A stretch of 64,000 nucleotides of DNA from Pseudomonas sp. B21-028 (lineage in GTDB: Bacteria > Pseudomonadota > Gammaproteobacteria > Pseudomonadales > Pseudomonadaceae), in NCBI RefSeq assembly GCF_024749045.1, contig NZ_CP087184.1, forward strand, positions 1,860,001 through 1,924,000, in the 5' to 3' direction. Below, piece by piece: positions 1 through 64,000 of this stretch; position 1 is the first letter of the stretch; each line of letters begins with the position of its first letter. The notes below the pieces were generated by a model. It searched no databases and was not told where the DNA came from. It saw only the letters and a list, made by a program, of their open reading frames with translations. The position numbers were made by a program, and so were the translations under genes.

Positions 1-204
1 AGCCATTGCTGCGCTGAGATGAGCGTTGAGCTCAAGTAACTGTACCTGCTGGGGCGCCTCTACCATTTGCGAGATCTGGTAGCAATAGGAAGAAATGAGG
101 TGACAGCGTTCAGCGCCCGTTCCATGGGTTGGGATAGGCTTTGACGGCCGATAACGGCTAAGCCTGGATCAGGCCTCTAACAATTAGTGATTTTGATAAG
201 TTAA
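1..204. other. Leader region upstream of the O-antigen cluster
   Basis: No reading frame here looks like a protein I recognise. In P. aeruginosa the chain-length gene wzz lies just before wbpA, but I cannot show a wzz 3' end in these 204 bases. I see no convincing promoter and no JUMPstart-like element. The segment probably carries the 5' leader of the cluster transcript. Confidence 0.3.
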
Positions 205-216
205 ATGGAGAGTTGG

Positions 217-1530
217 ATGTCGAGCATAAAGCAGGCGAGCGTCGCCAAATTCAAAGAAAAAAAGGCCGTTATCGGTATCGTCGGTCTTGGATACGTCGGC
301 CTGCCTTTGATGCTACGTTACAATGCTATTGGATTTAAAGTGATTGGGCTCGACATCGACAGTTCAAAAGTCAATTTATTGAACTCAAGTAAAAGCTACA
401 TTGAACACATTCCAAGCGAAAAAATTGAGGTCGCTCGCCAAAGTGGATTTGAGGCGACGATTGATTTCACTCGTGTGTCTGAGTGTGATGCGCTCATTCT
501 CTGTGTGCCTACACCGTTAAACAAGTATCGCGAGCCGGATATGAGTTTCGTGATAAATACCACTGATGCAATCAAGCCATACCTAAGGGCGGGGCAGGTC
601 GTTTCTCTTGAAAGTACTACTTATCCAGGCACGACAGAAGAAGAGCTGTTACCACGTGTACAAGAGAAGGGGTTGCGCGTAGGAGAGGAGATTTTTCTGG
701 TTTATTCCCCGGAGCGCGAAGATCCGGGGAATCCAAACTTTGAGACCCGTACAATTCCGAAGGTCATTGGTGGCCACACGCCCCAATGTCTTGAGGTAGG
801 TGTTGCTCTTTATGAACATGCAATCGACCAAGTCGTGCAGGTAAGCTCGACCAAAGCCGCCGAGATGACCAAGCTCCTGGAAAATATTCACCGTGCAGTC
901 AACATTGGCTTGGTGAATGAGATGAAGGTGGTCGCGGACCGCATGGGTATCGATATTTTCGAAGTGGTCGATGCAGCTGCAACCAAGCCATTTGGCTTTA
1001 CCGCCTATTATCCAGGCCCAGGTCTCGGCGGCCATTGCATCCCAATTGATCCGTTTTACCTGACTTGGAAGGCTCGTGAGTATGGTTTGCACACGCGCTT
1101 CATCGAGCTTTCGGGTGAGGTTAATCAAGCGATGCCGGAATACGTTCTAAGCAAATTGATGGATGGTTTGAATGAGCGTGCCAAGCCTCTAAAAGGCAGT
1201 AGAGTTCTAGTGCTTGGTATCGCTTATAAGAAAAATGTGGATGATATGCGTGAGTCTCCATCCGTTGAAATTATGGAACTGATCGAGGCCAAGGGAGGTA
1301 TTGTCGGCTATAGTGATCCGCATGTTTTGAAATTTCCGAAAATGCGCGAACACCATTTTGATCTTTCTAGTGAGCCTCTGACCGCTGAAGTTCTAAGGGC
1401 TTATGATGCTGTCATCTTGGCTACAGATCACGATAAATTCGATTATGAGCTTATTGGTCAGCACGCTCAGTTGATAATCGATAGTCGTGGTAAATACCGC
1501 GCCCCTCAATCGAATATTATCAAAGCCTGA
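217..1530 (+). CDS. wbpA: UDP-N-acetyl-D-glucosamine 6-dehydrogenase WbpA
   Basis: Oxidises UDP-GlcNAc to UDP-GlcNAcA with NAD+ in the cytoplasm. This is the first step towards UDP-2,3-diacetamido-D-mannuronic acid for O-antigen. The 437-residue protein has an N-terminal Rossmann motif GIVGLGYVG at about residues 20-28 and the active-site motif GGHCIPIDP with Cys274, both typical of UDP-sugar dehydrogenases. The start at 217 is preferred over an in-frame ATG at 205 because GGAG at 207-210 lies six bases upstream and the length then matches PAO1 WbpA (436 aa, from memory). It is the first gene of a long + strand cluster and wbpB follows 17 bases later. Confidence 0.93.
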
Positions 1531-1547
1531 TGACAGGAGAGTTTTAG

Positions 1548-2498
<951 letters not shown>

Positions 2499-2568
2499 CA
2501 GAACGAGGTAGCACGGGTGGCCTTGCGCCACCTGTTTTCATATTTCCCAAGCAGGATCTCGAGCCAGG

Positions 2569-4461
2569 GTGTCGAACGATAATTTCAACAAGCCAAACGA
2601 AGCGGGTGCGATGCGCCACGCGCGCAGTATTCGTTTCGATATTCAGGGTTTGCGTGCAGTCGCGGTTTTGGCGGTCATGCTTTATCACACCAATAGTGAT
2701 TGGCTGAAAGCCGGCTATGTTGGCGTCGACATTTTTTTTGTCATCTCTGGCTTCATCATAACGGCATTGTTGACCGAGCGAAGCGATAAGGTCGATCTCG
2801 TTTCATTCTATGCCAGCCGTATCAAACGCATTCTACCGGCGTATTTCGTCATGTTGGTGGTGGTGTGCACGCTATCCGCGATTTTGTTTCTGCCTGATGA
2901 CTTCGCATTCTTTCTCGCCAGCCTGAAGTCCTCGGCGCTGTTTACCAGCAACCAGTACTTCGCTGACTTCGGCAGTTATTTCGCGCCGCGGGCCGATGAG
3001 TTGCCGCTTTTGCATACCTGGTCCTTGGCCATCGAGATGCAGTTCTACCTGTTCTTCCCGGTGATGGTCATTTGCTTGCCGAAGCAATGGCGTCTCATGG
3101 CATTTGCCTTACTAGCCGCCAGCCTATTTGTCTGGAGCGGCTACCGTGTATTGGGTGAATCGCAAGATGGGTTGTACTTTGCCCTGTCGGCACGGATTCC
3201 CGAGTTCATGGTCGGTGCCATCGTTGCCTTGCTGATGCGCCAGCGCGAGCTACCCGTATTACTTGCAAGCGTATTCGGTGGGCTGGGAGCAACCCTGCTT
3301 GCTTGGGCGGTGCTGGCTATCGATAAGCAACACTTCCCAGGCTTCTGGTCCATCCTGCCTTGTATCGGGGCAGGGCTACTCATCTCCGCCCGGCGTGGTT
3401 TGGTCAACGCATTGCTGGCCACTCGACCGATGGTCTGGCTCGGCGGCATTTCCTATTCGTTATATCTGTGGCATTGGCCGGTGCTGGCGTTCATTCGCTA
3501 CTACACAGGGCAGTACGAGCTAACGGCCGCTTGGTTGCCGGCTTTCGTGGTCAGCTCTGTACTGCTGGCATGGCTTTCCTATCGCTTGGTCGAAACACCC
3601 GCCAGAAACGCTTCTGGCATGATGCGCCAGGTGCCCAAGTGGGCTGTAGCCGGTGCAGTGGTCGTGCTGGTGGTGTGGGGCGGGCAACGTGTGAACGCCT
3701 CGCTGGTCGCTCCTCTGCCTGTGGAGCTCACCCGTTATGCTGCTCCAGAACTGATTTGCCATGGCACCCAGGTGGGCGCGTGCAAGCGAGGCAAGGCAGA
3801 TGCCGAAGTGTCCGTCCTGGTAATTGGCGATAGTCATGCTGCCCAGTTGAACTACTTCTTCGACCGGGTGGGGGAAGAGCAGGGTGTTGCTTACCGCGTG
3901 ATCACTGCCAGCAGTTGCGTGCCTATCCCCGGCTTCGACTTTGAACGCCTGCCAGCCTGGGCGCAAAAACCTTGTCGCGCGCAGATCGAGGCCGTCGCCC
4001 GTGAGTTGCCAAAGGTGGAGCGGGTAATCGTCGCAGGTATGTGGCAGTACCAGATGCAGAGCCAAACATTCGCCAAGGCGTTTGCTGAGTTTCTCGTCAA
4101 TACTGCGGGAGCCCATAAACGCATCGTGGTACTTGCCCAGGTGCCAATGTTTGAAACAGACGTACAGCGGGTAAGGCGCTTTACCGAGATTGGCCTGTCG
4201 GCGCCATTGAGATTCAATCGCGAGTGGCAAGTTGCCAACCAGCAAGTTCAGGCCATTGTCGACCGGACGCCTGGCGTGCGTTTCCTGGACTTTTCCAACA
4301 GCAGCTTCTTTGCCGCTGCGCCTTATCAGCAAGGCTTGCTCATCTACCGTGACAGCCACCACCTCAACGAGGTAGGTGCAAGTCGTTATGGGCACTATGC
4401 TGCCGAGCAATTGCAGCGTGCTTTCGATCAACCTCAGTCCAATGTGAGTCTGAAGCAATGA
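2569..4461 (+). CDS. wbpC: O-antigen acyltransferase, AT3 membrane domain fused to SGNH domain
   Basis: Probable O-acetyltransferase of the O-antigen. The N-terminal half is a polytopic acyltransferase-3 domain ([19 protein letters not shown], about ten hydrophobic segments). The C-terminal third is a periplasmic SGNH hydrolase-like domain with the GDSH motif (Ser422) and a late DSHH motif (Asp595, His597). Length (630 aa) and position agree with wbpC of PAO1. The start is uncertain: GTG 2569 has no good ribosome site, and ATG 2611 would remove 14 residues without touching the domain. The stop overlaps the wbpD start by four bases, suggesting coupled translation. Which hydroxyl is acetylated cannot be read from sequence. 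Confidence 0.88.
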
Positions 4462-5033
4462 ACTACTATCAGCACCCAAGCGCGATTGTCGATGAGGGCG
4501 CGCAGATCGGTGAAAACTCCCGTGTCTGGCACTTTGTCCATGTTTGCGGGGGGGCCCGGATCGGTGCCGGCGTTTCGCTCGGCCAGAATGTGTTTGTGGG
4601 GAACAAGGTTGTGATCGGCGACCGCTGCAAGGTCCAGAACAATGTATCAGTCTACGATAATGTCACGCTGGAGGAGGGCGTGTTCTGTGGCCCCAGCATG
4701 GTCTTCACCAATGTCTATAACCCTCGTTCGCTGATCGAGCGCAAGGACCAATACCTCGATACGCTGGTAAAAAAGGGCGCTACGCTTGGCGCCAATTGCA
4801 CCATCGTCTGCGGCGTCACCATTGGTGAATATGCCTTCGTCGGTGCTGGCGCTGTCATCAACAAGGATGTACCAGCCTATGCATTGATGGTGGGCGTACC
4901 TGCACGGCAGATTGGCTGGATGAGCGAATTTGGCGAGCAACTGCAGTTGAACGAGCAGGGCGAGGCCTTCTGTTCGCATACGGGGGCGCGTTACGTGCTG
5001 AACGGAAAACTTTTGAACAAGATGGATGCCTGA
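4458..5033 (+). CDS. wbpD: UDP-2-acetamido-3-amino-glucuronate N-acetyltransferase WbpD
   Basis: Acetylates the 3-amino group made by WbpE, giving UDP-2,3-diacetamido-2,3-dideoxy-D-glucuronic acid. The 191-residue protein is a left-handed beta-helix acetyltransferase with hexapeptide repeats through most of its length (for example [20 protein letters not shown], then [21 protein letters not shown]). The ATG overlaps the wbpC stop, and wbpE follows after two bases, so the three genes are tightly coupled. Family and synteny make the substrate assignment strong. Confidence 0.92.
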
Positions 5034-5035
5034 GC

Positions 5036-6118
5036 ATGATTGAATTCATTGACCTGAAAAGCCAGCAAGCACGTATCAAGGACAAGATAGACGCCGGCAT
5101 CCAGCGTGTCTTGAGCCACGGCCAGTACATTCTTGGCCCAGAAGTGCAGGATCTGGAGGGTCGCCTGGCCGCCTTTGTCGGCGCCACGTTTTGCATCAGT
5201 TGCGCCAACGGCACCGACGCTCTGCAGATCGTGCAGATGGCCCTGGGCATTGGCCCTGGCGACGAGGTGATCACTCCGGGCTTCACCTACATTGCTACTG
5301 CCGAAACAGCCGCCCTGCTGGGGGCCAAGCCTGTATATGTGGACATCGACCCACGTACCTACAACCTTGATCCGCAGTTGCTCGAAGCGGCGATTACGCC
5401 GCGTACGAAGGCGATTATTCCAGTATCGCTGTATGGGCAATGTGCTGACTTTGATGCGATCAACGCTATTGCTGCCAAATACGGCATTCCGGTGATCGAG
5501 GACGCGGCGCAGAGCTTTGGCGCTTCGTACAAAGGCAAGCGCTCGTGCAACCTTACGACCGTTTCCTGCACCAGCTTCTTCCCTAGTAAGCCGTTGGGTT
5601 GCTATGGTGATGGTGGCGCGATCTTTACCAATGATGAAGCGTTGGCCACCGTTATTCGCCAGATTGCCCGGCACGGTCAGGATCGCCGTTATCACCACAT
5701 CCGGGTTGGGGTGAACAGCCGGCTGGATACCCTGCAAGCAGCTATTCTGCTGCCTAAGCTTGAAATCTTCGAAGAGGAGATTGCGCTGCGTCAGCAAGTG
5801 GCGGGTTGGTACGATGTGGCCCTCAAACAGGCGGGCGTCGAGACTACCCCTTTCATCGATGCAAGCAATATCAGCGCCTACGCGCAATATACTGTGCAAG
5901 TGGACGATCGGGATGCGTTGCAGAAACGACTGCAGGCCGCCGGCGTTCCGACTACCGTGCATTATCCGATCCCACTGAACAAGCAACCTGCAGTGGCGGA
6001 CGAAGCATCGTCGTTGCCAGTTGGTGACAAGGTTGCCACTCGCGTGATGAGTCTGCCTATGCATCCCTATCTGGACAAGTCTTCCATCGATACCATTTGT
6101 GCTGCGTTGACGAGCTGA
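5036..6118 (+). CDS. wbpE: UDP-3-keto-sugar aminotransferase WbpE (DegT/DnrJ/EryC1/StrS)
   Basis: PLP-dependent transamination of the 3-keto product of WbpB, using glutamate in characterised homologues. The 360-residue protein has the PLP lysine in SFFPSKPLGCYGDGG at Lys185, the position reported for PAO1 WbpE, and the IEDAAQSFG segment that packs on the cofactor. It follows wbpD by two bases. A remnant of a wzy gene starts almost directly after its stop codon. Confidence 0.93.
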   Translation: MIEFIDLKSQQARIKDKIDAGIQRVLSHGQYILGPEVQDLEGRLAAFVGATFCISCANGTDALQIVQMALGIGPGDEVITPGFTYIATAETAALLGAKPVYVDIDPRTYNLDPQLLEAAITPRTKAIIPVSLYGQCADFDAINAIAAKYGIPVIEDAAQSFGASYKGKRSCNLTTVSCTSFFPSKPLGCYGDGGAIFTNDEALATVIRQIARHGQDRRYHHIRVGVNSRLDTLQAAILLPKLEIFEEEIALRQQVAGWYDVALKQAGVETTPFIDASNISAYAQYTVQVDDRDALQKRLQAAGVPTTVHYPIPLNKQPAVADEASSLPVGDKVATRVMSLPMHPYLDKSSIDTICAALTS

Positions 6119-6121
6119 CGG

Positions 6122-6387
6122 ATGTGCATACTCGCTCGGGTCGACAGGTCTGTCCTGCTGAATACCGTTTTGGTTATCTCCCGCTTTGCCGTTGCTCTGT
6201 GGGTAAACACTCATTACATATTTTTTCTCCATGAGTATATGGGCGCAGCCAACAAGTCTATCAATGTCGGGCTCTATCTGTTGATTCTGGCGTTTGCCTG
6301 CGGGGCTGTGTGGCGGAGGGATTCGCAGGCTCGGCGATTCTCCGTGCTTATCTCCTCCCCGTTCAAGATATCTTGGAGTGTGAGGCG
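6122..6387 (+). pseudogene. wzy: Remnant of the ancestral O-antigen polymerase gene wzy (5' end only)
   Basis: An 89-codon frame opens with MCILARVDRSVLLNTVL and continues with a hydrophobic segment to about residue 65. This resembles the start of PAO1 Wzy as I remember it (MYILARVDRSILLNTVL), and it sits in the same slot, between wbpE and wzx. A full polymerase is about 430 residues with 12-14 membrane segments, so roughly the last 80% is missing. The tail after about residue 67 is hydrophilic and basic and looks like out-of-frame read-through. The gene cannot encode a working polymerase. A candidate replacement lies at 16658-17836. Homology is from memory and needs an alignment. Confidence 0.72.
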
Positions 6388-7623
6388 ATGAGCGCAATCT
6401 TCATCAAACGCGTGGCGCGAGTACTGGTGGGCACGCTTGGCGCTCAACTGATTACCATCGGCGTCACCCTGCTGCTGGTTCGCCTGTATTCCCCAGCCGA
6501 AATGGGCGCTTTTAGTGCCTGGCTTTCGTTCGCTACCATCTTTGCGGTGATGGTCACCGGGCGATATGAGTTGGCAATTTTCGCCACTAAAGCGGAAGGT
6601 GATTTTCATGCCGTGATCAAGCTCGTATTGCTACTCGTCCTGTCAATTTCCATTTTGGTAGCTGGCAGTCTCGTGCTGGCAGTGCCTTTTATGGATTCAC
6701 TGCCAGCCGTACTGAAAGATTATTGGTTGGCCCTGGCAATCGTTTCGTTGGGCTTAGGCGCAAACAAACTGGTCTTGTCTCTCCTTACCTTCCAGCAGTC
6801 CTTCAACAGGCTGGGGGGCGCGCGCGTCAGCCTTGCTGCCTGCATCGCGGTCGCCCAAGTGTCCGCGGCTTATTTATCAGGCGGTGTCTCGGGTCTTATT
6901 TACGGTCAATTGTTCGGCGTCATCGTTGCCACGGCGCTGGCAGCTATCTGGGTTGGTAAGCCGTTGATCGTAGCCTGTGCCGTGACGCCTTGGCGTACGG
7001 TGAGGCAAAACGCGGTGAAGTACATAAACTTCCCCAAGTATTCCTTGCCGGCAGATCTGATCAATACGGTCGCCAGCCAGATTCCGATCGTGCTGTTGGC
7101 AGCGAAGTTCGGCGGGGAGAGTGCGGGCTGGTTCGCTTTAACACTGAAGATCATGGGCGCTCCTATTTCCCTGCTAGCCGCCTCGGTACTTGATGTCTTC
7201 AAGGAGCAAGCTGCCCGTGACTATCGAGAAGCGGGAAACTGCCGTGGCATCTTCATCAAGACCTTCAAGCTACTCGCAGTACTGGCGCTCCCCCCCTTCG
7301 TAGCTTTCTGGTTCGTAGGTGAGTGGGCGTTCGGTTTCATATTCGGCGACGCCTGGGCTGAATCAGGGCGCTATGCGGTGGTGATGATTCCGCTGTTCTA
7401 CATGCGGTTCGTCGTCAGCCCCCTAAGCTACACGATCTATATCGCGCAGCGGCAGAATCTGGACCTGGTGTGGCAACTGACCCTGTTGGCCTTGACGTTT
7501 ATCTGTTTCACCCTGCCGGATACCGTGGATTCGGTGCTGTGGTTCTACTCCATGGGCTATGCAATCATGTATTTCATTTATTTCTGGATGTCCTTCTACT
7601 GCACCAAGGGAGATGCCAAGTGA
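6388..7623 (+). CDS. wzx: O-antigen flippase Wzx (polysaccharide transporter family)
   Basis: Integral inner-membrane protein of 411 residues expected to flip the undecaprenyl-linked O-unit to the periplasm. It shows about twelve hydrophobic segments and the usual MOP-family N-terminus (long amphipathic start, then LVRLYSPAEMGAF). The start is the ATG at 6388 with GGAG at 6375-6378. An upstream in-frame extension to 6310 overlaps the wzy remnant and is rejected. The stop overlaps the GTG start of hisH. Position matches wzx in the O5 cluster. Confidence 0.88.
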   Translation: MSAIFIKRVARVLVGTLGAQLITIGVTLLLVRLYSPAEMGAFSAWLSFATIFAVMVTGRYELAIFATKAEGDFHAVIKLVLLLVLSISILVAGSLVLAVPFMDSLPAVLKDYWLALAIVSLGLGANKLVLSLLTFQQSFNRLGGARVSLAACIAVAQVSAAYLSGGVSGLIYGQLFGVIVATALAAIWVGKPLIVACAVTPWRTVRQNAVKYINFPKYSLPADLINTVASQIPIVLLAAKFGGESAGWFALTLKIMGAPISLLAASVLDVFKEQAARDYREAGNCRGIFIKTFKLLAVLALPPFVAFWFVGEWAFGFIFGDAWAESGRYAVVMIPLFYMRFVVSPLSYTIYIAQRQNLDLVWQLTLLALTFICFTLPDTVDSVLWFYSMGYAIMYFIYFWMSFYCTKGDAK

Positions 7624-8228
7624 TCGTTGTTGTTGATTATGGTGTAGGGAACATCGCTTCGGTCTTGAACATGCTGAAGCGAGTGGGCGCTAAAGCCAAG
7701 GCATCGAACAGCCGTGAGGATATCGAACAGGCGGACAAACTCATCCTACCAGGAGTGGGCGCTTTCGACGCTGGCATGCAGACACTGCGCAAAAGCGGCC
7801 TGATCGAGGTGTTGAATGAGCAGGTGCTGCGCAAGCAAAAGCCGGTAATGGGTGTATGCCTCGGCAGCCAGATGCTCGGCAATGGCTCTGAGGAGGGCTG
7901 CGAGCCTGGCCTTGGCTGGATCGACATGGACATTGTCCGCTTCGAGAAGCGTGAAGGGCGCAAGGTGCCGCACATGGGTTGGAACGAAGTTGCTCCTCAG
8001 TTGCAGCACCCAATTCTGACGGGTATCAACCAGCAGAGCCGTTTCTATTTTGTCCACAGTTATTACATGTTGCCGCGACATGCGGAGAACACTTTGCTGA
8101 CCGCTAACTACGACCAACAGTTTACCGCCGCAGTGGTCAAGGACAATATTTTGGGATTCCAATTCCATCCGGAAAAAAGCCACAAATTTGGTATGCAATT
8201 ATTCAAGAATTTCGTGGAGTTGGTCTGA
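7620..8228 (+). CDS. hisH: Glutamine amidotransferase HisH paralogue of the O-antigen locus
   Basis: Class I glutaminase of 202 residues that should release ammonia for WbpG. The nucleophile lies in GVCLGSQ (Cys80), and the His-Glu pair in FQFHPEKS. The start is GTG at 7620, overlapping the wzx stop. Frames opening further upstream lie inside wzx and are discarded. In PAO1 the equivalent pair (called hisH2/hisF2) is not needed for histidine synthesis; it works with WbpG to form the acetamidino group on the mannuronic acid. The neighbours hisF and wbpG support that role here. Confidence 0.93.
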   Translation: MIVVVDYGVGNIASVLNMLKRVGAKAKASNSREDIEQADKLILPGVGAFDAGMQTLRKSGLIEVLNEQVLRKQKPVMGVCLGSQMLGNGSEEGCEPGLGWIDMDIVRFEKREGRKVPHMGWNEVAPQLQHPILTGINQQSRFYFVHSYYMLPRHAENTLLTANYDQQFTAAVVKDNILGFQFHPEKSHKFGMQLFKNFVELV

Positions 8229-8983
8229 TGGTCAGGAAGCGCGTAATTCCCTGCTTGTTGCTTAAGGATCGCGGCCTGGTCAAAACCGTGAAATTCAAAG
8301 AACCGAAGTACATCGGCGACCCCATTAATGCCATCCGGATCTTCAACGAGAAGGAAGTCGATGAGCTGGTGTTGCTCGATATTGAAGCTTCGAAACTCAA
8401 CCGTGAGCCCAACTACGAATTGATCGCCGAGGTAGCGGGTGAGTGTTTCATGCCCATTTGCTATGGGGGTGGGATCAAAACTCTGGAGCATGCAGAGAAA
8501 GTGTTTGCCCTCGGTATCGAGAAAATTTCCATTAACACGGCTGCATTCGCCGACATTTCGCTGATCCGGCAAATCGCCAACAAGTTCGGGTCGCAAAGTG
8601 TCGTGGGGGCCATGGATTGCCGGAAGGGCTTCTGGGGCGGGTATTCTGTATACTCGGAAAATGGTACGAAAGATACCAAGCATTCTCCGGTCGAATGGGC
8701 CCAAGCGCTTGAGGCGGCAGGGATTGGCGAAATCTTCCTGAATTCAGTCGACCGTGACGGCACACAAAAGGGCTTTGATGGTGCGCTGGTAGAAAGCGTT
8801 GTTTCGGAGGTGCACGTACCTGTCATCGCTTGTGGTGGTGCAGGTTCCACGGCGGATCTGATCGAGCTTTTTGACCGTACTGGCATTTCTGCCGTGGCGG
8901 CAGGCAGCCTTTTTGTTTTCCACGGTAAGCATCGCGCCGTACTGATCAGCTATCCAGATATCAACATGTTGAGTGCTGGATAA
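8228..8983 (+). CDS. hisF: HisF paralogue, ammonia-channelling partner for WbpG
   Basis: A (beta/alpha)8 barrel of 251 residues, with YGGGIKTLEHAEK and GGAGSTADLIELF phosphate-binding loops. In true HisF the catalytic Asp11 follows IxCL near the N-terminus; here the aligned residue is Leu (VIPCLLLKD), while the second Asp of the cyclase (AMDCRKG, about residue 130) is kept. This suggests loss of the imidazole-glycerol-phosphate cyclase reaction with retention of the HisH interface and ammonia tunnel. It overlaps hisH by one base. Function in sugar amidination is inferred from synteny with PAO1. Confidence 0.92.
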   Translation: MVRKRVIPCLLLKDRGLVKTVKFKEPKYIGDPINAIRIFNEKEVDELVLLDIEASKLNREPNYELIAEVAGECFMPICYGGGIKTLEHAEKVFALGIEKISINTAAFADISLIRQIANKFGSQSVVGAMDCRKGFWGGYSVYSENGTKDTKHSPVEWAQALEAAGIGEIFLNSVDRDGTQKGFDGALVESVVSEVHVPVIACGGAGSTADLIELFDRTGISAVAAGSLFVFHGKHRAVLISYPDINMLSAG

Positions 8984-9127
8984 GCAAAACTGAGATTTCT
9001 CAAGGCAGCGTCTATTGGAGGCCCTTGGGCTTTACAGGCTCTTCGCTGCTTTGATTGTCATACAAATCGAGCCTACTGCTGGGTTGCCCAGTCAGGCAGG
9101 CCGACGAAGACGTTTTGGAGGTGGGTA

Positions 9128-10261
9128 GTGGTAAAGGTCTGTTCGCGCTGTGTCATGGATACATCCGACTCTGAAATCGTGTTCGACGATGCGGGAGTGT
9201 GCAATCACTGCCACAAGTTCGACAATGTTCAATCCAAGCAACTGTTCGCTGATGCTAGCGGCGAACAGCGCCTCCAGAAGATCGTCGATCAGATCAAGAA
9301 CGAGGGGACCGGAAAAGAGTACGACTGCATCATTGGTCTTAGCGGCGGTGTGGACAGCTCCTACTTGGCCCTGAGGGTTAAGGACTTCGGGTTACGTCCC
9401 CTTGTGGTGCATGTGGATGCAGGCTGGAATAGCGAGCTGGCTGTCAGTAACATCGAAAAAGTTATCAAGTATTGCGGGTATGACCTGCATACCCATGTGA
9501 TGAACTGGGAAGACGTTCGCGATCTGCAATTGTCTTATATGAAGGCCGCCGTTGCTAACCAAGACGTGCCGCAAGATCACGCATATTTTTCTAGTATGTA
9601 CCATTTTGCCGTGCAGAATAATATCAAATATATCTTGAGTGGTGGGAACCTCGCGACTGAAGCAGTGTTTCCTGATACCTGGCATGGTAGTGCGATGGAC
9701 GCTATCAATCTCAAGGCAATTCATAAGAAATATGGTGAGCGGCCTTTGCAAGATTACAAAACTATCAGTTTTTTGGAGTATTACCTCTGGTATCCCTTCG
9801 TCAAAGGTATGCGGACTGTACGCCCGCTTAATTACATGAATTATGACAAGTCTAAGGCGGAATTATATTTGCAGGAGACGATTGGCTATCGCTCCTATGC
9901 CCATAAACATGGAGAGTCTATTTTTACGAAGCTGTTTCAAAATTATTATCTTCCCAAAAAGTTTGGTTATGATAAGCGAAAGTTGCATTATTCCAGTATG
10001 ATCCTCTCTGGTCAGCTGACTCGTAAAGAAGCTCTTGAGAGGCTGGCGCAACCATTGTATGCCGTTGATGAGCTGCAGTATGATATCGAGTATTTTTGTA
10101 AAAAAATGCGAATATCTACTTCGGAATTTGAAGTGTTAATGAATGCGCCTATACATGATTACTCTGATTTTCATAATTGGGATTCGCGCCAAAGTTGCAT
10201 GAAAAAATTTCAGGGAGTAGTTCAGCGGATTCTGGGTAGACGCATAAATGTTTACTCTTGA
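9128..10261 (+). CDS. wbpG: N-acetyl sugar amidotransferase WbpG
   Basis: ATP-dependent enzyme of 377 residues expected to convert the 3-acetamido group of the UDP-mannuronic acid to 3-acetamidino, with ammonia from HisH/HisF. Near the N-terminus it has paired cysteines (CSRCVMD and CNHCHKF), probably a metal site, then the PP-loop [11 protein letters not shown] for ATP activation. The start is GTG 9128 with GGAGGTG at 9117-9123. The second half is richer in A+T than the first. It lies 144 bases after hisF in a gap where I see no other feature. Confidence 0.92.
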
Positions 10262-10278
10262 GTCGAAGGATAAATAAC

Positions 10279-11391
10279 ATGGCTCGAATTGCTCATGTGT
10301 CATCCGTCCACTCTCGCTACGATGTGCGTATCTTTCAAAAGCAATGCAGAACTCTTGTCGAAGAGGGGTATGAAGTATATTTTCTCGTTGCGGATGGCAA
10401 GGGTGATGAGGTCAAGGACGGCGTTAATTTTATTGATGTCGGAAGGTTGCAGGGGCGCATAAATAGAGTTTTTAAGACGACTAAAATTATTCGCAAAAGG
10501 GCAGTGGGACTTAATGCTGATGTCTATCATTTGCACGATCCTGAGCTCATCCCCGCCGGGCTGAGATTGAAAGCGCTTGGGAAAAGGGTCGTTTTCGACG
10601 CGCATGAAGATGTTCCCAAACAGATATTGGGTAAGCCTTATTTAAATAAAATTTCAAGGGTTCTTATATCGAAAGTCTTTTCCGCTTACGAAGTATGGGC
10701 ATGTCGAAAACTGGATGCAGTTCTGGCGGCGACGCCCTACATACGCGATAAATTTTCGGCTATCGGTGTTCGTACACTTGACATCAATAATTACCCCATT
10801 ATAGGGGAGCTGTCGAGTGGCGAGGTGGACTGGTCAAATAAAAAGGCGCAAGTAGTTTATATTGGCGGCCTTGGGGAAATTCGCGGTATTCGGGAGATCG
10901 TCAAAGCGATAGGGTTAGCCTCGCCCAGTGTATCCCTTTCAATTGGTGGCGTTTTCACTGAGCCTGGCTTTGAGTCGGCAGTTAAGACCGAACCAGGGTG
11001 GCGCAAGGTTGTCCATCTCGGATGGCTGGAACGCCAAGGTGTTAAAGAGGTACTCGATAGTTCAGTGGCGGGCCTCGTGACACTTCATCCTGCTCCGAAC
11101 TATTTGGATGCGTTGCCAGTAAAAATGTTCGAGTATATGGCTGTTGGGCTGCCAGTGATTGCCTCTAATTTTCCTCTCTGGCGAAATATTATTGACTCTA
11201 GTAAGTGTGGCGTTTGTGTTGATCCATTAAATCCTCAGGAGATAGCCAGGACAATCGACTATCTGGTCGCGCACCCTGCGGAAGCGGAAGAAATGGGGCG
11301 GAATGGTCAGCGAGCTGTTCTTGAAGAGTATAACTGGGGCGTCGAGGCAAAAAAACTTTGCCTATTTTACTCCGATTTGTTAAGAGGTTAA
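10279..11391 (+). CDS. wbpH: O-antigen glycosyltransferase WbpH (GT4-like)
   Basis: Cytoplasmic glycosyltransferase of 370 residues, probably adding one mannuronic acid derivative to the lipid-linked acceptor. It has a GT-B layout: N-terminal acceptor domain ([25 protein letters not shown]), then a donor domain with [12 protein letters not shown] near residue 300. ATG 10279 with GAAGGA at 10265-10270 is preferred over an upstream TTG at 10258. Base composition is A+T-rich compared with flanking housekeeping genes. Which of WbpH and WbpJ acts first is not settled by sequence. Confidence 0.87.
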
Positions 11392-11398
11392 GCAGTTA

Positions 11399-12490
11399 AT
11401 GAAGATTTTGACAATTATTGGAGCGCGCCCCCAGTTTATTAAGGCAAGTGTCGTTTCTCATTTCATTTCCACGTTGTCGGGAGTTGAAGAAATTGTCGTT
11501 CATACGGGGCAGCATTTTGACTCTAATATGTCTGATGTGTTCTTTCATGAGCTGGGTATGAGTGCTCCGGCCTATTATCTAGATATTCATGGTGGCAGTC
11601 ACGGTGATATGACTGGGCGGATGCTGATTGAAGTTGAAAAGGTTTTGCTTCTCGAACACCCTGATATTGTACTTGTGTACGGCGACACCAACTCCACATT
11701 AGCGGGAGCGTTGGCGGCCGTGAAGTTGCATATTCCCGTCGCGCATGTGGAAGCCGGGCTGCGATCTTTCAATATGGCGATGCCTGAGGAAGTGAACCGG
11801 ATTCTGACCGATAGGGTTTCTCGTTGGATGTTTACCCCTACCACAACGGCGGCAGAGCATCTAACAAAAGAAGGTGTGAGTACAGCCAACATAGTTCCAG
11901 TCGGAGACGTCATGTACGACGTCGCGAAATTCCATGGCGGACGTGTCGACGCCCGTGGGCGCGTAATGTCTAAGCTCGACCTCAAAGAAGCCGGCTTTGT
12001 ACTGGCGACAGTTCACCGAGCAGAAAATACCGATGATTCCGCTCGGCTTACCTCGATCGTCGAAGCATTCCGTGACCTGTCTACCGATTTACCGATCGTG
12101 TGGCCAGTGCATCCGCGAACCAGAGCGGTTTTGGATAAACGTGGACAATTGGATGATATGCCTAAGAATCTGCATCTGATCGACCCAGTTGGTTATTTGG
12201 ATATGGTTCAGCTCGAGAAGCACGCCGCACTTATTGCCACTGACTCAGGCGGAGTTCAGAAAGAGGCATTCTTCTATGGCGTCCCCTGCGTCACGTTGCG
12301 GGATGAAACTGAGTGGACGGAGTTGGTCGAAGCCGGATGGAATCGACTGGTATCATCGAAGTCGTCGCAAGAAGTTGCAGCAGCTATCCGTGCTGCGGTG
12401 GGCACTAAAGGCCAAGCTGTCCAGCCTTACGGTGAAGGCAATGCGGCAGAACTGATCGTACGGCGCCTTGTTGAGGATCTTTCGGCATGA
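11399..12490 (+). CDS. wbpI: UDP-2,3-diacetamido-glucuronate 2-epimerase WbpI
   Basis: Converts UDP-GlcNAc3NAcA to UDP-ManNAc3NAcA, the last step of the donor pathway begun by WbpA. The 363-residue protein belongs to the non-hydrolysing UDP-GlcNAc 2-epimerase (WecB-like) family. It shows GARPQFIKA at the N-terminus, GDTNSTLAGA, HVEAGLRSFN, MPEEVNR and TDSGGVQKEAF. The stop overlaps the wbpJ start (ATGA). Confidence 0.93.
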   Translation: MKILTIIGARPQFIKASVVSHFISTLSGVEEIVVHTGQHFDSNMSDVFFHELGMSAPAYYLDIHGGSHGDMTGRMLIEVEKVLLLEHPDIVLVYGDTNSTLAGALAAVKLHIPVAHVEAGLRSFNMAMPEEVNRILTDRVSRWMFTPTTTAAEHLTKEGVSTANIVPVGDVMYDVAKFHGGRVDARGRVMSKLDLKEAGFVLATVHRAENTDDSARLTSIVEAFRDLSTDLPIVWPVHPRTRAVLDKRGQLDDMPKNLHLIDPVGYLDMVQLEKHAALIATDSGGVQKEAFFYGVPCVTLRDETEWTELVEAGWNRLVSSKSSQEVAAAIRAAVGTKGQAVQPYGEGNAAELIVRRLVEDLSA

Positions 12491-13713
12491 AGAATGTCTG
12501 GATTTTTAACCACTACGCGCAAGAACCAGGTGGCGCAGGTGGCACGCGTCACTATCAACTGGCGAAAAATTTGCCTGCCTATGGTTGGAAGGCTTCAATT
12601 ATCGCTGCCAGTGTAGAGCATCAGTCTGGCCGACAGCGTCTTGACGTTTCTGAAGCCGTCAGGCTTGATGAGTATGCTGGCATTCCGTTTCTGTGGCTAA
12701 AAACGTCTGAGTACAAGGGCAATGGTACCGCGCGAATGCGCAACATGCTCGAATACACTTGGCAGGTTGTTAAGCCTGGTAGGCTTTCCGCCCTGAACAA
12801 ACCTGATGTCATCATTGGATCTAGCGTTCATCCTTTTGCAGCAGCCGCTGGAGCCATTCTTGCTTGGCGACATAATGTGCCTTTCGTATTCGAAGTGCGG
12901 GATCTGTGGCCGGAAACGCTGATCGATATGGGGCGGTTGGGACGCAACAGCATGATCGCTCGGACGCTTCGTGTTTTGGAGAAGTGGCTTTATAAGCGTG
13001 CGAAGCGGATTGTTGTGCTGCTGCCCAAGGCGCATGAATACATAGTGCCTATGGGCATTGATGCGAAGAAGATCGCCTGGATTCCCAACGGCGTCGATCT
13101 CCAGGATTTTCCTCGTCCAGAGGATAAGGTGGCCGGAGATGGGTTCACGCTTATGTATTTCGGAGCTCATGGTCCAGCCAATGGATTGGATAATGTTCTA
13201 CGTGCGCAACACATCATCGAAGAAAATCCCGAAATGTCGCATGTTCAGCTACGGATTATTGGCAATGGCCCGTGCAAGGCCGAATTGATTGCCTTGGCTG
13301 GAGAGCTGGGCCTCAAACGCGTCAGTTTTGAAGACCCTGTTCCCAAGCGCGAGATACCGGCGTTGGCCGCGCAGGCGGACGCGTTTGTTTTCAACCTGAT
13401 TAACGCTCCAGTGTTCAAATACGGAATCAGTTCAAACAAATTGTTTGATTTCATGGCTGGCCAGCGTCCGGTTCTGTTCTGCTGTGATGCGGGCAACAAC
13501 CCCATCGAAGATTCTGGTTCCGGATTTACGGTCGAGCCAGGCAACCCCAAGGCGCTAGCTGACGCGGTCACCAGGCTGTCCAGTCTGACGACTGCCGAGC
13601 GAATGGCCATGGGGAATGCGGGAAGGCACTACGTAGAAGTCGAGCATGGTTTCGACAAGCTTGCAGGAAGTTTGGCGCATTGTTTGAATGAAGCCTGTGA
13701 GACCAGCAGATGA
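12487..13713 (+). CDS. wbpJ: O-antigen glycosyltransferase WbpJ (GT4 family)
   Basis: GT-B glycosyltransferase of 408 residues, probably adding the second mannuronic acid derivative. The N-terminus (HYAQEPGGAGGTRHYQLAK) and the EVRDLWPET motif are typical of this GT4 subgroup; the donor domain contains IPNGVDL and SNKLFDFMAGQRPVL. It overlaps wbpI by four bases and the next gene by four. In PAO1 wbpK and wbpL follow; here they are replaced by a pglC/pglD/aminotransferase set. Confidence 0.86.
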   Translation: MKNVWIFNHYAQEPGGAGGTRHYQLAKNLPAYGWKASIIAASVEHQSGRQRLDVSEAVRLDEYAGIPFLWLKTSEYKGNGTARMRNMLEYTWQVVKPGRLSALNKPDVIIGSSVHPFAAAAGAILAWRHNVPFVFEVRDLWPETLIDMGRLGRNSMIARTLRVLEKWLYKRAKRIVVLLPKAHEYIVPMGIDAKKIAWIPNGVDLQDFPRPEDKVAGDGFTLMYFGAHGPANGLDNVLRAQHIIEENPEMSHVQLRIIGNGPCKAELIALAGELGLKRVSFEDPVPKREIPALAAQADAFVFNLINAPVFKYGISSNKLFDFMAGQRPVLFCCDAGNNPIEDSGSGFTVEPGNPKALADAVTRLSSLTTAERMAMGNAGRHYVEVEHGFDKLAGSLAHCLNEACETSR

Positions 13714-14300
13714 AGAGAGTCGTTGATTTTGCCGGAGCCCTTATGGGCTTGATCATTTTGTCACCGATTATAGTAGTCGTGGCAATATTGATAAAGCACA
13801 AGCTGGGAGGGCCCGTGTTATTCCGGCAGGTTCGCCCCGGACGTGAGGGTAAGCCTTTTAAGATGATCAAATTCCGCACCATGCGTGATGCTTACGACCA
13901 CAATAATGTTCCGCTGCCCGATGCACAGCGTATGACCCCGTTCGGTAGTTTCCTACGTTCCAGCAGTCTGGACGAATTGCCGGAGCTGTGGAACGTACTT
14001 AAAGGCGACATGAGCCTCGTAGGACCTAGACCGCTGTTGATGGAATATCTTCCGCTCTATAACGAGCGACAATACCTTCGGCATAGAGTAAGGCCAGGCG
14101 TTACCGGTTGGGCACAGATCAATGGGCGAAACGCTTTAAGCTGGCCGGAGAAGTTCGAACTGGATGTCTGGTATGTGGAAAATCGTTCTTTTTGGCTAGA
14201 TCTGCAAATCATCGCGTTGACGGTTAAGAAAGTTATGAAGAAAGATGGTATTAGCGCTAGTGGAGAGGCCACTATGTCAAAGTTCACGGGCAATAAGTAA
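13710..14300 (+). CDS. pglC: Polyprenyl-phosphate sugar-1-phosphate transferase, PglC type
   Basis: Monotopic phosphoglycosyltransferase that should load the first sugar onto undecaprenyl phosphate. The 196-residue protein has one N-terminal hydrophobic re-entrant segment (about 5-28), then KFRTM, the catalytic Asp-Glu dyad in LDELPEL (Asp88, Glu89), and the signature GDMSLVGPRPL. Size equals PglC of Campylobacter, not the longer WbaP/WcaJ type. Starts inside the wbpJ stop and overlaps the next gene by one base. Context (PglD- and PglE-like genes, WbpM) suggests UDP-diNAc-bacillosamine as substrate. This is inferred; UDP-FucNAc cannot be excluded. Confidence 0.85.
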   Translation: MKRVVDFAGALMGLIILSPIIVVVAILIKHKLGGPVLFRQVRPGREGKPFKMIKFRTMRDAYDHNNVPLPDAQRMTPFGSFLRSSSLDELPELWNVLKGDMSLVGPRPLLMEYLPLYNERQYLRHRVRPGVTGWAQINGRNALSWPEKFELDVWYVENRSFWLDLQIIALTVKKVMKKDGISASGEATMSKFTGNK

Positions 14301-14920
14301 TGAAAAAACTTGCAATCCTTGGTGCAAGTGGGCATGGGAAAGTGGTCGCCGATACCGCTGAATATTGCGGGTGGGAAGATATTACTTTCTTCGATGATGC
14401 ATGGCCTTCCGTCACTAGTATTGGCGTTTGGGCTGTGATTGGTACTTGCAGCCAGTTACTTGAGCGGGTCCGTGAGTTTGACGGGATAATTGTAGCTATT
14501 GGTAATAATGCTGTTCGCCAGACCAAGCAGGCTGCACTCACTCAGCGTGGCGCTATTTTACTGACGCTGATCCATCCTTCCGCTTATGTCAGCTGCCACG
14601 CGACGGTAGGGGCGGGTACCGTGATATTTGCTGGAGCTGTTCTCAATGCCGGTGCCAGAGTGGGGCTGGGCGGGATTCTGAATACAGGGTGTAGTGTCGA
14701 TCACGACTGCGTTCTAGGTGATTTCGTTCATATCAGCCCTGGTGCCCGGCTCGCCGGTGGGGTCGTGGCAGGAGATCGCAGCTGGGTAGGCATAGGTGCG
14801 TGCGTAAAGCAAATGCTGACCATCGGTGCCGCCGGGGTAGTGGGGGCCGGGGCTGCTGTCGTGGCAGATGTGGCAGAGGGTCTGACAGTGGTTGGCGTTC
14901 CGGCGCGGGTTCTAAAATAA
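14300..14920 (+). CDS. pglD: Sugar O/N-acyltransferase, PglD/NeuD family
   Basis: Likely acetyl-CoA-dependent N-acetyltransferase acting on a UDP-4-amino sugar. The 206-residue protein has the PglD architecture: an N-terminal Rossmann-like domain (LGASGHGKVVADTAE), then a left-handed beta-helix with hexapeptide repeats and the general-base histidine in the VDHDC motif. It overlaps the pglC-like gene by one base, and the aminotransferase gene follows after 79 bases. Together they match the order and content of bacillosamine loci. The precise sugar is inferred from context. Confidence 0.83.
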   Translation: MKKLAILGASGHGKVVADTAEYCGWEDITFFDDAWPSVTSIGVWAVIGTCSQLLERVREFDGIIVAIGNNAVRQTKQAALTQRGAILLTLIHPSAYVSCHATVGAGTVIFAGAVLNAGARVGLGGILNTGCSVDHDCVLGDFVHISPGARLAGGVVAGDRSWVGIGACVKQMLTIGAAGVVGAGAAVVADVAEGLTVVGVPARVLK

Positions 14921-14999
14921 TTCCACCAATTTTGGCCATGCAACGGTAGACTTTGTAGCCATATGCATTCTCGCCAGTTTGATGAATCAGGATTAGTCA

Positions 15000-16193
15000 A
15001 TGTTGAATACCCCCTTTTCTCCATGGCCATCTTTCTCTGAAGAAGAGGCAAACTGTGCTCGCGATATCATTCTGTCCAACAAGGTAAATTATTGGACCGG
15101 GGAGGAGTGCCGCCAATTTGAACGAGAGTTTGCCGATTGGGCCGAGACTGATTATGCGGTCGCAGTGGCCAATGGTACGGTAGCGCTCGACTTGGCGCTG
15201 CAGGCGCTGGATATTGGCGCTGGTGATGAAGTAATTGTGACTTCCCGAACCTTTTTGGCCTCTGTTTCCTGCATCGTTAATGCCGGTGCCATCCCTGTGT
15301 TTGCGGATGTAAATGCGGATTCGCAGAATATTGATGCGTCAACCATCAAGGCAGTCCTGTCTCCTCGTACCAAAGCCATCATCTGCGTTCACCTTGCCGG
15401 ATGGCCTTGTGATATGGATCCCATCATGGCCTTGGCGACTGAGCACGGGGTCCGAGTAATTGAGGACTGTGCACAGGCGCATGGTGCCCGATATAAAGGC
15501 AAGGCGATCGGGTCGATAGGCCATATCGGTGCTTGGTCGTTCTGTCAGGACAAGATCATGACTACTGCCGGTGAAGGTGGCATGGTTACGACGAATGATC
15601 GTGAACTTTGGGCCAAGATGTGGTCGTTCAAGGATCATGGAAAGAGCTGGGAAGCCGTGTATGAGCGACAGCATGCCCCAGGATTCCGTTGGCTGCACGA
15701 GAGCTTTGGCACCAACTGGAGAATGCTGGAGGTACAAGGCGGAATTGGCAGGATTCAGCTGAAACGGATGCCTCAATGGCATCAGTCGCGGTTGGCTAAC
15801 GCTCGCCGTATCTGGGATTGCGCCAAGGCTTTGCCGGGGTTGCGTGTTCCTGAAATTCCCAGCGACAGCGTGCATGCAGCGTACAAGTGTTATGTCTTCG
15901 TAGAGTCGGATCAACTCGCAGACGGGTGGGATCGGGACCGGATTCTTGGCGAGATCAGCGCTCGCGGCGTGCCTTGCTTTTCGGGTTCATGTTCAGAGGT
16001 CTATTTGGAGAAGGCTTTCGACAATACGCCCTGGCGACCCGAGGAGAGCTTGCCAGTGGCAGCGCGACTTGGAGAAACAAGCCTGATGTTCTTGGTTCAT
16101 CCTACGCTGACGGACGCCGAAATGGCCAAAACTTGCGACGTCTTGACAATGGTCATGCGCCACGCCGCTGGAAAATGCAATCTATCCAGATGA
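15000..16193 (+). CDS. UDP-4-keto sugar aminotransferase, PglE-like (DegT/DnrJ/EryC1/StrS)
   Basis: PLP-dependent aminotransferase of 397 residues. The PLP lysine lies in SFCQDKIMTTAGEGG, and IEDCAQAHGA is the cofactor-packing segment. It is distinct in sequence from WbpE in the same cluster. Next to pglC- and pglD-like genes, the best fit is amination at C4 of the 4-keto sugar produced by WbpM, as PglE does. A frameshifted wbpM 3' end starts almost at its stop codon, which indicates that this gene once sat directly before another wbpM copy. Confidence 0.82.
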   Translation: MLNTPFSPWPSFSEEEANCARDIILSNKVNYWTGEECRQFEREFADWAETDYAVAVANGTVALDLALQALDIGAGDEVIVTSRTFLASVSCIVNAGAIPVFADVNADSQNIDASTIKAVLSPRTKAIICVHLAGWPCDMDPIMALATEHGVRVIEDCAQAHGARYKGKAIGSIGHIGAWSFCQDKIMTTAGEGGMVTTNDRELWAKMWSFKDHGKSWEAVYERQHAPGFRWLHESFGTNWRMLEVQGGIGRIQLKRMPQWHQSRLANARRIWDCAKALPGLRVPEIPSDSVHAAYKCYVFVESDQLADGWDRDRILGEISARGVPCFSGSCSEVYLEKAFDNTPWRPEESLPVAARLGETSLMFLVHPTLTDAEMAKTCDVLTMVMRHAAGKCNLSR

Positions 16194-16222
16194 TCCGTTA
16201 CTCGTCAAGGTTGTTGAAGGTA

Positions 16223-16329
16223 AAGAGTTTTTCGCGTGTTCGGCAATTGCTTCGAGAGTTGATAAATGGATACTCACCCAAGGGGAAATCGTGGATTGTA
16301 TATATCAGCAACGACTGAGGGATGGGTAG
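16223..16329 (+). pseudogene. wbpM: Remnant of a second wbpM: frameshifted 3' end
   Basis: One frame reads RVRQLLRELINGYSPKG at 16235-16285. After a one-base shift the next reads GEIVDCIYQQRLRDG and then stops at 16327-16329. The intact wbpM at 19291-21285 ends RVRQLLRDTVSGYAPDG then GEIVDWIYQQR, so the two segments line up across the frameshift. The base is lost in the A/G run at 16280-16285. Only about the last 33 codons survive. The copy is a scar left after the PglE-like gene and cannot be functional. Confidence 0.82.
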
Positions 16330-16657
16330 TTTTTAAATCTCAGGCCTTTATAAAGTTCTTTAGTTAACACTCTACGCTCAACTGCTACGTCAACAAGCTG
16401 GCAGTTGATAAATGGTGGAAGTACCTATGAGAGGAGTCGCGGCAAAACACCTCGGCCCCGAGCCACGCGGGAAGCATTGTCAGGGAAACCGGCAGACAGC
16501 AGCTGAGCCGCGAATTATGTGCGCTGGGTACCAACGCTAGCTAAGGGTACAACGAACAGCTTTGATGCAAACGTTGTGTGAGGAACGGATGCTTGGCCAT
16601 GACTTAACTTCTCGCACAGGTCTCATTCGCCAGGATACACACAGGCATGTATAACTG
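16330..16657 (+). other. Gene-free stretch between the wbpM scar and the new wzy
   Basis: About 330 bases without a coding region that I can support on either strand. Composition is mixed, with a GC-richer core near 16440-16520. I found no inverted repeat ends of an insertion sequence and no strong promoter. It may be further debris from the recombination that built this part of the cluster. Confidence 0.4.
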
Positions 16658-17836
16658 ATGATTATTAAGCCGCCCTTTTTAATGATTGTGCAATATCTGT
16701 TTGCCTTGTTATTTCCAGGGACTATTCTGTATTATGTCGCTGTTACAAGCCATGTAATGCCTCCTCTTGTTAGTGGCTACTTTGGTGCAATTTGCGTTCT
16801 GTCATTGCTCATACTGTTTCCATTAAGCGTTTGGAATGTACTGCGAGGTGGGAGAGTGGAGCGCGTAGCGTTTTCATATATGCTGTTTTTATTGTTTTTC
16901 ACCGCAATTGTCATTTGGAATGGGCTGTTTGGTGATTCTAGCGTTATGACTTGGCATCTGGTTTCAGTTCTGCAAAGTTTGACGGTATTTATGTTGTGTA
17001 AAAGAGTCTTCTCGTATTCTGTAGGAACTTCTCGCATTATTTTGCTTTGTTGGTTGGCAGCTTCTATATGCATGCTTACATTTACCGTAGATGGCCGATT
17101 CATGCTTCGAGCAATGGCCGATGACGTTGGTCAGATTCCTAGCTATCAAACGTTTGCGCTTTGCTATTTCATTGCAACAGTATTCATTGTTGGGTCTGTA
17201 ACAAATCGTCAGCTACGCATGGGTGTTCATGTTGTTGCGTTAGCCTGTTTATATATCAACTCTGCCAGGAGTGAGTTTGCTGGTTACGTTTTTTTTGCCT
17301 TGCTGTTGGAGTTTCTTTCTTACAGGAAGAAGCTCACTCCAGTTATTATTGGTGCAGTGGTTATAGGTTTGCTTTCTGTCATGCTGGCTACTGGTGGTGT
17401 TGTCATTCCGGAGAGCAGAATTGCAACTTTGGTTAACTTGGAAGAGGATAATTCGAACAGCGAGCGGGATAGAATGGCTCGCGAAGGTATGGAAAAAATA
17501 TTTAATAGCCCTATAGTTGGCGCGTACGGCGAATATGAAGAAGGCGGATATATTCATAATGTAATGTCGGTATGGCAAGAAACAGGTGTCGTTGGTGGGT
17601 TATTCTTTACTCTATTGGCTTTCCTTCCGCTCATTCAGGGGTGTGTAAATTATATTTTTGGTAGCTCAACGCACCACTCAAATATTGCTATTTCACTGCT
17701 CGCAACATCAATACTGCTTTTGATTGTAGGGAAGTACTTTACATACTTGATGCTTCCCGCGGCGTTGGCTATCTACGCGGCCTCTAAGCCTGGGAATCTT
17801 CGCGATCAAGCGAGTCTAAGCTCTGTACGAAAATAG
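16658..17836 (+). CDS. wzy: Candidate O-antigen polymerase Wzy (Wzy/WaaL-like membrane protein)
   Basis: Integral membrane protein of 392 residues with about ten hydrophobic segments. A periplasmic loop near residues 255-300 is followed by a GGYIHNVMSVWQETGVVGG stretch, which resembles the H-N...E-G region near the last membrane helices in O-antigen ligase/polymerase proteins. Since the ancestral wzy slot (6122-6387) holds only a remnant and no other polymerase is visible, this is the best candidate Wzy for the altered O-unit. The gene is clearly A+T-rich compared with the flanking chromosome, suggesting transfer. An O-antigen ligase is the main alternative, but waaL normally lies in the core locus. 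Confidence 0.7.
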   Translation: MIIKPPFLMIVQYLFALLFPGTILYYVAVTSHVMPPLVSGYFGAICVLSLLILFPLSVWNVLRGGRVERVAFSYMLFLLFFTAIVIWNGLFGDSSVMTWHLVSVLQSLTVFMLCKRVFSYSVGTSRIILLCWLAASICMLTFTVDGRFMLRAMADDVGQIPSYQTFALCYFIATVFIVGSVTNRQLRMGVHVVALACLYINSARSEFAGYVFFALLLEFLSYRKKLTPVIIGAVVIGLLSVMLATGGVVIPESRIATLVNLEEDNSNSERDRMAREGMEKIFNSPIVGAYGEYEEGGYIHNVMSVWQETGVVGGLFFTLLAFLPLIQGCVNYIFGSSTHHSNIAISLLATSILLLIVGKYFTYLMLPAALAIYAASKPGNLRDQASLSSVRK

Positions 17837-18233
17837 CTCGTGATTACCGCAGGAGCACGCCAGTTAAGCCATCAAAAAGCTATGTTGCGATGGTATGCTG
17901 CCCGCGGTCCTTGCGGCAGCTATTTTCGTTAAAAGCGAAAGATCCACGCAGAGATGAATTTTAGTTTTGCACGTGCAATATATACCAAGTGCCAATGGCA
18001 TAAAGAATTTTTGATCAAAACATGGGCGACCGATGAAATGTAGAGACTTTCTTATTTCTGCAGAAGTAGTCGCCACTCTTTGGCGACTCCTTTCATTCGT
18101 AGATTAATGCCGCCAGCATACTTACGATTGTATGCGTCCGGTCAAGTCATCTATCCAACCCCGCAACGCGAGGACATGGTGTGCACTTAAATTTAAGTGG
18201 GCACCCAGTTCTAGCCTTTTAAGCGGGTATATC
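17837..18233 (+). other. Gene-free A+T-rich stretch between wzy and IS66 remnant
   Basis: No supported coding region. The only structure I see is an inverted repeat at 18068-18088: eight-base arms AGTCGCCA and TGGCGACT around a five-base loop. It could end the wzy transcript, although only a short T-rich tail follows. The sequence just before 18234 may include the left end of the IS66 remnant, but I could not define a terminal repeat. Confidence 0.4.
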
Positions 18234-18735
18234 ATGCAGCCAATACGCCGTTTCTATTCCAGATCCTTCAAGGCTCAGGTCATTCAAGAGTGTGCCCAGC
18301 CCGGCGCCTCGATTGACAGCATCGCCCTCAGCCATAACCTTAACGCAAACCTCGTCCACAAATGGATTCGAGTGCAAGCGCAGCAAAGCACGGCGCTCCA
18401 ATTCACGTTTAAGCTATCGCCTATCTTTATCTTCGCAACGCTAATGTGCAACGTTGGTCTGGTAATCGCATAGCTCAGGTCTATGGCAAACATCACAACG
18501 AAAACCGTTATAATGGTCCGTATCTGCCGAGCCAAAAAACAAAACAATTATTGCTATATAAAAAATTTTTTGACGCCGTTCGTCACATATTTAGAGCTGC
18601 GACAAGCAGAAGCTACAACAAGAGTCGGATGGGCTGTTGGTATCAATAAATGAAACCTCTAGTCGTGACTGCGTCACATACTTGAAAGACATGCCATATG
18701 CGCAGTCGATGGCCGATTACGAAGCATTGCTGCCG
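18234..18735 (+). mobile_element. Remnant of an IS66-family insertion sequence
   Basis: A frame opening at 18234 (MQPIRRFYSRSFKAQVIQEC, then ASIDSIALSHNLNANLVHKW) is the start of an IS66-type TnpA accessory protein, recognisable to about 18405 before it runs into unrelated sequence. At 18670-18735 a second segment reads DYEALLP, followed by a stop where a Trp codon is usual, matching the C-terminus of an IS66 TnpC transposase. Almost all of tnpB and tnpC is missing. No terminal inverted repeats or target duplication were found. It lies immediately before the truncated wbpL and plausibly caused its disruption. Confidence 0.68.
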
Positions 18736-18745
18736 TAGAACTGGA

Positions 18746-19176
18746 CACCAGAGATACTACGGTAAACTAAAGTCTTACGCTGGATGGTGGGGTTTATGGA
18801 TCGCGTTCGTCGGCATTCTCCTAAGCCTGCTAGCGCTACAGACGGCTCGGGTGTCATCCAGGCTGCTTTGGGTCTGGTTGATTCTGCTAGATGTCGTTAT
18901 TGTCGATGCAACTGTTACTTTATTACGACTTCTGCTACGAAGCGAAAAATCTACGAGGCTCATCGGATCCATGCTTATCAGTTTGCCTCCCACCAATATG
19001 GTCGGCATCTACCGGTGACGGCGGCGGTGGCGTCGATTAATATGTTCTGGTTGTTGCCGCTGGCAGCATGTGTCGTATTATGGAATGTGGATAGAATGTT
19101 GGCTTTAATCATTGCCTACGTGCCTTCGGTACTGCTGGCCGTCAGCATCTCATGCTGGCGTGTTGAGAAGGCATGA
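18746..19176 (+). pseudogene. wbpL: Truncated and frameshifted wbpL (ancestral initiating glycosyltransferase)
   Basis: Two adjacent frames together give the C-terminal third of a WbpL/WecA-type (MraY superfamily) transferase. Frame one: WWGLWIAFVGILLSLLALQ and then VDATVTLLRLLLRSEK. Frame two: KIYEAHRIHAYQFASHQYGR, then HLPVTAAV and a final membrane segment. The switch occurs at the A-run 18945-18949, consistent with loss of one A. The 5' two thirds, including the metal-binding loops, are absent, and IS66 debris lies upstream. It cannot be functional. A PglC-type enzyme at 13710-14300 probably replaces it. Homology is recognised from family motifs. Confidence 0.75.
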
Positions 19177-19290
19177 TTTAAAGGTAAAAATTCGCATTTT
19201 TTGTTTATGGGGTGTCCATCGTTCGATGACGGAGCCGCGTCCATTGAGATCGGATTGGGTTTAGGAGAGGCCGTGGTGCATGAAGGATTT

Positions 19291-21285
19291 ATGGGTAAAT
19301 TAAGAACAGCGTTGCTGGGATTGCCAAGACGCCACAAGCGGGCGATTCAGGTAGCTACAGACGTAATCCTAGTCTGGGTCGCGCTATGGCTCGCATTTGT
19401 GGTTCGTCTCGGAGTCGAGGCGTTAGCCACTCCGATCGAAACGCACCTTTGGCTTTTCGTATCCGCCCCGCTGGTCGCCATTCCGATTTTCATCCGTTTC
19501 GGCATGTACCGCGCCGTCATGCGTTACTTCGGCAACGACGCATTGATTACCATTTGTAAAGCGGTCAGCCTTTCTGCCCTGCTGTTATCCTTGGTGGTGT
19601 ATTGGTACAGCAACCATAAAACGGTCGTACCCCGCTCGATCATCTTCAATTACTGGTGGTTGAGCCTGATCATGATTGGCGGCCTTCGGCTGATGATGCG
19701 TCAGTATTTCCTGGGAGACTGGTTCACTGCTGCCCAGCATGTCCCGTTTACCAACCGTAACGACGGCTTGCCCAAGGTTGCTATTTATGGGGCCGGGGCC
19801 GCGGGAAACCAACTGGTGGCAGCGTTGCGCATGGGGCGGGTAATGCGGCCAGTCGCGTTCATTGACGATGACAACAGCATCGCAGACCGTGTCATCGCCG
19901 GGCTTCAGGTCTACGAGCCCAAGCAGATTCAAAAGATGATCGATGCAACGGGGGCGCAGGAAATCCTACTGGCAATACCTTCGTCGTCTCGTGGTCGTCG
20001 TCGAGAGATCTTGACCTTGCTTGAGGGGTTCCCGCTGCATGTACGTAGTGTCCCGGGTTTCATGGACCTGGCCAGTGGCCGCGTCAAGGTTGATGACATT
20101 CAGGAAGTAGATATCGCGGACTTGCTCGGACGTGACCCGGTACCTGCGCAACCTGATTTGCTCGAGCATTGCATCACCGGGCAGTCGGTTCTGGTCACCG
20201 GGGCAGGCGGGTCAATCGGTTCGGAGCTCTGCCGGCAGATCCTGGCCCTCAAACCCACCACACTACTGTTGTATGAACATAGCGAGTTCAACCTTTACAG
20301 CATTTTGTCCGAACTTGAACCACGGACTACTCGGGAGTCCCTGTCTGTTCGTTTACTGCCCATATTGGGTTCGGTACGGGATCAGGCCAAGCTATTGGAT
20401 GTGATGAAGACCTGGAATGTCGATACGGTCTATCACGCTGCTGCTTATAAACATGTCCCCATGGTCGAGCACAATATTGCCGAGGGCGTTCTGAACAATG
20501 TGATCGGAACGTTGAACACCGCCCAGGCTGCATTGCAGGCAGGTGTATCGAACTTCGTCTTGATCTCCACTGATAAAGCCGTACGCCCCACCAACGTGAT
20601 GGGCAGTACCAAGCGGCTCGCGGAGTTGACGTTGCAGGCCCTCAGTCGTGAGCTGGCGCCCGTATTGTTCGGCGACAACGCCAATGTATCTCGAGTTAAC
20701 AAGACTCGTTTTACCATGGTCAGGTTCGGCAACGTGTTGGGATCGTCCGGTTCGGTTATCCCCTTGTTCCATAAACAAATCAAATCCGGCGGGCCGTTGA
20801 CCGTTACACACCCGAAGATCACGCGTTATTTCATGACGATTCCCGAGGCAGCACAGTTAGTGATTCAGGCAGGCTCGATGGGGCTGGGTGGCGATGTGTT
20901 CGTTCTCGATATGGGCGAACCGGTAAGAATTGTCGAACTGGCGGAGAAAATGATTCACTTGTCTGGCTTGAGTGTCCGCTCGGAGAAGAATCCCCACGGC
21001 GACATTTCAATCAAGTTCACGGGCCTACGGCCCGGTGAGAAGCTTTACGAGGAGTTGCTGATTGGTGACAACGTTGTTGCCACCCAGCATCCCATGATCA
21101 TGAGTGCCAATGAAGATCATCTTCCCTGGGATGTGCTCAAGGCCAGGCTGGCTGAGCTGCTGGCCGCGATTGAGCACGATGACTACACCCGGGTCCGCCA
21201 ATTGCTTCGGGATACTGTCAGCGGGTATGCCCCGGACGGTGAGATTGTCGACTGGATCTACCAGCAACGACGCCTTGAGCCCTGA
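19291..21285 (+). CDS. wbpM: UDP-GlcNAc 4,6-dehydratase WbpM (membrane-bound, PglF/FlaA1 family)
   Basis: Inner-membrane nucleotide-sugar 4,6-dehydratase making UDP-4-keto-6-deoxy-GlcNAc. Four N-terminal membrane segments (within residues 15-130) are followed by a Rossmann-like domain and then the extended SDR domain with TGAGGSIGSELCRQI. The active-site segment is STDKAVRPTNVMGSTKR, where Met occupies the usual catalytic Tyr position, as in this family. From ATG 19291 the protein is 664 aa, matching PAO1 WbpM. GTG 19276, with AGGAG eight bases upstream, is a real alternative start. It should feed the PglE/PglD-like enzymes here. As in P. aeruginosa, it closes the cluster. Confidence 0.93.
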   Translation: MGKLRTALLGLPRRHKRAIQVATDVILVWVALWLAFVVRLGVEALATPIETHLWLFVSAPLVAIPIFIRFGMYRAVMRYFGNDALITICKAVSLSALLLSLVVYWYSNHKTVVPRSIIFNYWWLSLIMIGGLRLMMRQYFLGDWFTAAQHVPFTNRNDGLPKVAIYGAGAAGNQLVAALRMGRVMRPVAFIDDDNSIADRVIAGLQVYEPKQIQKMIDATGAQEILLAIPSSSRGRRREILTLLEGFPLHVRSVPGFMDLASGRVKVDDIQEVDIADLLGRDPVPAQPDLLEHCITGQSVLVTGAGGSIGSELCRQILALKPTTLLLYEHSEFNLYSILSELEPRTTRESLSVRLLPILGSVRDQAKLLDVMKTWNVDTVYHAAAYKHVPMVEHNIAEGVLNNVIGTLNTAQAALQAGVSNFVLISTDKAVRPTNVMGSTKRLAELTLQALSRELAPVLFGDNANVSRVNKTRFTMVRFGNVLGSSGSVIPLFHKQIKSGGPLTVTHPKITRYFMTIPEAAQLVIQAGSMGLGGDVFVLDMGEPVRIVELAEKMIHLSGLSVRSEKNPHGDISIKFTGLRPGEKLYEELLIGDNVVATQHPMIMSANEDHLPWDVLKARLAELLAAIEHDDYTRVRQLLRDTVSGYAPDGEIVDWIYQQRRLEP

Positions 21286-21399
21286 TTATTACATAACCTG
21301 TAACGTACACATTTTTGACAGCGATTCATCATCGCCTAAGTTTGAGAGGCAGCTTCGGAAAAGCTGCTTCTCTCTTAACGATGTCATGGAGCGTCACTT

Positions 21400-21735
21400 A
21401 TGCGTACAGGCTATTTCTACTCCCTGGTCTTTGCCCTGCTGACCAGCGCCTCTATTGCCGCCATTGCTGCACCTTCAGCCAAACCCGAGACACCGACACC
21501 GCCACAAGCGATGGACATCTCGGCGAAGCCGCAAGACGCCAGAGTGAACCTTAACGAGGCGGATGCCCCTACGATGCAGCGCGAGCTGGCGGGTATAGGC
21601 GAGGCCAAGGCGAAGGCGATTGTTGCATACAGGGAAGCAAATGGAGCGTTCTCCTCGGTCGAGGAATTGCTGGAGGTCAAGGGAATTGGCAAGGCGATCC
21701 TGGACAGGAATCTCGACAAGCTGGAAGTGAATTGA
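21400..21735 (+). CDS. ComEA-like helix-hairpin-helix protein
   Basis: Small exported protein of 111 residues: a signal peptide (about 1-24, ending AAIAA), a short Pro/Thr/Ala-rich linker, then a double helix-hairpin-helix domain (NLNEADAPTMQRELAGIGEA, KGIGKAILDRNLDKL). ComEA-type proteins bind DNA in the periplasm during natural transformation, though many pseudomonad copies stand alone. A homologue follows wbpM in P. aeruginosa as well, so it marks the conserved right edge of the O-antigen locus. A terminator follows the gene. Confidence 0.87.
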   Translation: MRTGYFYSLVFALLTSASIAAIAAPSAKPETPTPPQAMDISAKPQDARVNLNEADAPTMQRELAGIGEAKAKAIVAYREANGAFSSVEELLEVKGIGKAILDRNLDKLEVN

Positions 21736-21748
21736 AGTGAGATAGCGA

Positions 21749-21777
21749 GGAAGGCCGGTCAAATGACTGGCCTTTTG
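21749..21777 (+). terminator. Rho-independent terminator after the comEA-like gene
   Basis: Arms AAGGCCGGTCA and TGACTGGCCTT around a two-base loop, followed by a run of T. Confidence 0.8.
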
Positions 21778-21898
21778 CATTCTGGCGGATACGAAACCAA
21801 GGCGACGATTCGACGTCGATCCGACAAAACGTGGAACTTGGCACAGATCATGATTACTCACTACCAACCGATTGTTGAACAATCCTGAGACATTGAAC

Positions 21899-22552
21899 AT
21901 GAACACGGGACTTTCCCTCGCCGACCAGATCACCCTGGAGCTACGCGCCGACATCATCGGAGGCTGCTTGCTACCTGGCATGGCCTTGGTAGAAAACGAT
22001 CTGGTCTCGGCCTACAACGCCTCGCGCAACACCATCCGCGAGGCATTGCATCGCTTGGGGCAGGAGGGGTTGACCCGTTATGTGCGCAATAAAGGGGTGA
22101 TGGTCCGCAGGTTGGGCGGTGACGATGTGCGGGATCTGTTCAAGGTTCGTCGCACCCTGGAGCTTCAGGCGATCCTTAACAGTCAGCCATTGGGCGTGTA
22201 TCGATCCAACCGGATGCACGAGGCGCTCGAGGCGGCCGAGCTGGCCCGGGAGCGTGAGGACTGGCGCGCGGTGGGGACCCACAGCCTGGCGTTTCATCAA
22301 CATGTCGTCGGGTTGATGGGTAGCCCTTTACTCGACGAGTTTTTCACCAGCGTGGTTGCGCAGTTGCGCCTGGCGTTTTTCTCGGCGCCTGATGAACCAC
22401 GTTTCCAGGCGCCCTGGCTGGCCCGCGACCGGCAGATCCATGACTGGCTGGCTGAAGGCGACAAACAGGCGGCGCATGAAGCGATGAGCCTCTATCTCGA
22501 CGATTCCGAGCAAATGCTTCTGCAGTTGCTGACTCCCGTCAATAAACACTGA
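21899..22552 (+). CDS. GntR-family regulator (FadR subfamily)
   Basis: Transcription factor of 217 residues. A winged helix-turn-helix in the first 70 residues (LVENDLVSAYNASRNTIREA) is followed by an all-helical FCD ligand domain with the expected Asp/His residues (for example FKVRRTLELQA and HSLAFHQHVVG). ATG 21899 is chosen over an upstream TTG. A DUF1989 gene starts 15 bases after the stop, so the two are probably co-transcribed and the regulator may control its neighbour. The effector is unknown. Confidence 0.87.
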   Translation: MNTGLSLADQITLELRADIIGGCLLPGMALVENDLVSAYNASRNTIREALHRLGQEGLTRYVRNKGVMVRRLGGDDVRDLFKVRRTLELQAILNSQPLGVYRSNRMHEALEAAELAREREDWRAVGTHSLAFHQHVVGLMGSPLLDEFFTSVVAQLRLAFFSAPDEPRFQAPWLARDRQIHDWLAEGDKQAAHEAMSLYLDDSEQMLLQLLTPVNKH

Positions 22553-22567
22553 TCAAGGACCTGCGCC

Positions 22568-23419
22568 ATGTATAAAGACTACCCAGCCGCCTATCAAGTC
22601 AGCAAAGGCTCAGCCTTGCAGGTGGACAAGCCCTTCTACGACCGGATCCGCACCCAGCAGGACAAACGCACGCTGATCGAGCAATTCGAAGTGCCGATCC
22701 GCACAGGCCGTGCCTGGCATGTGCCGGCCGGACACGTGTTTCGCGTCACCACCCCGGTAGGTCCGCAGGTAGGCGATTTCAACGTCTGGAACGCTCATGA
22801 TCCACGGGAGCGTTTATGGGCGGCCCGCACTCGTCAGCTTCAGGGCGCCCACGTAAGTACCCATGATCGGTTGTGGTCGAACCTGCCGTTTTTGCGGCCG
22901 CTGGTGACCATCACCGATGACAGCCTGGCCGGTTACGGCATCGATGAGCATGGCGGACGGCTGCATGACCTGCTGGGTACACGCTGTGATCCGTATGTGA
23001 ACAGGATGCTGACCGGTGAGGATTTCCATCATCACTGCCATTCGAACCTGACCCGCGCGGTATTGCCTCATGGTCTTACGGAGTTCGACGTGCACGATGT
23101 GTTGAATATTTTCCAGTGCACCGGGCTCAACCATGACGACATGTACTTCATGAAGGCCTGTCCGGCGCAGAAGGGCGATTACCTGGAGTTTTTTGCCGAG
23201 ATCGATCTGCTCTGCGCCTTGTCCACTTGCCCTGGCGGTGACCTGTCGTTGGCAATGTGGGGACCGGATGCTCAGGATCCGCTCAGCGTCTGCCGTCCCC
23301 TGGGGGTGGAGATCTATCGGTTGGAGGATGCGTTGCTCGAAGGCTGGAGCCAGCCCGAGCGGGCGGCCTACAAGGGGTTGCATGGCTTGCAGATTGCCAA
23401 GGCGGAATGGGAAAAGTAA
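22568..23419 (+). CDS. DUF1989 / urea carboxylase-associated family protein
   Basis: Protein of 283 residues similar to the urea amidolyase-associated (DUF1989) family. Family features visible here are RAWHVPAGHVFRV near residue 50, VGDFNVWNAHDPRERLWAAR, a His/Cys-rich FHHHCHSN segment and VHDVLNIFQCTGL. Relatives often accompany urea carboxylase or amine utilisation genes, but none is nearby; only the GntR regulator precedes it. Specific reaction unknown. Confidence 0.8.
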   Translation: MYKDYPAAYQVSKGSALQVDKPFYDRIRTQQDKRTLIEQFEVPIRTGRAWHVPAGHVFRVTTPVGPQVGDFNVWNAHDPRERLWAARTRQLQGAHVSTHDRLWSNLPFLRPLVTITDDSLAGYGIDEHGGRLHDLLGTRCDPYVNRMLTGEDFHHHCHSNLTRAVLPHGLTEFDVHDVLNIFQCTGLNHDDMYFMKACPAQKGDYLEFFAEIDLLCALSTCPGGDLSLAMWGPDAQDPLSVCRPLGVEIYRLEDALLEGWSQPERAAYKGLHGLQIAKAEWEK

Positions 23420-23429
23420 CACTTTCCTT

Positions 23430-23486
23430 TGTGGCGAGGGGATTTAGCGAAACTTCGCACCGTCCCGCTAAATCCCCTCGCCACAG
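23430..23486. repeat. Palindromic repeat, GTGGCGAGGGGATTTA family
   Basis: Inverted arms TGTGGCGAGGGGATTTAGCG and the complementary TAAATCCCCTCGCCACA around a short centre. The same family recurs at 57649-57750, and a single arm at about 44988-45003. It may also act as a terminator for the DUF1989 gene. Confidence 0.8.
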
Positions 23487-23509
23487 GAAGCGGTGCGCAG
23501 CTCAAGCCA

Positions 23510-23677
23510 TCAACGATCCTTGGCCTCCTTCGCATCCATCTCCGCATTCCTCTCGGCCACGCGCTTGCGTTGCTCGTCAGTCAGTTCGACCTTGTTGGCG
23601 GTGTCGCGCAGCATCATCAGGCCTCCGACGATCGAGCCGATTGCAACTATCAAAATCAGCCAGGCATACCAGGGCAT
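23510..23677 (-). CDS. Small membrane protein, DUF2897 family
   Basis: Protein of 55 residues: one N-terminal membrane segment (WYAWLILIVAIGSIVGGLMM), then a charged cytoplasmic tail rich in Glu, Arg and Lys. The start at 23677 is set by AAGGAG six bases upstream; a longer in-frame extension is rejected. It resembles small DUF2897 proteins of pseudomonads. Function unknown. Confidence 0.75.
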   Translation of the reverse strand: MPWYAWLILIVAIGSIVGGLMMLRDTANKVELTDEQRKRVAERNAEMDAKEAKDR

Positions 23678-24027
23678 AGGACTCTCCTTGAGGGCGGGCC
23701 AGTGGGTGTCGTTCACCCAATCCACGCCTATCACTTATGAGCGAGGGTTGCTCGCAGTGGTTCAATACTACCCCTGTTCTGGCTAATAGCGCGGTCAGCT
23801 TGGAGCTCGGCCATCGCTCCTTCCACACACGGCGCGGCGCCGCACGACGGAGAAGTCCCATGAATGTCCCGGACGGGTGTCATTGCTGCTGGCTGTCGCG
23901 CTGCTTATCTATCTGACGTGTGACCCGACTCGTCCCCGGTCCATTGTGACCGAGGCGGGGGATATTGTTGTTGGGAGGTGAGGCTGATGCGCCAATCTAA
24001 TCGGGCGCCACAGGGTTAGGTGTAGCT
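23678..24027. other. Intergenic stretch without a supported gene
   Basis: About 350 bases between the small membrane protein and the convergent patatin gene region. A short + strand frame from GTG 23877 to about 23982 has a hydrophobic start (VSLLLAVALLIYLTCD) but no suitable ribosome site, so I do not call it as a gene. It could be the remains of a small lipoprotein. Confidence 0.35.
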
Positions 24028-25065
24028 TCAGCTTTGCTCACTCTCATATCGATCCAGGGTGTCACTGGCAATCTCGCGTCCCAACGCGATCAACTCCGGC
24101 GCCTTGTAGAACTCGAAGAACCGGCACACCCGTTTCGGCACGTTGATCAGTACATCGGGCGGATACCCAGCGATTTTGTATTGGGCCAGCGAGGTCTGCA
24201 TCACTTCGAAACTCTGGTTGATCAAGTCCAACAACGAGGCCGGGCCGACGTTGTCGATGATGAACGAACCGGTAGCGGACTTCGGTGCGCCTTCAGCCTC
24301 GGGCGCGGCAGCCGGTTGCTGGCCTTCGGGTTCTACGGATTCGAGCCACGGGTTGATTTCGCCGGCTTCGGCCTTCAACGCTTCCTGCTCCAGCAGTAAC
24401 AATTGCTCGGCCTGCTTGCGCCTAAATGGCAATTTCGACCCCAGGGAACTGATGAGATTGTCGAATCGGCTCCTGAACGCGGCGGGACGTGGGATCACCG
24501 GCAATCTGTACTGTCGCTGGTTCGTGGCATTGAGATTGACTGCGATGATCAGGTCACAGTGGCTGGACACCACTGGCACGATCGGCAGCGGATTGAGCAG
24601 GCCGCCATCCACCAGCATGCGGTTGCCTTGCATCACTGGCGTGAACAGGCTGGGAATCGCCGCCGAGGCGCGCATCGCCTGATGCAGGCAACCCTCCTGG
24701 AACCAGATTTCCTGTTGGTTGGTCAGGTCCGTGGCCACTGCAGTGTAAGGGATGCGCAGGTCTTCGATATTGAGTTCGCCGACGATCTTGCGGATCTGCC
24801 CGAAGACTTTTTCACCGCGGATCGCACCGAGGCGAAAACTGACATCCACCAGCCGCAGGACATCCAGGTAATCCAGGCTTTCGATCCAGTTGCGGTAATC
24901 CCTGAGCTTGCCGGCAGCGTAGATCCCACCCACCACAGCACCCATCGAGCAACCGGCGATGCAGGCAATGTCGTAGCCGCGTCGTTCGATTTCCTCGATC
25001 ACCCCGATATGGGCGTAGCCCCGGGCGCCGCCCGAACCCAATACCAATGCGACACGTTTTGTCAT
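24028..25065 (-). CDS. Patatin-like phospholipase (RssA-like)
   Basis: Serine esterase of 345 residues. The N-terminus has the oxyanion loop LGSGGARGYAHIG and the nucleophile motif GCSMG (Ser40). The second catalytic residue is in the LVDGGLLNPLP motif. The C-terminal part, after about residue 215, is less conserved and has an Ala/Pro/Glu-rich stretch near residues 245-275. ATG 25065 begins directly at the domain (MTKRVALVLGSGG); a longer frame to 25134 is less likely. Bacterial family members act on lipids or lysophospholipids at the membrane. Substrate unknown. Confidence 0.85.
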   Translation of the reverse strand: MTKRVALVLGSGGARGYAHIGVIEEIERRGYDIACIAGCSMGAVVGGIYAAGKLRDYRNWIESLDYLDVLRLVDVSFRLGAIRGEKVFGQIRKIVGELNIEDLRIPYTAVATDLTNQQEIWFQEGCLHQAMRASAAIPSLFTPVMQGNRMLVDGGLLNPLPIVPVVSSHCDLIIAVNLNATNQRQYRLPVIPRPAAFRSRFDNLISSLGSKLPFRRKQAEQLLLLEQEALKAEAGEINPWLESVEPEGQQPAAAPEAEGAPKSATGSFIIDNVGPASLLDLINQSFEVMQTSLAQYKIAGYPPDVLINVPKRVCRFFEFYKAPELIALGREIASDTLDRYESEQS

Positions 25066-25269
25066 GACCCGGCCTCTTGTCGAACAGACTTCAACAATGC
25101 ACTTATCGAGGGCCCGGCTCAATCGTTGTGGCACAGGCGTCGTTTTTTGACACGCTGGTGTGACATTTTTGTATGCTCGCCCACACTTGAATTAAGGCGC
25201 TCGGCTCAAGGCACTTTTCGCCTTTGCGACCGTCTTACCAGCACGACTGTTTGACCTGACTGAGGTGTA

Positions 25270-25563
25270 ATGATGAAAGCCCGGAACTGCCTGCCCCTAG
25301 TAGCATCCCTGATGGTTCTGGCCCTGGCCGGTTGCGCAGGCAAAACAGCTTATCGTGACAGCTGCGGTAGCCAGCTCGATGCTGCCTGGCATGAACTGGA
25401 CCTCGCCAAGGCCGAAGGCTTTGCCGGTACTGTCAGTTACTCCAAGGCCCTGTCGCTGCTGACCGGTGCCAAGACCCAGCAACAGTTCGAAGCGTTCGAA
25501 GGCTGCTCCAGGAAAGCCGAGAAGGCGCGTTTCTACATCCGCGAGTCCCGCGCGGGACGATAA
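25270..25563 (+). CDS. Small predicted lipoprotein
   Basis: Protein of 97 residues with a signal peptide ending in the lipobox LAGC, so the mature protein should be lipid-anchored at about Cys22. The mature part contains two more Cys (SCGSQ and EGCSR) and is largely helical. Two ATG codons, 25270 and 25273, are possible. I recognise it only as a conserved small pseudomonad lipoprotein. The patatin gene is divergent upstream. Confidence 0.75.
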   Translation: MMKARNCLPLVASLMVLALAGCAGKTAYRDSCGSQLDAAWHELDLAKAEGFAGTVSYSKALSLLTGAKTQQQFEAFEGCSRKAEKARFYIRESRAGR

Positions 25564-25589
25564 AAAAGCAGCGGCAAGTTGTAAGCGAC

Positions 25590-25633
25590 AAGCTGCAAGA
25601 GAGAAGCAGGCGACACGCCTCTACTTGCAGCTT
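25590..25633. repeat. Inverted repeat after the lipoprotein gene
   Basis: Perfect ten-base arms AAGCTGCAAG and CTTGCAGCTT with a 24-base loop, embedded in related CTTG/AAGC-rich sequence. It is probably a repetitive intergenic element and possibly a weak terminator. Confidence 0.6.
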
Positions 25634-25673
25634 GAAGCTTGAGGCTTGCATCTGCGTACGGAGTACGACCCCC

Positions 25674-26435
25674 ATGATTGATCGGCTGGTGGCCCGGATC
25701 CTCGGCCTGGAAGTCCGCCTGCTGGCCTGTCAGGCCCGCTTGAATGCCCACACAGACAGCGAAGCGCTGCATGATCTGCGGACCACGGTTCGCCGTTTGC
25801 GCAGCCTGCTTCGCCCGTTGCGCGGCCTGCCAGGTGTCGAACAACTGGAAACAGCTGCTTCGGCGGTCGGTACCCTGACCACGCCGTTACGTGACAGGGA
25901 AGTGTTGGCGGCCTACCTTGAGCAGCACGGCAACACCGATGCGGCGCAACGGCGCCAGCTGCAGATGGCCGAAGCTTATCCGGCCGTGGCCGCCAGCCGC
26001 GAGTTGGCGCAGCTGTTGATGATTCTCGATGCCTATCCGCGCTTTATTCGCGCTGCCCAGCGTCAGGGCCTGCTCAAGGGATTGCGCAAACGCATTGAAA
26101 AGCGCCTGGACAAACAATGGAAAAAACTCGGTGAAGCGTTGCGTGACCCGGCCCATGATCGTCACCGGTTGCGGCTGCTGATCAAGCGCGTGCGCTATGC
26201 GATCGAAGCCTACCCGGAACTCGACCGCTTGCCGGAAGCAGCCATGCCACGACTCAAGTCCGCCCAAGGCGCCCTCGGCGATTGGCACGACTGCTGGCAA
26301 TGGCTGGCCCGGGCCGAACAGGAGCATGACCTGCAACCCTGTGTGCCGATCTGGCGCACCACCATGACCCAGGCCGAAGCCAAGGCTGACAAGGTCCTCG
26401 ATAAGCTGATCGCGAGCTGCTTCGAGAAATCCTGA
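25674..26435 (+). CDS. CHAD domain protein
   Basis: Protein of 253 residues made of a single CHAD domain: helical, with conserved His and basic residues (ALHDLRTTVRRLRSLLRPLR near the N-terminus, DRHRLRLLIKRVRYAIEAYP later). CHAD domains bind polyphosphate and often sit beside CYTH/triphosphatase genes; none is visible here. ATG 25674 has GGAG about ten bases upstream. An extension to a TTG at 25632 lies in the repetitive intergenic sequence and is rejected. Confidence 0.85.
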   Translation: MIDRLVARILGLEVRLLACQARLNAHTDSEALHDLRTTVRRLRSLLRPLRGLPGVEQLETAASAVGTLTTPLRDREVLAAYLEQHGNTDAAQRRQLQMAEAYPAVAASRELAQLLMILDAYPRFIRAAQRQGLLKGLRKRIEKRLDKQWKKLGEALRDPAHDRHRLRLLIKRVRYAIEAYPELDRLPEAAMPRLKSAQGALGDWHDCWQWLARAEQEHDLQPCVPIWRTTMTQAEAKADKVLDKLIASCFEKS

Positions 26436-26456
26436 AAACACCACGCCCTATCCCTC

Positions 26457-26545
26457 TGTGGGAGCGAGCCTGCTCGCGATAGCGTCGGGTCAGCTTGCAT
26501 CCATGTGACTGACCCTCCGCCATCGCGAGCAGGCTCGCTCCCACA
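26457..26545. repeat. REPIN (paired REP palindromes)
   Basis: Two REP sequences in opposite orientation: GTGGGAGCGAGCCTGCTCGC and its complement, with about 45 bases between. It lies in the gap after the CHAD gene. Related pairs occur at 29596-29684, 51212-51442, 55287-55378, 59810-59883 and 61453-61549. Confidence 0.9.
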
Positions 26546-26672
26546 AATGGTCTGTGCGTAGATTCCAGCGCGGCGGCCTATCTGTCAGCCTCTTTGGCCG
26601 GAATGAGCGCTGTGTCGTTTATCCCGGCTGGTTAAGATTCCTTCATCCTTCTCCCATGCTTTCGAGGTTGCC

Positions 26673-27470
26673 ATGCGCTTTTCCGATTTGATCGATGCCG
26701 TGCGCCGTCAGCCAGACGCCGTGACCATCGCGCCTGAATGGGGCCAGGGACGCGCCACTTTTGGTGGGTTGGTGGCGGCGCTGCAGTATGAGGCGATGCG
26801 TGCGCGAGTGCCGGCGGACCGTCCGGTGCGTTCGCTGGCGATCACCTTCGTTGGCCCGGTCGAACCGGACGTGCCCGTCAGTTTTGAAGTCGAGGTGCTG
26901 CGTGAAGGCAAGGCGGTCAGCCAGGTGCAGGGGCGCGCGGTGCAGAACGGCCAGGTGGTGACGGTGGTGCAAGGCAGCTTCGGTGCATCGCGCTCCTCCG
27001 TGGTGGCGGTGCAGGCCGATCCCGCGCCTGAATTCAAAGGCGTCGAGCAATGCCAGGAGCTGCCTTACATCAAGGGCGGCACGCCGGAATTCATGCGGCA
27101 CCTGGCGATGTGCTGGAGTGTCGGCGGCCTGCCGTTCACCGGCAATAAGTCCCGCAGCATGGGCGGCTGGGTACGGTTGCGTGGGGATGTAAAGGAAGAG
27201 CCGCTCAATGAAGCCCATATCCTCGCACTGGTGGATGCCTGGCCGCCCGCGCTGCTGCCTCACCTGACACAAATGGCGCCGGGTAGCACGCTGACCTGGA
27301 CCATCGAATTCGTCCAGCCGGTGCTGGCGCTCACGACGTTGGACTGGTGCAAGTACCTGGCCGAGATCGAGTATGCCCAGGACGGCTACGGTCACGTCGC
27401 CGCGAAGTTCTGGAGCGCCGATGGCCGCCTGATCGCCATGAGCCGGCAGACGGTGACGATTTTCGGCTGA
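26673..27470 (+). CDS. Acyl-CoA thioesterase-like protein (double hotdog, TesB type)
   Basis: Protein of 265 residues with the arrangement of TesB-like thioesterases: an N-terminal hotdog (GRATFGGLVAALQYEAM), a linker around residues 105-140, and a second hotdog with LALVDAWPPALLP, in which Asp is the expected catalytic residue. The C-terminal AKFWSADGRLIAMSRQTVTI is a family hallmark. Such enzymes hydrolyse acyl-CoA in the cytoplasm. Chain-length preference unknown. Confidence 0.85.
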   Translation: MRFSDLIDAVRRQPDAVTIAPEWGQGRATFGGLVAALQYEAMRARVPADRPVRSLAITFVGPVEPDVPVSFEVEVLREGKAVSQVQGRAVQNGQVVTVVQGSFGASRSSVVAVQADPAPEFKGVEQCQELPYIKGGTPEFMRHLAMCWSVGGLPFTGNKSRSMGGWVRLRGDVKEEPLNEAHILALVDAWPPALLPHLTQMAPGSTLTWTIEFVQPVLALTTLDWCKYLAEIEYAQDGYGHVAAKFWSADGRLIAMSRQTVTIFG

Positions 27471-27483
27471 GGTACGTGGGCGC

Positions 27484-27690
27484 TCAGTGAGGGTGGCGCA
27501 GCAGTCCCAGCGAGGCGAATACTGCGATGATGCCAATGCTGATGTCCGCCAGGTTCAGGTTGAGCGTGCCCGAGATGATCAGCAGCGATGCGATGATGAG
27601 CAAGGGCACGGCGATCAAGTGCAACGCCGGGTACGCCGGGTTGAAGGCGTGCCATTGCCAGCCTTTAAGGGTGGGGTGACGTTTGTGCAT
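27484..27690 (-). CDS. Small membrane protein of unknown function
   Basis: Protein of 68 residues with two predicted membrane segments (ALHLIAVPLLIIASLLIISG and ADISIGIIAVFASLGLL) after a short His/Lys/Trp-rich N-terminus. The start at 27690 has AAGGAG seven bases upstream; a longer frame reaching 27726 is rejected. It is convergent with the thioesterase gene. I do not recognise a named family. Confidence 0.65.
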   Translation of the reverse strand: MHKRHPTLKGWQWHAFNPAYPALHLIAVPLLIIASLLIISGTLNLNLADISIGIIAVFASLGLLRHPH

Positions 27691-27766
27691 GATGCTGCTC
27701 CTTATGCCTGACATCTGTTGATACAAGAATAGGCATGGCGGGGCAGGGCGGCGAATCGCGGTTGGC

Positions 27767-27995
27767 TATGGGAGCGATAGTGTCAGTTTTCGGATGAAGC
27801 AATCGCGGGCAAGCCTTGCTCCCACAGGTTCATGTGTGTCCTTTATGGGATGAGGCTTGCCTCTCCACAGGTCCACATTTCCCTTGTGGGATAAGGCTTG
27901 CCTCTCCAGAGGTCCACATTTCCTTTGTGGAATAAGGCTTGCCTCCCCACAGGTCCACATTCCCTTTGTGGGAGCAAGGCTTGCCCGCGACGACG
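27767..27995. repeat. 41-base tandem repeat nested in a REP cluster
   Basis: From 27841 four head-to-tail units recur at exactly 41-base spacing (TTATGGG/TTGTGGG anchors at 27843, 27884, 27925, 27966). Each carries GGCTTGCCTC and AGGTCCACAT with a few differences, and the last unit merges into a REP arm (GTGGGAGCAAGGCTTGCCCG). An inverted REP arm lies at about 27808-27826. It fills the space between the small membrane protein and the chemoreceptor stop. Confidence 0.9.
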
Positions 27996-27998
27996 GTT

Positions 27999-29480
27999 TC
28001 AGAGCCTGAGTTGTCCAATCGCCTTGCTCAGCTCGCCCGCCAGGGTCGCCAGTTCATGACTGGTGGTGGCCGAATCCACGGTCTGGCGCACGGTGTTTTC
28101 GGTCACGTCGCGGATGCCCACCACCGCCCGGTTCATTTCTTCCGCCACCTGGCTTTGCTGCTCGGCCGCGACGGCGATCTGGGTGTTGCTCTCGCGCATC
28201 TGGGCCACCGCCCCGGTGATCTGCGCCAGTGCCTCGCCGGCCTCGCGGGCCTGTTGTACGCAATCGTCGGCCTTGTAGGAGCTTTCCTGCATGAAGTCCA
28301 CCGCGTCCTGGGTGCCCGCCTGCAGGGCCGACACCATGGTGGTGATTTCATCCGTGGAGACTTGCACCCGTTTGGCGAGGTTGCGTACCTCGTCGGCCAC
28401 CACGGCAAACCCCCGACCCATTTCCCCGGCCCGCGCCGCTTCGATGGCGGCGTTGAGGGCCAGCAGGTTGGTTTGCTCCGCGATGCTGTGGATCACACTG
28501 ACCACGCTGTTGATCTTCTGACTGTCTTCGGCCAGGCGCTGGATCATTTCGGCGGTCTGCTGCACCCCGGAAGAAAGGCCGGTGATTGACTGCTCCACCC
28601 GATTGACCACCTCGCGGCCATTGCCGGCCAGGGTGTCGGCGGCTTTCGACAGGTCGCGAGTGGCGCCGGCATGTTGGGCGATGTGATACACCGTGGCGGA
28701 CATCTCGTTGATCGCCGTCGCCGCCTGATCGGTTTCACTCTGCTGCCCAAGCATCCCGTGGCGAACCTCGCTCATGCTCGAGGCCAATCGTGCCGCGCCA
28801 CTGTCCAGTTGGCGGGCGGTGCTGGCCACGGTATCGACCACCCGCTGATAGCCGGCTTGCATGGCGTTGAATGCGGCGGCCATCTGACCCACTTCATCCT
28901 CGCAGGACAGGGGCACGCGGGCGGACAGATCGCCGGTTTTCTCCACATGCAGCATCACGTCCTTCAGGGTGTTGAGCTGGCTTAACAGAAAGCGGATCAA
29001 CAATTGCGAAGCGCCCAGCATGGCCAGCATCAACACGAACACCGCCATGGCGTATTGGCTGAAACGCTCGCCGAATACCTGGCCCAGGCTTGCACCCTGG
29101 GCCAGGACGGCGAGCTGTTGGCCGTCGCCGCGCTGGATGATTTCAGCGCCCAACAACGGTTGATTGCCCACCAGCGGTTTGGGATCCAGATCGACCCAGC
29201 CCCGCGCCTGCGCCAGTGAAGGTAATGACTGATCGTTGAACGTGGGCGCTTGGCCTTGCTGGAAAGCCAGCAGGTGATCGGCCTTGGGCAGCGCTTGCCC
29301 GACCGGCCAGGCACTGAGCAGACGCGCCTGGGCATGGGTCTTCTCCCGGGCCGCCTGATTGCGAGCTTGTTGTTCAAGCTGCACCGCGTAGAGCACGAGC
29401 AGCAAGGTGGTCACGAAGGCGACCGCGTTGACCGCCCAGAATTTGTATTTCAGCGAGATATTGCTAAGCCAGGCACCCAT
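27999..29480 (-). CDS. Methyl-accepting chemotaxis protein
   Basis: Chemoreceptor of 493 residues: one membrane helix at about residues 12-32, a short periplasmic sensor region (to about 160), a second membrane helix, a HAMP domain, then a long coiled-coil signalling domain with the conserved hairpin tip ([19 protein letters not shown]). ATG 29480 is chosen because the residues after it match the usual start ([14 protein letters not shown]); a longer frame runs into a REP element. The ligand cannot be predicted. Confidence 0.9.
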
Positions 29481-29595
29481 GGAAGGTCTTCTCTGATAGC
29501 GGAAACAGTTTTGGCAAGGTGCCATTATTCTGCCGCTATTTCGGCGACTGGAGTTTTGATGTGGGTCAACAGAGCCGATGGCTGACCGGATTCCC

Positions 29596-29684
29596 TGTGG
29601 GAGCGAGCCTGCTCGCGATAGCGGAGTGTCAGCCACTGACTTGCAAGCTGACACACCGCTATCGCGAGCAGGCTCGCTCCCACA
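29596..29684. repeat. REPIN between chemoreceptor and tatD genes
   Basis: Inverted pair of GTGGGAGCGAGCCTGCTCGC-type REPs. Same family as at 26457-26545. It lies in the promoter-side gap of the chemoreceptor gene and downstream of the tatD-like gene. Confidence 0.9.
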
Positions 29685-29696
29685 AGGGATCTGGGC

Positions 29697-30503
29697 TCAG
29701 GAGATCGTGGGCAACCCGAAAAACGCCCGCGCACATGCCGTGCTATGAGACGCCAGGTCTTCCTGGGTTTCGCCCCGATGCAAGGCGATTTCCCGCAAGA
29801 CTTCCGTCAGGTAGGCCGGCTCGTTGCGACCGTTCTTGGGTTTGGGACGCAGGGTGCGGGGCAGGAGGTAGGGAGCATCGCTTTCGAGCATCAGCCGGCC
29901 GCGAGGGATCTCGCGTACCAGCGGATGCAAATGCGTGCCGCGGCGTTCATCGCAGATCCAGCCGGTGATACCGATGTGCAGGTCCAGGTCGAGGTAGTTG
30001 AACAACGCTTTCTTCTCGCCGGTAAAGCAATGCACCACCGCGGCCGGCAGACGGTCGCGGAAATCCCGCAGGATCTCCAGCAAGCGCTGGTCGGCGTCGC
30101 GTTCGTGAAGAAAGACCGGAAGTTGCAGTTCCGCCGCCAGGGCGAGGTGTTCTTCCAGGACTTTCTCCTGTTGTGGGCGAGGGGAGAAGTCCCGGTTGAA
30201 ATCCAGTCCGCATTCTCCCACGGCACGGACGCGGCTTTGCTTGAGCAGGTCCTTGAGATGCCGGGCGCTGTCGGCGGTCCAGTCGCTGGCGCTGTGGGGG
30301 TGGATGCCGGCGGTGGAGAACAGGCGGTCACCGCTCTCATCCAGCTGTTGGCATAGCTCCAGCGCCTGTTCGCTGCCTTCGATGCTGGTGCCGGTCAGGA
30401 CCAGTTGGCAGACCCCAGCTTCATAGGCGCGCTCAAGCACCGCCTGGTGTTTACCGGCGAAACTGGGGTTGGTCAGGTTGACGCCGATATCGATGAGTTG
30501 CAT
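29697..30503 (-). CDS. TatD-family metal-dependent deoxyribonuclease
   Basis: Amidohydrolase-fold nuclease of 268 residues. The N-terminus ([15 protein letters not shown]) departs from the HxH seen in many TatD proteins, giving DIGVN; this is typical of the TatD/YjjV subgroup that starts with LIDIGVNLT. Later metal ligands are visible: GECGLDF, FLHERDA, HCFTGE and [10 protein letters not shown]. Start at 30503 begins at MQLID. Probably a 3'-5' exonuclease in DNA repair. Confidence 0.88.
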
Positions 30504-30739
30504 GGTGCTACCTCGGCCCAAAGGCCGGAAAGCATATCAGAGCTGTAGATTTATAAGAAAAGCCAAGAACTACAATGAGTTGAGGCTGTCTGTTGAGGCC
30601 ACGAGACAGGTCGGGTTGGTATAAACGCCGTCACTGTGCCAGTCTTTCGCACTTTTCAGCGCCCCAGGTGCTCTGTTTCTGTCGACCCAAGCCTCTTTTT
30701 TACAGATGGCGGGGTCGCGGTATTCCTTCCGGAGAGTGG

Positions 30740-32158
30740 ATGACACGTCCCCAGGTGTTGCTACTGCTGTGTTGTTCGCTGTTGCTGCCGATGCCGGCCG
30801 AGGCACGCCTGCCTGGGCCGGTGCAGGCAGTGGCGCCGGGTACGGTGCGTGACTTGGCGCAGATCCGCAGCAGTCGCGTACTGAAAGTATTGGTCAACCA
30901 AAGCCGCAACAGTTCCGGGGAAGTCCAGGGGCAACCCATCGGCGTCGAATACCATCGGTTGCGGGCGTTCGAACAATACCTCAACGGCCATGCCCGGGAT
31001 GGCCAGGAAATCACCCTCAAAATCATTCCCAAGGCCAAGGACCAACTGCTCGGTGCCTTGCAGCGCGGAGAGGGCGACCTTGTGGCGCCGGGGGAGTTGC
31101 TCGAGCCCCTGGCCAGTCATGCGGTCAGTGCCAGCGATCCAATCCGCAGCGGCGTGCCGCTGATGCTGGTGGGCATCAAAGGGGAGAAACGCTACACGCG
31201 GGTGGAGCAGCTGTCCGGCAAGACCCTGGCCTTGCCCACCGGCAGTGCGGCGGGGGACGCGGTGGGCCAGATCAATCAGAAGCTGGCGCTGCTCAAGTTA
31301 TCGCCGGTGAAGATCGAATGGGTCGACCCCACCCTGGCGGTGGAGGATGTACTGGAAATGGTCCAGGGCGGAATTTTCCATCTGACCATTGTCGAGCAAC
31401 CTATCGCCGAGCGCTGGGGCAAGATCCTGCCCAAGCTGCGCTTCGACCGGCAGCTGTTGATCGGTGAGCCGGATAACGAGCACTGGTTCGTTCGCCGCGA
31501 CGCCGCCATGCTGCGGGCGAGCATCAACGGCTTCCTGACGACCTACAAGACACCGTCCAACGAGGACGCCGCTTTCCTGCGCATCTACCGCCGTTTATAC
31601 CAAGTCCATTATCCGCTGGGCCGGGCCGACCGCCAGCGGCTGGAGAAGCTGCGTCCGGTGTTGCAAAAATACGCCGAGGCCCAGGGTATGGACTGGCTCA
31701 ACCTGGCGGCCCTGGCCTTCAAGGAGTCCGCCCTGCAACCCCGCGCCCGCAGCGGTAGCGGCCCCACCGGGCTGATGCAGATCACTCCGGCGGCGGCCAA
31801 TCGGGTCGGGGTTGGCAACATCCAGAACCTGGACGCCAATGTCCAGGCCGGCGCCAAATACCTGGCCATGATCCGCCGCAAGTTTTTCTCCAGCCCCAAA
31901 CTCAACGAGCGCGAACGCATGGCTTTTGTGCTGGCCGCCTACAACATGGGGCCCGAGCGCGTCCAGGGCATGCGTGCCGAGGCCCGGCGGCGAGGATTGA
32001 ATCCCAACCAATGGTTTTTCCAGGTCGAACGCATTGCCATGGAGCAGGTAGGAATGGGCGCCGTCAGCTACGTTAATAGTGTGAACAAATACTATCTGGC
32101 GTTTGATCGGGAGCGGGAGTCGCTGGAGCCGAAGGACAAGGTTGCATTGCGCAAGTGA
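30740..32158 (+). CDS. MltF-like lytic transglycosylase
   Basis: Exported peptidoglycan lytic transglycosylase of 472 residues. Signal peptide to about residue 23 (MTRPQVLLLLCCSLLLPMPA). Residues about 40-280 form a periplasmic solute-binding (SBP3-like) domain, and the C-terminal 170 residues are an SLT domain with the catalytic Glu in FKESALQPRARSGSGPTGLM, followed by AYNMGPERV. The start at 30740 has GGAG five bases upstream; the frame is open further upstream but lacks a signal sequence. Related to MltF but lacks a clear lipobox. Confidence 0.88.
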   Translation: MTRPQVLLLLCCSLLLPMPAEARLPGPVQAVAPGTVRDLAQIRSSRVLKVLVNQSRNSSGEVQGQPIGVEYHRLRAFEQYLNGHARDGQEITLKIIPKAKDQLLGALQRGEGDLVAPGELLEPLASHAVSASDPIRSGVPLMLVGIKGEKRYTRVEQLSGKTLALPTGSAAGDAVGQINQKLALLKLSPVKIEWVDPTLAVEDVLEMVQGGIFHLTIVEQPIAERWGKILPKLRFDRQLLIGEPDNEHWFVRRDAAMLRASINGFLTTYKTPSNEDAAFLRIYRRLYQVHYPLGRADRQRLEKLRPVLQKYAEAQGMDWLNLAALAFKESALQPRARSGSGPTGLMQITPAAANRVGVGNIQNLDANVQAGAKYLAMIRRKFFSSPKLNERERMAFVLAAYNMGPERVQGMRAEARRRGLNPNQWFFQVERIAMEQVGMGAVSYVNSVNKYYLAFDRERESLEPKDKVALRK

Positions 32159-32256
32159 TCGAATAAATAGATTTGTATGGCGGAGTTTTTGCGCTTTTCA
32201 TATGGATTTAACTGATTAATATGGCGACCAACCCACACATTCCAAGGAATAAACCT

Positions 32257-32691
32257 ATGAGCTCCTTCATCAACAAAATCCTGTTTACCCGTGCCGGCTA
32301 CGGCCTGACCGTCCTGCGCATCGCGGTCGGTGTCATTTTCGCTGCTCACGGCTCGCAGAAACTCTTCGGTCTGTTCGGTGGCTACGGGCTGGCGGGGACC
32401 GCGCAGTGGATGGAAAGCGTCGGCCTGACACCCGGCTACGTGATGGCCATGTTGGCCGGTGGCACCGAGTTTTTTGCCGGGCTGGCCTTGATCGTGGGCT
32501 TGCTGGCTCGCCCAGCGGCATTGGGGCTGGCCTTCCTGTCCCTGGTGGCCATTTTCTCCGTGCACATTGGCAACGGCCTGTTCATGGCGAACAATGGTTA
32601 TGAATTTGCCCTGGCGTTGCTGGCCGCGAGCATTGCGGTGTTGATCGAGGGGGCAGGCAAGCTGTCGATCGATCGGGCCATCGCTGGCTGA
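32257..32691 (+). CDS. DoxX family membrane protein
   Basis: Protein of 144 residues with four membrane segments and the DoxX N-terminal pattern (GYGLTVLRIAVGVIFAAHGS, then LFGLFGGYGL). The start at 32257 has AAGGAA seven bases upstream. DoxX proteins are linked to redox and sulfur stress in other bacteria; the role here is unknown. A strong terminator follows. Confidence 0.87.
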   Translation: MSSFINKILFTRAGYGLTVLRIAVGVIFAAHGSQKLFGLFGGYGLAGTAQWMESVGLTPGYVMAMLAGGTEFFAGLALIVGLLARPAALGLAFLSLVAIFSVHIGNGLFMANNGYEFALALLAASIAVLIEGAGKLSIDRAIAG

Positions 32692-32710
32692 TCACCGAGC
32701 CAAACCATCG

Positions 32711-32737
32711 AAGGCCCGTCTGGTACGGGCCTTTTTT
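32711..32737 (+). terminator. Rho-independent terminator after doxX-like gene
   Basis: Hairpin AAGGCCCGTC/TACGGGCCTT with a following T-run. Confidence 0.85.
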
Positions 32738-32941
32738 GTGGCTGCAGATTCTTGACACTGGCCCGTCGGCTTCTCTAGGATGCTGCTCATGCGCCGATTT
32801 AAACAGCTACTTGCGGGGCGCCAGATGACTCATCCAGTCATCGTCAGAAGCTTGGAACAGGCTTCGAAATACCGCTAAAGCGCTGGTTCGGTGTTGCCTC
32901 TCACCTGCCATGCAGACTTTTTGAGGCAGAGACACGACACA

Positions 32942-33250
32942 ATGAACGCACCCAGCCCCCTTGTACGTCTTGCGCCGATTACGGCGAGCCTTCTGCAGCG
33001 CAATCCAAAAATCCTTTTGGGCGGTACCCATCAGCCAACGCTGTTGCGTTATCTCGACGGCTGGCCGCGGCGCAGCCACGGGCCCGCTGCGTTCCTGATC
33101 CAGTTTGTTGAAGATGGCGAATCCCTGGCACGTTTCGCCAGCGACAGCTTCGACCTGGCGGTCATTCAATCCCCCAGTGCGGCGGATGCTCCTGAAATGA
33201 TCCGGCAATTGACCCGTGTGGCGCGGCAAGGGCTGATCACCCGGCGTTGA
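32942..33250 (+). CDS. Conserved hypothetical protein, 102 aa
   Basis: Small soluble protein. The C-terminal half (ESLARFASDSFDLAVIQSPS, then EMIRQLTRVARQGLI) resembles the last strands of a class I methyltransferase, but the SAM-binding part is absent, so no enzyme activity is claimed. ATG 32942 is preferred to an upstream start at 32891. Its end overlaps the 3' end of the convergent PI-PLC-like gene by 14 bases. Confidence 0.6.
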   Translation: MNAPSPLVRLAPITASLLQRNPKILLGGTHQPTLLRYLDGWPRRSHGPAAFLIQFVEDGESLARFASDSFDLAVIQSPSAADAPEMIRQLTRVARQGLITRR

Positions 33251-34124
33251 GGTTGTCCGCCTTGGCCATCGCCTTGATTCCATTGGCGTGCATGCAGTTG
33301 AACACTATTCGGCTGCGGGTCGACCAGTCGGTGTTGATGATATGGAAGCGCTGGATATAACTGTTGCTGTCCCTGGACTCGAACCACTCATCTATCTTCT
33401 CGCTGAAGTCGTCGGGAAGATGAAAGGGCAGCACGTATTTGGCGCATTGTATCGAGCGCAATACGAAGTCGGGTTTCTCCCTGGCGGATTGCTCATCCAT
33501 GAAGGTCTTCAAGGCCTCGGTGGTGTTCAGGTTCTGACCGCTCCATTGATGCTTCACGCCTTTCCAGTACTTCGCCCTGACGCGGTGATTGTAGGCAATG
33601 ACCACTGTTCTCTCCGGACGATGGGTCCATATATCTTCCAGCGTTGAACGCCGCCAGTTGCGGGGGACCAGCCGTTGTCCGATTTTCGAATCGATCAGGC
33701 TGTGCAGCTCCTGGTGGACGGCTCGGTTGAAATGCTTGAATTTATGAAAGTTCAAAATGACGATTTCCTTTGCCCTCGCGGCCTTGTGGTCGGGGTCATC
33801 GTAAAAATCATTCAACGGCGCCAGAACGTCACCGCCCACCGTGCGTCCGGAGGAGGTGAGGTGAAACAGTTGAAAGCGCTTGTCGCTGCCGATGGGGGCG
33901 TCGGCGGAAAACACCACGCGCAGGTCGAGCACGCGAAAACCCGCCAGGATCTGTTCGATGACCGGTACGTCCTGGGTCTTTTCCTGAGGCAACGTAGGGG
34001 TGGGGGCTTTTTTGTCCGCGCCGGAGTCATGGGTGCCGGGCAGAATCAGTTCGTCGATACGCAGTTTGTATAACTGGGGAGTGTTGTACATCCAGCAGTC
34101 CAATCCATGGTGGGTAGCCTTCAT
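33237..34124 (-). CDS. Phosphatidylinositol-specific phospholipase C X-domain protein
   Basis: Protein of 295 residues with the bacterial PI-PLC layout: a WMYNTPQLYKLRIDELILPG approach, then THDSG, which holds the first catalytic His, then VLDLRV, and LFHLTSSG as a candidate for the second His. No signal peptide is visible, so it may be cytoplasmic or secreted by another route. Relatives include lipases and toxin-like phosphodiesterases. The gene stands alone and overlaps its convergent neighbour by 14 bases. Substrate unknown. Confidence 0.75.
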   Translation of the reverse strand: MKATHHGLDCWMYNTPQLYKLRIDELILPGTHDSGADKKAPTPTLPQEKTQDVPVIEQILAGFRVLDLRVVFSADAPIGSDKRFQLFHLTSSGRTVGGDVLAPLNDFYDDPDHKAARAKEIVILNFHKFKHFNRAVHQELHSLIDSKIGQRLVPRNWRRSTLEDIWTHRPERTVVIAYNHRVRAKYWKGVKHQWSGQNLNTTEALKTFMDEQSAREKPDFVLRSIQCAKYVLPFHLPDDFSEKIDEWFESRDSNSYIQRFHIINTDWSTRSRIVFNCMHANGIKAMAKADNLNAG

Positions 34125-34260
34125 GATTATTCATCCTTGAATAATGTTCTGAGCGAAAGGCGCGAGGCAGCGCGCGCCATTCATTCTGCGCAGCGCTGTC
34201 ATCTTGTCAAAGGATCAAGTTTGCTGGGATGTTTCGAGGCGGACGGGCTTTATCAGCGGA

Positions 34261-34758
34261 TCATGGATACGTGATATCCACGACATAGACCAGCTTCTCG
34301 CCTGTCGGTGTCTGCACCCTGACTTCAGCGTCCAGCGCCTTGCCAATCAGTGCCCGCGCCAGCGGCGAATCGATGCTGATCAGGTTCTGCTTCAAATCCA
34401 GCTCGTCGGGCCCGACGATGCGATAGCGGGCCTCGTTACCGTCCTCGTCCTCGACCGTGACCCATGCACCGAAATACACCTTGTTGGGGTCGCTGGGTTT
34501 GTCACTGACGACTTTGAGTGCTTCGAGGCGCTTGGTGAGGAAGCGGACGCGGCTGTCGATTTCCCGCAGCATTTTCTTGCCGTAGGTGTACTCGGCATTT
34601 TCCGAACGATCACCCTGGGCCGCCGCCTCGCTGACAGCCTGGGTCACCTGGGGGCGGCGCACATGCCAAAGCTCATGGAATTCGGCGCGCATCCGCGCCT
34701 CGCCCTCGGGGGTGATCAGCGCGGTGCCAGCGGTGCGAGGTGGGCGATAACGGCTCAT
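34261..34758 (-). CDS. greB: Transcription elongation factor GreB
   Basis: Protein of 165 residues that rescues backtracked RNA polymerase by transcript cleavage. The N-terminal coiled coil carries the acidic tip ([14 protein letters not shown]), and the C-terminal FKBP-like domain contains [14 protein letters not shown]. It is slightly longer than E. coli GreB because of a short basic N-terminus. It is transcribed away from the ABC transporter genes downstream. A second Gre-like gene is at 46713-47195. Confidence 0.93.
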
Positions 34759-34792
34759 GGCAACTTCTTGTGGTGGTAGAGACGGAAGTCTA

Positions 34793-37300
34793 TCAACCCT
34801 CGCGCAACACTGTCAGCGGGCTGGCGTTGAGCGCCCGCCGGGTGCCGAACACTCCCGCTGCGCCGATCAGCAACGCGCCTGCCAGCGGCAACACCAGCAA
34901 CCATGGATGCGGATGCCAGGGCAAGTCGAAGGCAAAGCGGTAGAGCACCAGGCTGACCAGTTCCGACCCCAGGGCCGCCAGCAACCCGCTGACCGCACCC
35001 AACAGACCGAACTCGATGCGTCGGGCCTTGACCAGCAAGGGACGTTCGGCCCCCAGGGCTCGCAGTAACGCGCCTTGGCGAATCCGTTCATCAAGAGTGG
35101 CCTGCAGGCCGGAGAACAGCACGGCCATGCCCGCCGCCAGCACAAACAGCAGCACGTACTCCACGGCCAGGGTCACCTGGGCCAGAATGCTGCGCAGTTG
35201 TTGCAGCAAGGCTTCGACCTGCAGGATCGTCACCGCCGGGAAGGCCCGGGACAGATCGACAATCTGCTGGTCGTGACCGGCGGCCAGATAGAAGCTGGTG
35301 AGGTAAGTGGCCGGCAGGTCCTTCAGGGTGCCGGGTTGGAAGATCATGAAGAAGTTGGGCTGGAAGTTGTCCCAGTTGATCTCCCGCAGGCTGGTGACCT
35401 TCGCTTCGCGATTGACGCCCCCGACACTGAACACCAGCCGGTCGCCCAGTTTGATCTGCAGGTTCTCGGCCACTTTGCCTTCCACCGACACCCCCGGTAT
35501 ATCGTCTGGTGGCTGCTGCGGCCACCAGTTCCCGGCGGTGACGACGTTTCCTTCCGGCAGGTCCGCGGCCCAGGTCAGACTCAGGTCGCGCTGCAGTGCC
35601 CGGTCCCCGGCCGAGTCCTTGGTGACGAACTCCCTGGCCGGTTCGCCATTGATGCTGATGAGGCGTCCCGGTACCACGGGATAGAGCGGGGCCGAATGCG
35701 CCGACAACTGCAACAGCTTGTCGGTGAAGGCCTGCTTGTCATTGGGCAGGATGTTCAGGGCGAAGTAGTTGGGGGCATTTTTCGGCAGCTGGTTCTGCCA
35801 GGTATCCAGCAACTCGCCGCGCAACAGTGCGATCAACGCCATGGACAACAGGATCAGGCCGAATGCCAATGCCTGGCCGGCCGCGGCCAGGGGATGGCGC
35901 AACAGCTGGCCGAGCCCCAGCCGCCAGGGCAGGGACGCGCGGGCGAGCATCCGGCGCAGGCTCTGAAGCAGCAGCAACAGCAGGCCGCCGAGCACCAGTG
36001 CGGCGACGACACCGCCGCCGAGCAGGGCGAAGGTCAGCACCAGGTCCAGGCTCAGGCGCCACATGATCAGGCCAAGAGCGCCCAGCGCGGCCCCATAGAC
36101 CACCCAGGTACTGGAAGGAATGGGCAGCATGTCCCGGCGCAATACGCGCAACGGTGGCACCCGCCCCAACGCGGCCAGGGGCGGCAGGGCGAACCCCGCG
36201 AGCGCCACCAGCCCGGTGCCGACCCCGGCGATTGCCGGTAGCAGACCGCCGGGCGGTACCGTGGCGGGTAGCAGGTCATGCAGCAAGGCGAACAGTCCCA
36301 GTTGAGCGATCCAGCCGAGCAGGGCGCCGCTGAGGCTCGCCAGCAGTCCCAGTACCGTCAGTTGCAGGCTGAACAGCACCATGGTTTCTCGTCGTGACAG
36401 GCCCAGGCAGCGCAGCAGTGCACTGGCATCGAAGCGCCGGGTAGCGAAACGGTTGGCGGAGAGCGCGACTGCGACGCCGGACAACAGCACCGCCACCAGG
36501 CTGGCCATGTTCAGATAGCGCTCGGCTTTGCCCAGGGCGCCACCGATCTGCCGGTTGCCGTCGCGGGCATCCTGCAGGCGCTGGTTGGCTTCCAGGCCCG
36601 GCTTGATCAGGTCGCGATAGGTTTGCAGGGCGGACGCCGGGCCTCGCCAGAGATCGCGATAGCTGACGCGGCTGCCGGGCTGCACCACGCCGGTGGCTTC
36701 CAGATCCTTGAGGTTGATCATGACCCGGGGCGTGAGGCTGTAGAAATTGCCGGCGCGATCCGGCTCGTAAGTCAGCACCCGACTCAGGCGCAAGGTGGTA
36801 TTGCCGACGTCGATGCTGTCGCCGATCTTCAGGTCCAGTGCCGTCAGCAGCCGGGCTTCGACCCATGCCTCGCCCGGGTTCGGTCGTCCGCCGGGCTCTT
36901 CCGGGGCGAAGGGGGAAGGGGCGCTCTTCAGCTCGCCGCGCAGCGGGTAGAGATCGTCGACAGCCTTGACGCTGGAGAGCTGGATGCCGTTGTCGGTGGC
37001 GACGACGCTGGAGAACTCCACCACAAGGGCATGCTCCAGGCCCAGCTCGGTGCCGCTGCGGATCTGCTCGTGGCGGGCAGGCGAGCTGCCTTCAAGCAAC
37101 AGGTCCGCGCCGAGGAATTCGGTGGCGCGCAGCATCATCGCGCCGTTGAGCCGGGCGCCGAAGTAGCCGATGGCGGTGCTGGCCGCCACGGCGACCAACA
37201 AGGCGAAGAACAACACACGCAACTCGCCGGCGCGGGCGTCGCGCAGCAATTGACGGACTGCGAGACTGAACAGGCGCAACAGCGGCAAGCGTGCCATCAA
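34793..37300 (-). CDS. FtsX-family ABC transporter permease (YbbP-like)
   Basis: Large inner-membrane protein of 835 residues with ten or so membrane segments in two FtsX-like modules, plus a large periplasmic region after the first helix (about 45-250) and another in the second half. It pairs with the ATPase encoded just upstream; the start codon (ATG 37300 or 37297) overlaps the ATPase stop. This pair is divergent from tesA, as in P. aeruginosa and in E. coli ybbA/ybbP/tesA. Probably exports or extracts a lipid-like or envelope substrate. Unproven. Confidence 0.88.
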
Positions 37301-37980
37301 GGCTCCAGGGGCGCGACCATCTGGCCGGCTTCAAGTCGGATCAAGCGCCGGCAACGATGGGCCAGGCGTTCGTCATGGGTGACCAGCACCAGGGTCGTGC
37401 CGCTTTCCTTGTTCAGTTCGAACAAGAGATCGCTGATGCGCTCGCCGGTGTGGCTGTCAAGGTTACCGGTGGGTTCGTCGGCGAAGAGCACGTCGGGCTC
37501 GGCGGCGAAGGCACGGGCAATTGCCACGCGCTGCTGTTCGCCACCGGAGAGCTGGCGTGGCGAGTGGGTCAGGCGCTGGCCCAGGCCGACCCGTTGCAAC
37601 AGCTCGGTGGCGCGTTCGCGGGCATCCTTGCGACCGTCCAGCTCCAGCGGCAGCATGACGTTTTCCAGCGCATTGAGGCTGTCGAGCAGTTGGAACGACT
37701 GGAAGACGAAGCCGACGTGCTCGGCGCGGATCCGCGCCCGCTGGTCTTCATCCAATGTACCGAGGGACTGCCCGGCGAGGGTCACTTCACCGCTGCTGGG
37801 CAGGTCCAGGCCGGCCAGCAGGCCCAGGAGGGTGGATTTGCCGGAACCGGACGCACCGACAATGGCCAGGCTGTCGCCCTTGTTCAGTTCCAGGCTGAGT
37901 TCGTGCAGGATGGTCAGTTCACCTTCCGCGCTGGGAACCACTTTGCTAAGGTCCTTCGCGGTGAGAATGCTTGAGCCCAT
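37297..37980 (-). CDS. ABC transporter ATP-binding protein (YbbA/LolD-like)
   Basis: ATPase of 227 residues with Walker A GASGSGKST, the signature LSGGEQQR and Walker B VLFADEPTGNLD, belonging to the MacB/LolD group. The ATG at 37980 is ten bases from the divergent tesA start, so both promoters are squeezed or overlap the other gene. It is translationally coupled to the permease. A longer frame to 38394 is antisense to tesA and rejected. Confidence 0.92.
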   Translation of the reverse strand: MGSSILTAKDLSKVVPSAEGELTILHELSLELNKGDSLAIVGASGSGKSTLLGLLAGLDLPSSGEVTLAGQSLGTLDEDQRARIRAEHVGFVFQSFQLLDSLNALENVMLPLELDGRKDARERATELLQRVGLGQRLTHSPRQLSGGEQQRVAIARAFAAEPDVLFADEPTGNLDSHTGERISDLLFELNKESGTTLVLVTHDERLAHRCRRLIRLEAGQMVAPLEP

Positions 37981-37990
37981 GGAGAATCCG

Positions 37991-38596
37991 ATGCGTGTGT
38001 GGTTTTTGAGTGCCGGCCTGGCCTTGATGTGCATGGTCCAGAACGCAGCGGCGGGTACAGTCCTGATCGTTGGCGATAGTATCAGCGCGGCTTTCGGCCT
38101 GGATACCCGGCAAGGCTGGGTGTCGTTGCTCGAGCAACGGCTCAAAACCGAGGGTTTTGACGACAAAGTGGTCAATGCGTCCATCAGTGGCGACACCAGC
38201 GCGGGAGGCCAGGCGCGGCTGCCGGCGCTGCTTGCAGCCCATAAGCCGGACCTGGTGATCCTGGAGTTGGGCGGCAACGATGGCTTGCGCGGACAGCCGC
38301 CAACACAATTGCAACAAAACCTTGCAGCGATGATCGACAGCGCCCGCGCCAGCGGTGCGAAGGTGCTGCTGCTGGGCATGCAACTGCCGCCCAACTACGG
38401 CCGGCGCTACACCGATGCCTTCGCCAAGGTCTACAGCACCCTGGCCGATGAGAAAAAAGTGCCGTTGGTGCCGTTTTTCCTCCAGGACGTCGGTGGGGTT
38501 CCGGGGATGATGCAGGGCGACGGATTGCACCCGTCCGTCGCGGCCCAGGGCAAGTTGCTGGAAAATGTCTGGCCGACACTGAAACCGCTGCTTTGA
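37991..38596 (+). CDS. tesA: Multifunctional lysophospholipase/thioesterase/arylesterase TesA
   Basis: Periplasmic SGNH hydrolase of 201 residues. The signal peptide runs to about residue 21. Block I is GDSISAAFGLD (nucleophile Ser), then GGNDGLRG (Asn), and the Asp/His pair is in DGLHPS near the C-terminus. GGAG lies six bases before the start. Divergent from the ABC ATPase. Hydrolyses acyl-thioesters and lysophospholipids in homologues. Confidence 0.94.
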   Translation: MRVWFLSAGLALMCMVQNAAAGTVLIVGDSISAAFGLDTRQGWVSLLEQRLKTEGFDDKVVNASISGDTSAGGQARLPALLAAHKPDLVILELGGNDGLRGQPPTQLQQNLAAMIDSARASGAKVLLLGMQLPPNYGRRYTDAFAKVYSTLADEKKVPLVPFFLQDVGGVPGMMQGDGLHPSVAAQGKLLENVWPTLKPLL

Positions 38597-38652
38597 CGCT
38601 TTTCTACAGGCGGTCTTTCGGCTAATGTGGCGCCCCCGATTTGGAGCCCCCG

Positions 38653-38946
38653 ATGCCGCGTCCCGCCTGGTCCCTGTTTGCCTACCAACTGATCGAGCCT
38701 GACGAACAGCTGGACCTGTTCGCCTGCCAGGAAGTGCGGGTGCATCTGGTGACCCGGCAACTGGAGCTCGGTGGCTCGGCGGACCGCACGCTCTGCGGCA
38801 GCCTGCTGCCGGCCCAGCCGCGCTGGTCTGCCGTCGATCGGCGGATATTCCAGGATCATCGCCTGTGCTCGCTGTGCCGGGCGATCCTCGAGTCCCAGAA
38901 GCGCGGTACCTCACCGATCTGGCCGGAGCTGCGGTTCGAGTTGTAA
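38653..38946 (+). CDS. Conserved hypothetical protein with C-terminal CxxC
   Basis: Protein of 97 residues, cytoplasmic. The C-terminal part has HRLCSLCRAIL, a possible half metal site, and there are two other Cys (FACQE and TLCGS) that could complete one. GGAG precedes ATG 38653 by about seven bases. Follows tesA by 56 bases. Function not known to me. Confidence 0.65.
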   Translation: MPRPAWSLFAYQLIEPDEQLDLFACQEVRVHLVTRQLELGGSADRTLCGSLLPAQPRWSAVDRRIFQDHRLCSLCRAILESQKRGTSPIWPELRFEL

Positions 38947-38980
38947 TCGCCAGGATTCAAGGCATGCCCTTGTGGGGAAC

Positions 38981-39119
38981 TGTGGGAGCAAGGCCTGCCC
39001 TAATGCCAGTCAGTTAAGCCACAAACTGTGGGAGCAAAGCTTGCTCGCGATTGTGGTAAGTCAGTTAGCAACAATGTTGACTGGTCTGTCGCTATCGCGA
39101 GCAAGCTTGGCTCCCACAG
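38981..39119. repeat. Nested REP cluster upstream of the L,D-transpeptidase gene
   Basis: A REP arm (GTGGGAGCAAGGCCTGCCC) is followed by CTAATGCCAGTCAGTTAAG and then an inverted REP pair (GTGGGAGCAAAGCTTGCTCG ... GCAAGCTTGGCTCCCAC). The same CTAATGCCAGTCAGTTAAG module sits in the cluster at 42811-43065. Confidence 0.9.
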
Positions 39120-39243
39120 GGGCATATCTAGTTCCATATTGCTGCATATCGGACGCGCCATCGCCGCTCTCCCCGTAATACCGGGCTGCGGTGTACAATC
39201 GCTGTTTTCATACCCTCTATTCGATCTGCGAAGGATGTCCCGG

Positions 39244-40215
39244 ATGTTGCTGCGCTTGCCTGCCGTCGCCCGCTGCCTGTCTCTTGCCGCCCTGTGTATG
39301 GCGGGGCCCGTTGCTGCACTGGAGCTGCCTCTGCCGCCGCCGGGTGAGGACATCGTCGGCCAGGTGCAAGTGATCAAGGCCAAATACGAAGACACCTTCG
39401 CCGACCTGGGCACGACCTATGACCTGGGCTACGCCGAGATGGTCGCCGCCAACCCGGGCGTCGACCCCTGGTTGCCGGGAGCCGGCACGGAGATTGTGTT
39501 GCCGACCCGCTTCATCCTGCCGTCAGGTCCGCGCGAAGGCATCGTGATCAACCTTGCCGAGTACCGCCTCTACTACTTCCCCAAGGGCAAGAACGTGGTC
39601 TACACCTTCCCGCTGGGGATCGGTCGTGAGGGCTGGGGTTCGCCAATCGCCCACACGAGCATCATTGCCAAGACGCCGAACCCGAGTTGGACCCCGCCAG
39701 CGTCGATCAGGGCCGAGCATGCCGCTGACGGCGACCCGTTGCCAAGCGTGGTCCCGGCGGGACCCGATAACCCGTTGGGACCATTCAAATTCACTCTGGG
39801 CACCCCGGGCTACCTGATCCATGGCTCGAACAAGAAATTCGGCATCGGCACGCGTACCAGTCATGGTTGCTTCCGTATGTTCAACAACAACGTACTGGAG
39901 ATGGCCGGCATGGTACCGGTGGGTACGTCGGTGCGCATCATCAACGACCCCTACAAACTGGGCTTGAGCGGTGGAAAGGTCTACCTGGAAGCTCATACAC
40001 CGTTGGACGACAAGGGCAACCCGTCGGTGGTGGACAAGCACACCGCGGTGATCAATGCGATGCTCAAGCGTGAAGACATTACCAGCAATCTGCGCATGGA
40101 CTGGAACGTGGTACGTGACGTGGTGGCCGCCGAAGATGGCCTGCCGGTCGAGATCGCCGTTCCGAATGCTTCGACGCCGATGGTGTCGAGCGCACCGATC
40201 GACTTGCAGCAGTAA
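39244..40215 (+). CDS. L,D-transpeptidase (YkuD/ErfK family)
   Basis: Periplasmic enzyme of 323 residues that links peptidoglycan stems or attaches a lipoprotein. Signal peptide to about residue 23; a LysM-like segment (DLGYAEMVAANPGVDPWLPG); then the YkuD domain with HGSNKKFGIGTRTSHGCFRM, where the SHGCFR motif carries the catalytic Cys. ATG 39244 has AAGGA eight bases upstream. It is convergent with oprI, the Lpp-like lipoprotein that such enzymes can attach to peptidoglycan, as in the PAO1 gene order. Confidence 0.9.
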   Translation: MLLRLPAVARCLSLAALCMAGPVAALELPLPPPGEDIVGQVQVIKAKYEDTFADLGTTYDLGYAEMVAANPGVDPWLPGAGTEIVLPTRFILPSGPREGIVINLAEYRLYYFPKGKNVVYTFPLGIGREGWGSPIAHTSIIAKTPNPSWTPPASIRAEHAADGDPLPSVVPAGPDNPLGPFKFTLGTPGYLIHGSNKKFGIGTRTSHGCFRMFNNNVLEMAGMVPVGTSVRIINDPYKLGLSGGKVYLEAHTPLDDKGNPSVVDKHTAVINAMLKREDITSNLRMDWNVVRDVVAAEDGLPVEIAVPNASTPMVSSAPIDLQQ

Positions 40216-40228
40216 GGTTCTGTTTCGG

Positions 40229-40264
40229 CCCGCCGGCGTTTTGCGATGCCGGCGGGTTTTTTAT
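40229..40264 (+). terminator. Terminator of the L,D-transpeptidase gene
   Basis: Arms CCCGCCGGC and GCCGGCGGG, then seven T. Confidence 0.88.
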
Positions 40265-40285
40265 TGCCCGGGGAAACGCGAGCAA

Positions 40286-40317
40286 TAAAAAAGCCGACCC
40301 AAAAAATGGGTCGGCTC
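40286..40317 (-). terminator. Terminator of oprI
   Basis: Read on the minus strand: arms AGCCGACCC and GGGTCGGCT, followed by six T. It sits directly after the opposing terminator. Confidence 0.88.
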
Positions 40318-40338
40318 GATAACAATCCCGAAGGACTA

Positions 40339-40590
40339 TTACTTGCGGCTGGATTTTTCCAGCATGCGCAGAGCGCGCTCGTTAGCTTCGTCAGCAGTCT
40401 GTTGTGCTTTTTGAGCAGCAGCCAGAGCTTCATCAGCTTTACGGTAAGCTTCGTCTGCACGAGCTTGGGCGCGAGCTGCTGCGTCTTCGGTAGCAGTCAG
40501 ACGTGCTTCGGTTTCTTTCGATGCGCTGCTGCAACCGGTAGCCAGAACTGCGGCCAGGGCCAGAGCAGAGAATTTCAGAACGTTGTTCAT
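40339..40590 (-). CDS. oprI: Major outer-membrane lipoprotein OprI
   Basis: Lpp-like lipoprotein of 83 residues. Signal peptide with lipobox LATGC (lipidated Cys20), then a continuous Ala-rich heptad-repeat helix that forms a trimeric coiled coil, ending with Arg-Lys, which can be joined to peptidoglycan. ATG 40590 is preceded by AAGGGG. It has its own strong promoter and terminator. One of the most abundant proteins in pseudomonads. Confidence 0.95.
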
Positions 40591-40710
40591 CGTGTTCCCC
40601 TTCAAGGACTTTCTATTTAGTGACTGTCTCCTCAGAGTGAGGAGTTAGCCGGCGTACATACTACCCATTACTTGTAGTAAGTAAACTGACGTAGCGCAAG
40701 AAGCAAAAAA

Positions 40711-40739
40711 ATTGTAGGCGGTGATTCTTTTTCGAGCAA
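40711..40739 (-). promoter_or_regulatory. Probable sigma-70 promoter of oprI
   Basis: On the minus strand TTGCTC (40734-40739) and TACAAT (40711-40716) are separated by exactly 17 bases. This implies a 5' leader of roughly 110 bases before oprI. Confidence 0.7.
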
Positions 40740-41224
40740 CTTTTCTTGCTGTTGTTTAAAAAATATACAGCGCCAAGCCCTTGAATGGAGCGCGCCAGCG
40801 CACAAAAGTTCCGCTGGCGAGAGGAACTCTTGCGGGGTCGCTAAAGTCGCTGTTTATTGATTCGTCTACACTTTTGTTCATTTTTTGCGCAGCATCCCGG
40901 GCATCTTTATTGGTAGGACTGGTGACTTTAACTACGCACGCTCGTCTCAAGACTCAACAACTGGCGATGTTCAGCTATTGCGCCTTCGCTGACTTCAGCG
41001 CAACGGTGGCGTTCAAGTCGCTAAATCCGACGAGGCTACCCTCCAATGACAGGTGTGCCTTGAGCATTTGCGTCATTGGTGCCTACTATTCACGACGTGC
41101 TCGGGTTTGAGTGATTGATTTTTTGCGCTCGGTGACCGTTCAGGCACGGGGTGGCGTAGATGTTCCTTCGCCGGAAAAACATCGGTAAGGTAGGGGTCAG
41201 CATTCAGACCCGCGAGGAGTAGTG
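40740..41224. other. Intergenic region between oprI promoter and GNAT gene
   Basis: About 485 bases. A 64-codon minus-strand frame at 40756-40950 has no clear ribosome site or known family, so it is not called. I see no repeat or RNA gene here. Confidence 0.35.
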
Positions 41225-41506
41225 ATGAGCGAGGCGTTGTCCATCCACCATGACCAGGCTGGTCATCAGTTCGAGACCACTGTGGACGGTCATCGTGCCT
41301 ATCTGACCTATATGGACCTGGGCAAACAGACCCTGGACATCTATCGGACGTTCGTGCCCAACGCCCTGCGCGGCAGAGGGATTGCGGCGGCACTGACCGA
41401 AAAGGCGTTGCAGTACGCCGAAGACATGGGCTACACGGTGATCCCGTCCTGCTCCTACGTGGAGCGCTACATGGAACGTCACCAGCGGCACGCGGCGAAG
41501 CTCTGA
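41225..41506 (+). CDS. GNAT-like N-acetyltransferase domain protein (YjdJ type)
   Basis: Protein of 93 residues: the short GNAT fold with NALRGRGIAAALTEKALQYA, where RGRGIA is the acetyl-CoA loop, and SCSYVERYMERH near the end. GAGGAG lies five bases before the ATG. Members act on small molecules or protein amines; the target here is unknown. A bidirectional terminator separates it from the convergent DAHP synthase gene. Confidence 0.82.
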   Translation: MSEALSIHHDQAGHQFETTVDGHRAYLTYMDLGKQTLDIYRTFVPNALRGRGIAAALTEKALQYAEDMGYTVIPSCSYVERYMERHQRHAAKL

Positions 41507-41523
41507 CGCAACGGATTCCACAA

Positions 41524-41560
41524 TAAAAAACGCCGGGTTTGAAAGCCCGGCGTTTTTTAT
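41524..41560. terminator. Bidirectional terminator between GNAT gene and class I DAHP synthase
   Basis: Arms CGCCGGG and CCCGGCG flanked by AAAAAA on the left and TTTTTT on the right, so it can serve both converging genes. Confidence 0.88.
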
Positions 41561-41579
41561 TGTGCGGTGAAAGGGGCGA

Positions 41580-42656
41580 TCAGCCGCGCTGACGCTTTGG
41601 CAGCACATCCTTGAGTTTGGCGTGCATGCTGCGCAGGGTGTTCTCGGTCGCGCTCCAGTCGATGCAGGCATCGGTGATGGAGACGCCGTACTGCAAGTCG
41701 GCGAGGTCTTTCGGGATCGCCTGGCAGCCCCAGTTCAGGTGGCTCTCGACCATCAGGCCGATAATCGACTGATTGCCTTCCAGAATCTGATTGGCCACGT
41801 TCTCCATCACCAGGGGTTGCAGTGCCGGGTCCTTGTTGGAGTTGGCGTGGCTGCAGTCGACCATGATGTTCGGCTTGATCTTCGCCTTGTTCAGCGCCTG
41901 TTCGCACAGGGCAACACTGACCGAGTCGTAGTTGGGCTTGCCGTTGCCGCCGCGCAGCACCACGTGACCGTAGGCGTTGCCCTTGGTGGTGACGATCGAC
42001 ACGCCGCCTTCCTGGTTGATGCCGAGGAAGCGGTGAGGGCTGGAAACCGATTGCAGGGCGTTGATGGCGACGGTGAGGCCGCCGTCAGTGCCATTCTTGA
42101 AGCCCACGGCCGAAGACAGGCCGGAGGCCATCTCGCGGTGGGTCTGGGATTCGGTGGTGCGCGCGCCGATGGCGGACCAGCTGATCAGGTCCTGCAGGTA
42201 TTGCGGGGAGATCGGGTCCAGGGCTTCGGTCGCGGTGGGCAGGCCCATTTCGGCCAGGTCCAGCAGCAGTTGGCGACCGATGTGCAGACCGTCCTGGATC
42301 TTGAACGAGTCATCCAGGTACGGGTCGTTGATCAGGCCTTTCCAGCCGACGGTGGTCCGGGGTTTCTCGAAATATACCCGCATGACCAGATACAGTGTGT
42401 CGGAAACTTCCGCCGCCAGCACTTTCAGGCGCTCGGCGTATTCGTGGGCGGCCTTGATGTCATGGATCGAGCAGGGCCCGATAACCACGAACAGGCGATG
42501 GTCGGTGCCGTCGAGAATGTTGCGGATGACTTCCCGCCCCTTGGTCACGGTGCGCAGGGCAGCGTCGCTCAGGGGGATATCGCGCTTGAGCTGGTCAGGC
42601 GTGATGAGGGTCTCGTTGGAGGCGACGTTAAGGTCATTGATCGGTAAATCAGCCAT
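41580..42656 (-). CDS. Class I 3-deoxy-7-phosphoheptulonate (DAHP) synthase
   Basis: First enzyme of the shikimate pathway: condenses PEP and erythrose 4-phosphate. The 358-residue protein is of the AroFGH type: VVIGPCSIHD with the metal Cys, VYFEKPRTTVGWKG, and MVDCSHANSNKD later. Which aromatic amino acid inhibits it is not clear from sequence. A class II enzyme for the same reaction is at 55390-56736. Confidence 0.92.
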   Translation of the reverse strand: MADLPINDLNVASNETLITPDQLKRDIPLSDAALRTVTKGREVIRNILDGTDHRLFVVIGPCSIHDIKAAHEYAERLKVLAAEVSDTLYLVMRVYFEKPRTTVGWKGLINDPYLDDSFKIQDGLHIGRQLLLDLAEMGLPTATEALDPISPQYLQDLISWSAIGARTTESQTHREMASGLSSAVGFKNGTDGGLTVAINALQSVSSPHRFLGINQEGGVSIVTTKGNAYGHVVLRGGNGKPNYDSVSVALCEQALNKAKIKPNIMVDCSHANSNKDPALQPLVMENVANQILEGNQSIIGLMVESHLNWGCQAIPKDLADLQYGVSITDACIDWSATENTLRSMHAKLKDVLPKRQRG

Positions 42657-42810
42657 CGTGTTACTCGTCAGGTCACGGGTGCCGGCCGCCAGCGATCCCC
42701 GCGCGGCGGTGCACAGCGGATTTAAGCGCGTCGGGGAGCCGAACCTTAGCGCGTTACGAGGCTCCTCGACAATGGGCAGGGGCTGGTTTCAAGGGGATTT
42801 ATCCCGGCTT

Positions 42811-43065
42811 TTGTGGGAGCAAGGCTTGCCCTAATGCCAGTCAGTTAAGGATCAAACGGCGCAACGCCTGTGGGAGCAAAGCTTGCTCGCGATTGCGGTA
42901 AGTCCGTCAGCATCAATGTTGACTGGTCCAGCGCTATCGCGAGCAAGCTTTGCTCCCACGAGTCTGTGGCTTAACTGACTGGCATTAAGGCTTGCCCGCG
43001 ATGAAGGCGCCTCGGTTCCAAGGTAAACCGCGTAGACTTCATCGCGGGCAAGCCTTGCTTCCACA
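42811..43065. repeat. Large nested REP/palindrome cluster
   Basis: Outer arms GTGGGAGCAAGGCTTGCC and, at 42985-43063, further REP arms of the GGCTTGCCCGCGATGAAG type. Inner module: CTAATGCCAGTCAGTTAAG at 42831-42849 is inverted as CTTAACTGACTGGCATTAAG at 42970-42989, enclosing a REPIN (42869-42958). Thus one REPIN sits inside another palindrome. It fills most of the gap between DAHP synthase and panE-like genes. Confidence 0.9.
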
Positions 43066-43088
43066 GCTTTACCAAAGGAGTCGCAAAG

Positions 43089-44042
43089 ATGCAGGCAGGC
43101 GTAAAACCCCGGATCGGGATGATTGGTACCGGGGCCATCGGCGGGTTCTACGGGGTGATGCTGGCGCGCGCCGGCTTTGATGTGCACTTTTTATTGCGCA
43201 GCGAATTCGGCGCGGTGGCCGAGCACGGCTTGCGTATCGACAGCGCGGTCCACGGGCCCTTGAGCCTCGATCCGGTCCAGGTGTATCGCAGCGCGGCGGA
43301 CATGCCGCGCTGCGACTGGCTGCTGGTCGGTGCCAAGACCACCAGCAATGCCGACCTGGCCCCGGCCATCGTCCAGGCGGCGGCTGACGGTGCGAAGGTC
43401 CTGCTGCTGCAGAACGGCCTCGATGTCGAGGAGGCGCTGCGTCCTTTGCTGCCCGAGTCGTTGCATCTGCTGGGCGGCTTGTGCCTGATCTGTGTACACC
43501 GCGTCGGCCCGGGCGTCATCGCCCACCAGGCCCTCGGCTCGGTCAGCATCGGTTATCACAGCGGCCCTTGCCGGGATCAGGCTGAACGCATGGCGGTTGT
43601 CGACGCGGCGGCCGGGCTGTTCCGGGCCGCCGGCGTGGAGGCCCAGGCAATGCCCGACCTGCAACAGGCGCGCTGGCAGAAACTGGTGTGGAACGTGCCC
43701 TATAACGGTCTTTCGGTGTTGCTGGGGGCCAGTACCACGCCGCTGATGGCCGACAATCACAGCCGTGGGCTGATCCAGGCGCTGATGGCCGAGGTGGTGC
43801 GCGGCGCCCAGGCCTGCGGTCATCACATTGCACCGGACTACGCCGGGTATTTGTTCGCGATGACCGAGAAAATGCCCGATTACTGGCCGAGCATGTATCA
43901 CGATTATTCCCATAAGCGTGTGCTGGAACTGGAAGCGATCTACAGCCGGCCATTGGCGTCGGCGAAAGCGGCGGGGTGTGAGCTGCCGAAAATCGAGGCC
44001 TTGTACCAGGCGTTGGCGTTCATGGATCGGCGCAACCGCTGA
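43089..44042 (+). CDS. 2-dehydropantoate 2-reductase-like protein (ApbA/PanE family)
   Basis: NADPH-dependent ketoacid reductase of 317 residues. Rossmann motif GMIGTGAIGGFYGV at residues 10-23; the catalytic Lys lies in the segment RWQKLVWNVPYNGLS; the C-terminal helical domain ends with YSRPL. It may be the pantothenate enzyme or a paralogue with another substrate; pseudomonads have several. AAAGGAG lies upstream of the ATG. Followed by a nucleotidase gene. Confidence 0.85.
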   Translation: MQAGVKPRIGMIGTGAIGGFYGVMLARAGFDVHFLLRSEFGAVAEHGLRIDSAVHGPLSLDPVQVYRSAADMPRCDWLLVGAKTTSNADLAPAIVQAAADGAKVLLLQNGLDVEEALRPLLPESLHLLGGLCLICVHRVGPGVIAHQALGSVSIGYHSGPCRDQAERMAVVDAAAGLFRAAGVEAQAMPDLQQARWQKLVWNVPYNGLSVLLGASTTPLMADNHSRGLIQALMAEVVRGAQACGHHIAPDYAGYLFAMTEKMPDYWPSMYHDYSHKRVLELEAIYSRPLASAKAAGCELPKIEALYQALAFMDRRNR

Positions 44043-44062
44043 ACGAGCGAAGGGGGGATGAC

Positions 44063-44968
44063 ATGGCAAGCAACATCGATGACAAACTGGTGCTGGCGAT
44101 TTCGTCGCGGGCGCTGTTCGACCTGAGCGAAAGCCACAAGGTGTATCTGTCGAGCGGCGTCGAGGCCTATCGGCAGTATCAGATCGAACATGAAGACGAA
44201 GTCCTCGAACCCGGCGATGCGTTCGCCCTCGTGCAGAAGTTGCTGAGCCTCAACCAGCATCTGGGGCGTGCCCGGGTCGAGGTAATTCTGGTGTCGCGCA
44301 ACAGCGCCGACACGGGTCTGCGGGTGTTCAACTCGATTCACCACTATGGCTTGGCAATCTCCCGCGCCGCGTTTGTCGGCGGGCGCAGTCCTTATCCTTA
44401 CCTCAAGGCATTCGGCTGTGATCTTTTCCTGTCCACCCATGCCGAAGACGTGCGCAGTGCCCTCGACGCCGGCTTTGCGGCAGCCACCATCCTGTCGGGC
44501 GGTGCCAGCCGCGCCGCCAGTGAGGAGCTGCGTATCGCTTTTGATGGCGATGCGGTGCTGTTTTCCGATGAGTCGGAGCGCATCTATCAGACCGGTGGTC
44601 TTGAGGCGTTCCAGGCCAGCGAGCGGCAATCAGCTCGCGAGCCGTTGCGGGGCGGCCCGTTCAAGGGCTTCCTGGCGGCGCTCAATGCCCTGCAGCGGGA
44701 GTTCCCTGAGGATGCCTGCCCGATCCGCACGGCGCTGGTGACCGCCCGTTCGGCGCCGGCCCACGAGCGGGTCATCCGGACCTTGCGCGAGTGGGACATC
44801 CGTCTGGACGAATCGCTGTTCCTCGGTGGCCTGACCAAGTCGGCGTTCCTCGAAGCTTTTGCCGCCGATGTGTTTTTCGACGACCAGACGGGCCATTGCG
44901 AACTGGCTCGCGAGGTGGTCGCCACCGGTCACGTGCCCCACGGCATCAGTAACGAAGTGAAGCCCTGA
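44063..44968 (+). CDS. Cytosolic 5'-nucleotidase (NT5C1-like)
   Basis: Protein of 301 residues of the 5'-nucleotidase family related to animal cN-I (Pfam 5-nucleotidase). Visible family segments: ISSRALFDLSESHKVY near the N-terminus, FVGGRSPYPYLKAF, LFLSTHAEDVRSALDAGF and FDGDAVLFSDESERIY. The last resembles an HAD-type Asp motif. Predicted to dephosphorylate nucleoside monophosphates in the cytoplasm. Starts 21 bases after the panE-like gene, so probably co-transcribed. Confidence 0.83.
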   Translation: MASNIDDKLVLAISSRALFDLSESHKVYLSSGVEAYRQYQIEHEDEVLEPGDAFALVQKLLSLNQHLGRARVEVILVSRNSADTGLRVFNSIHHYGLAISRAAFVGGRSPYPYLKAFGCDLFLSTHAEDVRSALDAGFAAATILSGGASRAASEELRIAFDGDAVLFSDESERIYQTGGLEAFQASERQSAREPLRGGPFKGFLAALNALQREFPEDACPIRTALVTARSAPAHERVIRTLREWDIRLDESLFLGGLTKSAFLEAFAADVFFDDQTGHCELAREVVATGHVPHGISNEVKP

Positions 44969-45119
44969 CGGCCTGATACCGATCAGTAATCCCCTCGCCA
45001 CAGGTGCCGGGTGCAGTTCGAACTGACTGGCACTGTCCCGTTTTTCTGGGCCCGTCGCACTCTTCAAGGCACTGCTAAGCTGAATCCATCTCCGCCATTC
45101 TGGCACGCGAGGAGGTCAC

Positions 45120-45620
45120 ATGATTCGCTCGATGCTGTACGCCACAGACTTGGGACTCTACGCCCCTTATGTGATGCAGCATGCCTTGGCGTTGGCACGG
45201 ACGTTTGAAGCCGAGTTGTATGTAGTGCATGCGGTAGAACCGATGGGGCTGTTCGCCGAATCGGTGTTACAAAGCTATCTCGACGAGCAGGCGCTGAACG
45301 AATTTCATCGACAGGGTCTGAATACGGTGATGGCCAATATCGAACAGCGGGTTCTCGACAGTTTCCGGGAGGAGCTGGGGGAGGGGCAGCAGGATTTGAA
45401 GCTGATCAGGTCGGTCAGGGTGTTTCAGGGCGATCCTTCCCAGGTCATTCTGGAACAGGCCGCGAAACTCTCTGTCGATTTGCTGATCGTAGGCAGTCAC
45501 TGCCAGGGGGCCAGTGGTGAAGCGCCCCTGGGCAGGACCGCCGCCCGGGTTTTGCAGTTGGCTCGGGTGCCGGTCTATCTGGTGCCGCTGGTGCAGCGTC
45601 GGCGCCAGGGGGAAGCTTGA
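45120..45620 (+). CDS. Universal stress protein (UspA family)
   Basis: Single Usp domain of 166 residues. N-terminal MLYATDLGLY and a C-terminal ATP-loop-like segment IVGSHCQGASGEAPLGRTAA, similar to the G-2x-G-9x-G-S/T motif. GAGG precedes the ATG. It stands alone between the nucleotidase gene and cysB. Confidence 0.87.
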   Translation: MIRSMLYATDLGLYAPYVMQHALALARTFEAELYVVHAVEPMGLFAESVLQSYLDEQALNEFHRQGLNTVMANIEQRVLDSFREELGEGQQDLKLIRSVRVFQGDPSQVILEQAAKLSVDLLIVGSHCQGASGEAPLGRTAARVLQLARVPVYLVPLVQRRRQGEA

Positions 45621-45722
45621 GGCTAAATGATGGCCTTTTTATAAAAAGTTCTAGATTTATTGTCTCGACCATCCATATAGTTATATACCGCCGCTGATGC
45701 CCGTGGCGTCCAACTGCTTTGA

Positions 45723-46706
<984 letters not shown>

Positions 46707-46712
46707 CGCCGA

Positions 46713-47195
46713 CTAGATCGCCTCGGTGACCGCGAACTGTTGCCGGGCGCCCGCTACGACGATCTCCACTTCATCCCCTTCGAACTTGCCCAGCAAGCCT
46801 CGGCCCAACGGTGAGCGAGGGGTGATGACGGTGATCGGTTGCCCCACCAGGGACACTTTCAATCCCGCGGCGTCCGGCCCCAGGAACAGCCATTGCTGGC
46901 GACCGTCTTCATCCTCCAGGCCGATCAGGCTACCCACCTGGATGCCGCGCTGCGCGTCATAGGGCCTGAGAATCAGGTTCTGGCAGAGGGCGAGGGCCTG
47001 GCGGATTTCTTCCACGCGCCTGGCTTGTCCGGCAGCGAGGTAGGAGGCTTCGAGGCCCAGGGTGTCGTATTTATTCTCGGCGATGTTTTCTTCGTGGGTC
47101 GCGGTTTCGTAGGCGGTCTGCGCGGCGCGCTCGGCGATGTCGAGATCGACCTTGAGTTTGTCGAGGATCAACTGGTGGACGGTCTGTTTGTTCAT
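46713..47195 (-). CDS. GreA/GreB-family protein
   Basis: Protein of 160 residues with a shortened N-terminal coiled coil (TAYETATHEENIAENKYDTL) and a C-terminal Gre/FKBP-like domain (ITVITPRSPLGRGLLGK). The coiled-coil tip retains acidic residues, but the order differs from GreA/GreB, so cleavage activity is uncertain. ATG 47195 is two bases after the upstream gene's stop, so the pair is co-transcribed. Convergent with cysB. Confidence 0.82.
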   Translation of the reverse strand: MNKQTVHQLILDKLKVDLDIAERAAQTAYETATHEENIAENKYDTLGLEASYLAAGQARRVEEIRQALALCQNLILRPYDAQRGIQVGSLIGLEDEDGRQQWLFLGPDAAGLKVSLVGQPITVITPRSPLGRGLLGKFEGDEVEIVVAGARQQFAVTEAI

Positions 47196-47197
47196 GA

Positions 47198-47584
47198 TCA
47201 GTCGCAGAATTGCAAAACGTTGGCGCGGGTCTTCTCGCTCGGCGCGTTCCGGTCCTGTTCCAGCCAGAACTGGCACTTGGGGTTGGACTGATTGCGCGGG
47301 TTGCTGCGGGCCTGGTCGAGGGCTTGCCGTTGTTCATTGCGCTGAAGGTTCTGCTGGTATTGCTCGAACATGGGATTCTGCGGTTCGGGAGGCGGTAGCA
47401 CGACCGGCGGTTGCGCCAGTTGGTGCACGGCAGCGGCCACCGGGGCGAGTTGTTCACCCAGGACGAATTTAGACAACAGCCAGCCTGTCAGCACAATGGC
47501 GAGGAACCCCAGCCACAGGCCCAAGGCGATGCTGACGGTCAATTGCAAGGCGGTGAGACGCGGGGCGGGAGGGTGATCGGGCAT
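47198..47584 (-). CDS. Hypothetical membrane-anchored protein
   Basis: Protein of 128 residues: one N-terminal membrane helix (about residues 15-40), then a Pro-rich linker and a Gln/Asn/Arg-rich helical tail ending CQFWLEQDRNAPSEKT. Probably anchored with the tail in the periplasm. Co-transcribed with the Gre-like gene. Family unknown to me. Confidence 0.7.
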   Translation of the reverse strand: MPDHPPAPRLTALQLTVSIALGLWLGFLAIVLTGWLLSKFVLGEQLAPVAAAVHQLAQPPVVLPPPEPQNPMFEQYQQNLQRNEQRQALDQARSNPRNQSNPKCQFWLEQDRNAPSEKTRANVLQFCD

Positions 47585-47705
47585 GGTTGTTTCCTGGCAA
47601 GAACACGGGCAGGTGACGATTGTCGCATGAAGATTAATCGCCGTCGGCTCTTCTGCATCATCGGTTTATTCGGGACAATCGAAGCTTTGCCACAGGGAAT
47701 CGGGA

Positions 47706-48839
47706 ATGGCCGTGCGTTGGGATATTTTTTGCACCGTCGTCGATAACTTTGGCGACATCGGCGTCACCTGGCGCCTGGCCCGGCAATTGGTGGCCGAGCA
47801 CCAATGCGCGGTCCGGCTATGGGTCGATGACCTGCGAGCCTTCGAACGGCTATGTCCGGAAATCGATGTCACGCTGGCCGAGCAATGGCAACAAGGCGTG
47901 GATGTACGCCATTGGCCCAAGGACTGGCCAGGCGCCGACGCCGCCGATGTGGTGATCGCCGCGTTTGCCTGCCAGTTGCCGGGCGCCTACATGGACGCCA
48001 TGGCGGAGCGCCAGACCACGCCACTGTGGATGAATCTGGACTACCTGAGTGCCGAGGACTGGGTGATCGGCTGCCACGGGTTGCCGTCGGTCAAATACAG
48101 GCATGTCCAGAAGTATTTCTTTTTCCCCGGCTTCCGCGAGGGGACCGGCGGCTTGCTGCGTGAGTCTGGCCTGCTGGAGAGGCGTCGGCAGTTTCAACAG
48201 GATGTCGCGGCGCAACGGACGTTCCTGCAAGGGTTGGGCGTCGAGCGGGCACCGGATGCGCGGTTGATTTCGCTGTTTGCCTACGAAAATGCCGGGCTGG
48301 CCAGCTGGTTCAATGCGATGGCCGGCGATGCCCGGCCGTCCCATGTGCTGGTTCCCGAAGGGCGGGTGCTGGGGGATGTCGAGCGTTGGCTCGGGGTTGC
48401 CGATCTCAAGGTCGGTGCGTTGCATCGACGCGGAGCCCTGACGGTACAGGTGCTGCCGTTCGTCCGACAGGATCAATACGATCAGTTGCTCTGGTGCTGC
48501 GATTTCAATGCCGTGCGGGGCGAAGACTCTTTCGTGCGTGCCCAATGGGCAGGTCGACCATTCCTCTGGCATATCTACCAGCAGGAAGAAGACGTTCATC
48601 TGGAAAAACTCGACGCATTCCTCAGGCTGTACACCCAGGGCCTTCCAGAGCCGGCCGCAAAAGCGATGAGCGGTCTCTGGCGGACATGGAATGCCGGCCA
48701 GGACATGTCCGGACACTGGGAAAACGCCTGCGAACAGCAAGCGGCGCTGGCTGAACATGCCCATGCGTGGTGTCTGGCACAGGCCTCGCGACCCGATCTT
48801 GCCGCGGCGCTGGTGAAGTTTTATGGAAATTGGATATGA
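47706..48839 (+). CDS. earP: EF-P arginine rhamnosyltransferase EarP
   Basis: Transfers rhamnose from dTDP-L-rhamnose to Arg32 of EF-P, an inverting GT-B enzyme (GT104, former DUF2331). The 377-residue protein has Asp13 and Asp17 in VVDNFGDIG and the later VRGEDSF with the Glu reported as essential in P. putida/P. aeruginosa EarP. Lies 48 bases before efp on the same strand, the usual pair. The donor must come from rml genes outside this window. Confidence 0.94.
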   Translation: MAVRWDIFCTVVDNFGDIGVTWRLARQLVAEHQCAVRLWVDDLRAFERLCPEIDVTLAEQWQQGVDVRHWPKDWPGADAADVVIAAFACQLPGAYMDAMAERQTTPLWMNLDYLSAEDWVIGCHGLPSVKYRHVQKYFFFPGFREGTGGLLRESGLLERRRQFQQDVAAQRTFLQGLGVERAPDARLISLFAYENAGLASWFNAMAGDARPSHVLVPEGRVLGDVERWLGVADLKVGALHRRGALTVQVLPFVRQDQYDQLLWCCDFNAVRGEDSFVRAQWAGRPFLWHIYQQEEDVHLEKLDAFLRLYTQGLPEPAAKAMSGLWRTWNAGQDMSGHWENACEQQAALAEHAHAWCLAQASRPDLAAALVKFYGNWI

Positions 48840-48887
48840 TACGCGGCCTAGATTTTTGTCATTCCCATCCAAATTCGGATATTCGCA

Positions 48888-49457
48888 ATGAAAACTGGTA
48901 AAGAACTCAAACCCGGTACCGTGATTCGTATCGACAACGATCCTTGGCTGGTTCAGAAAGCTGAATTCACCAAGTCGGGTCGTAACAGCGCGATCATGAA
49001 GACCAAGCTGAAGAACCTGCTGACCGGTTACAAGACCGAAACCGTTTACGGTGCGGACGACAAACTGGACGACGTGATCCTCGACCGCAAAGAAGCGACC
49101 CTGTCCTTCATCAGCGGCGACTCCTACACGTTCATGGACACCACTGACTACACCATGTACGAGCTGAACGCCGAAGACATCGAAAGCGTTCTGCCATTCG
49201 TGGAAGAAGGCATGACCGACGTCTGCGAAGCCGTGTTCTTCGAAGGCCGTCTGGTTTCCGTAGAGCTGCCGACCACCATCGTGCGTCAGGTTGACTACAC
49301 CGAAGGTTCCGCGCGCGGCGACACTTCCGGTAAGGTGATGAAGCCTGCCAAACTGAAGAACGGTACCGAACTGTCGGTTGCTGACTTCATCGAGATCGGC
49401 GACATGATCGAGATCGATACCCGCGAAGGCGGTTCCTACAAAGGCCGCGCTAAATAA
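48888..49457 (+). CDS. efp: Translation elongation factor P
   Basis: Relieves ribosome stalling at polyproline runs. The 189-residue protein has the three-domain EF-P layout and, at the tip of domain I, KSGRNSA with Arg32 instead of the Lys modified in E. coli. This fits the adjacent EarP. Strong terminator follows at 49474-49505. Confidence 0.96.
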
Positions 49458-49473
49458 GCGAAGTCTTGTGTAT

Positions 49474-49505
49474 GAAAAAGCCCGACCATTGAGTCGGGCT
49501 TTTTC
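49474..49505 (+). terminator. Terminator of efp
   Basis: Hairpin AAAGCCCGAC/GTCGGGCTTT with T-run. Confidence 0.88.
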
Positions 49506-49541
49506 ATTTCTGCGAAGGCCTGTCAGGCCTTGCGTCACCTT

Positions 49542-50555
49542 TCATTTCAGGTGTTGTTTCAACTCTTCAGACACTTGCAACATCGCCGAACGCACCGCCG
49601 GCACCTGGCTGACCACGTTGAGCAAGCCATAGTCGTGAATCATGCCGTTGTAGCGTACCGCCGTGACCGGCACGCCGGCCGCATCCAGTTTACGTGCGTA
49701 GGCTTCACCTTCATCACGCAGCACATCGGCTTCGGCGGTCTGCACCAGCGCGGGCGGCAGGCCCTTGAGTTGTGCGGTGCTGGCCCGCAGCGGCGAAGCG
49801 TAGATCTCGTTACGTTGTCCGGCATCGGTGGTGTAGTTGTCCCAGAACCATTTCATCATGTTCTTGCTGAGGAAATGTCCCTCGGCGAATTGGTTGTAGG
49901 ACGCGGTCTCGAAGTTCGCATCGGTCACCGGCCATAACAGCGCCTGAAAGCGGATTGCCGGCGTGCCCTTGTCCTTGGCCATCAAGGCCACGACGGCTGC
50001 CATGTTGCCGCCGACACTATTACCCGCCACGGCCAGGCGTTTGCCGTCGACATTGATCTGCTTGCCGTGCTCGGCTACCCACTTGGTCGCGGCATAGGCC
50101 TGGTTGATCGCCACTGGGTAATGCGCCTCGGGGGAGGGCGTGTAGTTGACGAATACCGCCACGGCTCCGGATCCCGCCACCAGGTCCCGAACCAGGCGTT
50201 CATGGGTCGGGAAATCTCCCAGAACCCAGCCACCGCCGTGGAAGAACATGAACACGGGCAACTCACCCTTGACCCCGGCCGGGCGAACGATGGTCAGGCT
50301 GATCGACTGGCCATCGACCTGGATGGTCTTCTCGCTGATATCCGCCTTGGGCAAGGTCAGTTTCACCCCCGCTTGGGCACCAACCAGCACCGCGCGGGCA
50401 TCCTTCGGCGACAGTTGTTCCAGGGGCTTGCCGGTGCCGGCATTCAATGCGTCGAGAAACTTCTGGGTGTTGTGCTCGACGATGCCATCGGCGAAGGCGC
50501 TGCTGACGCCAAGTGCGAGAAGGGTACCGGTCAGGGCCTTGGTGAACGTGTTCAT
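49542..50555 (-). CDS. Exported alpha/beta-hydrolase (HSL-type esterase)
   Basis: Protein of 337 residues with a signal peptide (to about residue 22, SSAFA). The oxyanion motif FFHGGGWVLGD and nucleophile elbow AGNSVGG (G-x-S-x-G) place it in the hormone-sensitive lipase group; the usual residue before Ser in this group is Asp, here Asn. Asp and His partners are near ADVLRDEGE and GMIHDYG. Probably periplasmic carboxylesterase. Next to ohr on the same strand. Confidence 0.85.
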   Translation of the reverse strand: MNTFTKALTGTLLALGVSSAFADGIVEHNTQKFLDALNAGTGKPLEQLSPKDARAVLVGAQAGVKLTLPKADISEKTIQVDGQSISLTIVRPAGVKGELPVFMFFHGGGWVLGDFPTHERLVRDLVAGSGAVAVFVNYTPSPEAHYPVAINQAYAATKWVAEHGKQINVDGKRLAVAGNSVGGNMAAVVALMAKDKGTPAIRFQALLWPVTDANFETASYNQFAEGHFLSKNMMKWFWDNYTTDAGQRNEIYASPLRASTAQLKGLPPALVQTAEADVLRDEGEAYARKLDAAGVPVTAVRYNGMIHDYGLLNVVSQVPAVRSAMLQVSEELKQHLK

Positions 50556-50590
50556 GGGGAATCTCCTTGGGTTCGGTCCGGATCGGTGGG

Positions 50591-51010
50591 TTAAACGGTC
50601 ACATGCAGGCGAACATCAACGTTGCCGCGGGTGGCGTTGGAGTACGGGCAGACCTGGTGAGCCGCGTCCACCAGGCTTTGCGCGTCGGTCTGGTCCAGGC
50701 CGGGCAAGCTGATGTGCAGGTCGATGTCGAGGCCGAAACCGCCGGGAATCTGACCGATGCCGACATGGGCGGTGATCGAGGCATCGTCCGGGATCTTGCG
50801 CTTGCTTTGGCCGGCGACGAATTTCAGGGCGCCGATGAAGCAGGCCGAGTAGCCGGCGGCAAACAGTTGTTCCGGGTTGGTCGCCGCACCGCCGGCACCG
50901 CCGAGTTCTTTCGGGGTGGCGAGTTTGACGTCGAGGATGTTGTCGCTGGAGATCGCACGACCATCACGGCCGCCGGTGGAGGTTGCGATTGCGGTGTAGA
51001 GAGTTTGCAT
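50591..51010 (-). CDS. ohr: Organic hydroperoxide resistance protein Ohr
   Basis: Thiol peroxidase that reduces organic and fatty-acid hydroperoxides with lipoyl electron donors. The 139-residue protein has both redox cysteines: Cys57 in YSACFIGAL and Cys121 in QVCPYSNATRGN. The regulator ohrR lies upstream on the same strand, separated by 459 bases holding REPs and likely operators. Confidence 0.94.
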   Translation of the reverse strand: MQTLYTAIATSTGGRDGRAISSDNILDVKLATPKELGGAGGAATNPEQLFAAGYSACFIGALKFVAGQSKRKIPDDASITAHVGIGQIPGGFGLDIDLHISLPGLDQTDAQSLVDAAHQVCPYSNATRGNVDVRLHVTV

Positions 51011-51040
51011 GATGAGAGCCTCGTTTTTGGGTTTTCGTTT

Positions 51041-51108
51041 GCGCTAAATGTTTGCGCGCTAAGTAGGTGTGAGGCGAATATAGTTCGCTAATATTTTGCG
51101 CGCAATAT
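51041..51108. promoter_or_regulatory. Putative OhrR operator region of ohr
   Basis: A palindrome TTGCGCGCAA at 51096-51105 in an A+T-rich setting and related half-sites TTTGCGCGCTAA (51051-51062) and TTTGCGCTAA (51038-51047). They lie 30-100 bases upstream of ohr. The role is inferred from position and from the type of site bound by OhrR. Confidence 0.5.
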
Positions 51109-51211
51109 AAATTTTCGATCAGTTTTCCATTCTTCAAGCCCGATAGTCAGGAAAGCCTTGAGTTAGAGCTGTTTGGTCGGGATAATTTTTTTAGCGGAGG
51201 CTGGAGCGACG

Positions 51212-51442
51212 CCATCGCGAGCAGGCTCGCTCCCACAGGGATCCGTGGTGGACGCGATTTCTGTGGACACTCAGAACCAGTGTGGGAGCGAGCCTGCTCG
51301 CGATAGCGGAGTGGCTGTCACAAAGATATTGAATGTGCCGCCGCCATCGCGGGCAAGCCCGGCTCCCACAGGGTCTGGTGGCGTATGCAAAGGCTGCATA
51401 CACCCCAAATCCAGTGTGGGAGCGAGCTTGCTCGCGATAGCG
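51212..51442. repeat. Cluster of four alternating REP sequences between ohr and ohrR
   Basis: Arms at about 51214-51238 (inverted), 51281-51306 (direct), 51342-51370 (inverted, GGGCAAGCCC variant) and 51414-51440 (direct). They form two back-to-back REPINs. Confidence 0.9.
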
Positions 51443-51469
51443 GTGGGTCAGTCGAAGAGGGGGGATGGG

Positions 51470-51931
51470 TTACAGACTGTCCTGCAAGTGGCTGCGCAGT
51501 GCTTGCAGGTCCAGTTGCAGCTTTTTCAGCTGTTCCAGTGTCTGGCCGCTGGCGGCGAGGATGCACTGGGGGATATCGAGGGCTTTTTCATGGAGTGCGC
51601 GGCCCTGTTCGGTGAGCTCGACAATCACCACGCGTTCATCTTCACGGCTGCGGGTGCGGCTCAGCAGGCCTTCAGCTTCCAGGCGCTTGAGTAGCGGCGT
51701 CAGCGAGCCGGGGTCGGTGAGCAAGCGCGTGCTGATTTCACCGACGGTCAAGCCGTCTTTTTCCCACAACACCATCATTGCCAGATACTGCGGATAGGTC
51801 AGGCCCAAGGCTTGCAGCAACGGCTTGTAGACCTTGGTCATCATCAGCGACGTGGAATGCAGGGCAAAGCAGACCTGATTGTCGAGCAACAGGGCTTCGC
51901 AGGGTTCGGGGGTGTCGCGTTGGGGGCTCAT
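51470..51931 (-). CDS. ohrR: MarR-family organic peroxide sensor OhrR
   Basis: Repressor of ohr, 153 residues. The reactive cysteine is in DNQVCFALHSTS (Cys21, equivalent to Cys22 of Xanthomonas OhrR), and the winged helix spans LTVGEISTRLLTDPGSLTPL. The start at 51931 begins at MSPQRD; a longer frame to 52123 is not supported. Confidence 0.92.
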   Translation of the reverse strand: MSPQRDTPEPCEALLLDNQVCFALHSTSLMMTKVYKPLLQALGLTYPQYLAMMVLWEKDGLTVGEISTRLLTDPGSLTPLLKRLEAEGLLSRTRSREDERVVIVELTEQGRALHEKALDIPQCILAASGQTLEQLKKLQLDLQALRSHLQDSL

Positions 51932-52076
51932 GGCAAAACCTTCAATCGATAATCCAATGAATCTAGCGTGCGAACCTTTAAGGCGCCAGATAATTCTGAC
52001 GCTCTGATCAGATGTTACGTTCCCCCACTGGCGCCGACTGCGTAGGATAGACGCCCTGATGAAGGGGGAATCGTCT

Positions 52077-52825
52077 GTGATCGAAGTTGCATTGTATTTG
52101 GTGTTGGGGGCCGCGTTGGGCACCTTGGGGGATTATTCGGTATTGGCGGTGGGCTGATTGCGATTCCTGTGTTGGGCGTATGGTTCGGTCTGGACCAGCA
52201 GCTCGCCCAAGGGACCGCCCTGGTGATGGTGGTTCCCAATGTGATGCTCGCGCTGTGGCGTTATCACCAGCGCAATCGCATCGAGTTGCGTCACGTGCTG
52301 CCACTGGCTTCCACGGGCTTCTGCTTTGCCTGGCTCGGCTCGATCTGGGCCGTCGGGGTCGACGCCGAAAGCATGCGAATCGGCTTCGTCGCGTTCCTGG
52401 TCGCCCTGGCGGCCTATAACCTGGTCCGTATGTTTACCGCCACCGCACCGGCTTCGGCGCAGATGCGTCACGGCTGGCCATGGCTGGGCGTGCTGGGGGC
52501 GGCCTCCGGGACCATGGGCGGTCTGTTCGGTGTCGGCGGTGCTGTCGTTGCGACGCCGATCCTGACCAGTCTGTTTGGTACCAGCCAAGTGGTCGCCCAA
52601 GGGCTATCGCTGTCGCTGGCCTTGCCCAGTACCGGCGTCACCCTGGCCACCTATGCGTTCCACCATCAAGTGGACTGGTCGATCGGCTTGCCACTGGCCG
52701 TCGGCGGTTTGCTGAGTATCAGTTGGGGCGTGAAGGTCGCCCACGCCATGCCGGAGCGGCTGTTGCGCGGGCTGTTCTGCGGGTTCCTGGTGCTGTGCGC
52801 GGTGCTGCTCGCCTTTAAAGTTTGA
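52077..52825 (+). pseudogene. TSUP (TauE/SafE) permease with a frameshift near its 5' end
   Basis: A frame from GTG 52077 reads IEVALYLVLGAALGTLG; the expected continuation GLFGIGGGLIAIPVLGVWFG is in another frame from about 52131 to the stop at 52825. Loss of one G in the run 52127-52131 explains it. The remaining 230 residues hold a normal TSUP membrane protein with the second repeat GTMGGLFGVGGAVVATPIL. If real, the gene is broken unless translation restarts inside (for example at an internal TTG/ATG). It could also be a sequencing error. Confidence 0.8.
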
Positions 52826-53696
52826 AGCCTTCGACGATGTGCTCGGCCAGGCACTCGGTGATGGGCGATGGATTGTGCAGGTTGCGGATCAGCATGATGC
52901 TGGCTTCAGGCAGCTCCGGCAGGTTTTCGGTCTCGCCGAGCACGCGCATGTCCGGTGTCAGCAGGCTCTCCAGTTGCGCGGTGATCGCCAGTCCCGCGCC
53001 CACCACCGCCATGAGGGCCGACAGGCTGGAACTGTTGTAGGCCACGCGATATTCGCGGCCCATGGCATCCAGCGCATTGCAGGCCCATTGTCGGCAGAAG
53101 CAATCGCTATTGAACATCGCCAGTGGCAGCGGTGTTTTCTCATGGGCGCTGAAACACGCGGCTTCGGCCCAGACAAAGCGCTCCTTGCGCAATAACTGGC
53201 CGATTTCATCTCCCGGTTTACGGGTAACGATGGACAAGTCCAGGTCCTGTCGCAGCAGCAACTGCTTGGACGACTCGCAGTGCACTTCAATTTCGATCAG
53301 CGGATAGAACTGGGCGAAGCGCTGCAAGATGCCAGGCAGGAAGCGCATCACGTAGTCATCCGGCGTGCCGATGCGCACGGTGCCGACCATATGCGGTTCA
53401 CGCAGGGTGTTGAACACCTCGCTGTGCAGCTTGAGGATGCGCCGGGCATACCCCAGCAGCACCTGGCCTTCGGCGGTGAGCTTGACCTGGCGCCCGTCAC
53501 GCTCGAATAACCGTCGCTGCAATACATCTTCCTCGAGACGCTTCATCTGCATGCTGACGGCGGACTGGGTGCGGTTGACCAATTCACCGGCGCGGGTAAA
53601 ACCGCCCTGGTCGGCGATGGCGACGAAGGTCCGCAGCACTTCCGTATCGATGCTCGGGTAACTCGACAATTGATCAATCTCCGAGATGTATTGCAT
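52815..53696 (-). CDS. LysR-family transcriptional regulator
   Basis: Regulator of 293 residues. Winged helix in residues 15-75 (LRTFVAIADQGGFTRAGELV and SAVSMQMKRLEEDV), then a periplasmic-binding-like effector domain (GTVRIGTPDDYVMRFLPGIL). ATG 53696 is favoured; ATG 53705 would add three residues. It overlaps the 3' end of the convergent TSUP gene by 11 bases. The DUF1127 gene is divergent, 70 bases away. Ligand and targets unknown. Confidence 0.87.
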   Translation of the reverse strand: MQYISEIDQLSSYPSIDTEVLRTFVAIADQGGFTRAGELVNRTQSAVSMQMKRLEEDVLQRRLFERDGRQVKLTAEGQVLLGYARRILKLHSEVFNTLREPHMVGTVRIGTPDDYVMRFLPGILQRFAQFYPLIEIEVHCESSKQLLLRQDLDLSIVTRKPGDEIGQLLRKERFVWAEAACFSAHEKTPLPLAMFNSDCFCRQWACNALDAMGREYRVAYNSSSLSALMAVVGAGLAITAQLESLLTPDMRVLGETENLPELPEASIMLIRNLHNPSPITECLAEHIVEGFKL

Positions 53697-53766
53697 AAGA
53701 AACATTCGTTGGATTGATCTTAGCCTTGGCGCGAGACTTGAACCACCCCCAACGGAGGACATCACG

Positions 53767-53985
53767 ATGAAAGGTCAGAAAGGATACGTATCGATAGACA
53801 GGCATTCATTCCATTTTTCCCTCAGCGATCTGCTGCGCAAGTTTAGCCGCTGGTATGAATTGCACCACGAGCGCGAATTACTCGCCGGTCTGAGCGACGA
53901 GGCGCTCAAGGACATCGGCGTTAGCCGTGCAGATGTAGAACAGGAAGTGGTTCGGCCATTCTGGGATGACCCAATGCACAAATGA
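53767..53985 (+). CDS. DUF1127 small protein
   Basis: Protein of 72 residues with the DUF1127 core RKFSRWYELHHERELLAGLS followed by DIGVSRADVE. GGAGG lies about nine bases before the ATG. Such small Arg-rich proteins affect RNA turnover or phosphate and carbon metabolism in alphaproteobacteria; the pseudomonad role is unknown. Divergent from the LysR gene. Confidence 0.87.
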   Translation: MKGQKGYVSIDRHSFHFSLSDLLRKFSRWYELHHERELLAGLSDEALKDIGVSRADVEQEVVRPFWDDPMHK

Positions 53986-54049
53986 GCCATCCCTCCCTAC
54001 ACAAACCGATAACTGGTGAGGTAGGTTGCGAGCAGAGAAGGAGATCTCC

Positions 54050-55278
54050 ATGCCCGCGACTGTATCCTTTACCCTCAAACAGGCCCGGCGTCTGGCGTTG
54101 GCCGCCCAGGGATTCAATGGGCGGCTGCCGCCGGCTTCGGTGCAACCCTCGCGTCTCAACCGCCTGATCGAACGCCTCGGCGTGCTGCAGATCGATTCGG
54201 TCAATGCCCTGGTACGTTCGCATTACCTCCCGCTGTTTTCCCGCCTCGGTCACTACAACCCCGATTTGCTCGATCAAGCAGCCTGGAGCCAGGGGCGGCG
54301 TCGCACCTTGTTCGAATACTGGGGGCATGAAGCGTCGTTGTTGCCCCTGTCGATGTATCCGCTGATGCGCTGGCGCATGGCTCGCGCGGCCCGTGGTGAA
54401 GGCATCTATCAACAATTGGCGCGGTTCGGCCGTGAGCGGCAGGATGTCATCCATCGCGTCCTGGCGGCGGTCCGGGACCAGGGCGCCCTGGGCGCCGGGA
54501 GTCTGTCCACACGTGCGGAAAAGGCCGGTCCCTGGTGGGACTGGAGTGCCGAGAAGCACGCGTTGGAGTGGCTGTTCGCCGCGGGTGAAGTCACGGTGGC
54601 CGGGCGGCGCGGTTTCGAGCGGCTCTACGACTTGCCAGAGCGGGTACTTCCGGCATCGGTCCTGGAGCAATCGGTTCCGGACGAAGCCCAGGCCCAACGC
54701 GCCTTGCTGCTGCATGCCGCCGGGGCACTGGGTGTCGGCACCGAAAAAGACCTGCGTGACTATTTCCGCCTCGATCCGGCCGACAGCCGTGCGCGCCTGG
54801 CCGAGCTGGAGGAAACCGGTGAGCTGTGGCGCTGCCAGGTGCAAGGCTGGAAGCAACCGGCCTGGTGCCTGCCGGACGGGAAAATTCCCCGCAACGTGAC
54901 GACCAGCGCCTTGCTCTCACCGTTCGATTCGCTGGTCTGGGAGCGCAATCGTACCGAACGGCTGTTCGACTTCCGTTATCGACTGGAAATCTACACCCGG
55001 TCCATAAGCGAGTGTATGGCTACTACGTGTTGCCGTTCCTGCATAACGAACGCATTGCCGCTCGGGTGGACCTGCGGGCGGAACGGGCCCATGGCCGGTT
55101 GGCGGTGCACGCGGTGCATGAGGAGCAGCCGGGGCTGGACGAGGAGGGGATACAGGTGTTGGCGATGAACCTGCGGCGCATGGCCGACTGGTTGGGGTTG
55201 GAGCGGGTTCAGCTCAATTGCCAGCGGGCGAGTGGGGTTCGGTTGGCGGGGGCGTTGGCCGAAATCTCGGGTGATTGA
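54050..55278 (+). pseudogene. YcaQ-like winged-helix protein (interstrand crosslink glycosylase family), frameshifted
   Basis: The first 316 codons (to about 54996) match the YcaQ/AlkX family: LGVLQIDSVNALVRSHYLPL near the N-terminus and the tandem winged-helix body, with ALLSPFDSLVWERNRTERLF late. The expected continuation PVHKRVYGYYVLPFLHNERI lies one frame over and runs to a stop at 55276-55278. One C missing from the run at 54996-54998 accounts for the shift. Family enzymes unhook DNA crosslinks. As read, the product loses its last 90 residues. A sequencing error is possible. Confidence 0.82.
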
Positions 55279-55286
55279 TCCGGCCC

Positions 55287-55378
55287 CATCGCGAGCAGGC
55301 TCGCTCCCACATTGACCGTGCTGTTCACAAATGTTGTGTTCACCGAATCACCTGTGGGAGCGAGCCTGCTCGCGATGG
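55287..55378. repeat. REPIN between YcaQ-like and class II DAHP synthase genes
   Basis: Inverted pair: ATCGCGAGCAGGCTCGCTCC and GGGAGCGAGCCTGCTCGCGA. Loop of about 48 bases. Confidence 0.9.
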
Positions 55379-55389
55379 TTTGAAAGACG

Positions 55390-56736
55390 CTAGCGCCGAA
55401 CCTGCTTCAACGTCTCGGCAATCAAGAACGCCAGTTCCAGCGACTGGTCGGCATTCATCCGCGGATCGCAATGGGTGTGATAGCGGTCCGACAGCCCATC
55501 TTCGGTAATCGGCCGCGCGCCGCCGATGCACTCGGTGACGTTCTGCCCGGTCATCTCGATGTGAATGCCGCCGGCATAAGTGCCTTCGGCTTCGTGGACC
55601 TGGAAGAACTGTTTCACTTCGCCGAGGATCTGTGCGAAGTCCCGGGTCTTGTAGCCGCTGCTGGCCTTGATGGTGTTGCCGTGCATGGGGTCGGAACTCC
55701 ACAGCACCTGCTTGCCCTCGCGTTGCACGGCTCGCAGCAGTTGTGGCAGGTGATCGCCGACCTTGTTCGCGCCCATCCGCGCAATCAGGTTCAGCCGGCC
55801 CGGGTCGTTGTCCGGGTTCAGTACGTCGATCAGGCGGATCAGGTCGTCGGGGTTCATGCTCGGGCCGACCTTGACTCCGATCGGGTTGTTCACGCCGCGC
55901 AGGAATTCGACATGGGCGCCGTCCAGCTGACGGGTGCGGTCGCCGATCCATAACATGTGGGCCGAGCAGTCGTAGTAATCGTTGGTCAGGCTGTCACGGC
56001 GCACGAACGCTTCTTCGTAGTTGAGCAGCAGCGCTTCGTGAGCGGTGAAGAAGCTGGTTTCGCGCAGTTGCGGCGAGCTGTCCATGCCGCAGGCGCGCAT
56101 GAATGCCAGGGTTTCGTCGATGCGGTCGGCCAGGTGGCTGTATTTTTCCGCCAGGGCCGAGTTGGCGATGAAGTCCAGGTTCCACTTGTGCACCTGGTGC
56201 AGGTCCGCAAACCCGCCCTGGGCGAAAGCCCGCAGCAGGTTCAAGGTGGCGGTGGACTGATGGTAGGACTGCAGCAGGCGTTCCGGGTCCGGCACGCGAC
56301 TCTGCTCGTCGAAGCCGATGCCATTGACGATGTCGCCCCGGTAGGCCGGCAGGGTGACGCCGTCGATGGTTTCATCGTTGGCCGAACGCGGTTTGGCGAA
56401 CTGCCCGGCCATGCGTCCGACCTTGACCACCGGGCAACCGGCGGCAAAGGTCATGACAATTGCCATCTGCAGCAGGACCTTGAAGGTGTCGCGAATCTTC
56501 GCCGCCGAGAACTCCGCGAAGCTTTCGGCGCAGTCGCCGCCTTGCAGCAAAAAGGCCCGGCCCTGAGTGACTTCGGCGAACTGGCGGCGCAGTTCCCGGG
56601 CTTCCCCGGCAAACACCAGCGGTGGGTAGCTGGCGAGGGTCTGCTCGACTTGTAGCAGGTGCGCCGCGTCGGGGTAGCGGGGTTGTTGCTGGATCGGCAG
56701 GGCGCGCCAGCTGTCAGGGCTCCAGGGTTGGCTCAT
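55390..56736 (-). CDS. Class II DAHP synthase (plant type)
   Basis: DAHP synthase of 448 residues, unrelated in sequence to the class I enzyme at 41580-42656. Class II signatures: [44 protein letters not shown] and SDPMHGNT. In P. aeruginosa the class II enzyme PA2843 feeds general aromatic synthesis and others feed phenazines; context here (no phenazine genes) favours primary metabolism. Confidence 0.93.
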
Positions 56737-56875
56737 CGTGATCTCTAGGTGGTTGACGCTCGGACGGCCATGTTATCAGCAAAGTTATCAGCAAATTAGT
56801 GCGTGACCTGTTCCCGTCGCTTGGTCGACAATCGCGCTTTTGCCGCCGCCCGCCCGGCAACCATCAGGAGATGAA

Positions 56876-57631
56876 ATGACAGAGGAGCGCGTCGAGCATC
56901 TGCTCGCCGAGGTGCACGACGAGTTCGGCATGATCCGGGTCTTCGAAGTGGCCGATTACCGGTTTCTCGAATTCGGCGATGCCATCGAGCAGAGCTGCGT
57001 GTTCACGGCCGACCCCAGCTGGCTCGAATATGACTACACCCGCGCGATGCTGATCGGTGCGTTGTGCCACGAACAGCCGGAAAGCGCGCTGTTCCTGGGC
57101 TTGGGCGCCGGTACGCTGACCCAGGCCTGCCTCCGGTTCCTGCCGCTGGAAGACGTCGAGGCCATCGAACTGCGCCCCGATGTGCCGCGCCTGGCCATCG
57201 AATACCTGGGGCTGGATGATGATCCACGGCTGTACATCCGTGTCGGCGATGCCTTGGAGTTGTTGGAAACCGCAGAACCTGCGGACCTGATCTTCGTCGA
57301 CCTCTACACCGATGTCGGCCCCGGCGTCGGCCACTTGGCCTGGGGGTTTCTGGAAGACTGTCAGAAGCGCCTGAACCCCGGCGGCTGGCTGGTGATCAAC
57401 CAGTGGGCCACCGACGACGGCAAGCCGCTGGGCGCGGCGTTGTTGCGTGGCCTGTACCACCGTCATTACTGGGAGCTGCCGGTCAAGGAGGGCAATGTGA
57501 TCCTGATCGTGCCGGCGGACCTGGAACAGGCAATGGACATGGAAGGACTGATCGCTCGTGCCGAAGCGTTGGCGCCACGGCTGGGCTATTCGTTGCTGCC
57601 GTTGATCAAGGCTATCCGCCCGGCAACCTGA
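56876..57631 (+). CDS. Spermidine synthase-like methyltransferase-fold protein
   Basis: Protein of 251 residues with the polyamine aminopropyltransferase fold: SALFLGLGAGTLTQACLRFL (nucleotide loop), VEAIELRPDV and the DLIFVDLYTDVGPG segment near the active site. It lacks some polyamine-binding residues of true SpeE, so it may be a paralogue with another role. CAGGAG lies five bases before ATG 56876. Confidence 0.82.
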   Translation: MTEERVEHLLAEVHDEFGMIRVFEVADYRFLEFGDAIEQSCVFTADPSWLEYDYTRAMLIGALCHEQPESALFLGLGAGTLTQACLRFLPLEDVEAIELRPDVPRLAIEYLGLDDDPRLYIRVGDALELLETAEPADLIFVDLYTDVGPGVGHLAWGFLEDCQKRLNPGGWLVINQWATDDGKPLGAALLRGLYHRHYWELPVKEGNVILIVPADLEQAMDMEGLIARAEALAPRLGYSLLPLIKAIRPAT

Positions 57632-58032
57632 GGCAGTTGGAGAACCCTGTGGCGAGGGGATTTATCCCCGCTCGGCTGCGAAGCAGGCGCCCGACGTCAA
57701 ACTTTATAGGTCTGCTTTGCAGCCCAGCGGGGATAAATCCCCTCGCCACATTCCCAGATGAAACGTTTTAGCTGCCCTAAAAAAATCTCCCTTTTCAGGC
57801 GAATTCCGGTATAGTGCGCGCCGGCCTTTAGCCGGGCCGCGTCAAGGTAGCGCAATTTCGAAGCCAGCTTCGATTGCATGTCCACACAACGGATGCTTCC
57901 ACGACGTTCTTTTTCATTCATTCGTTTTCGCAAATCCCCGCCGACAAAGCTGCCAGGGCGACTCTTGAGTCTCAACACGGCATGTGCAGCTTTGGAGCAT
58001 GGGTCTTTGCGGATGCACTTAGAGGCAGACCC
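57632..58032 (+). promoter_or_regulatory. Repeat and long leader upstream of the DEAD-box helicase gene
   Basis: The first part holds a palindrome (57649-57750) of the GTGGCGAGGGGATTTAT family. A TATAGT box at about 57811-57816 is the best -10 candidate, followed by a GC-rich hairpin (GCCGGCC TTTA GCCGGGC) and a leader of about 200 bases before the ATG. Long leaders are usual for cold-shock helicase genes; regulation here is inferred. Confidence 0.5.
57649..57750. repeat. Palindromic repeat, GTGGCGAGGGGATTTAT family
   Basis: Arms TGTGGCGAGGGGATTTATCC and GGATAAATCCCCTCGCCACA. Second copy of the family seen at 23430-23486. Confidence 0.85.
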
Positions 58033-59706
58033 ATGACCCAGGAAATCGGCGGCTTCGCCGCTCTTGAACTTCATCCCAATATTGTCGCTGCAGTAGTCGC
58101 TACCGGCTATGAAGAGCCTTCGGCCATTCAGCAGCAGTCGATCCCGATCATTCTCGCCGGTCACGATATGATTGGTCAGGCGCAAACCGGTACGGGTAAG
58201 ACCGCCGCGTTCGCCTTGCCTATCCTGCACCGCATTGATCCGTCCAAGCGCGAGCCGCAAGCTCTGATCCTGGCCCCAACCCGTGAGTTGGCGCTGCAAG
58301 TTGCAACTGCTTTCGAAACCTACGCCAAGCAAATGCCGGGCGTAACGGTTGTGGCTGTCTACGGCGGCGCGCCGATGGGCCCACAATTGAAAGCCATCCG
58401 TAATGGCGCACAGATCGTTGTCGCCACACCGGGCCGTCTGTGCGACCACCTGCGTCGCGACGAAAAAGTCCTGGCTACCGTGAACCACCTGGTTCTCGAC
58501 GAAGCCGACGAAATGCTCAAGCTGGGCTTCATGGACGACCTGGAAGTGATCTTCAAGGCCATGCCGGAAACCCGTCAGACCGTACTGTTCTCGGCCACCC
58601 TGCCGCAGTCGATCCGTGCGATCGCCGAGCGTCACCTGAAGGACCCGAAACACGTCAAGATCCAGAGCAAGACCCAGACCGTCACCGCGATCGAACAGGC
58701 CCACCTGTTGGTTCACGCCGACCAGAAGACCTCCGCTGTCCTCAGCTTGCTGGAAGTGGAAGACTTCGACGCCCTGATCATGTTCGTGCGCACCAAGCAA
58801 GCGACCCTGGACCTGGCCAGCGCCCTGGAAGCCAAAGGCTACAAAGCTGCTGCGCTGAACGGTGACATTGCCCAGAACCAGCGCGAGCGCGTGATCGATT
58901 CCCTCAAGGATGGCCGCCTGGACATCGTTGTGGCGACCGACGTGGCTGCCCGTGGTCTGGACGTTCCGCGCATCACCCACGTGTTCAACGTGGACATGCC
59001 GTACGACCCTGAATCCTACGTTCACCGTATCGGCCGTACCGGTCGTGCCGGTCGCGAAGGTCGCGCACTGTTGCTGGTGACTCCGCGCGAGCGCCGCATG
59101 TTGCAGGTGATCGAGCGTGTCACCGGGCAGAAGGTGGCTGAAGTTCGCCTGCCGGACGCCCAGGCCGTTCTCGATGCCCGCATCAAGAAGCTGACCAACA
59201 GCCTGTCGCCGCTGGTGGCTGACGCCGAATCGACCCACGGTGATCTGCTCGATCGCCTGACTGCCGACATCGGTTGCAGCCCACGTGCCCTGGCCGCCGC
59301 CCTGCTGCGCAAGGCCACCAATGGTCAGGCGCTGAACCTGGCTGCCATCGAGAAGGAACGTCCCCTGGTGCCGAACAACGCGCCACGTGGCGATCGTCCC
59401 GAGCGTAGCGGTGACCGTCCGGACCGTGGCGACCGTGAGCGTCGTGCACCGATCCCGCTGGCCGAAGGCCGTGCCCGTTGCCGTACCGCGCTGGGTGCCC
59501 GTGACGGCATCGCCGCCAAGAACCTGCTGGGCGCGATCCTCAACGAGGGTGGCCTGGCCCGTGAAGCCATCGGTCGCATCCAGGTGCGTGACAGCTTCAG
59601 CCTGGTGGAACTGCCGGAAGATGGTCTGGAGAAATTGCTGACCAAGCTCAAGGACACTCGCGTAGCCGGCAAGCAACTCAAGCTGCGTCGCTATCGCGAA
59701 GACTGA
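58033..59706 (+). CDS. deaD: ATP-dependent DEAD-box RNA helicase (DeaD/CsdA-like)
   Basis: RNA helicase of 557 residues for ribosome assembly and mRNA turnover, especially in the cold. Motifs in order: AQTGTGKT, PTRELA, LDEADEML, FSATLPQ, ATDVAARGLDVP and HRIGRTGRAGR. Then an Arg/Asp-rich linker (GDRPERSGDRPDRGDRERR) and a C-terminal DbpA-like RNA-binding domain. ATG 58033 is preferred: the frame is open upstream to 57874 but that part lies in the leader. A terminator follows. Confidence 0.92.
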   Translation: MTQEIGGFAALELHPNIVAAVVATGYEEPSAIQQQSIPIILAGHDMIGQAQTGTGKTAAFALPILHRIDPSKREPQALILAPTRELALQVATAFETYAKQMPGVTVVAVYGGAPMGPQLKAIRNGAQIVVATPGRLCDHLRRDEKVLATVNHLVLDEADEMLKLGFMDDLEVIFKAMPETRQTVLFSATLPQSIRAIAERHLKDPKHVKIQSKTQTVTAIEQAHLLVHADQKTSAVLSLLEVEDFDALIMFVRTKQATLDLASALEAKGYKAAALNGDIAQNQRERVIDSLKDGRLDIVVATDVAARGLDVPRITHVFNVDMPYDPESYVHRIGRTGRAGREGRALLLVTPRERRMLQVIERVTGQKVAEVRLPDAQAVLDARIKKLTNSLSPLVADAESTHGDLLDRLTADIGCSPRALAAALLRKATNGQALNLAAIEKERPLVPNNAPRGDRPERSGDRPDRGDRERRAPIPLAEGRARCRTALGARDGIAAKNLLGAILNEGGLAREAIGRIQVRDSFSLVELPEDGLEKLLTKLKDTRVAGKQLKLRRYRED

Positions 59707-59734
59707 TCGACCCTTGGGTTGATTGATCGAGCAT

Positions 59735-59766
59735 GAAAAATCCCCGACTGGTTCGGGGATTTTTTA
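59735..59766 (+). terminator. Terminator of deaD
   Basis: Arms AATCCCCGA and TCGGGGATT with T-run. Confidence 0.87.
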
Positions 59767-59809
59767 TGTCTGTCGTTTGGTGTTCGGTCGGTTGATAGTG
59801 TTGTCCCTT

Positions 59810-59883
59810 TCGCGAGCAGGCTCGCTCCCACATGGGATCTCTGCGGCCACCCCAAACCCTGTGGGAGCGAGCCTGCTCGCGAA
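59810..59883. repeat. REPIN after deaD
   Basis: Inverted REP pair CGCGAGCAGGCTCGCTCCCA and GTGGGAGCGAGCCTGCTCGC, with a short centre. Confidence 0.9.
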
Positions 59884-59904
59884 GAGCACGACTCGGTCCA
59901 TCGA

Positions 59905-60672
59905 TCAATCGAACCGGTAGATGTCCATCCCCAGCGTTCCCATCGTGAACCCCTCATGGGTCACGCTGAACCTGGCGCCGGCACCCCGGGCGAAATACAG
60001 CGGCAGAAGGTGCTCGTCGCTGGGGTGGCTGCGCACGGCATTGGGGGCCTGGCGGCGGTAATCATGCAGGGCGGCCTCGTCGTCGGCCGCCAGTTTCTCC
60101 ACGATCCAGTCGCGAAAATCCTTCGCCCAGGGCTCGATGCTCTCGGGGCCTGCGTTCCAGTCGAGGTCGCGCAGGTTGTGGGTGATACTGCCGGAGCCGA
60201 TCAACAGGATGCCCTGCTGGCGCAGGCTCGCAAGCGCCTGGCCGACTCGTGTCTGCAACGCGGGCCCCTGGTCGCTGGGCAGGGAAACCTGCACCACCGG
60301 GATGTCGGCCTGGGGATACATCAAGGACAGCGGCACCCAGACGCCATGGTCCGATGGCCGCTGGGCGTCGAGCCGTGCCGGCAGGTGCGCGGCGTTGAGC
60401 AGGTCCTTCACTTGGGCGGCCAGTTCCGGATCGCCCGGCGCGGGATATTGCACCTGATACAAAGCCGGCGGGAAGCCGCCGAAGTCGTGCCAGGTGCGTG
60501 GTTGCGGATTGGCGCTGACCAACAGTTCGCTGCTTTCCCAATGGGCGGACACAATGACGATGGCGGTGGGCCTGGGCAATTGCGCGGCCAGGCGAGCCAG
60601 CGCCGGACCGCTGTCGCCGGGCTCGAGGGCGAGCATCGGTGAGCCGTGGGAGATAAACAGGCTGGGCAGCAT
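59905..60672 (-). CDS. Extradiol dioxygenase, LigB/4,5-DOPA dioxygenase type
   Basis: Protein of 255 residues. Metal ligands are visible: His in FISHGSPML and in IVSAHWES, and the later GSGSITHNLRDLDW. E. coli YgiD, a relative, cleaves DOPA; the natural substrate in pseudomonads is uncertain. It is transcribed towards deaD and is divergent from tpm. Confidence 0.87.
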   Translation of the reverse strand: MLPSLFISHGSPMLALEPGDSGPALARLAAQLPRPTAIVIVSAHWESSELLVSANPQPRTWHDFGGFPPALYQVQYPAPGDPELAAQVKDLLNAAHLPARLDAQRPSDHGVWVPLSLMYPQADIPVVQVSLPSDQGPALQTRVGQALASLRQQGILLIGSGSITHNLRDLDWNAGPESIEPWAKDFRDWIVEKLAADDEAALHDYRRQAPNAVRSHPSDEHLLPLYFARGAGARFSVTHEGFTMGTLGMDIYRFD

Positions 60673-60775
60673 GGACGAGCTCCTGAGCGTTAAGATGTGA
60701 ACATCTTCTGTCAGGTCAATGATCCAAATCTAATATAAGTTTTAACCTGTTTTGATCGAATTTTTGGAGAGAATC

Positions 60776-61429
60776 ATGGAGCCCGAGTTTTGGCATAAGC
60801 GTTGGTCAACCAATCAGATCGGTTTTCATTCCTTGGAGGTGAACCCCTACCTGCAACGTTTCTGGCCACAAATGGGCTTGGCGCAGGGCAGCCGGGTGCT
60901 GGTGCCGTTGTGTGGCAAAACCCTGGATCTGCTGTGGCTCGCCCATCAAGGGCATTTGGTATTGGGGGTGGAGCTGTCGGAAAAAGCCATCACCGATTTT
61001 TTCGATGAGCATCAGTTGAAGCCGAGTGTGAGCGAGGAGGGGGCTTTCAAGGTGTTTCGTGCCGGGGACATCGAAATCCGCTGCGGTGATTTTTTTGCCT
61101 TGAGCCCGGAAGATCTGCTCGGTTGCACGGCGCTTTACGATCGCGCGGCATTGATTGCCTTGCCTGCGCAGATGCGTGAGCGGTACACGGCGCACCTGCA
61201 AAACCTTCTGCCAAGCTGCGCCGGGTTGCTGATCACCCTTGAATACAACCAGGCTGAAATGCCCGGCCCGCCATTTTCCGTGAATGATGATGAAGTGCGG
61301 CGGCTGCTGGGGAATCACTGGCAGCTGGAGGTGTTGCAGGAGGAGGATGTGCTGGAGGAAAGCTGGAAGTTCGTTCAGTCTGGGGTGACCAGGCTGGATG
61401 AGCGGGTTTATCGGATTTCCAAGGCTTGA
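60776..61429 (+). CDS. tpm: Thiopurine S-methyltransferase
   Basis: SAM-dependent methyltransferase of 217 residues that also methylates selenium and tellurium oxyanions in pseudomonads. N-terminus [20 protein letters not shown] and the SAM loop [16 protein letters not shown] are diagnostic. ATG 60776 has GGAGAG about six bases upstream. Confidence 0.92.
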
Positions 61430-61452
61430 GGGTGACGGAGTCCGTCCGGCCC

Positions 61453-61549
61453 TATCGCGACCAGGCTCGCTCCCACATTTGCTCGGCAGTGACTGTGAAT
61501 GTCTTGTTCACCGAAGATCTCCTGTGGGAGCGAGCCTGCTCGCGATAGG
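61453..61549. repeat. REPIN between tpm and htpX
   Basis: Inverted pair with ATCGCGACCAGGCTCGCTCC on the left, which carries a C for G change in the usual GCGAGC core, and GGGAGCGAGCCTGCTCGCGA on the right. Confidence 0.9.
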
Positions 61550-61566
61550 GCCTGACAGCACTACAA

Positions 61567-61596
61567 GAAAAAGCCCGCATCGCTGCGGGCTTTTTC
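61567..61596 (-). terminator. Terminator of htpX
   Basis: Hairpin AAAGCCCGCA/TGCGGGCTTT; A and T tracts on both sides, so it could work in both directions. Confidence 0.85.
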
Positions 61597-61612
61597 GTGC
61601 TGTTCGAACCGA

Positions 61613-62500
61613 TCAGCCGCGGCGACGCAGTGCGTCGATACGCTCTTCCAGCGGCGGGTGGCTCATGAACATGCGAGCCAGGCCCTGCTTGATGCCACCG
61701 TTGATACCAAAGGCATTCAGGGTGTCGGGCATGTGTACCGGCAGGCCTTGCTCGGCACGCAAGCGTTGCAGGGCGCCGATCATGGCGCTGGTGCCGGCCA
61801 GGCGTGCGCCGGCGTCGTCAGCGCGGAATTCGCGTTTGCGCGAGAACCACATGACGATGGCGCTGGCGAGGATGCCCAGGACCAATTCGGCGAAGATGGT
61901 CGCCACGTAGTAGGCGATGCCCTGGCCTTCTTCGTTCTTGAAGATCACCTTGTCGACGAAGTTGCCGATGATGCGGGCAAAGAACATCACGAAGGTGTTC
62001 ACCACGCCCTGGATCAGGGCCAGGGTCACCATGTCGCCGTTGGCGACGTGGCCGATTTCGTGGGCCAGCACGGCCTTGACTTCATCCGGGGAGAACCGCT
62101 CGAGCAGGCCCTGGCTGACGGCGACCAGCGCGTCGTTCTTGTTCCAGCCCGTGGCGAAAGCGTTGGCCTCATAGGCCGGGAAAATCCCGACTTCCGGCAT
62201 CTTGATGCCGGCTTCACGGGACAGCTGCTCGACGGTTTGCAGCAGCCATTGCTCGTGACGCGTGCGCGGCTGGCTGATGATCTGCGTGCTGGTACTCATC
62301 TTCGCCATCCACTTGGAGATGAACAGCGAGAACAGGGAACCGGCGAAGCCGAACACCGCACAGAAGATCAGCAGCTGATTGAGGTTGAGATCAACCCCGT
62401 TGGCCGCCATGAACCCGTTGAAGCCGAAAAGGCTCAGGGTGATGCTGGCAATCAGCACGACCGCCAGGTTAGTGGCCAAGAACAGCAGGATGCGCATCAT
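61613..62500 (-). CDS. htpX: Membrane zinc metalloprotease HtpX
   Basis: Inner-membrane protease of 295 residues for quality control of membrane proteins. Two N-terminal membrane segments, then the zinc motif HEIGH in [13 protein letters not shown], two more membrane segments and a third ligand Glu in [10 protein letters not shown] region (REFRAD). The C-terminal segment [13 protein letters not shown] is conserved. Confidence 0.94.
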
Positions 62501-62799
62501 GGTGGTAGCAATCTCCTCATGCTAAAGATGTAGCGTTATGCGGGGTATATAAGGTGCTGCCGCAGGCTATTCAACTCGGCGACTATTTCAAACTGTGTCC
62601 TACAGCCGTCCCAAATGAATGAAAGACTTTTCTGAAAGTGACTGTGGAAAAGCCTGACGCCGCCCTTGCCCCGTGAACGTTGGGCCGCGTCGTCCGTCCG
62701 CTGTTCAGGATTCAGTGTAGAAGGCCTGCCAGGGCCAACGGGACGGATATGTTGCTGAATCAAACAGCGCGCGAGGCGGGGCGCCTCGCGCGCTACGGC

Positions 62800-64000
62800 T
62801 TACTGTCGGTAGGACTTGAGGAAATTGCCGATCCGGCCAATGGCCTGCTCCAGATCGTCGACCCGCGGCAGGGTCACGACACGGAAATGGTCCGGCCACG
62901 GCCAGTTGAACGCCGTACCTTGGACGATCAGCAGTTTTTCCGACAGCAACAGGTCCAGCACGAATTTTTCATCGTTGTGGATCGGGCAGATCTTCGGGTC
63001 GATCCGCGGGAAGGCATACAGCGCGCCCATCGGCTTGACGCAGCTGACGCCGGGAATGTCGTTGAGCAGTTCCCAGGTGCGATTGCGCTGTTCCAGCAGC
63101 CGGCCGGGCGGCAGGACCAGGTCATTGATGCTCTGATAGCCGCCCAGCGCCGTCTGGATCGCATGCTGGCTTGGCACGTTGGCGCACAGGCGCATGTTGG
63201 CCAGCATGTCGATGCCTTCGATGTAGCTCTGGGCGTGATGCTTGGGCCCGGAGATGGCAATCCAGCCGGAGCGGAAACCCGCCACCCGGTAGGACTTGGA
63301 CAAGCCATTGAAGGTCAGGCACAGCAGGTCCGGCGCCAGGGACGCGGTGCAGATGTGCACCGCGTCGTCGTACAGGATCTTGTCGTAGATCTCGTCGGAA
63401 AACACCACGAGGTTGTGCTGGCGGGCCAGTTCGAGCATGCCCAGCAGCACTTCCCTGGAGTAGACCGCACCGGTCGGGTTGTTCGGGTTGATGATGACCA
63501 GCGCCTTGGTGTTCGGCGTGATCTTGGCCTTGATATCCGCCAGGTCCGGGAACCAGTTGGCCTGCTCATCGCACAGGTAATGCACCGGGTTGCCGCCGGA
63601 CAGGCTCACGGCGGCGGTCCACAGGGGATAATCCGGCGCCGGTACCAGCACTTCGTCGCCGTTGTTGAGCAGGGCCTGCATGGACATCACGATCAGCTCG
63701 GAGACCCCGTTGCCCAGGTAGATGTCTTCGATACCGACGCCTTCGACCTGCTTCTGCTGGTAGTACTGCATCACGGCCTTGCGCGCGCTGAACAGGCCCT
63801 TGGAGTCGCTGTAGCCTTGGGCGGTCGGCAGGTTGCGGATGACGTCCTGGAGGATTTCATCGGGCGCTTCGAAACCAAAGGGCGCCGGGTTGCCGATGTT
63901 CAGCTTGAGGATGCGATGGCCTTCCTCTTCCAGGCGTTTGGCGTGCTTGAGCACCGGGCCGCGAATGTCGTAGCAGACGTTGGCGAGCTTGTTCGATTTG
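62800..64000 (-). CDS. alaA: Alanine-synthesising aminotransferase, AlaA-like (5' end outside window)
   Basis: PLP class I aminotransferase, at least 400 residues shown. The reading frame runs off the right edge: the last codons in the window give KSNKLANVCYDIRGPVLKHA, which belongs to the N-terminus of the E. coli AlaA (YfbQ) family. The PLP lysine is in FNGLSKSYRVAGFRSGW. Probably transfers an amino group from glutamate to pyruvate. The stop at 62800 is followed by about 300 bases without a supported gene before htpX. Confidence 0.9.
   Translation of the reverse strand, partial: KSNKLANVCYDIRGPVLKHAKRLEEEGHRILKLNIGNPAPFGFEAPDEILQDVIRNLPTAQGYSDSKGLFSARKAVMQYYQQKQVEGVGIEDIYLGNGVSELIVMSMQALLNNGDEVLVPAPDYPLWTAAVSLSGGNPVHYLCDEQANWFPDLADIKAKITPNTKALVIINPNNPTGAVYSREVLLGMLELARQHNLVVFSDEIYDKILYDDAVHICTASLAPDLLCLTFNGLSKSYRVAGFRSGWIAISGPKHHAQSYIEGIDMLANMRLCANVPSQHAIQTALGGYQSINDLVLPPGRLLEQRNRTWELLNDIPGVSCVKPMGALYAFPRIDPKICPIHNDEKFVLDLLLSEKLLIVQGTAFNWPWPDHFRVVTLPRVDDLEQAIGRIGNFLKSYRQ

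What the first reader, a model, noticed from the sequence alone, without database searches (positions are those of the whole stretch)
18746..19176. wbpL is dead; the initiating enzyme has switched class
The remnant is the C-terminal third of a polytopic WecA-like transferase, broken by a one-base deletion in an A-run. A monotopic PglC-type transferase is intact at 13710-14300. The two enzyme classes are unrelated, so this locus appears to record a change of initiating glycosyltransferase, and probably of first sugar, within one O-antigen cluster.
Basis: partly seen in the sequence, partly recalled or inferred. Interest (0 to 1): 0.75.

Follow-up and report, generated by a model that had tools for sequence, protein, structure and literature searches.

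The report
O-antigen starter enzyme swap, with fossil
This Pseudomonas replaced most of its O-antigen gene cluster, including the enzyme that starts the sugar chain, and a broken end of the old starter gene (wbpL) was left behind beside wbpM.

Summary
The window is the O-specific-antigen locus (himD-wzz…wbpM) of a Pseudomonas with a 6.49-Mb, one-contig genome. At 18803-19167 lie two out-of-frame pieces of WbpL, profile positions 217-265 and 263-338 of 340 (E 3.5e-12, 7.6e-25). The larger lesion is the missing N-terminal two-thirds; IS66-type relics abut the break. No other WbpL was found: the only PF00953 protein is MraY. A complete PglC stands at 13710 with PglD, PglE and WbpM, which predicts UDP-diNAcBac (QuiNAc4NAc) as first sugar; this is inferred.

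New here: (1) the nearest genome in my tree, G124, keeps intact wbpL-wbpM, the fossil's best match, so WbpL is ancestral; the upstream cluster instead resembles a PglC cluster in G084. (2) WbpL is absent from 32 of 149 sampled Pseudomonas genomes, with at least 12 changes of state on the tree. (3) Five unnamed loci hold intact PglC and WbpL together, and two named Pseudomonas carry other wbpL fossils between pglE and wbpM. (4) WbpL-less genomes rarely keep an ABC-type O-antigen exporter domain (2 of 32, against 70 of 117).

Two initiator classes in one locus are known in Acinetobacter capsules.

The parts
205..1530 (+). WbpA/WbpO-like UDP-sugar dehydrogenase; first gene after wzz (wzz and himD lie just upstream, locus L104)
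   Evidence: TIGR03026 E 6.6e-124; rpsA, ihfB/himD and Wzz confirmed by family models
1548..6118 (+). WbpB-like oxidoreductase, SGNH acyltransferase, WbpD-like acetyltransferase, WbpE-like aminotransferase (ManNAc3NAcA-type pathway with WbpA and WbpI)
   Evidence: Pfam and NCBIfam; pathway assignment recalled from P. aeruginosa O5
6310..7623 (+). Wzx-like flippase
   Evidence: PF13440 E 2.1e-15
7623..10261 (+). HisH-, HisF- (AglZ/HisF2) and WbpG/WbuX-like amidation genes
   Evidence: NCBIfam TIGR01855, NF038364, TIGR03573
10258..13713 (+). GT4-type glycosyltransferase, UDP-GlcNAc 2-epimerase (WbpI-like), second GT4-type glycosyltransferase
13710..14300 (+). PglC-type monotopic phosphoglycosyl transferase, intact; proposed O-unit initiator
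   Evidence: PF02397 E 5.5e-68; PglC structure 8g1n E 2.7e-72 over residues 1-195
14300..14920 (+). PglD-type sugar N-acetyltransferase
   Evidence: TIGR03570 E 2.4e-61, above cut-off; 4m98 E 1.1e-44, 3bss E 3.4e-31
15000..16193 (+). PglE-type aminotransferase
   Evidence: 7l7x (Pcryo_0638) E 1.3e-181 over residues 1-383
16658..17836 (+). putative Wzy polymerase
   Evidence: PF04932 E 2.3e-4, below the family's cut-off; position; weak
18130..18401 (+). left-end fragment of an IS66-type element with a piece of tnpA
   Evidence: NF047595 E 1.6e-15, below its cut-off, on ORF 18132-18473; 87.5% over 272 bp to the left end of a 3762-bp repeat with an IS66 transposase gene, present twice elsewhere in this genome
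18415..18549 (-). inverted fragment, 79% to the start of a Wzz-domain ORF elsewhere in this genome
   Evidence: PF02706 E 3.4e-6, above cut-off, for that ORF
18664..18765 (+). tail of an IS66-type TnpC transposase, ending about 40 bp before recognisable wbpL
   Evidence: 73-74% DNA over 80-102 bp to L146, L140, L033, L111; in L033 and L140 this stretch is the C-terminus of an IS66 transposase; own TnpC only 35% over 46 aa, E 0.008
18803..18949 (+). wbpL remnant, piece 1
   Evidence: WbpL profile 217-265, E 3.5e-12; 73% over 48 aa to WbpL of G124
18940..19167 (+). wbpL remnant, piece 2 (other frame)
   Evidence: WbpL profile 263-338, E 7.6e-25; 68% over 76 aa to WbpL of G124
19177..19290 (+). 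wbpL-wbpM spacer; length within the range of intact loci
   Evidence: profile end 123 bp before wbpM, against 35-123 bp in intact loci; the 486-bp match to G124 runs through it, though alone it gives no hit at 1e-5
19291..21285 (+). WbpM/PglF-type UDP-GlcNAc 4,6-dehydratase
   Evidence: PF02719 E 6.7e-124; PglF (WlaL) 5bju E 4.8e-82; 94% aa identical to G124 WbpM

Best explanation
In this lineage almost the whole O-specific-antigen cluster between wzz and wbpL was replaced by a horizontally acquired cluster that brought its own initiating enzyme. The old module (4-reductase plus WbpL, feeding on the WbpM product) was lost. Only the 3' end of wbpL, its spacer and wbpM stayed, because the junction fell inside wbpL, next to IS66-type sequence. 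Today WbpM makes the 4-keto sugar, PglE and PglD convert it to UDP-QuiNAc4NAc (diNAcBac), and the monotopic PglC loads that sugar on undecaprenyl phosphate; the two GT4 enzymes add ManNAc3NAcA/ManNAc3NAmA-type sugars before Wzx/Wzy export. Shown: the wbpL remnant and its break, no other WbpL found, intact PglC, the mosaic homology, and WbpL as the state of G124. Inferred: first sugar, that PglC is the working initiator, the role of IS66, and the timing.
For: Remnant in two frames and no other WbpL. Locus identity by flanks. PglC, PglD, PglE and WbpM homology to characterised enzymes; PMC8040287 (abstract and passages) reports that Pcryo_0638 and Pcryo_0637 carry out the amination and acetylation steps to UDP-2,4-diacetamido-2,4,6-trideoxy-D-glucose. 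Mosaic: wbpE to pglE, 11 of 11 genes are 68-84% identical in DNA to G084 contig C75 (wbpE and wzx over part of their length) and none matches G124, while rpsA, himD and wzz (98%, 97%, 82% aa), the wbpL remnant (74% DNA over 341 bp) and wbpM (81% DNA; 70% to G084) match G124 (wbpA, wbpB, AT3, wbpD and wzy match neither, the fetched G084 stretch starting inside wbpE). Nearest genome keeps reductase-type gene, WbpL and WbpM. Recurrence: 32 of 149 genomes have one PF00953 hit only, and 27 of these 32, this one included, have a short monotopic transferase within 10 kb upstream of wbpM on the same strand.
Against: No chemistry or expression data. A second monotopic transferase (G000:C1:4418439) exists at another locus beside an epimerase and a weak tyrosine-autokinase-like ORF and might act here. 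Wzy is weakly supported. The remnant is not strongly decayed: 73% and 68% identity to G124 WbpL with WbpM at 94%, where an intact WbpL pair has 71% with WbpM at 91% and another 97% at 98%; differences by codon position are 35/15/60 in 124 codons, against for example 33/12/75 and 30/19/82 in intact pairs, only slightly relaxed. So loss of function rests on truncation and frameshift. The frameshift alone could be a sequencing error; the truncation could not easily be. G084, source of the cluster match, is 7% contaminated and is a relative of the donor at best.
Confidence: 0.84

Rival explanations
1. The locus went through a two-initiator stage (PglC, PglD, PglE, WbpL, WbpM all intact) and wbpL then decayed in place, rather than being cut by the same recombination that brought PglC.
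For: Such dual loci exist: L110, L113, L114, L115, and L111 with PglC on the opposite strand, all with full-length WbpL matches. Two named Pseudomonas, L029 and L042, carry shorter wbpL 3' ends between pglE and wbpM.
Against: In the window Wzy, IS66 pieces and an inverted fragment separate PglE from the remnant; nothing of WbpL's first 216 positions was found; homology to G124 starts abruptly beside an IS66 tail.
Confidence: 0.35
2. The wbpL 3' end is kept for a purpose, for instance as promoter or leader of wbpM.
For: Three loci keep the 3' end before wbpM (window, L029, L042).
Against: Promoter-like sites do not exceed shuffles (2 found, 2.6 expected); L042 is itself frameshifted; 27 of the 35 PglC loci show no wbpL match at all (L027 and L120 are probably one genome).
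Confidence: 0.06
3. The locus is silent: with wbpL broken no O-antigen is made, and PglC serves something else, such as protein glycosylation.
For: PglC, PglD and PglE homologues serve protein glycosylation in Campylobacter and Neisseria (recalled; PDB names).
Against: PglC lies in one run of complete ORFs with Wzx, GT and WbpI genes between himD-wzz and wbpM; a PglC with PglD and/or PglE and WbpM recurs in the Pseudomonas O loci. I did not search for an oligosaccharyltransferase.
Confidence: 0.08

Closest known systems
P. aeruginosa WbpL-dependent OSA locus (himD-wzz…wbpK-wbpL-wbpM)
   Same: Same chromosomal place and borders; wbpM kept; wbpL end in its usual place just upstream of wbpM
   Different: WbpL broken, no 4-reductase found in the locus, initiation by PglC with PglD and PglE
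A. baumannii KL8/KL9 capsule loci with ItrA3 plus WbpL-like ItrB2 (Hu et al. 2013, PMC3628348, passages read)
   Same: A short ItrA (compared with PglB/PglC in the paper's figure legend) and a WbpL-like initiator side by side, the WbpL-like one judged redundant and a remnant of a past event
   Different: Capsule, not Pseudomonas O-antigen; itrB2 is not described as broken; no pre-swap relative or repeated losses in the passages read
C. jejuni PglF-PglE-PglD-PglC (diNAcBac) pathway
   Same: Homologous dehydratase, acetyltransferase and monotopic transferase, and an aminotransferase of the same superfamily
   Different: Protein N-glycosylation rather than O-antigen (recalled); the aminotransferase here is nearest to Psychrobacter Pcryo_0638, whose ligand binding differs from PglE on the same substrate (PMC8040287, abstract and passages read)
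P. protegens multi-cluster O-polysaccharides sharing one WbpL (PMC10715155, PMC9213528, passages read)
   Same: Same genus and OSA locus; shows WbpL as common starter for unlinked clusters
   Different: There WbpL is intact and needed

Membership tests
PglC-type small monotopic phosphoglycosyl transferase | Bac_transf (PF02397) domain as the whole protein, about 200 aa, without the N-terminal extension of WcaJ/WbaP | tested here: met
   196 aa, PF02397 residues 2-177; aligned 1-195 to PglC 8g1n
PglC-type small monotopic phosphoglycosyl transferase | Asp-Glu catalytic pair and Ser-Pro break of the re-entrant helix (motif roles recalled) | tested here: met
   SSLDELPEL and LSPII align with the DE and SP of 8g1n
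PglC-type small monotopic phosphoglycosyl transferase | UDP-diNAcBac as substrate | not testable with these tools
   Only context: PglD, PglE and WbpM beside it
WbpL/WecA polytopic transferase (the remnant) | Sequence match over the C-terminal part | tested here: met
WbpL/WecA polytopic transferase (the remnant) | Catalytic PF00953 region in one open frame | tested here: not met
   Profile positions 1-216 not found, two frames; remnant, not a working member
UDP-diNAcBac (QuiNAc4NAc) pathway | 4,6-dehydratase, 4-aminotransferase and 4-N-acetyltransferase present together | tested here: met
   WbpM/PglF 4.8e-82, Pcryo_0638 1.3e-181, PglD-type 4m98 1.1e-44 and 3bss 3.4e-31
UDP-diNAcBac (QuiNAc4NAc) pathway | Product stereochemistry shown | not testable with these tools
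   needs enzyme assay or NMR
Pseudomonas OSA locus | Borders himD/wzz and wbpM, with Wzx and Wzy | tested here: met
   Wzy only weakly (PF04932 below cut-off)
IS66 family relic at the break | tnpA start, TnpC tail and terminal repeats | tested here: inconclusive
   tnpA and left end clear; TnpC tail clear by relatives but perhaps of another IS66 element; right end not proven

The most novel reading that the evidence does not exclude
WbpL is a shared hub in Pseudomonas, so an incoming O-cluster with its own PglC-type starter makes WbpL dispensable only if no other WbpL-dependent polysaccharide remains. Loss of WbpL is then gated by loss of the ABC-exported O-polysaccharides, giving a repeatable series: WbpL alone, both starters, PglC with a wbpL fossil, PglC alone. 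In P. sp. 6D_7.1_Bac1 (L032) wbpL even sits between two 96.5% identical wbpM copies, a direct repeat that could delete it in one step.
Probability: 0.4. Interest if true: 0.66.

Novelty: new variant of a known kind. Interest (0 to 1): 0.52.

Why it matters
WbpL has been described as found in all Pseudomonas strains examined and as generally conserved in function (PMC6804347, abstract and passages). Here 32 of 149 sampled Pseudomonas genomes lack it, and 27 of the 32 have a short monotopic transferase near wbpM. If that enzyme is the starter, this affects how O-antigen mutants are designed (wbpL deletion would not serve as an 'O-minus' tool in these species), how phage and tailocin receptors are predicted, and which first sugar to expect. 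The fossil, its nearest genome and the dual loci give a directly testable series for how a cell changes the first step of a surface pathway.

Tried and rejected
Promoter retained in the wbpL end: no excess over shuffles (2 against 2.6; terminator-like sites 4 against 1.8), rejected. Strong decay of the remnant as proof of age: controls (intact WbpL pairs) show WbpL evolves faster than WbpM anyway, so dropped as evidence. Spacer DNA conservation across species: too divergent (window against 16 others 40-55%, intact pairs 39-62%), uninformative except inside the match to G124. Finding the species name: not achieved; records of the window's own genome may be left out. Paper search for initiating glycosyltransferase plus P. 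fluorescens plus wbpM: no paper with 4 of 5 terms. Structure prediction was not used; homology to solved structures sufficed. The WbpL-dependent exporter test used Wzt_C (PF14524) only; I did not search Gmd/Rmd or wbpXYZ. In the 117 genomes with more than one PF00953 hit I searched only for close PglC, not for other monotopic transferases beside wbpM.

Full report
What is there. The 64-kb window lies at 1,860,001-1,924,000 of a one-contig Pseudomonas genome of 6,493,931 bp (genus from the named relatives and the O-locus layout). Just upstream are rpsA, ihfB/himD and wzz (confirmed by family models), preceded by genes I read by eye as serC, pheA, hisC, tyrA-aroA and cmk. The window then runs wbpA- to wbpM-like genes, so it is the O-specific-antigen (OSA) locus, whose usual borders in Pseudomonas are himD and wbpM (PMC4509608 and PMC8319346, passages).

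The remnant. Between the putative wzy gene and wbpM, two pieces match a WbpL profile built from 11 intact relatives: 18803-18949 (positions 217-265, E 3.5e-12) and 18940-19167 (263-338 of 340, E 7.6e-25). They continue one another but are in different frames. Nothing was found that matches positions 1-216, which include the PF00953 catalytic region. The distance from the fossil's end to wbpM (123 bp) is at the top of the range in intact loci (35-123 bp).

No other copy. PF00953 has one hit in the genome, a 369-aa MraY next to MurF (TIGR00445 and TIGR01143 above cut-off). The WbpL profile adds nothing but the two pieces and, weakly, MraY. PF02397 has two hits: the PglC here and a 247-aa protein at 4.418 Mb beside an epimerase-family gene and a weak tyrosine-autokinase-like gene, 42% identical to this PglC over 172 aa.

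The intact starter. The ORF 13710-14300 is a full-length PglC relative, with the Asp-Glu pair and Ser-Pro break of PglC (motif roles recalled). Next to it are PglD and an aminotransferase nearest to Pcryo_0638 (E 1.3e-181), which was shown to act in making UDP-2,4-diacetamido-2,4,6-trideoxy-D-glucose (PMC8040287, abstract and passages). WbpM is a PglF relative. Together they predict UDP-QuiNAc4NAc. Of the locus ORFs scanned, only WbpM matches the PF01370 family in which a WbpK/WbpV-type reductase would fall, so FucNAc or QuiNAc is not expected from this locus alone; I did not look for such a reductase elsewhere in the genome.

Direction and mechanism. A tree of MraY+MurF codons from 68 of the 149 genus genomes puts G124 next to the window's genome (100*, 91% identity). 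The 68 are 31 of the 32 WbpL-less (G135 missing because its mraY was not located), the 6 with WbpL and close PglC, and 31 others whose mraY coordinates one search printed, so not a random sample. G124 has WbpL and WbpM preceded by a PF01370 protein, with NeuB-, ManC- and other genes upstream and no PglC-like hit in the 32 kb fetched. The fossil plus spacer matches G124's wbpL-wbpM junction best: 71% over 486 bp, 225 bits, next best 106. By gene, rpsA, himD and wzz match G124; wbpE to pglE match G084 contig C75 (68-84% DNA, 11 of 11 genes, two over part of their length) and not G124; the fossil and wbpM match G124 again. This is a mosaic with one junction after wzz and one inside wbpL. The latter is bordered by IS66-type pieces: a left end with tnpA start (18130-18401), an inverted Wzz-type fragment (18415-18549) and a TnpC tail (about 18664-18765). 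A 3762-bp repeat with an IS66 transposase gene is present twice elsewhere, 100% identical. IS66 involvement is likely but not proven.

How general. In 149 genus genomes, 32 have only one PF00953 hit. In 31 of these 32 the WbpL profile (E up to 0.001) finds only one weak place, within MraY, or, here, the fossil and MraY; G135 gave no match (MraY confirmed in the fetched stretches). Twenty-nine of the other 31 have a PF02397 hit, and 26 of 31 have a short PF02397 protein within 10 kb upstream of wbpM on the same strand. The five that do not: G092 (PglC and wbpM about 15 kb apart on opposite strands, L122), G042 (PglC-like gene and wbpM on different contigs), G154 (no wbpM hit), G087 and G145 (neither; both under 90% complete). 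A close PglC (E at most 1e-45) occurs in 23 of 149; 17 of these lack WbpL and 6 have it. In five of the six both intact genes sit in one locus (L110, L111 with PglC inverted, L113, L114, L115); in G084 they lie on different contigs (L112, L145; 7% contamination). WbpL presence changed at least 12 times on starred branches (14 on the best tree); the count cannot tell gain from loss.

Named genomes. Of the 15 loci titled Pseudomonas among the 80, one (L032) has intact WbpL, between two wbpM copies that are 96.5% identical over 1902 bp; two have wbpL fossils between PglE and WbpM (L029, P. sp. MMS21 TM103, positions 275-338, with a PglD-type gene between fossil and wbpM; L042, P. karstica, 286-313 and 309-339 in two frames); twelve show none (L033 is cut by a contig end). 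The two samples overlap: L027's contig has the same length as G060's C29.

The hub idea. In P. protegens, wbpL deletion removes OSA and OBC3 in CHA0, and medium and long O-PS (the profile being mostly OBC4 and OBC5) in Pf-5 (PMC10715155, PMC9213528, passages). If WbpL serves several clusters, it can be lost only where they are gone. As a proxy, the exporter domain Wzt_C (72 of 149 genomes at E up to 0.001, 71 over the cut-off) is found in 2 of 32 WbpL-less genomes (G053, G154) and 70 of 117 others (Fisher p 1.7e-8). In 12 independent pairs on the tree, Wzt_C goes the same way as WbpL in 5.6 on average and never the other way (median p 0.031, range 0.016-0.125). The two exceptions, and the three genomes with both starters but no Wzt_C (G084, G113, G122), show the rule is not strict. 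PglC against WbpL absence (17 of 23 against 15 of 126, Fisher p 3e-9) is weaker once kinship is allowed for (7.4 against 1.6 of 12, median p 0.11).

What is known. A. baumannii KL8/KL9 already show a short ItrA and a WbpL-like ItrB side by side, the latter called a remnant (PMC3628348, passages). For Pseudomonas, PMC6804347 (abstract and passages) states that WbpL was found in all strains analysed. In the listings of searches, and the passages I read, I saw no paper describing PglC-type initiation or wbpL fossils in Pseudomonas O loci; the library holds open-licence papers only.

Limits. The first sugar, the working initiator and the timing are inferred. The remnant is not much more diverged than intact WbpL pairs, which suits a fairly recent loss but does not date it. 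Absences in draft genomes can be gaps, although 28 of the 31 other WbpL-less genomes are at least 90% complete and at most 5% contaminated.

Noticed in passing
18415-18549 (- strand): Inverted fragment, 79% identical to the start of a 212-aa Wzz-domain ORF at G000:C1:854839-854973 (PF02706 E 3.4e-6), wedged between two IS66-type pieces.
   Followed up: partly
L032:12647-17964: Pseudomonas sp. 6D_7.1_Bac1 has wbpM-wbpL-wbpM downstream of PglE; the wbpM copies are 96.5% identical over 1902 bp, a direct repeat flanking wbpL.
   Followed up: partly
L029:12627-13208: A second PglD-type acetyltransferase (PglD_N E 6.8e-19) lies between the wbpL fossil and wbpM in Pseudomonas sp. MMS21 TM103.
   Followed up: partly
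L024, L140: Two wbpM genes near each other, diverged (75% and 73% DNA identity), without a wbpL match in the fetched stretch.
   Followed up: no
L130-L132, L135-L142: Eleven WbpL-less genomes carry a different monotopic transferase (38-50% identical to this PglC) close upstream of wbpM; its sugar is unknown.
   Followed up: partly
L216:1796-5557 and L217:1592-5353: A 3762-bp repeat holding an IS66 transposase gene plus further ORFs, present twice with 100% identity in the window's genome.
   Followed up: partly
7470-7623: The listed hisH ORF overlaps the end of wzx; the family match starts at residue 52, so the real start is probably near 7623.
   Followed up: no
47706-48839: EarP (EF-P rhamnosyltransferase, PF10093 E 1.2e-155); the other nine downstream ORFs scanned there looked ordinary or had no family.
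   Followed up: no
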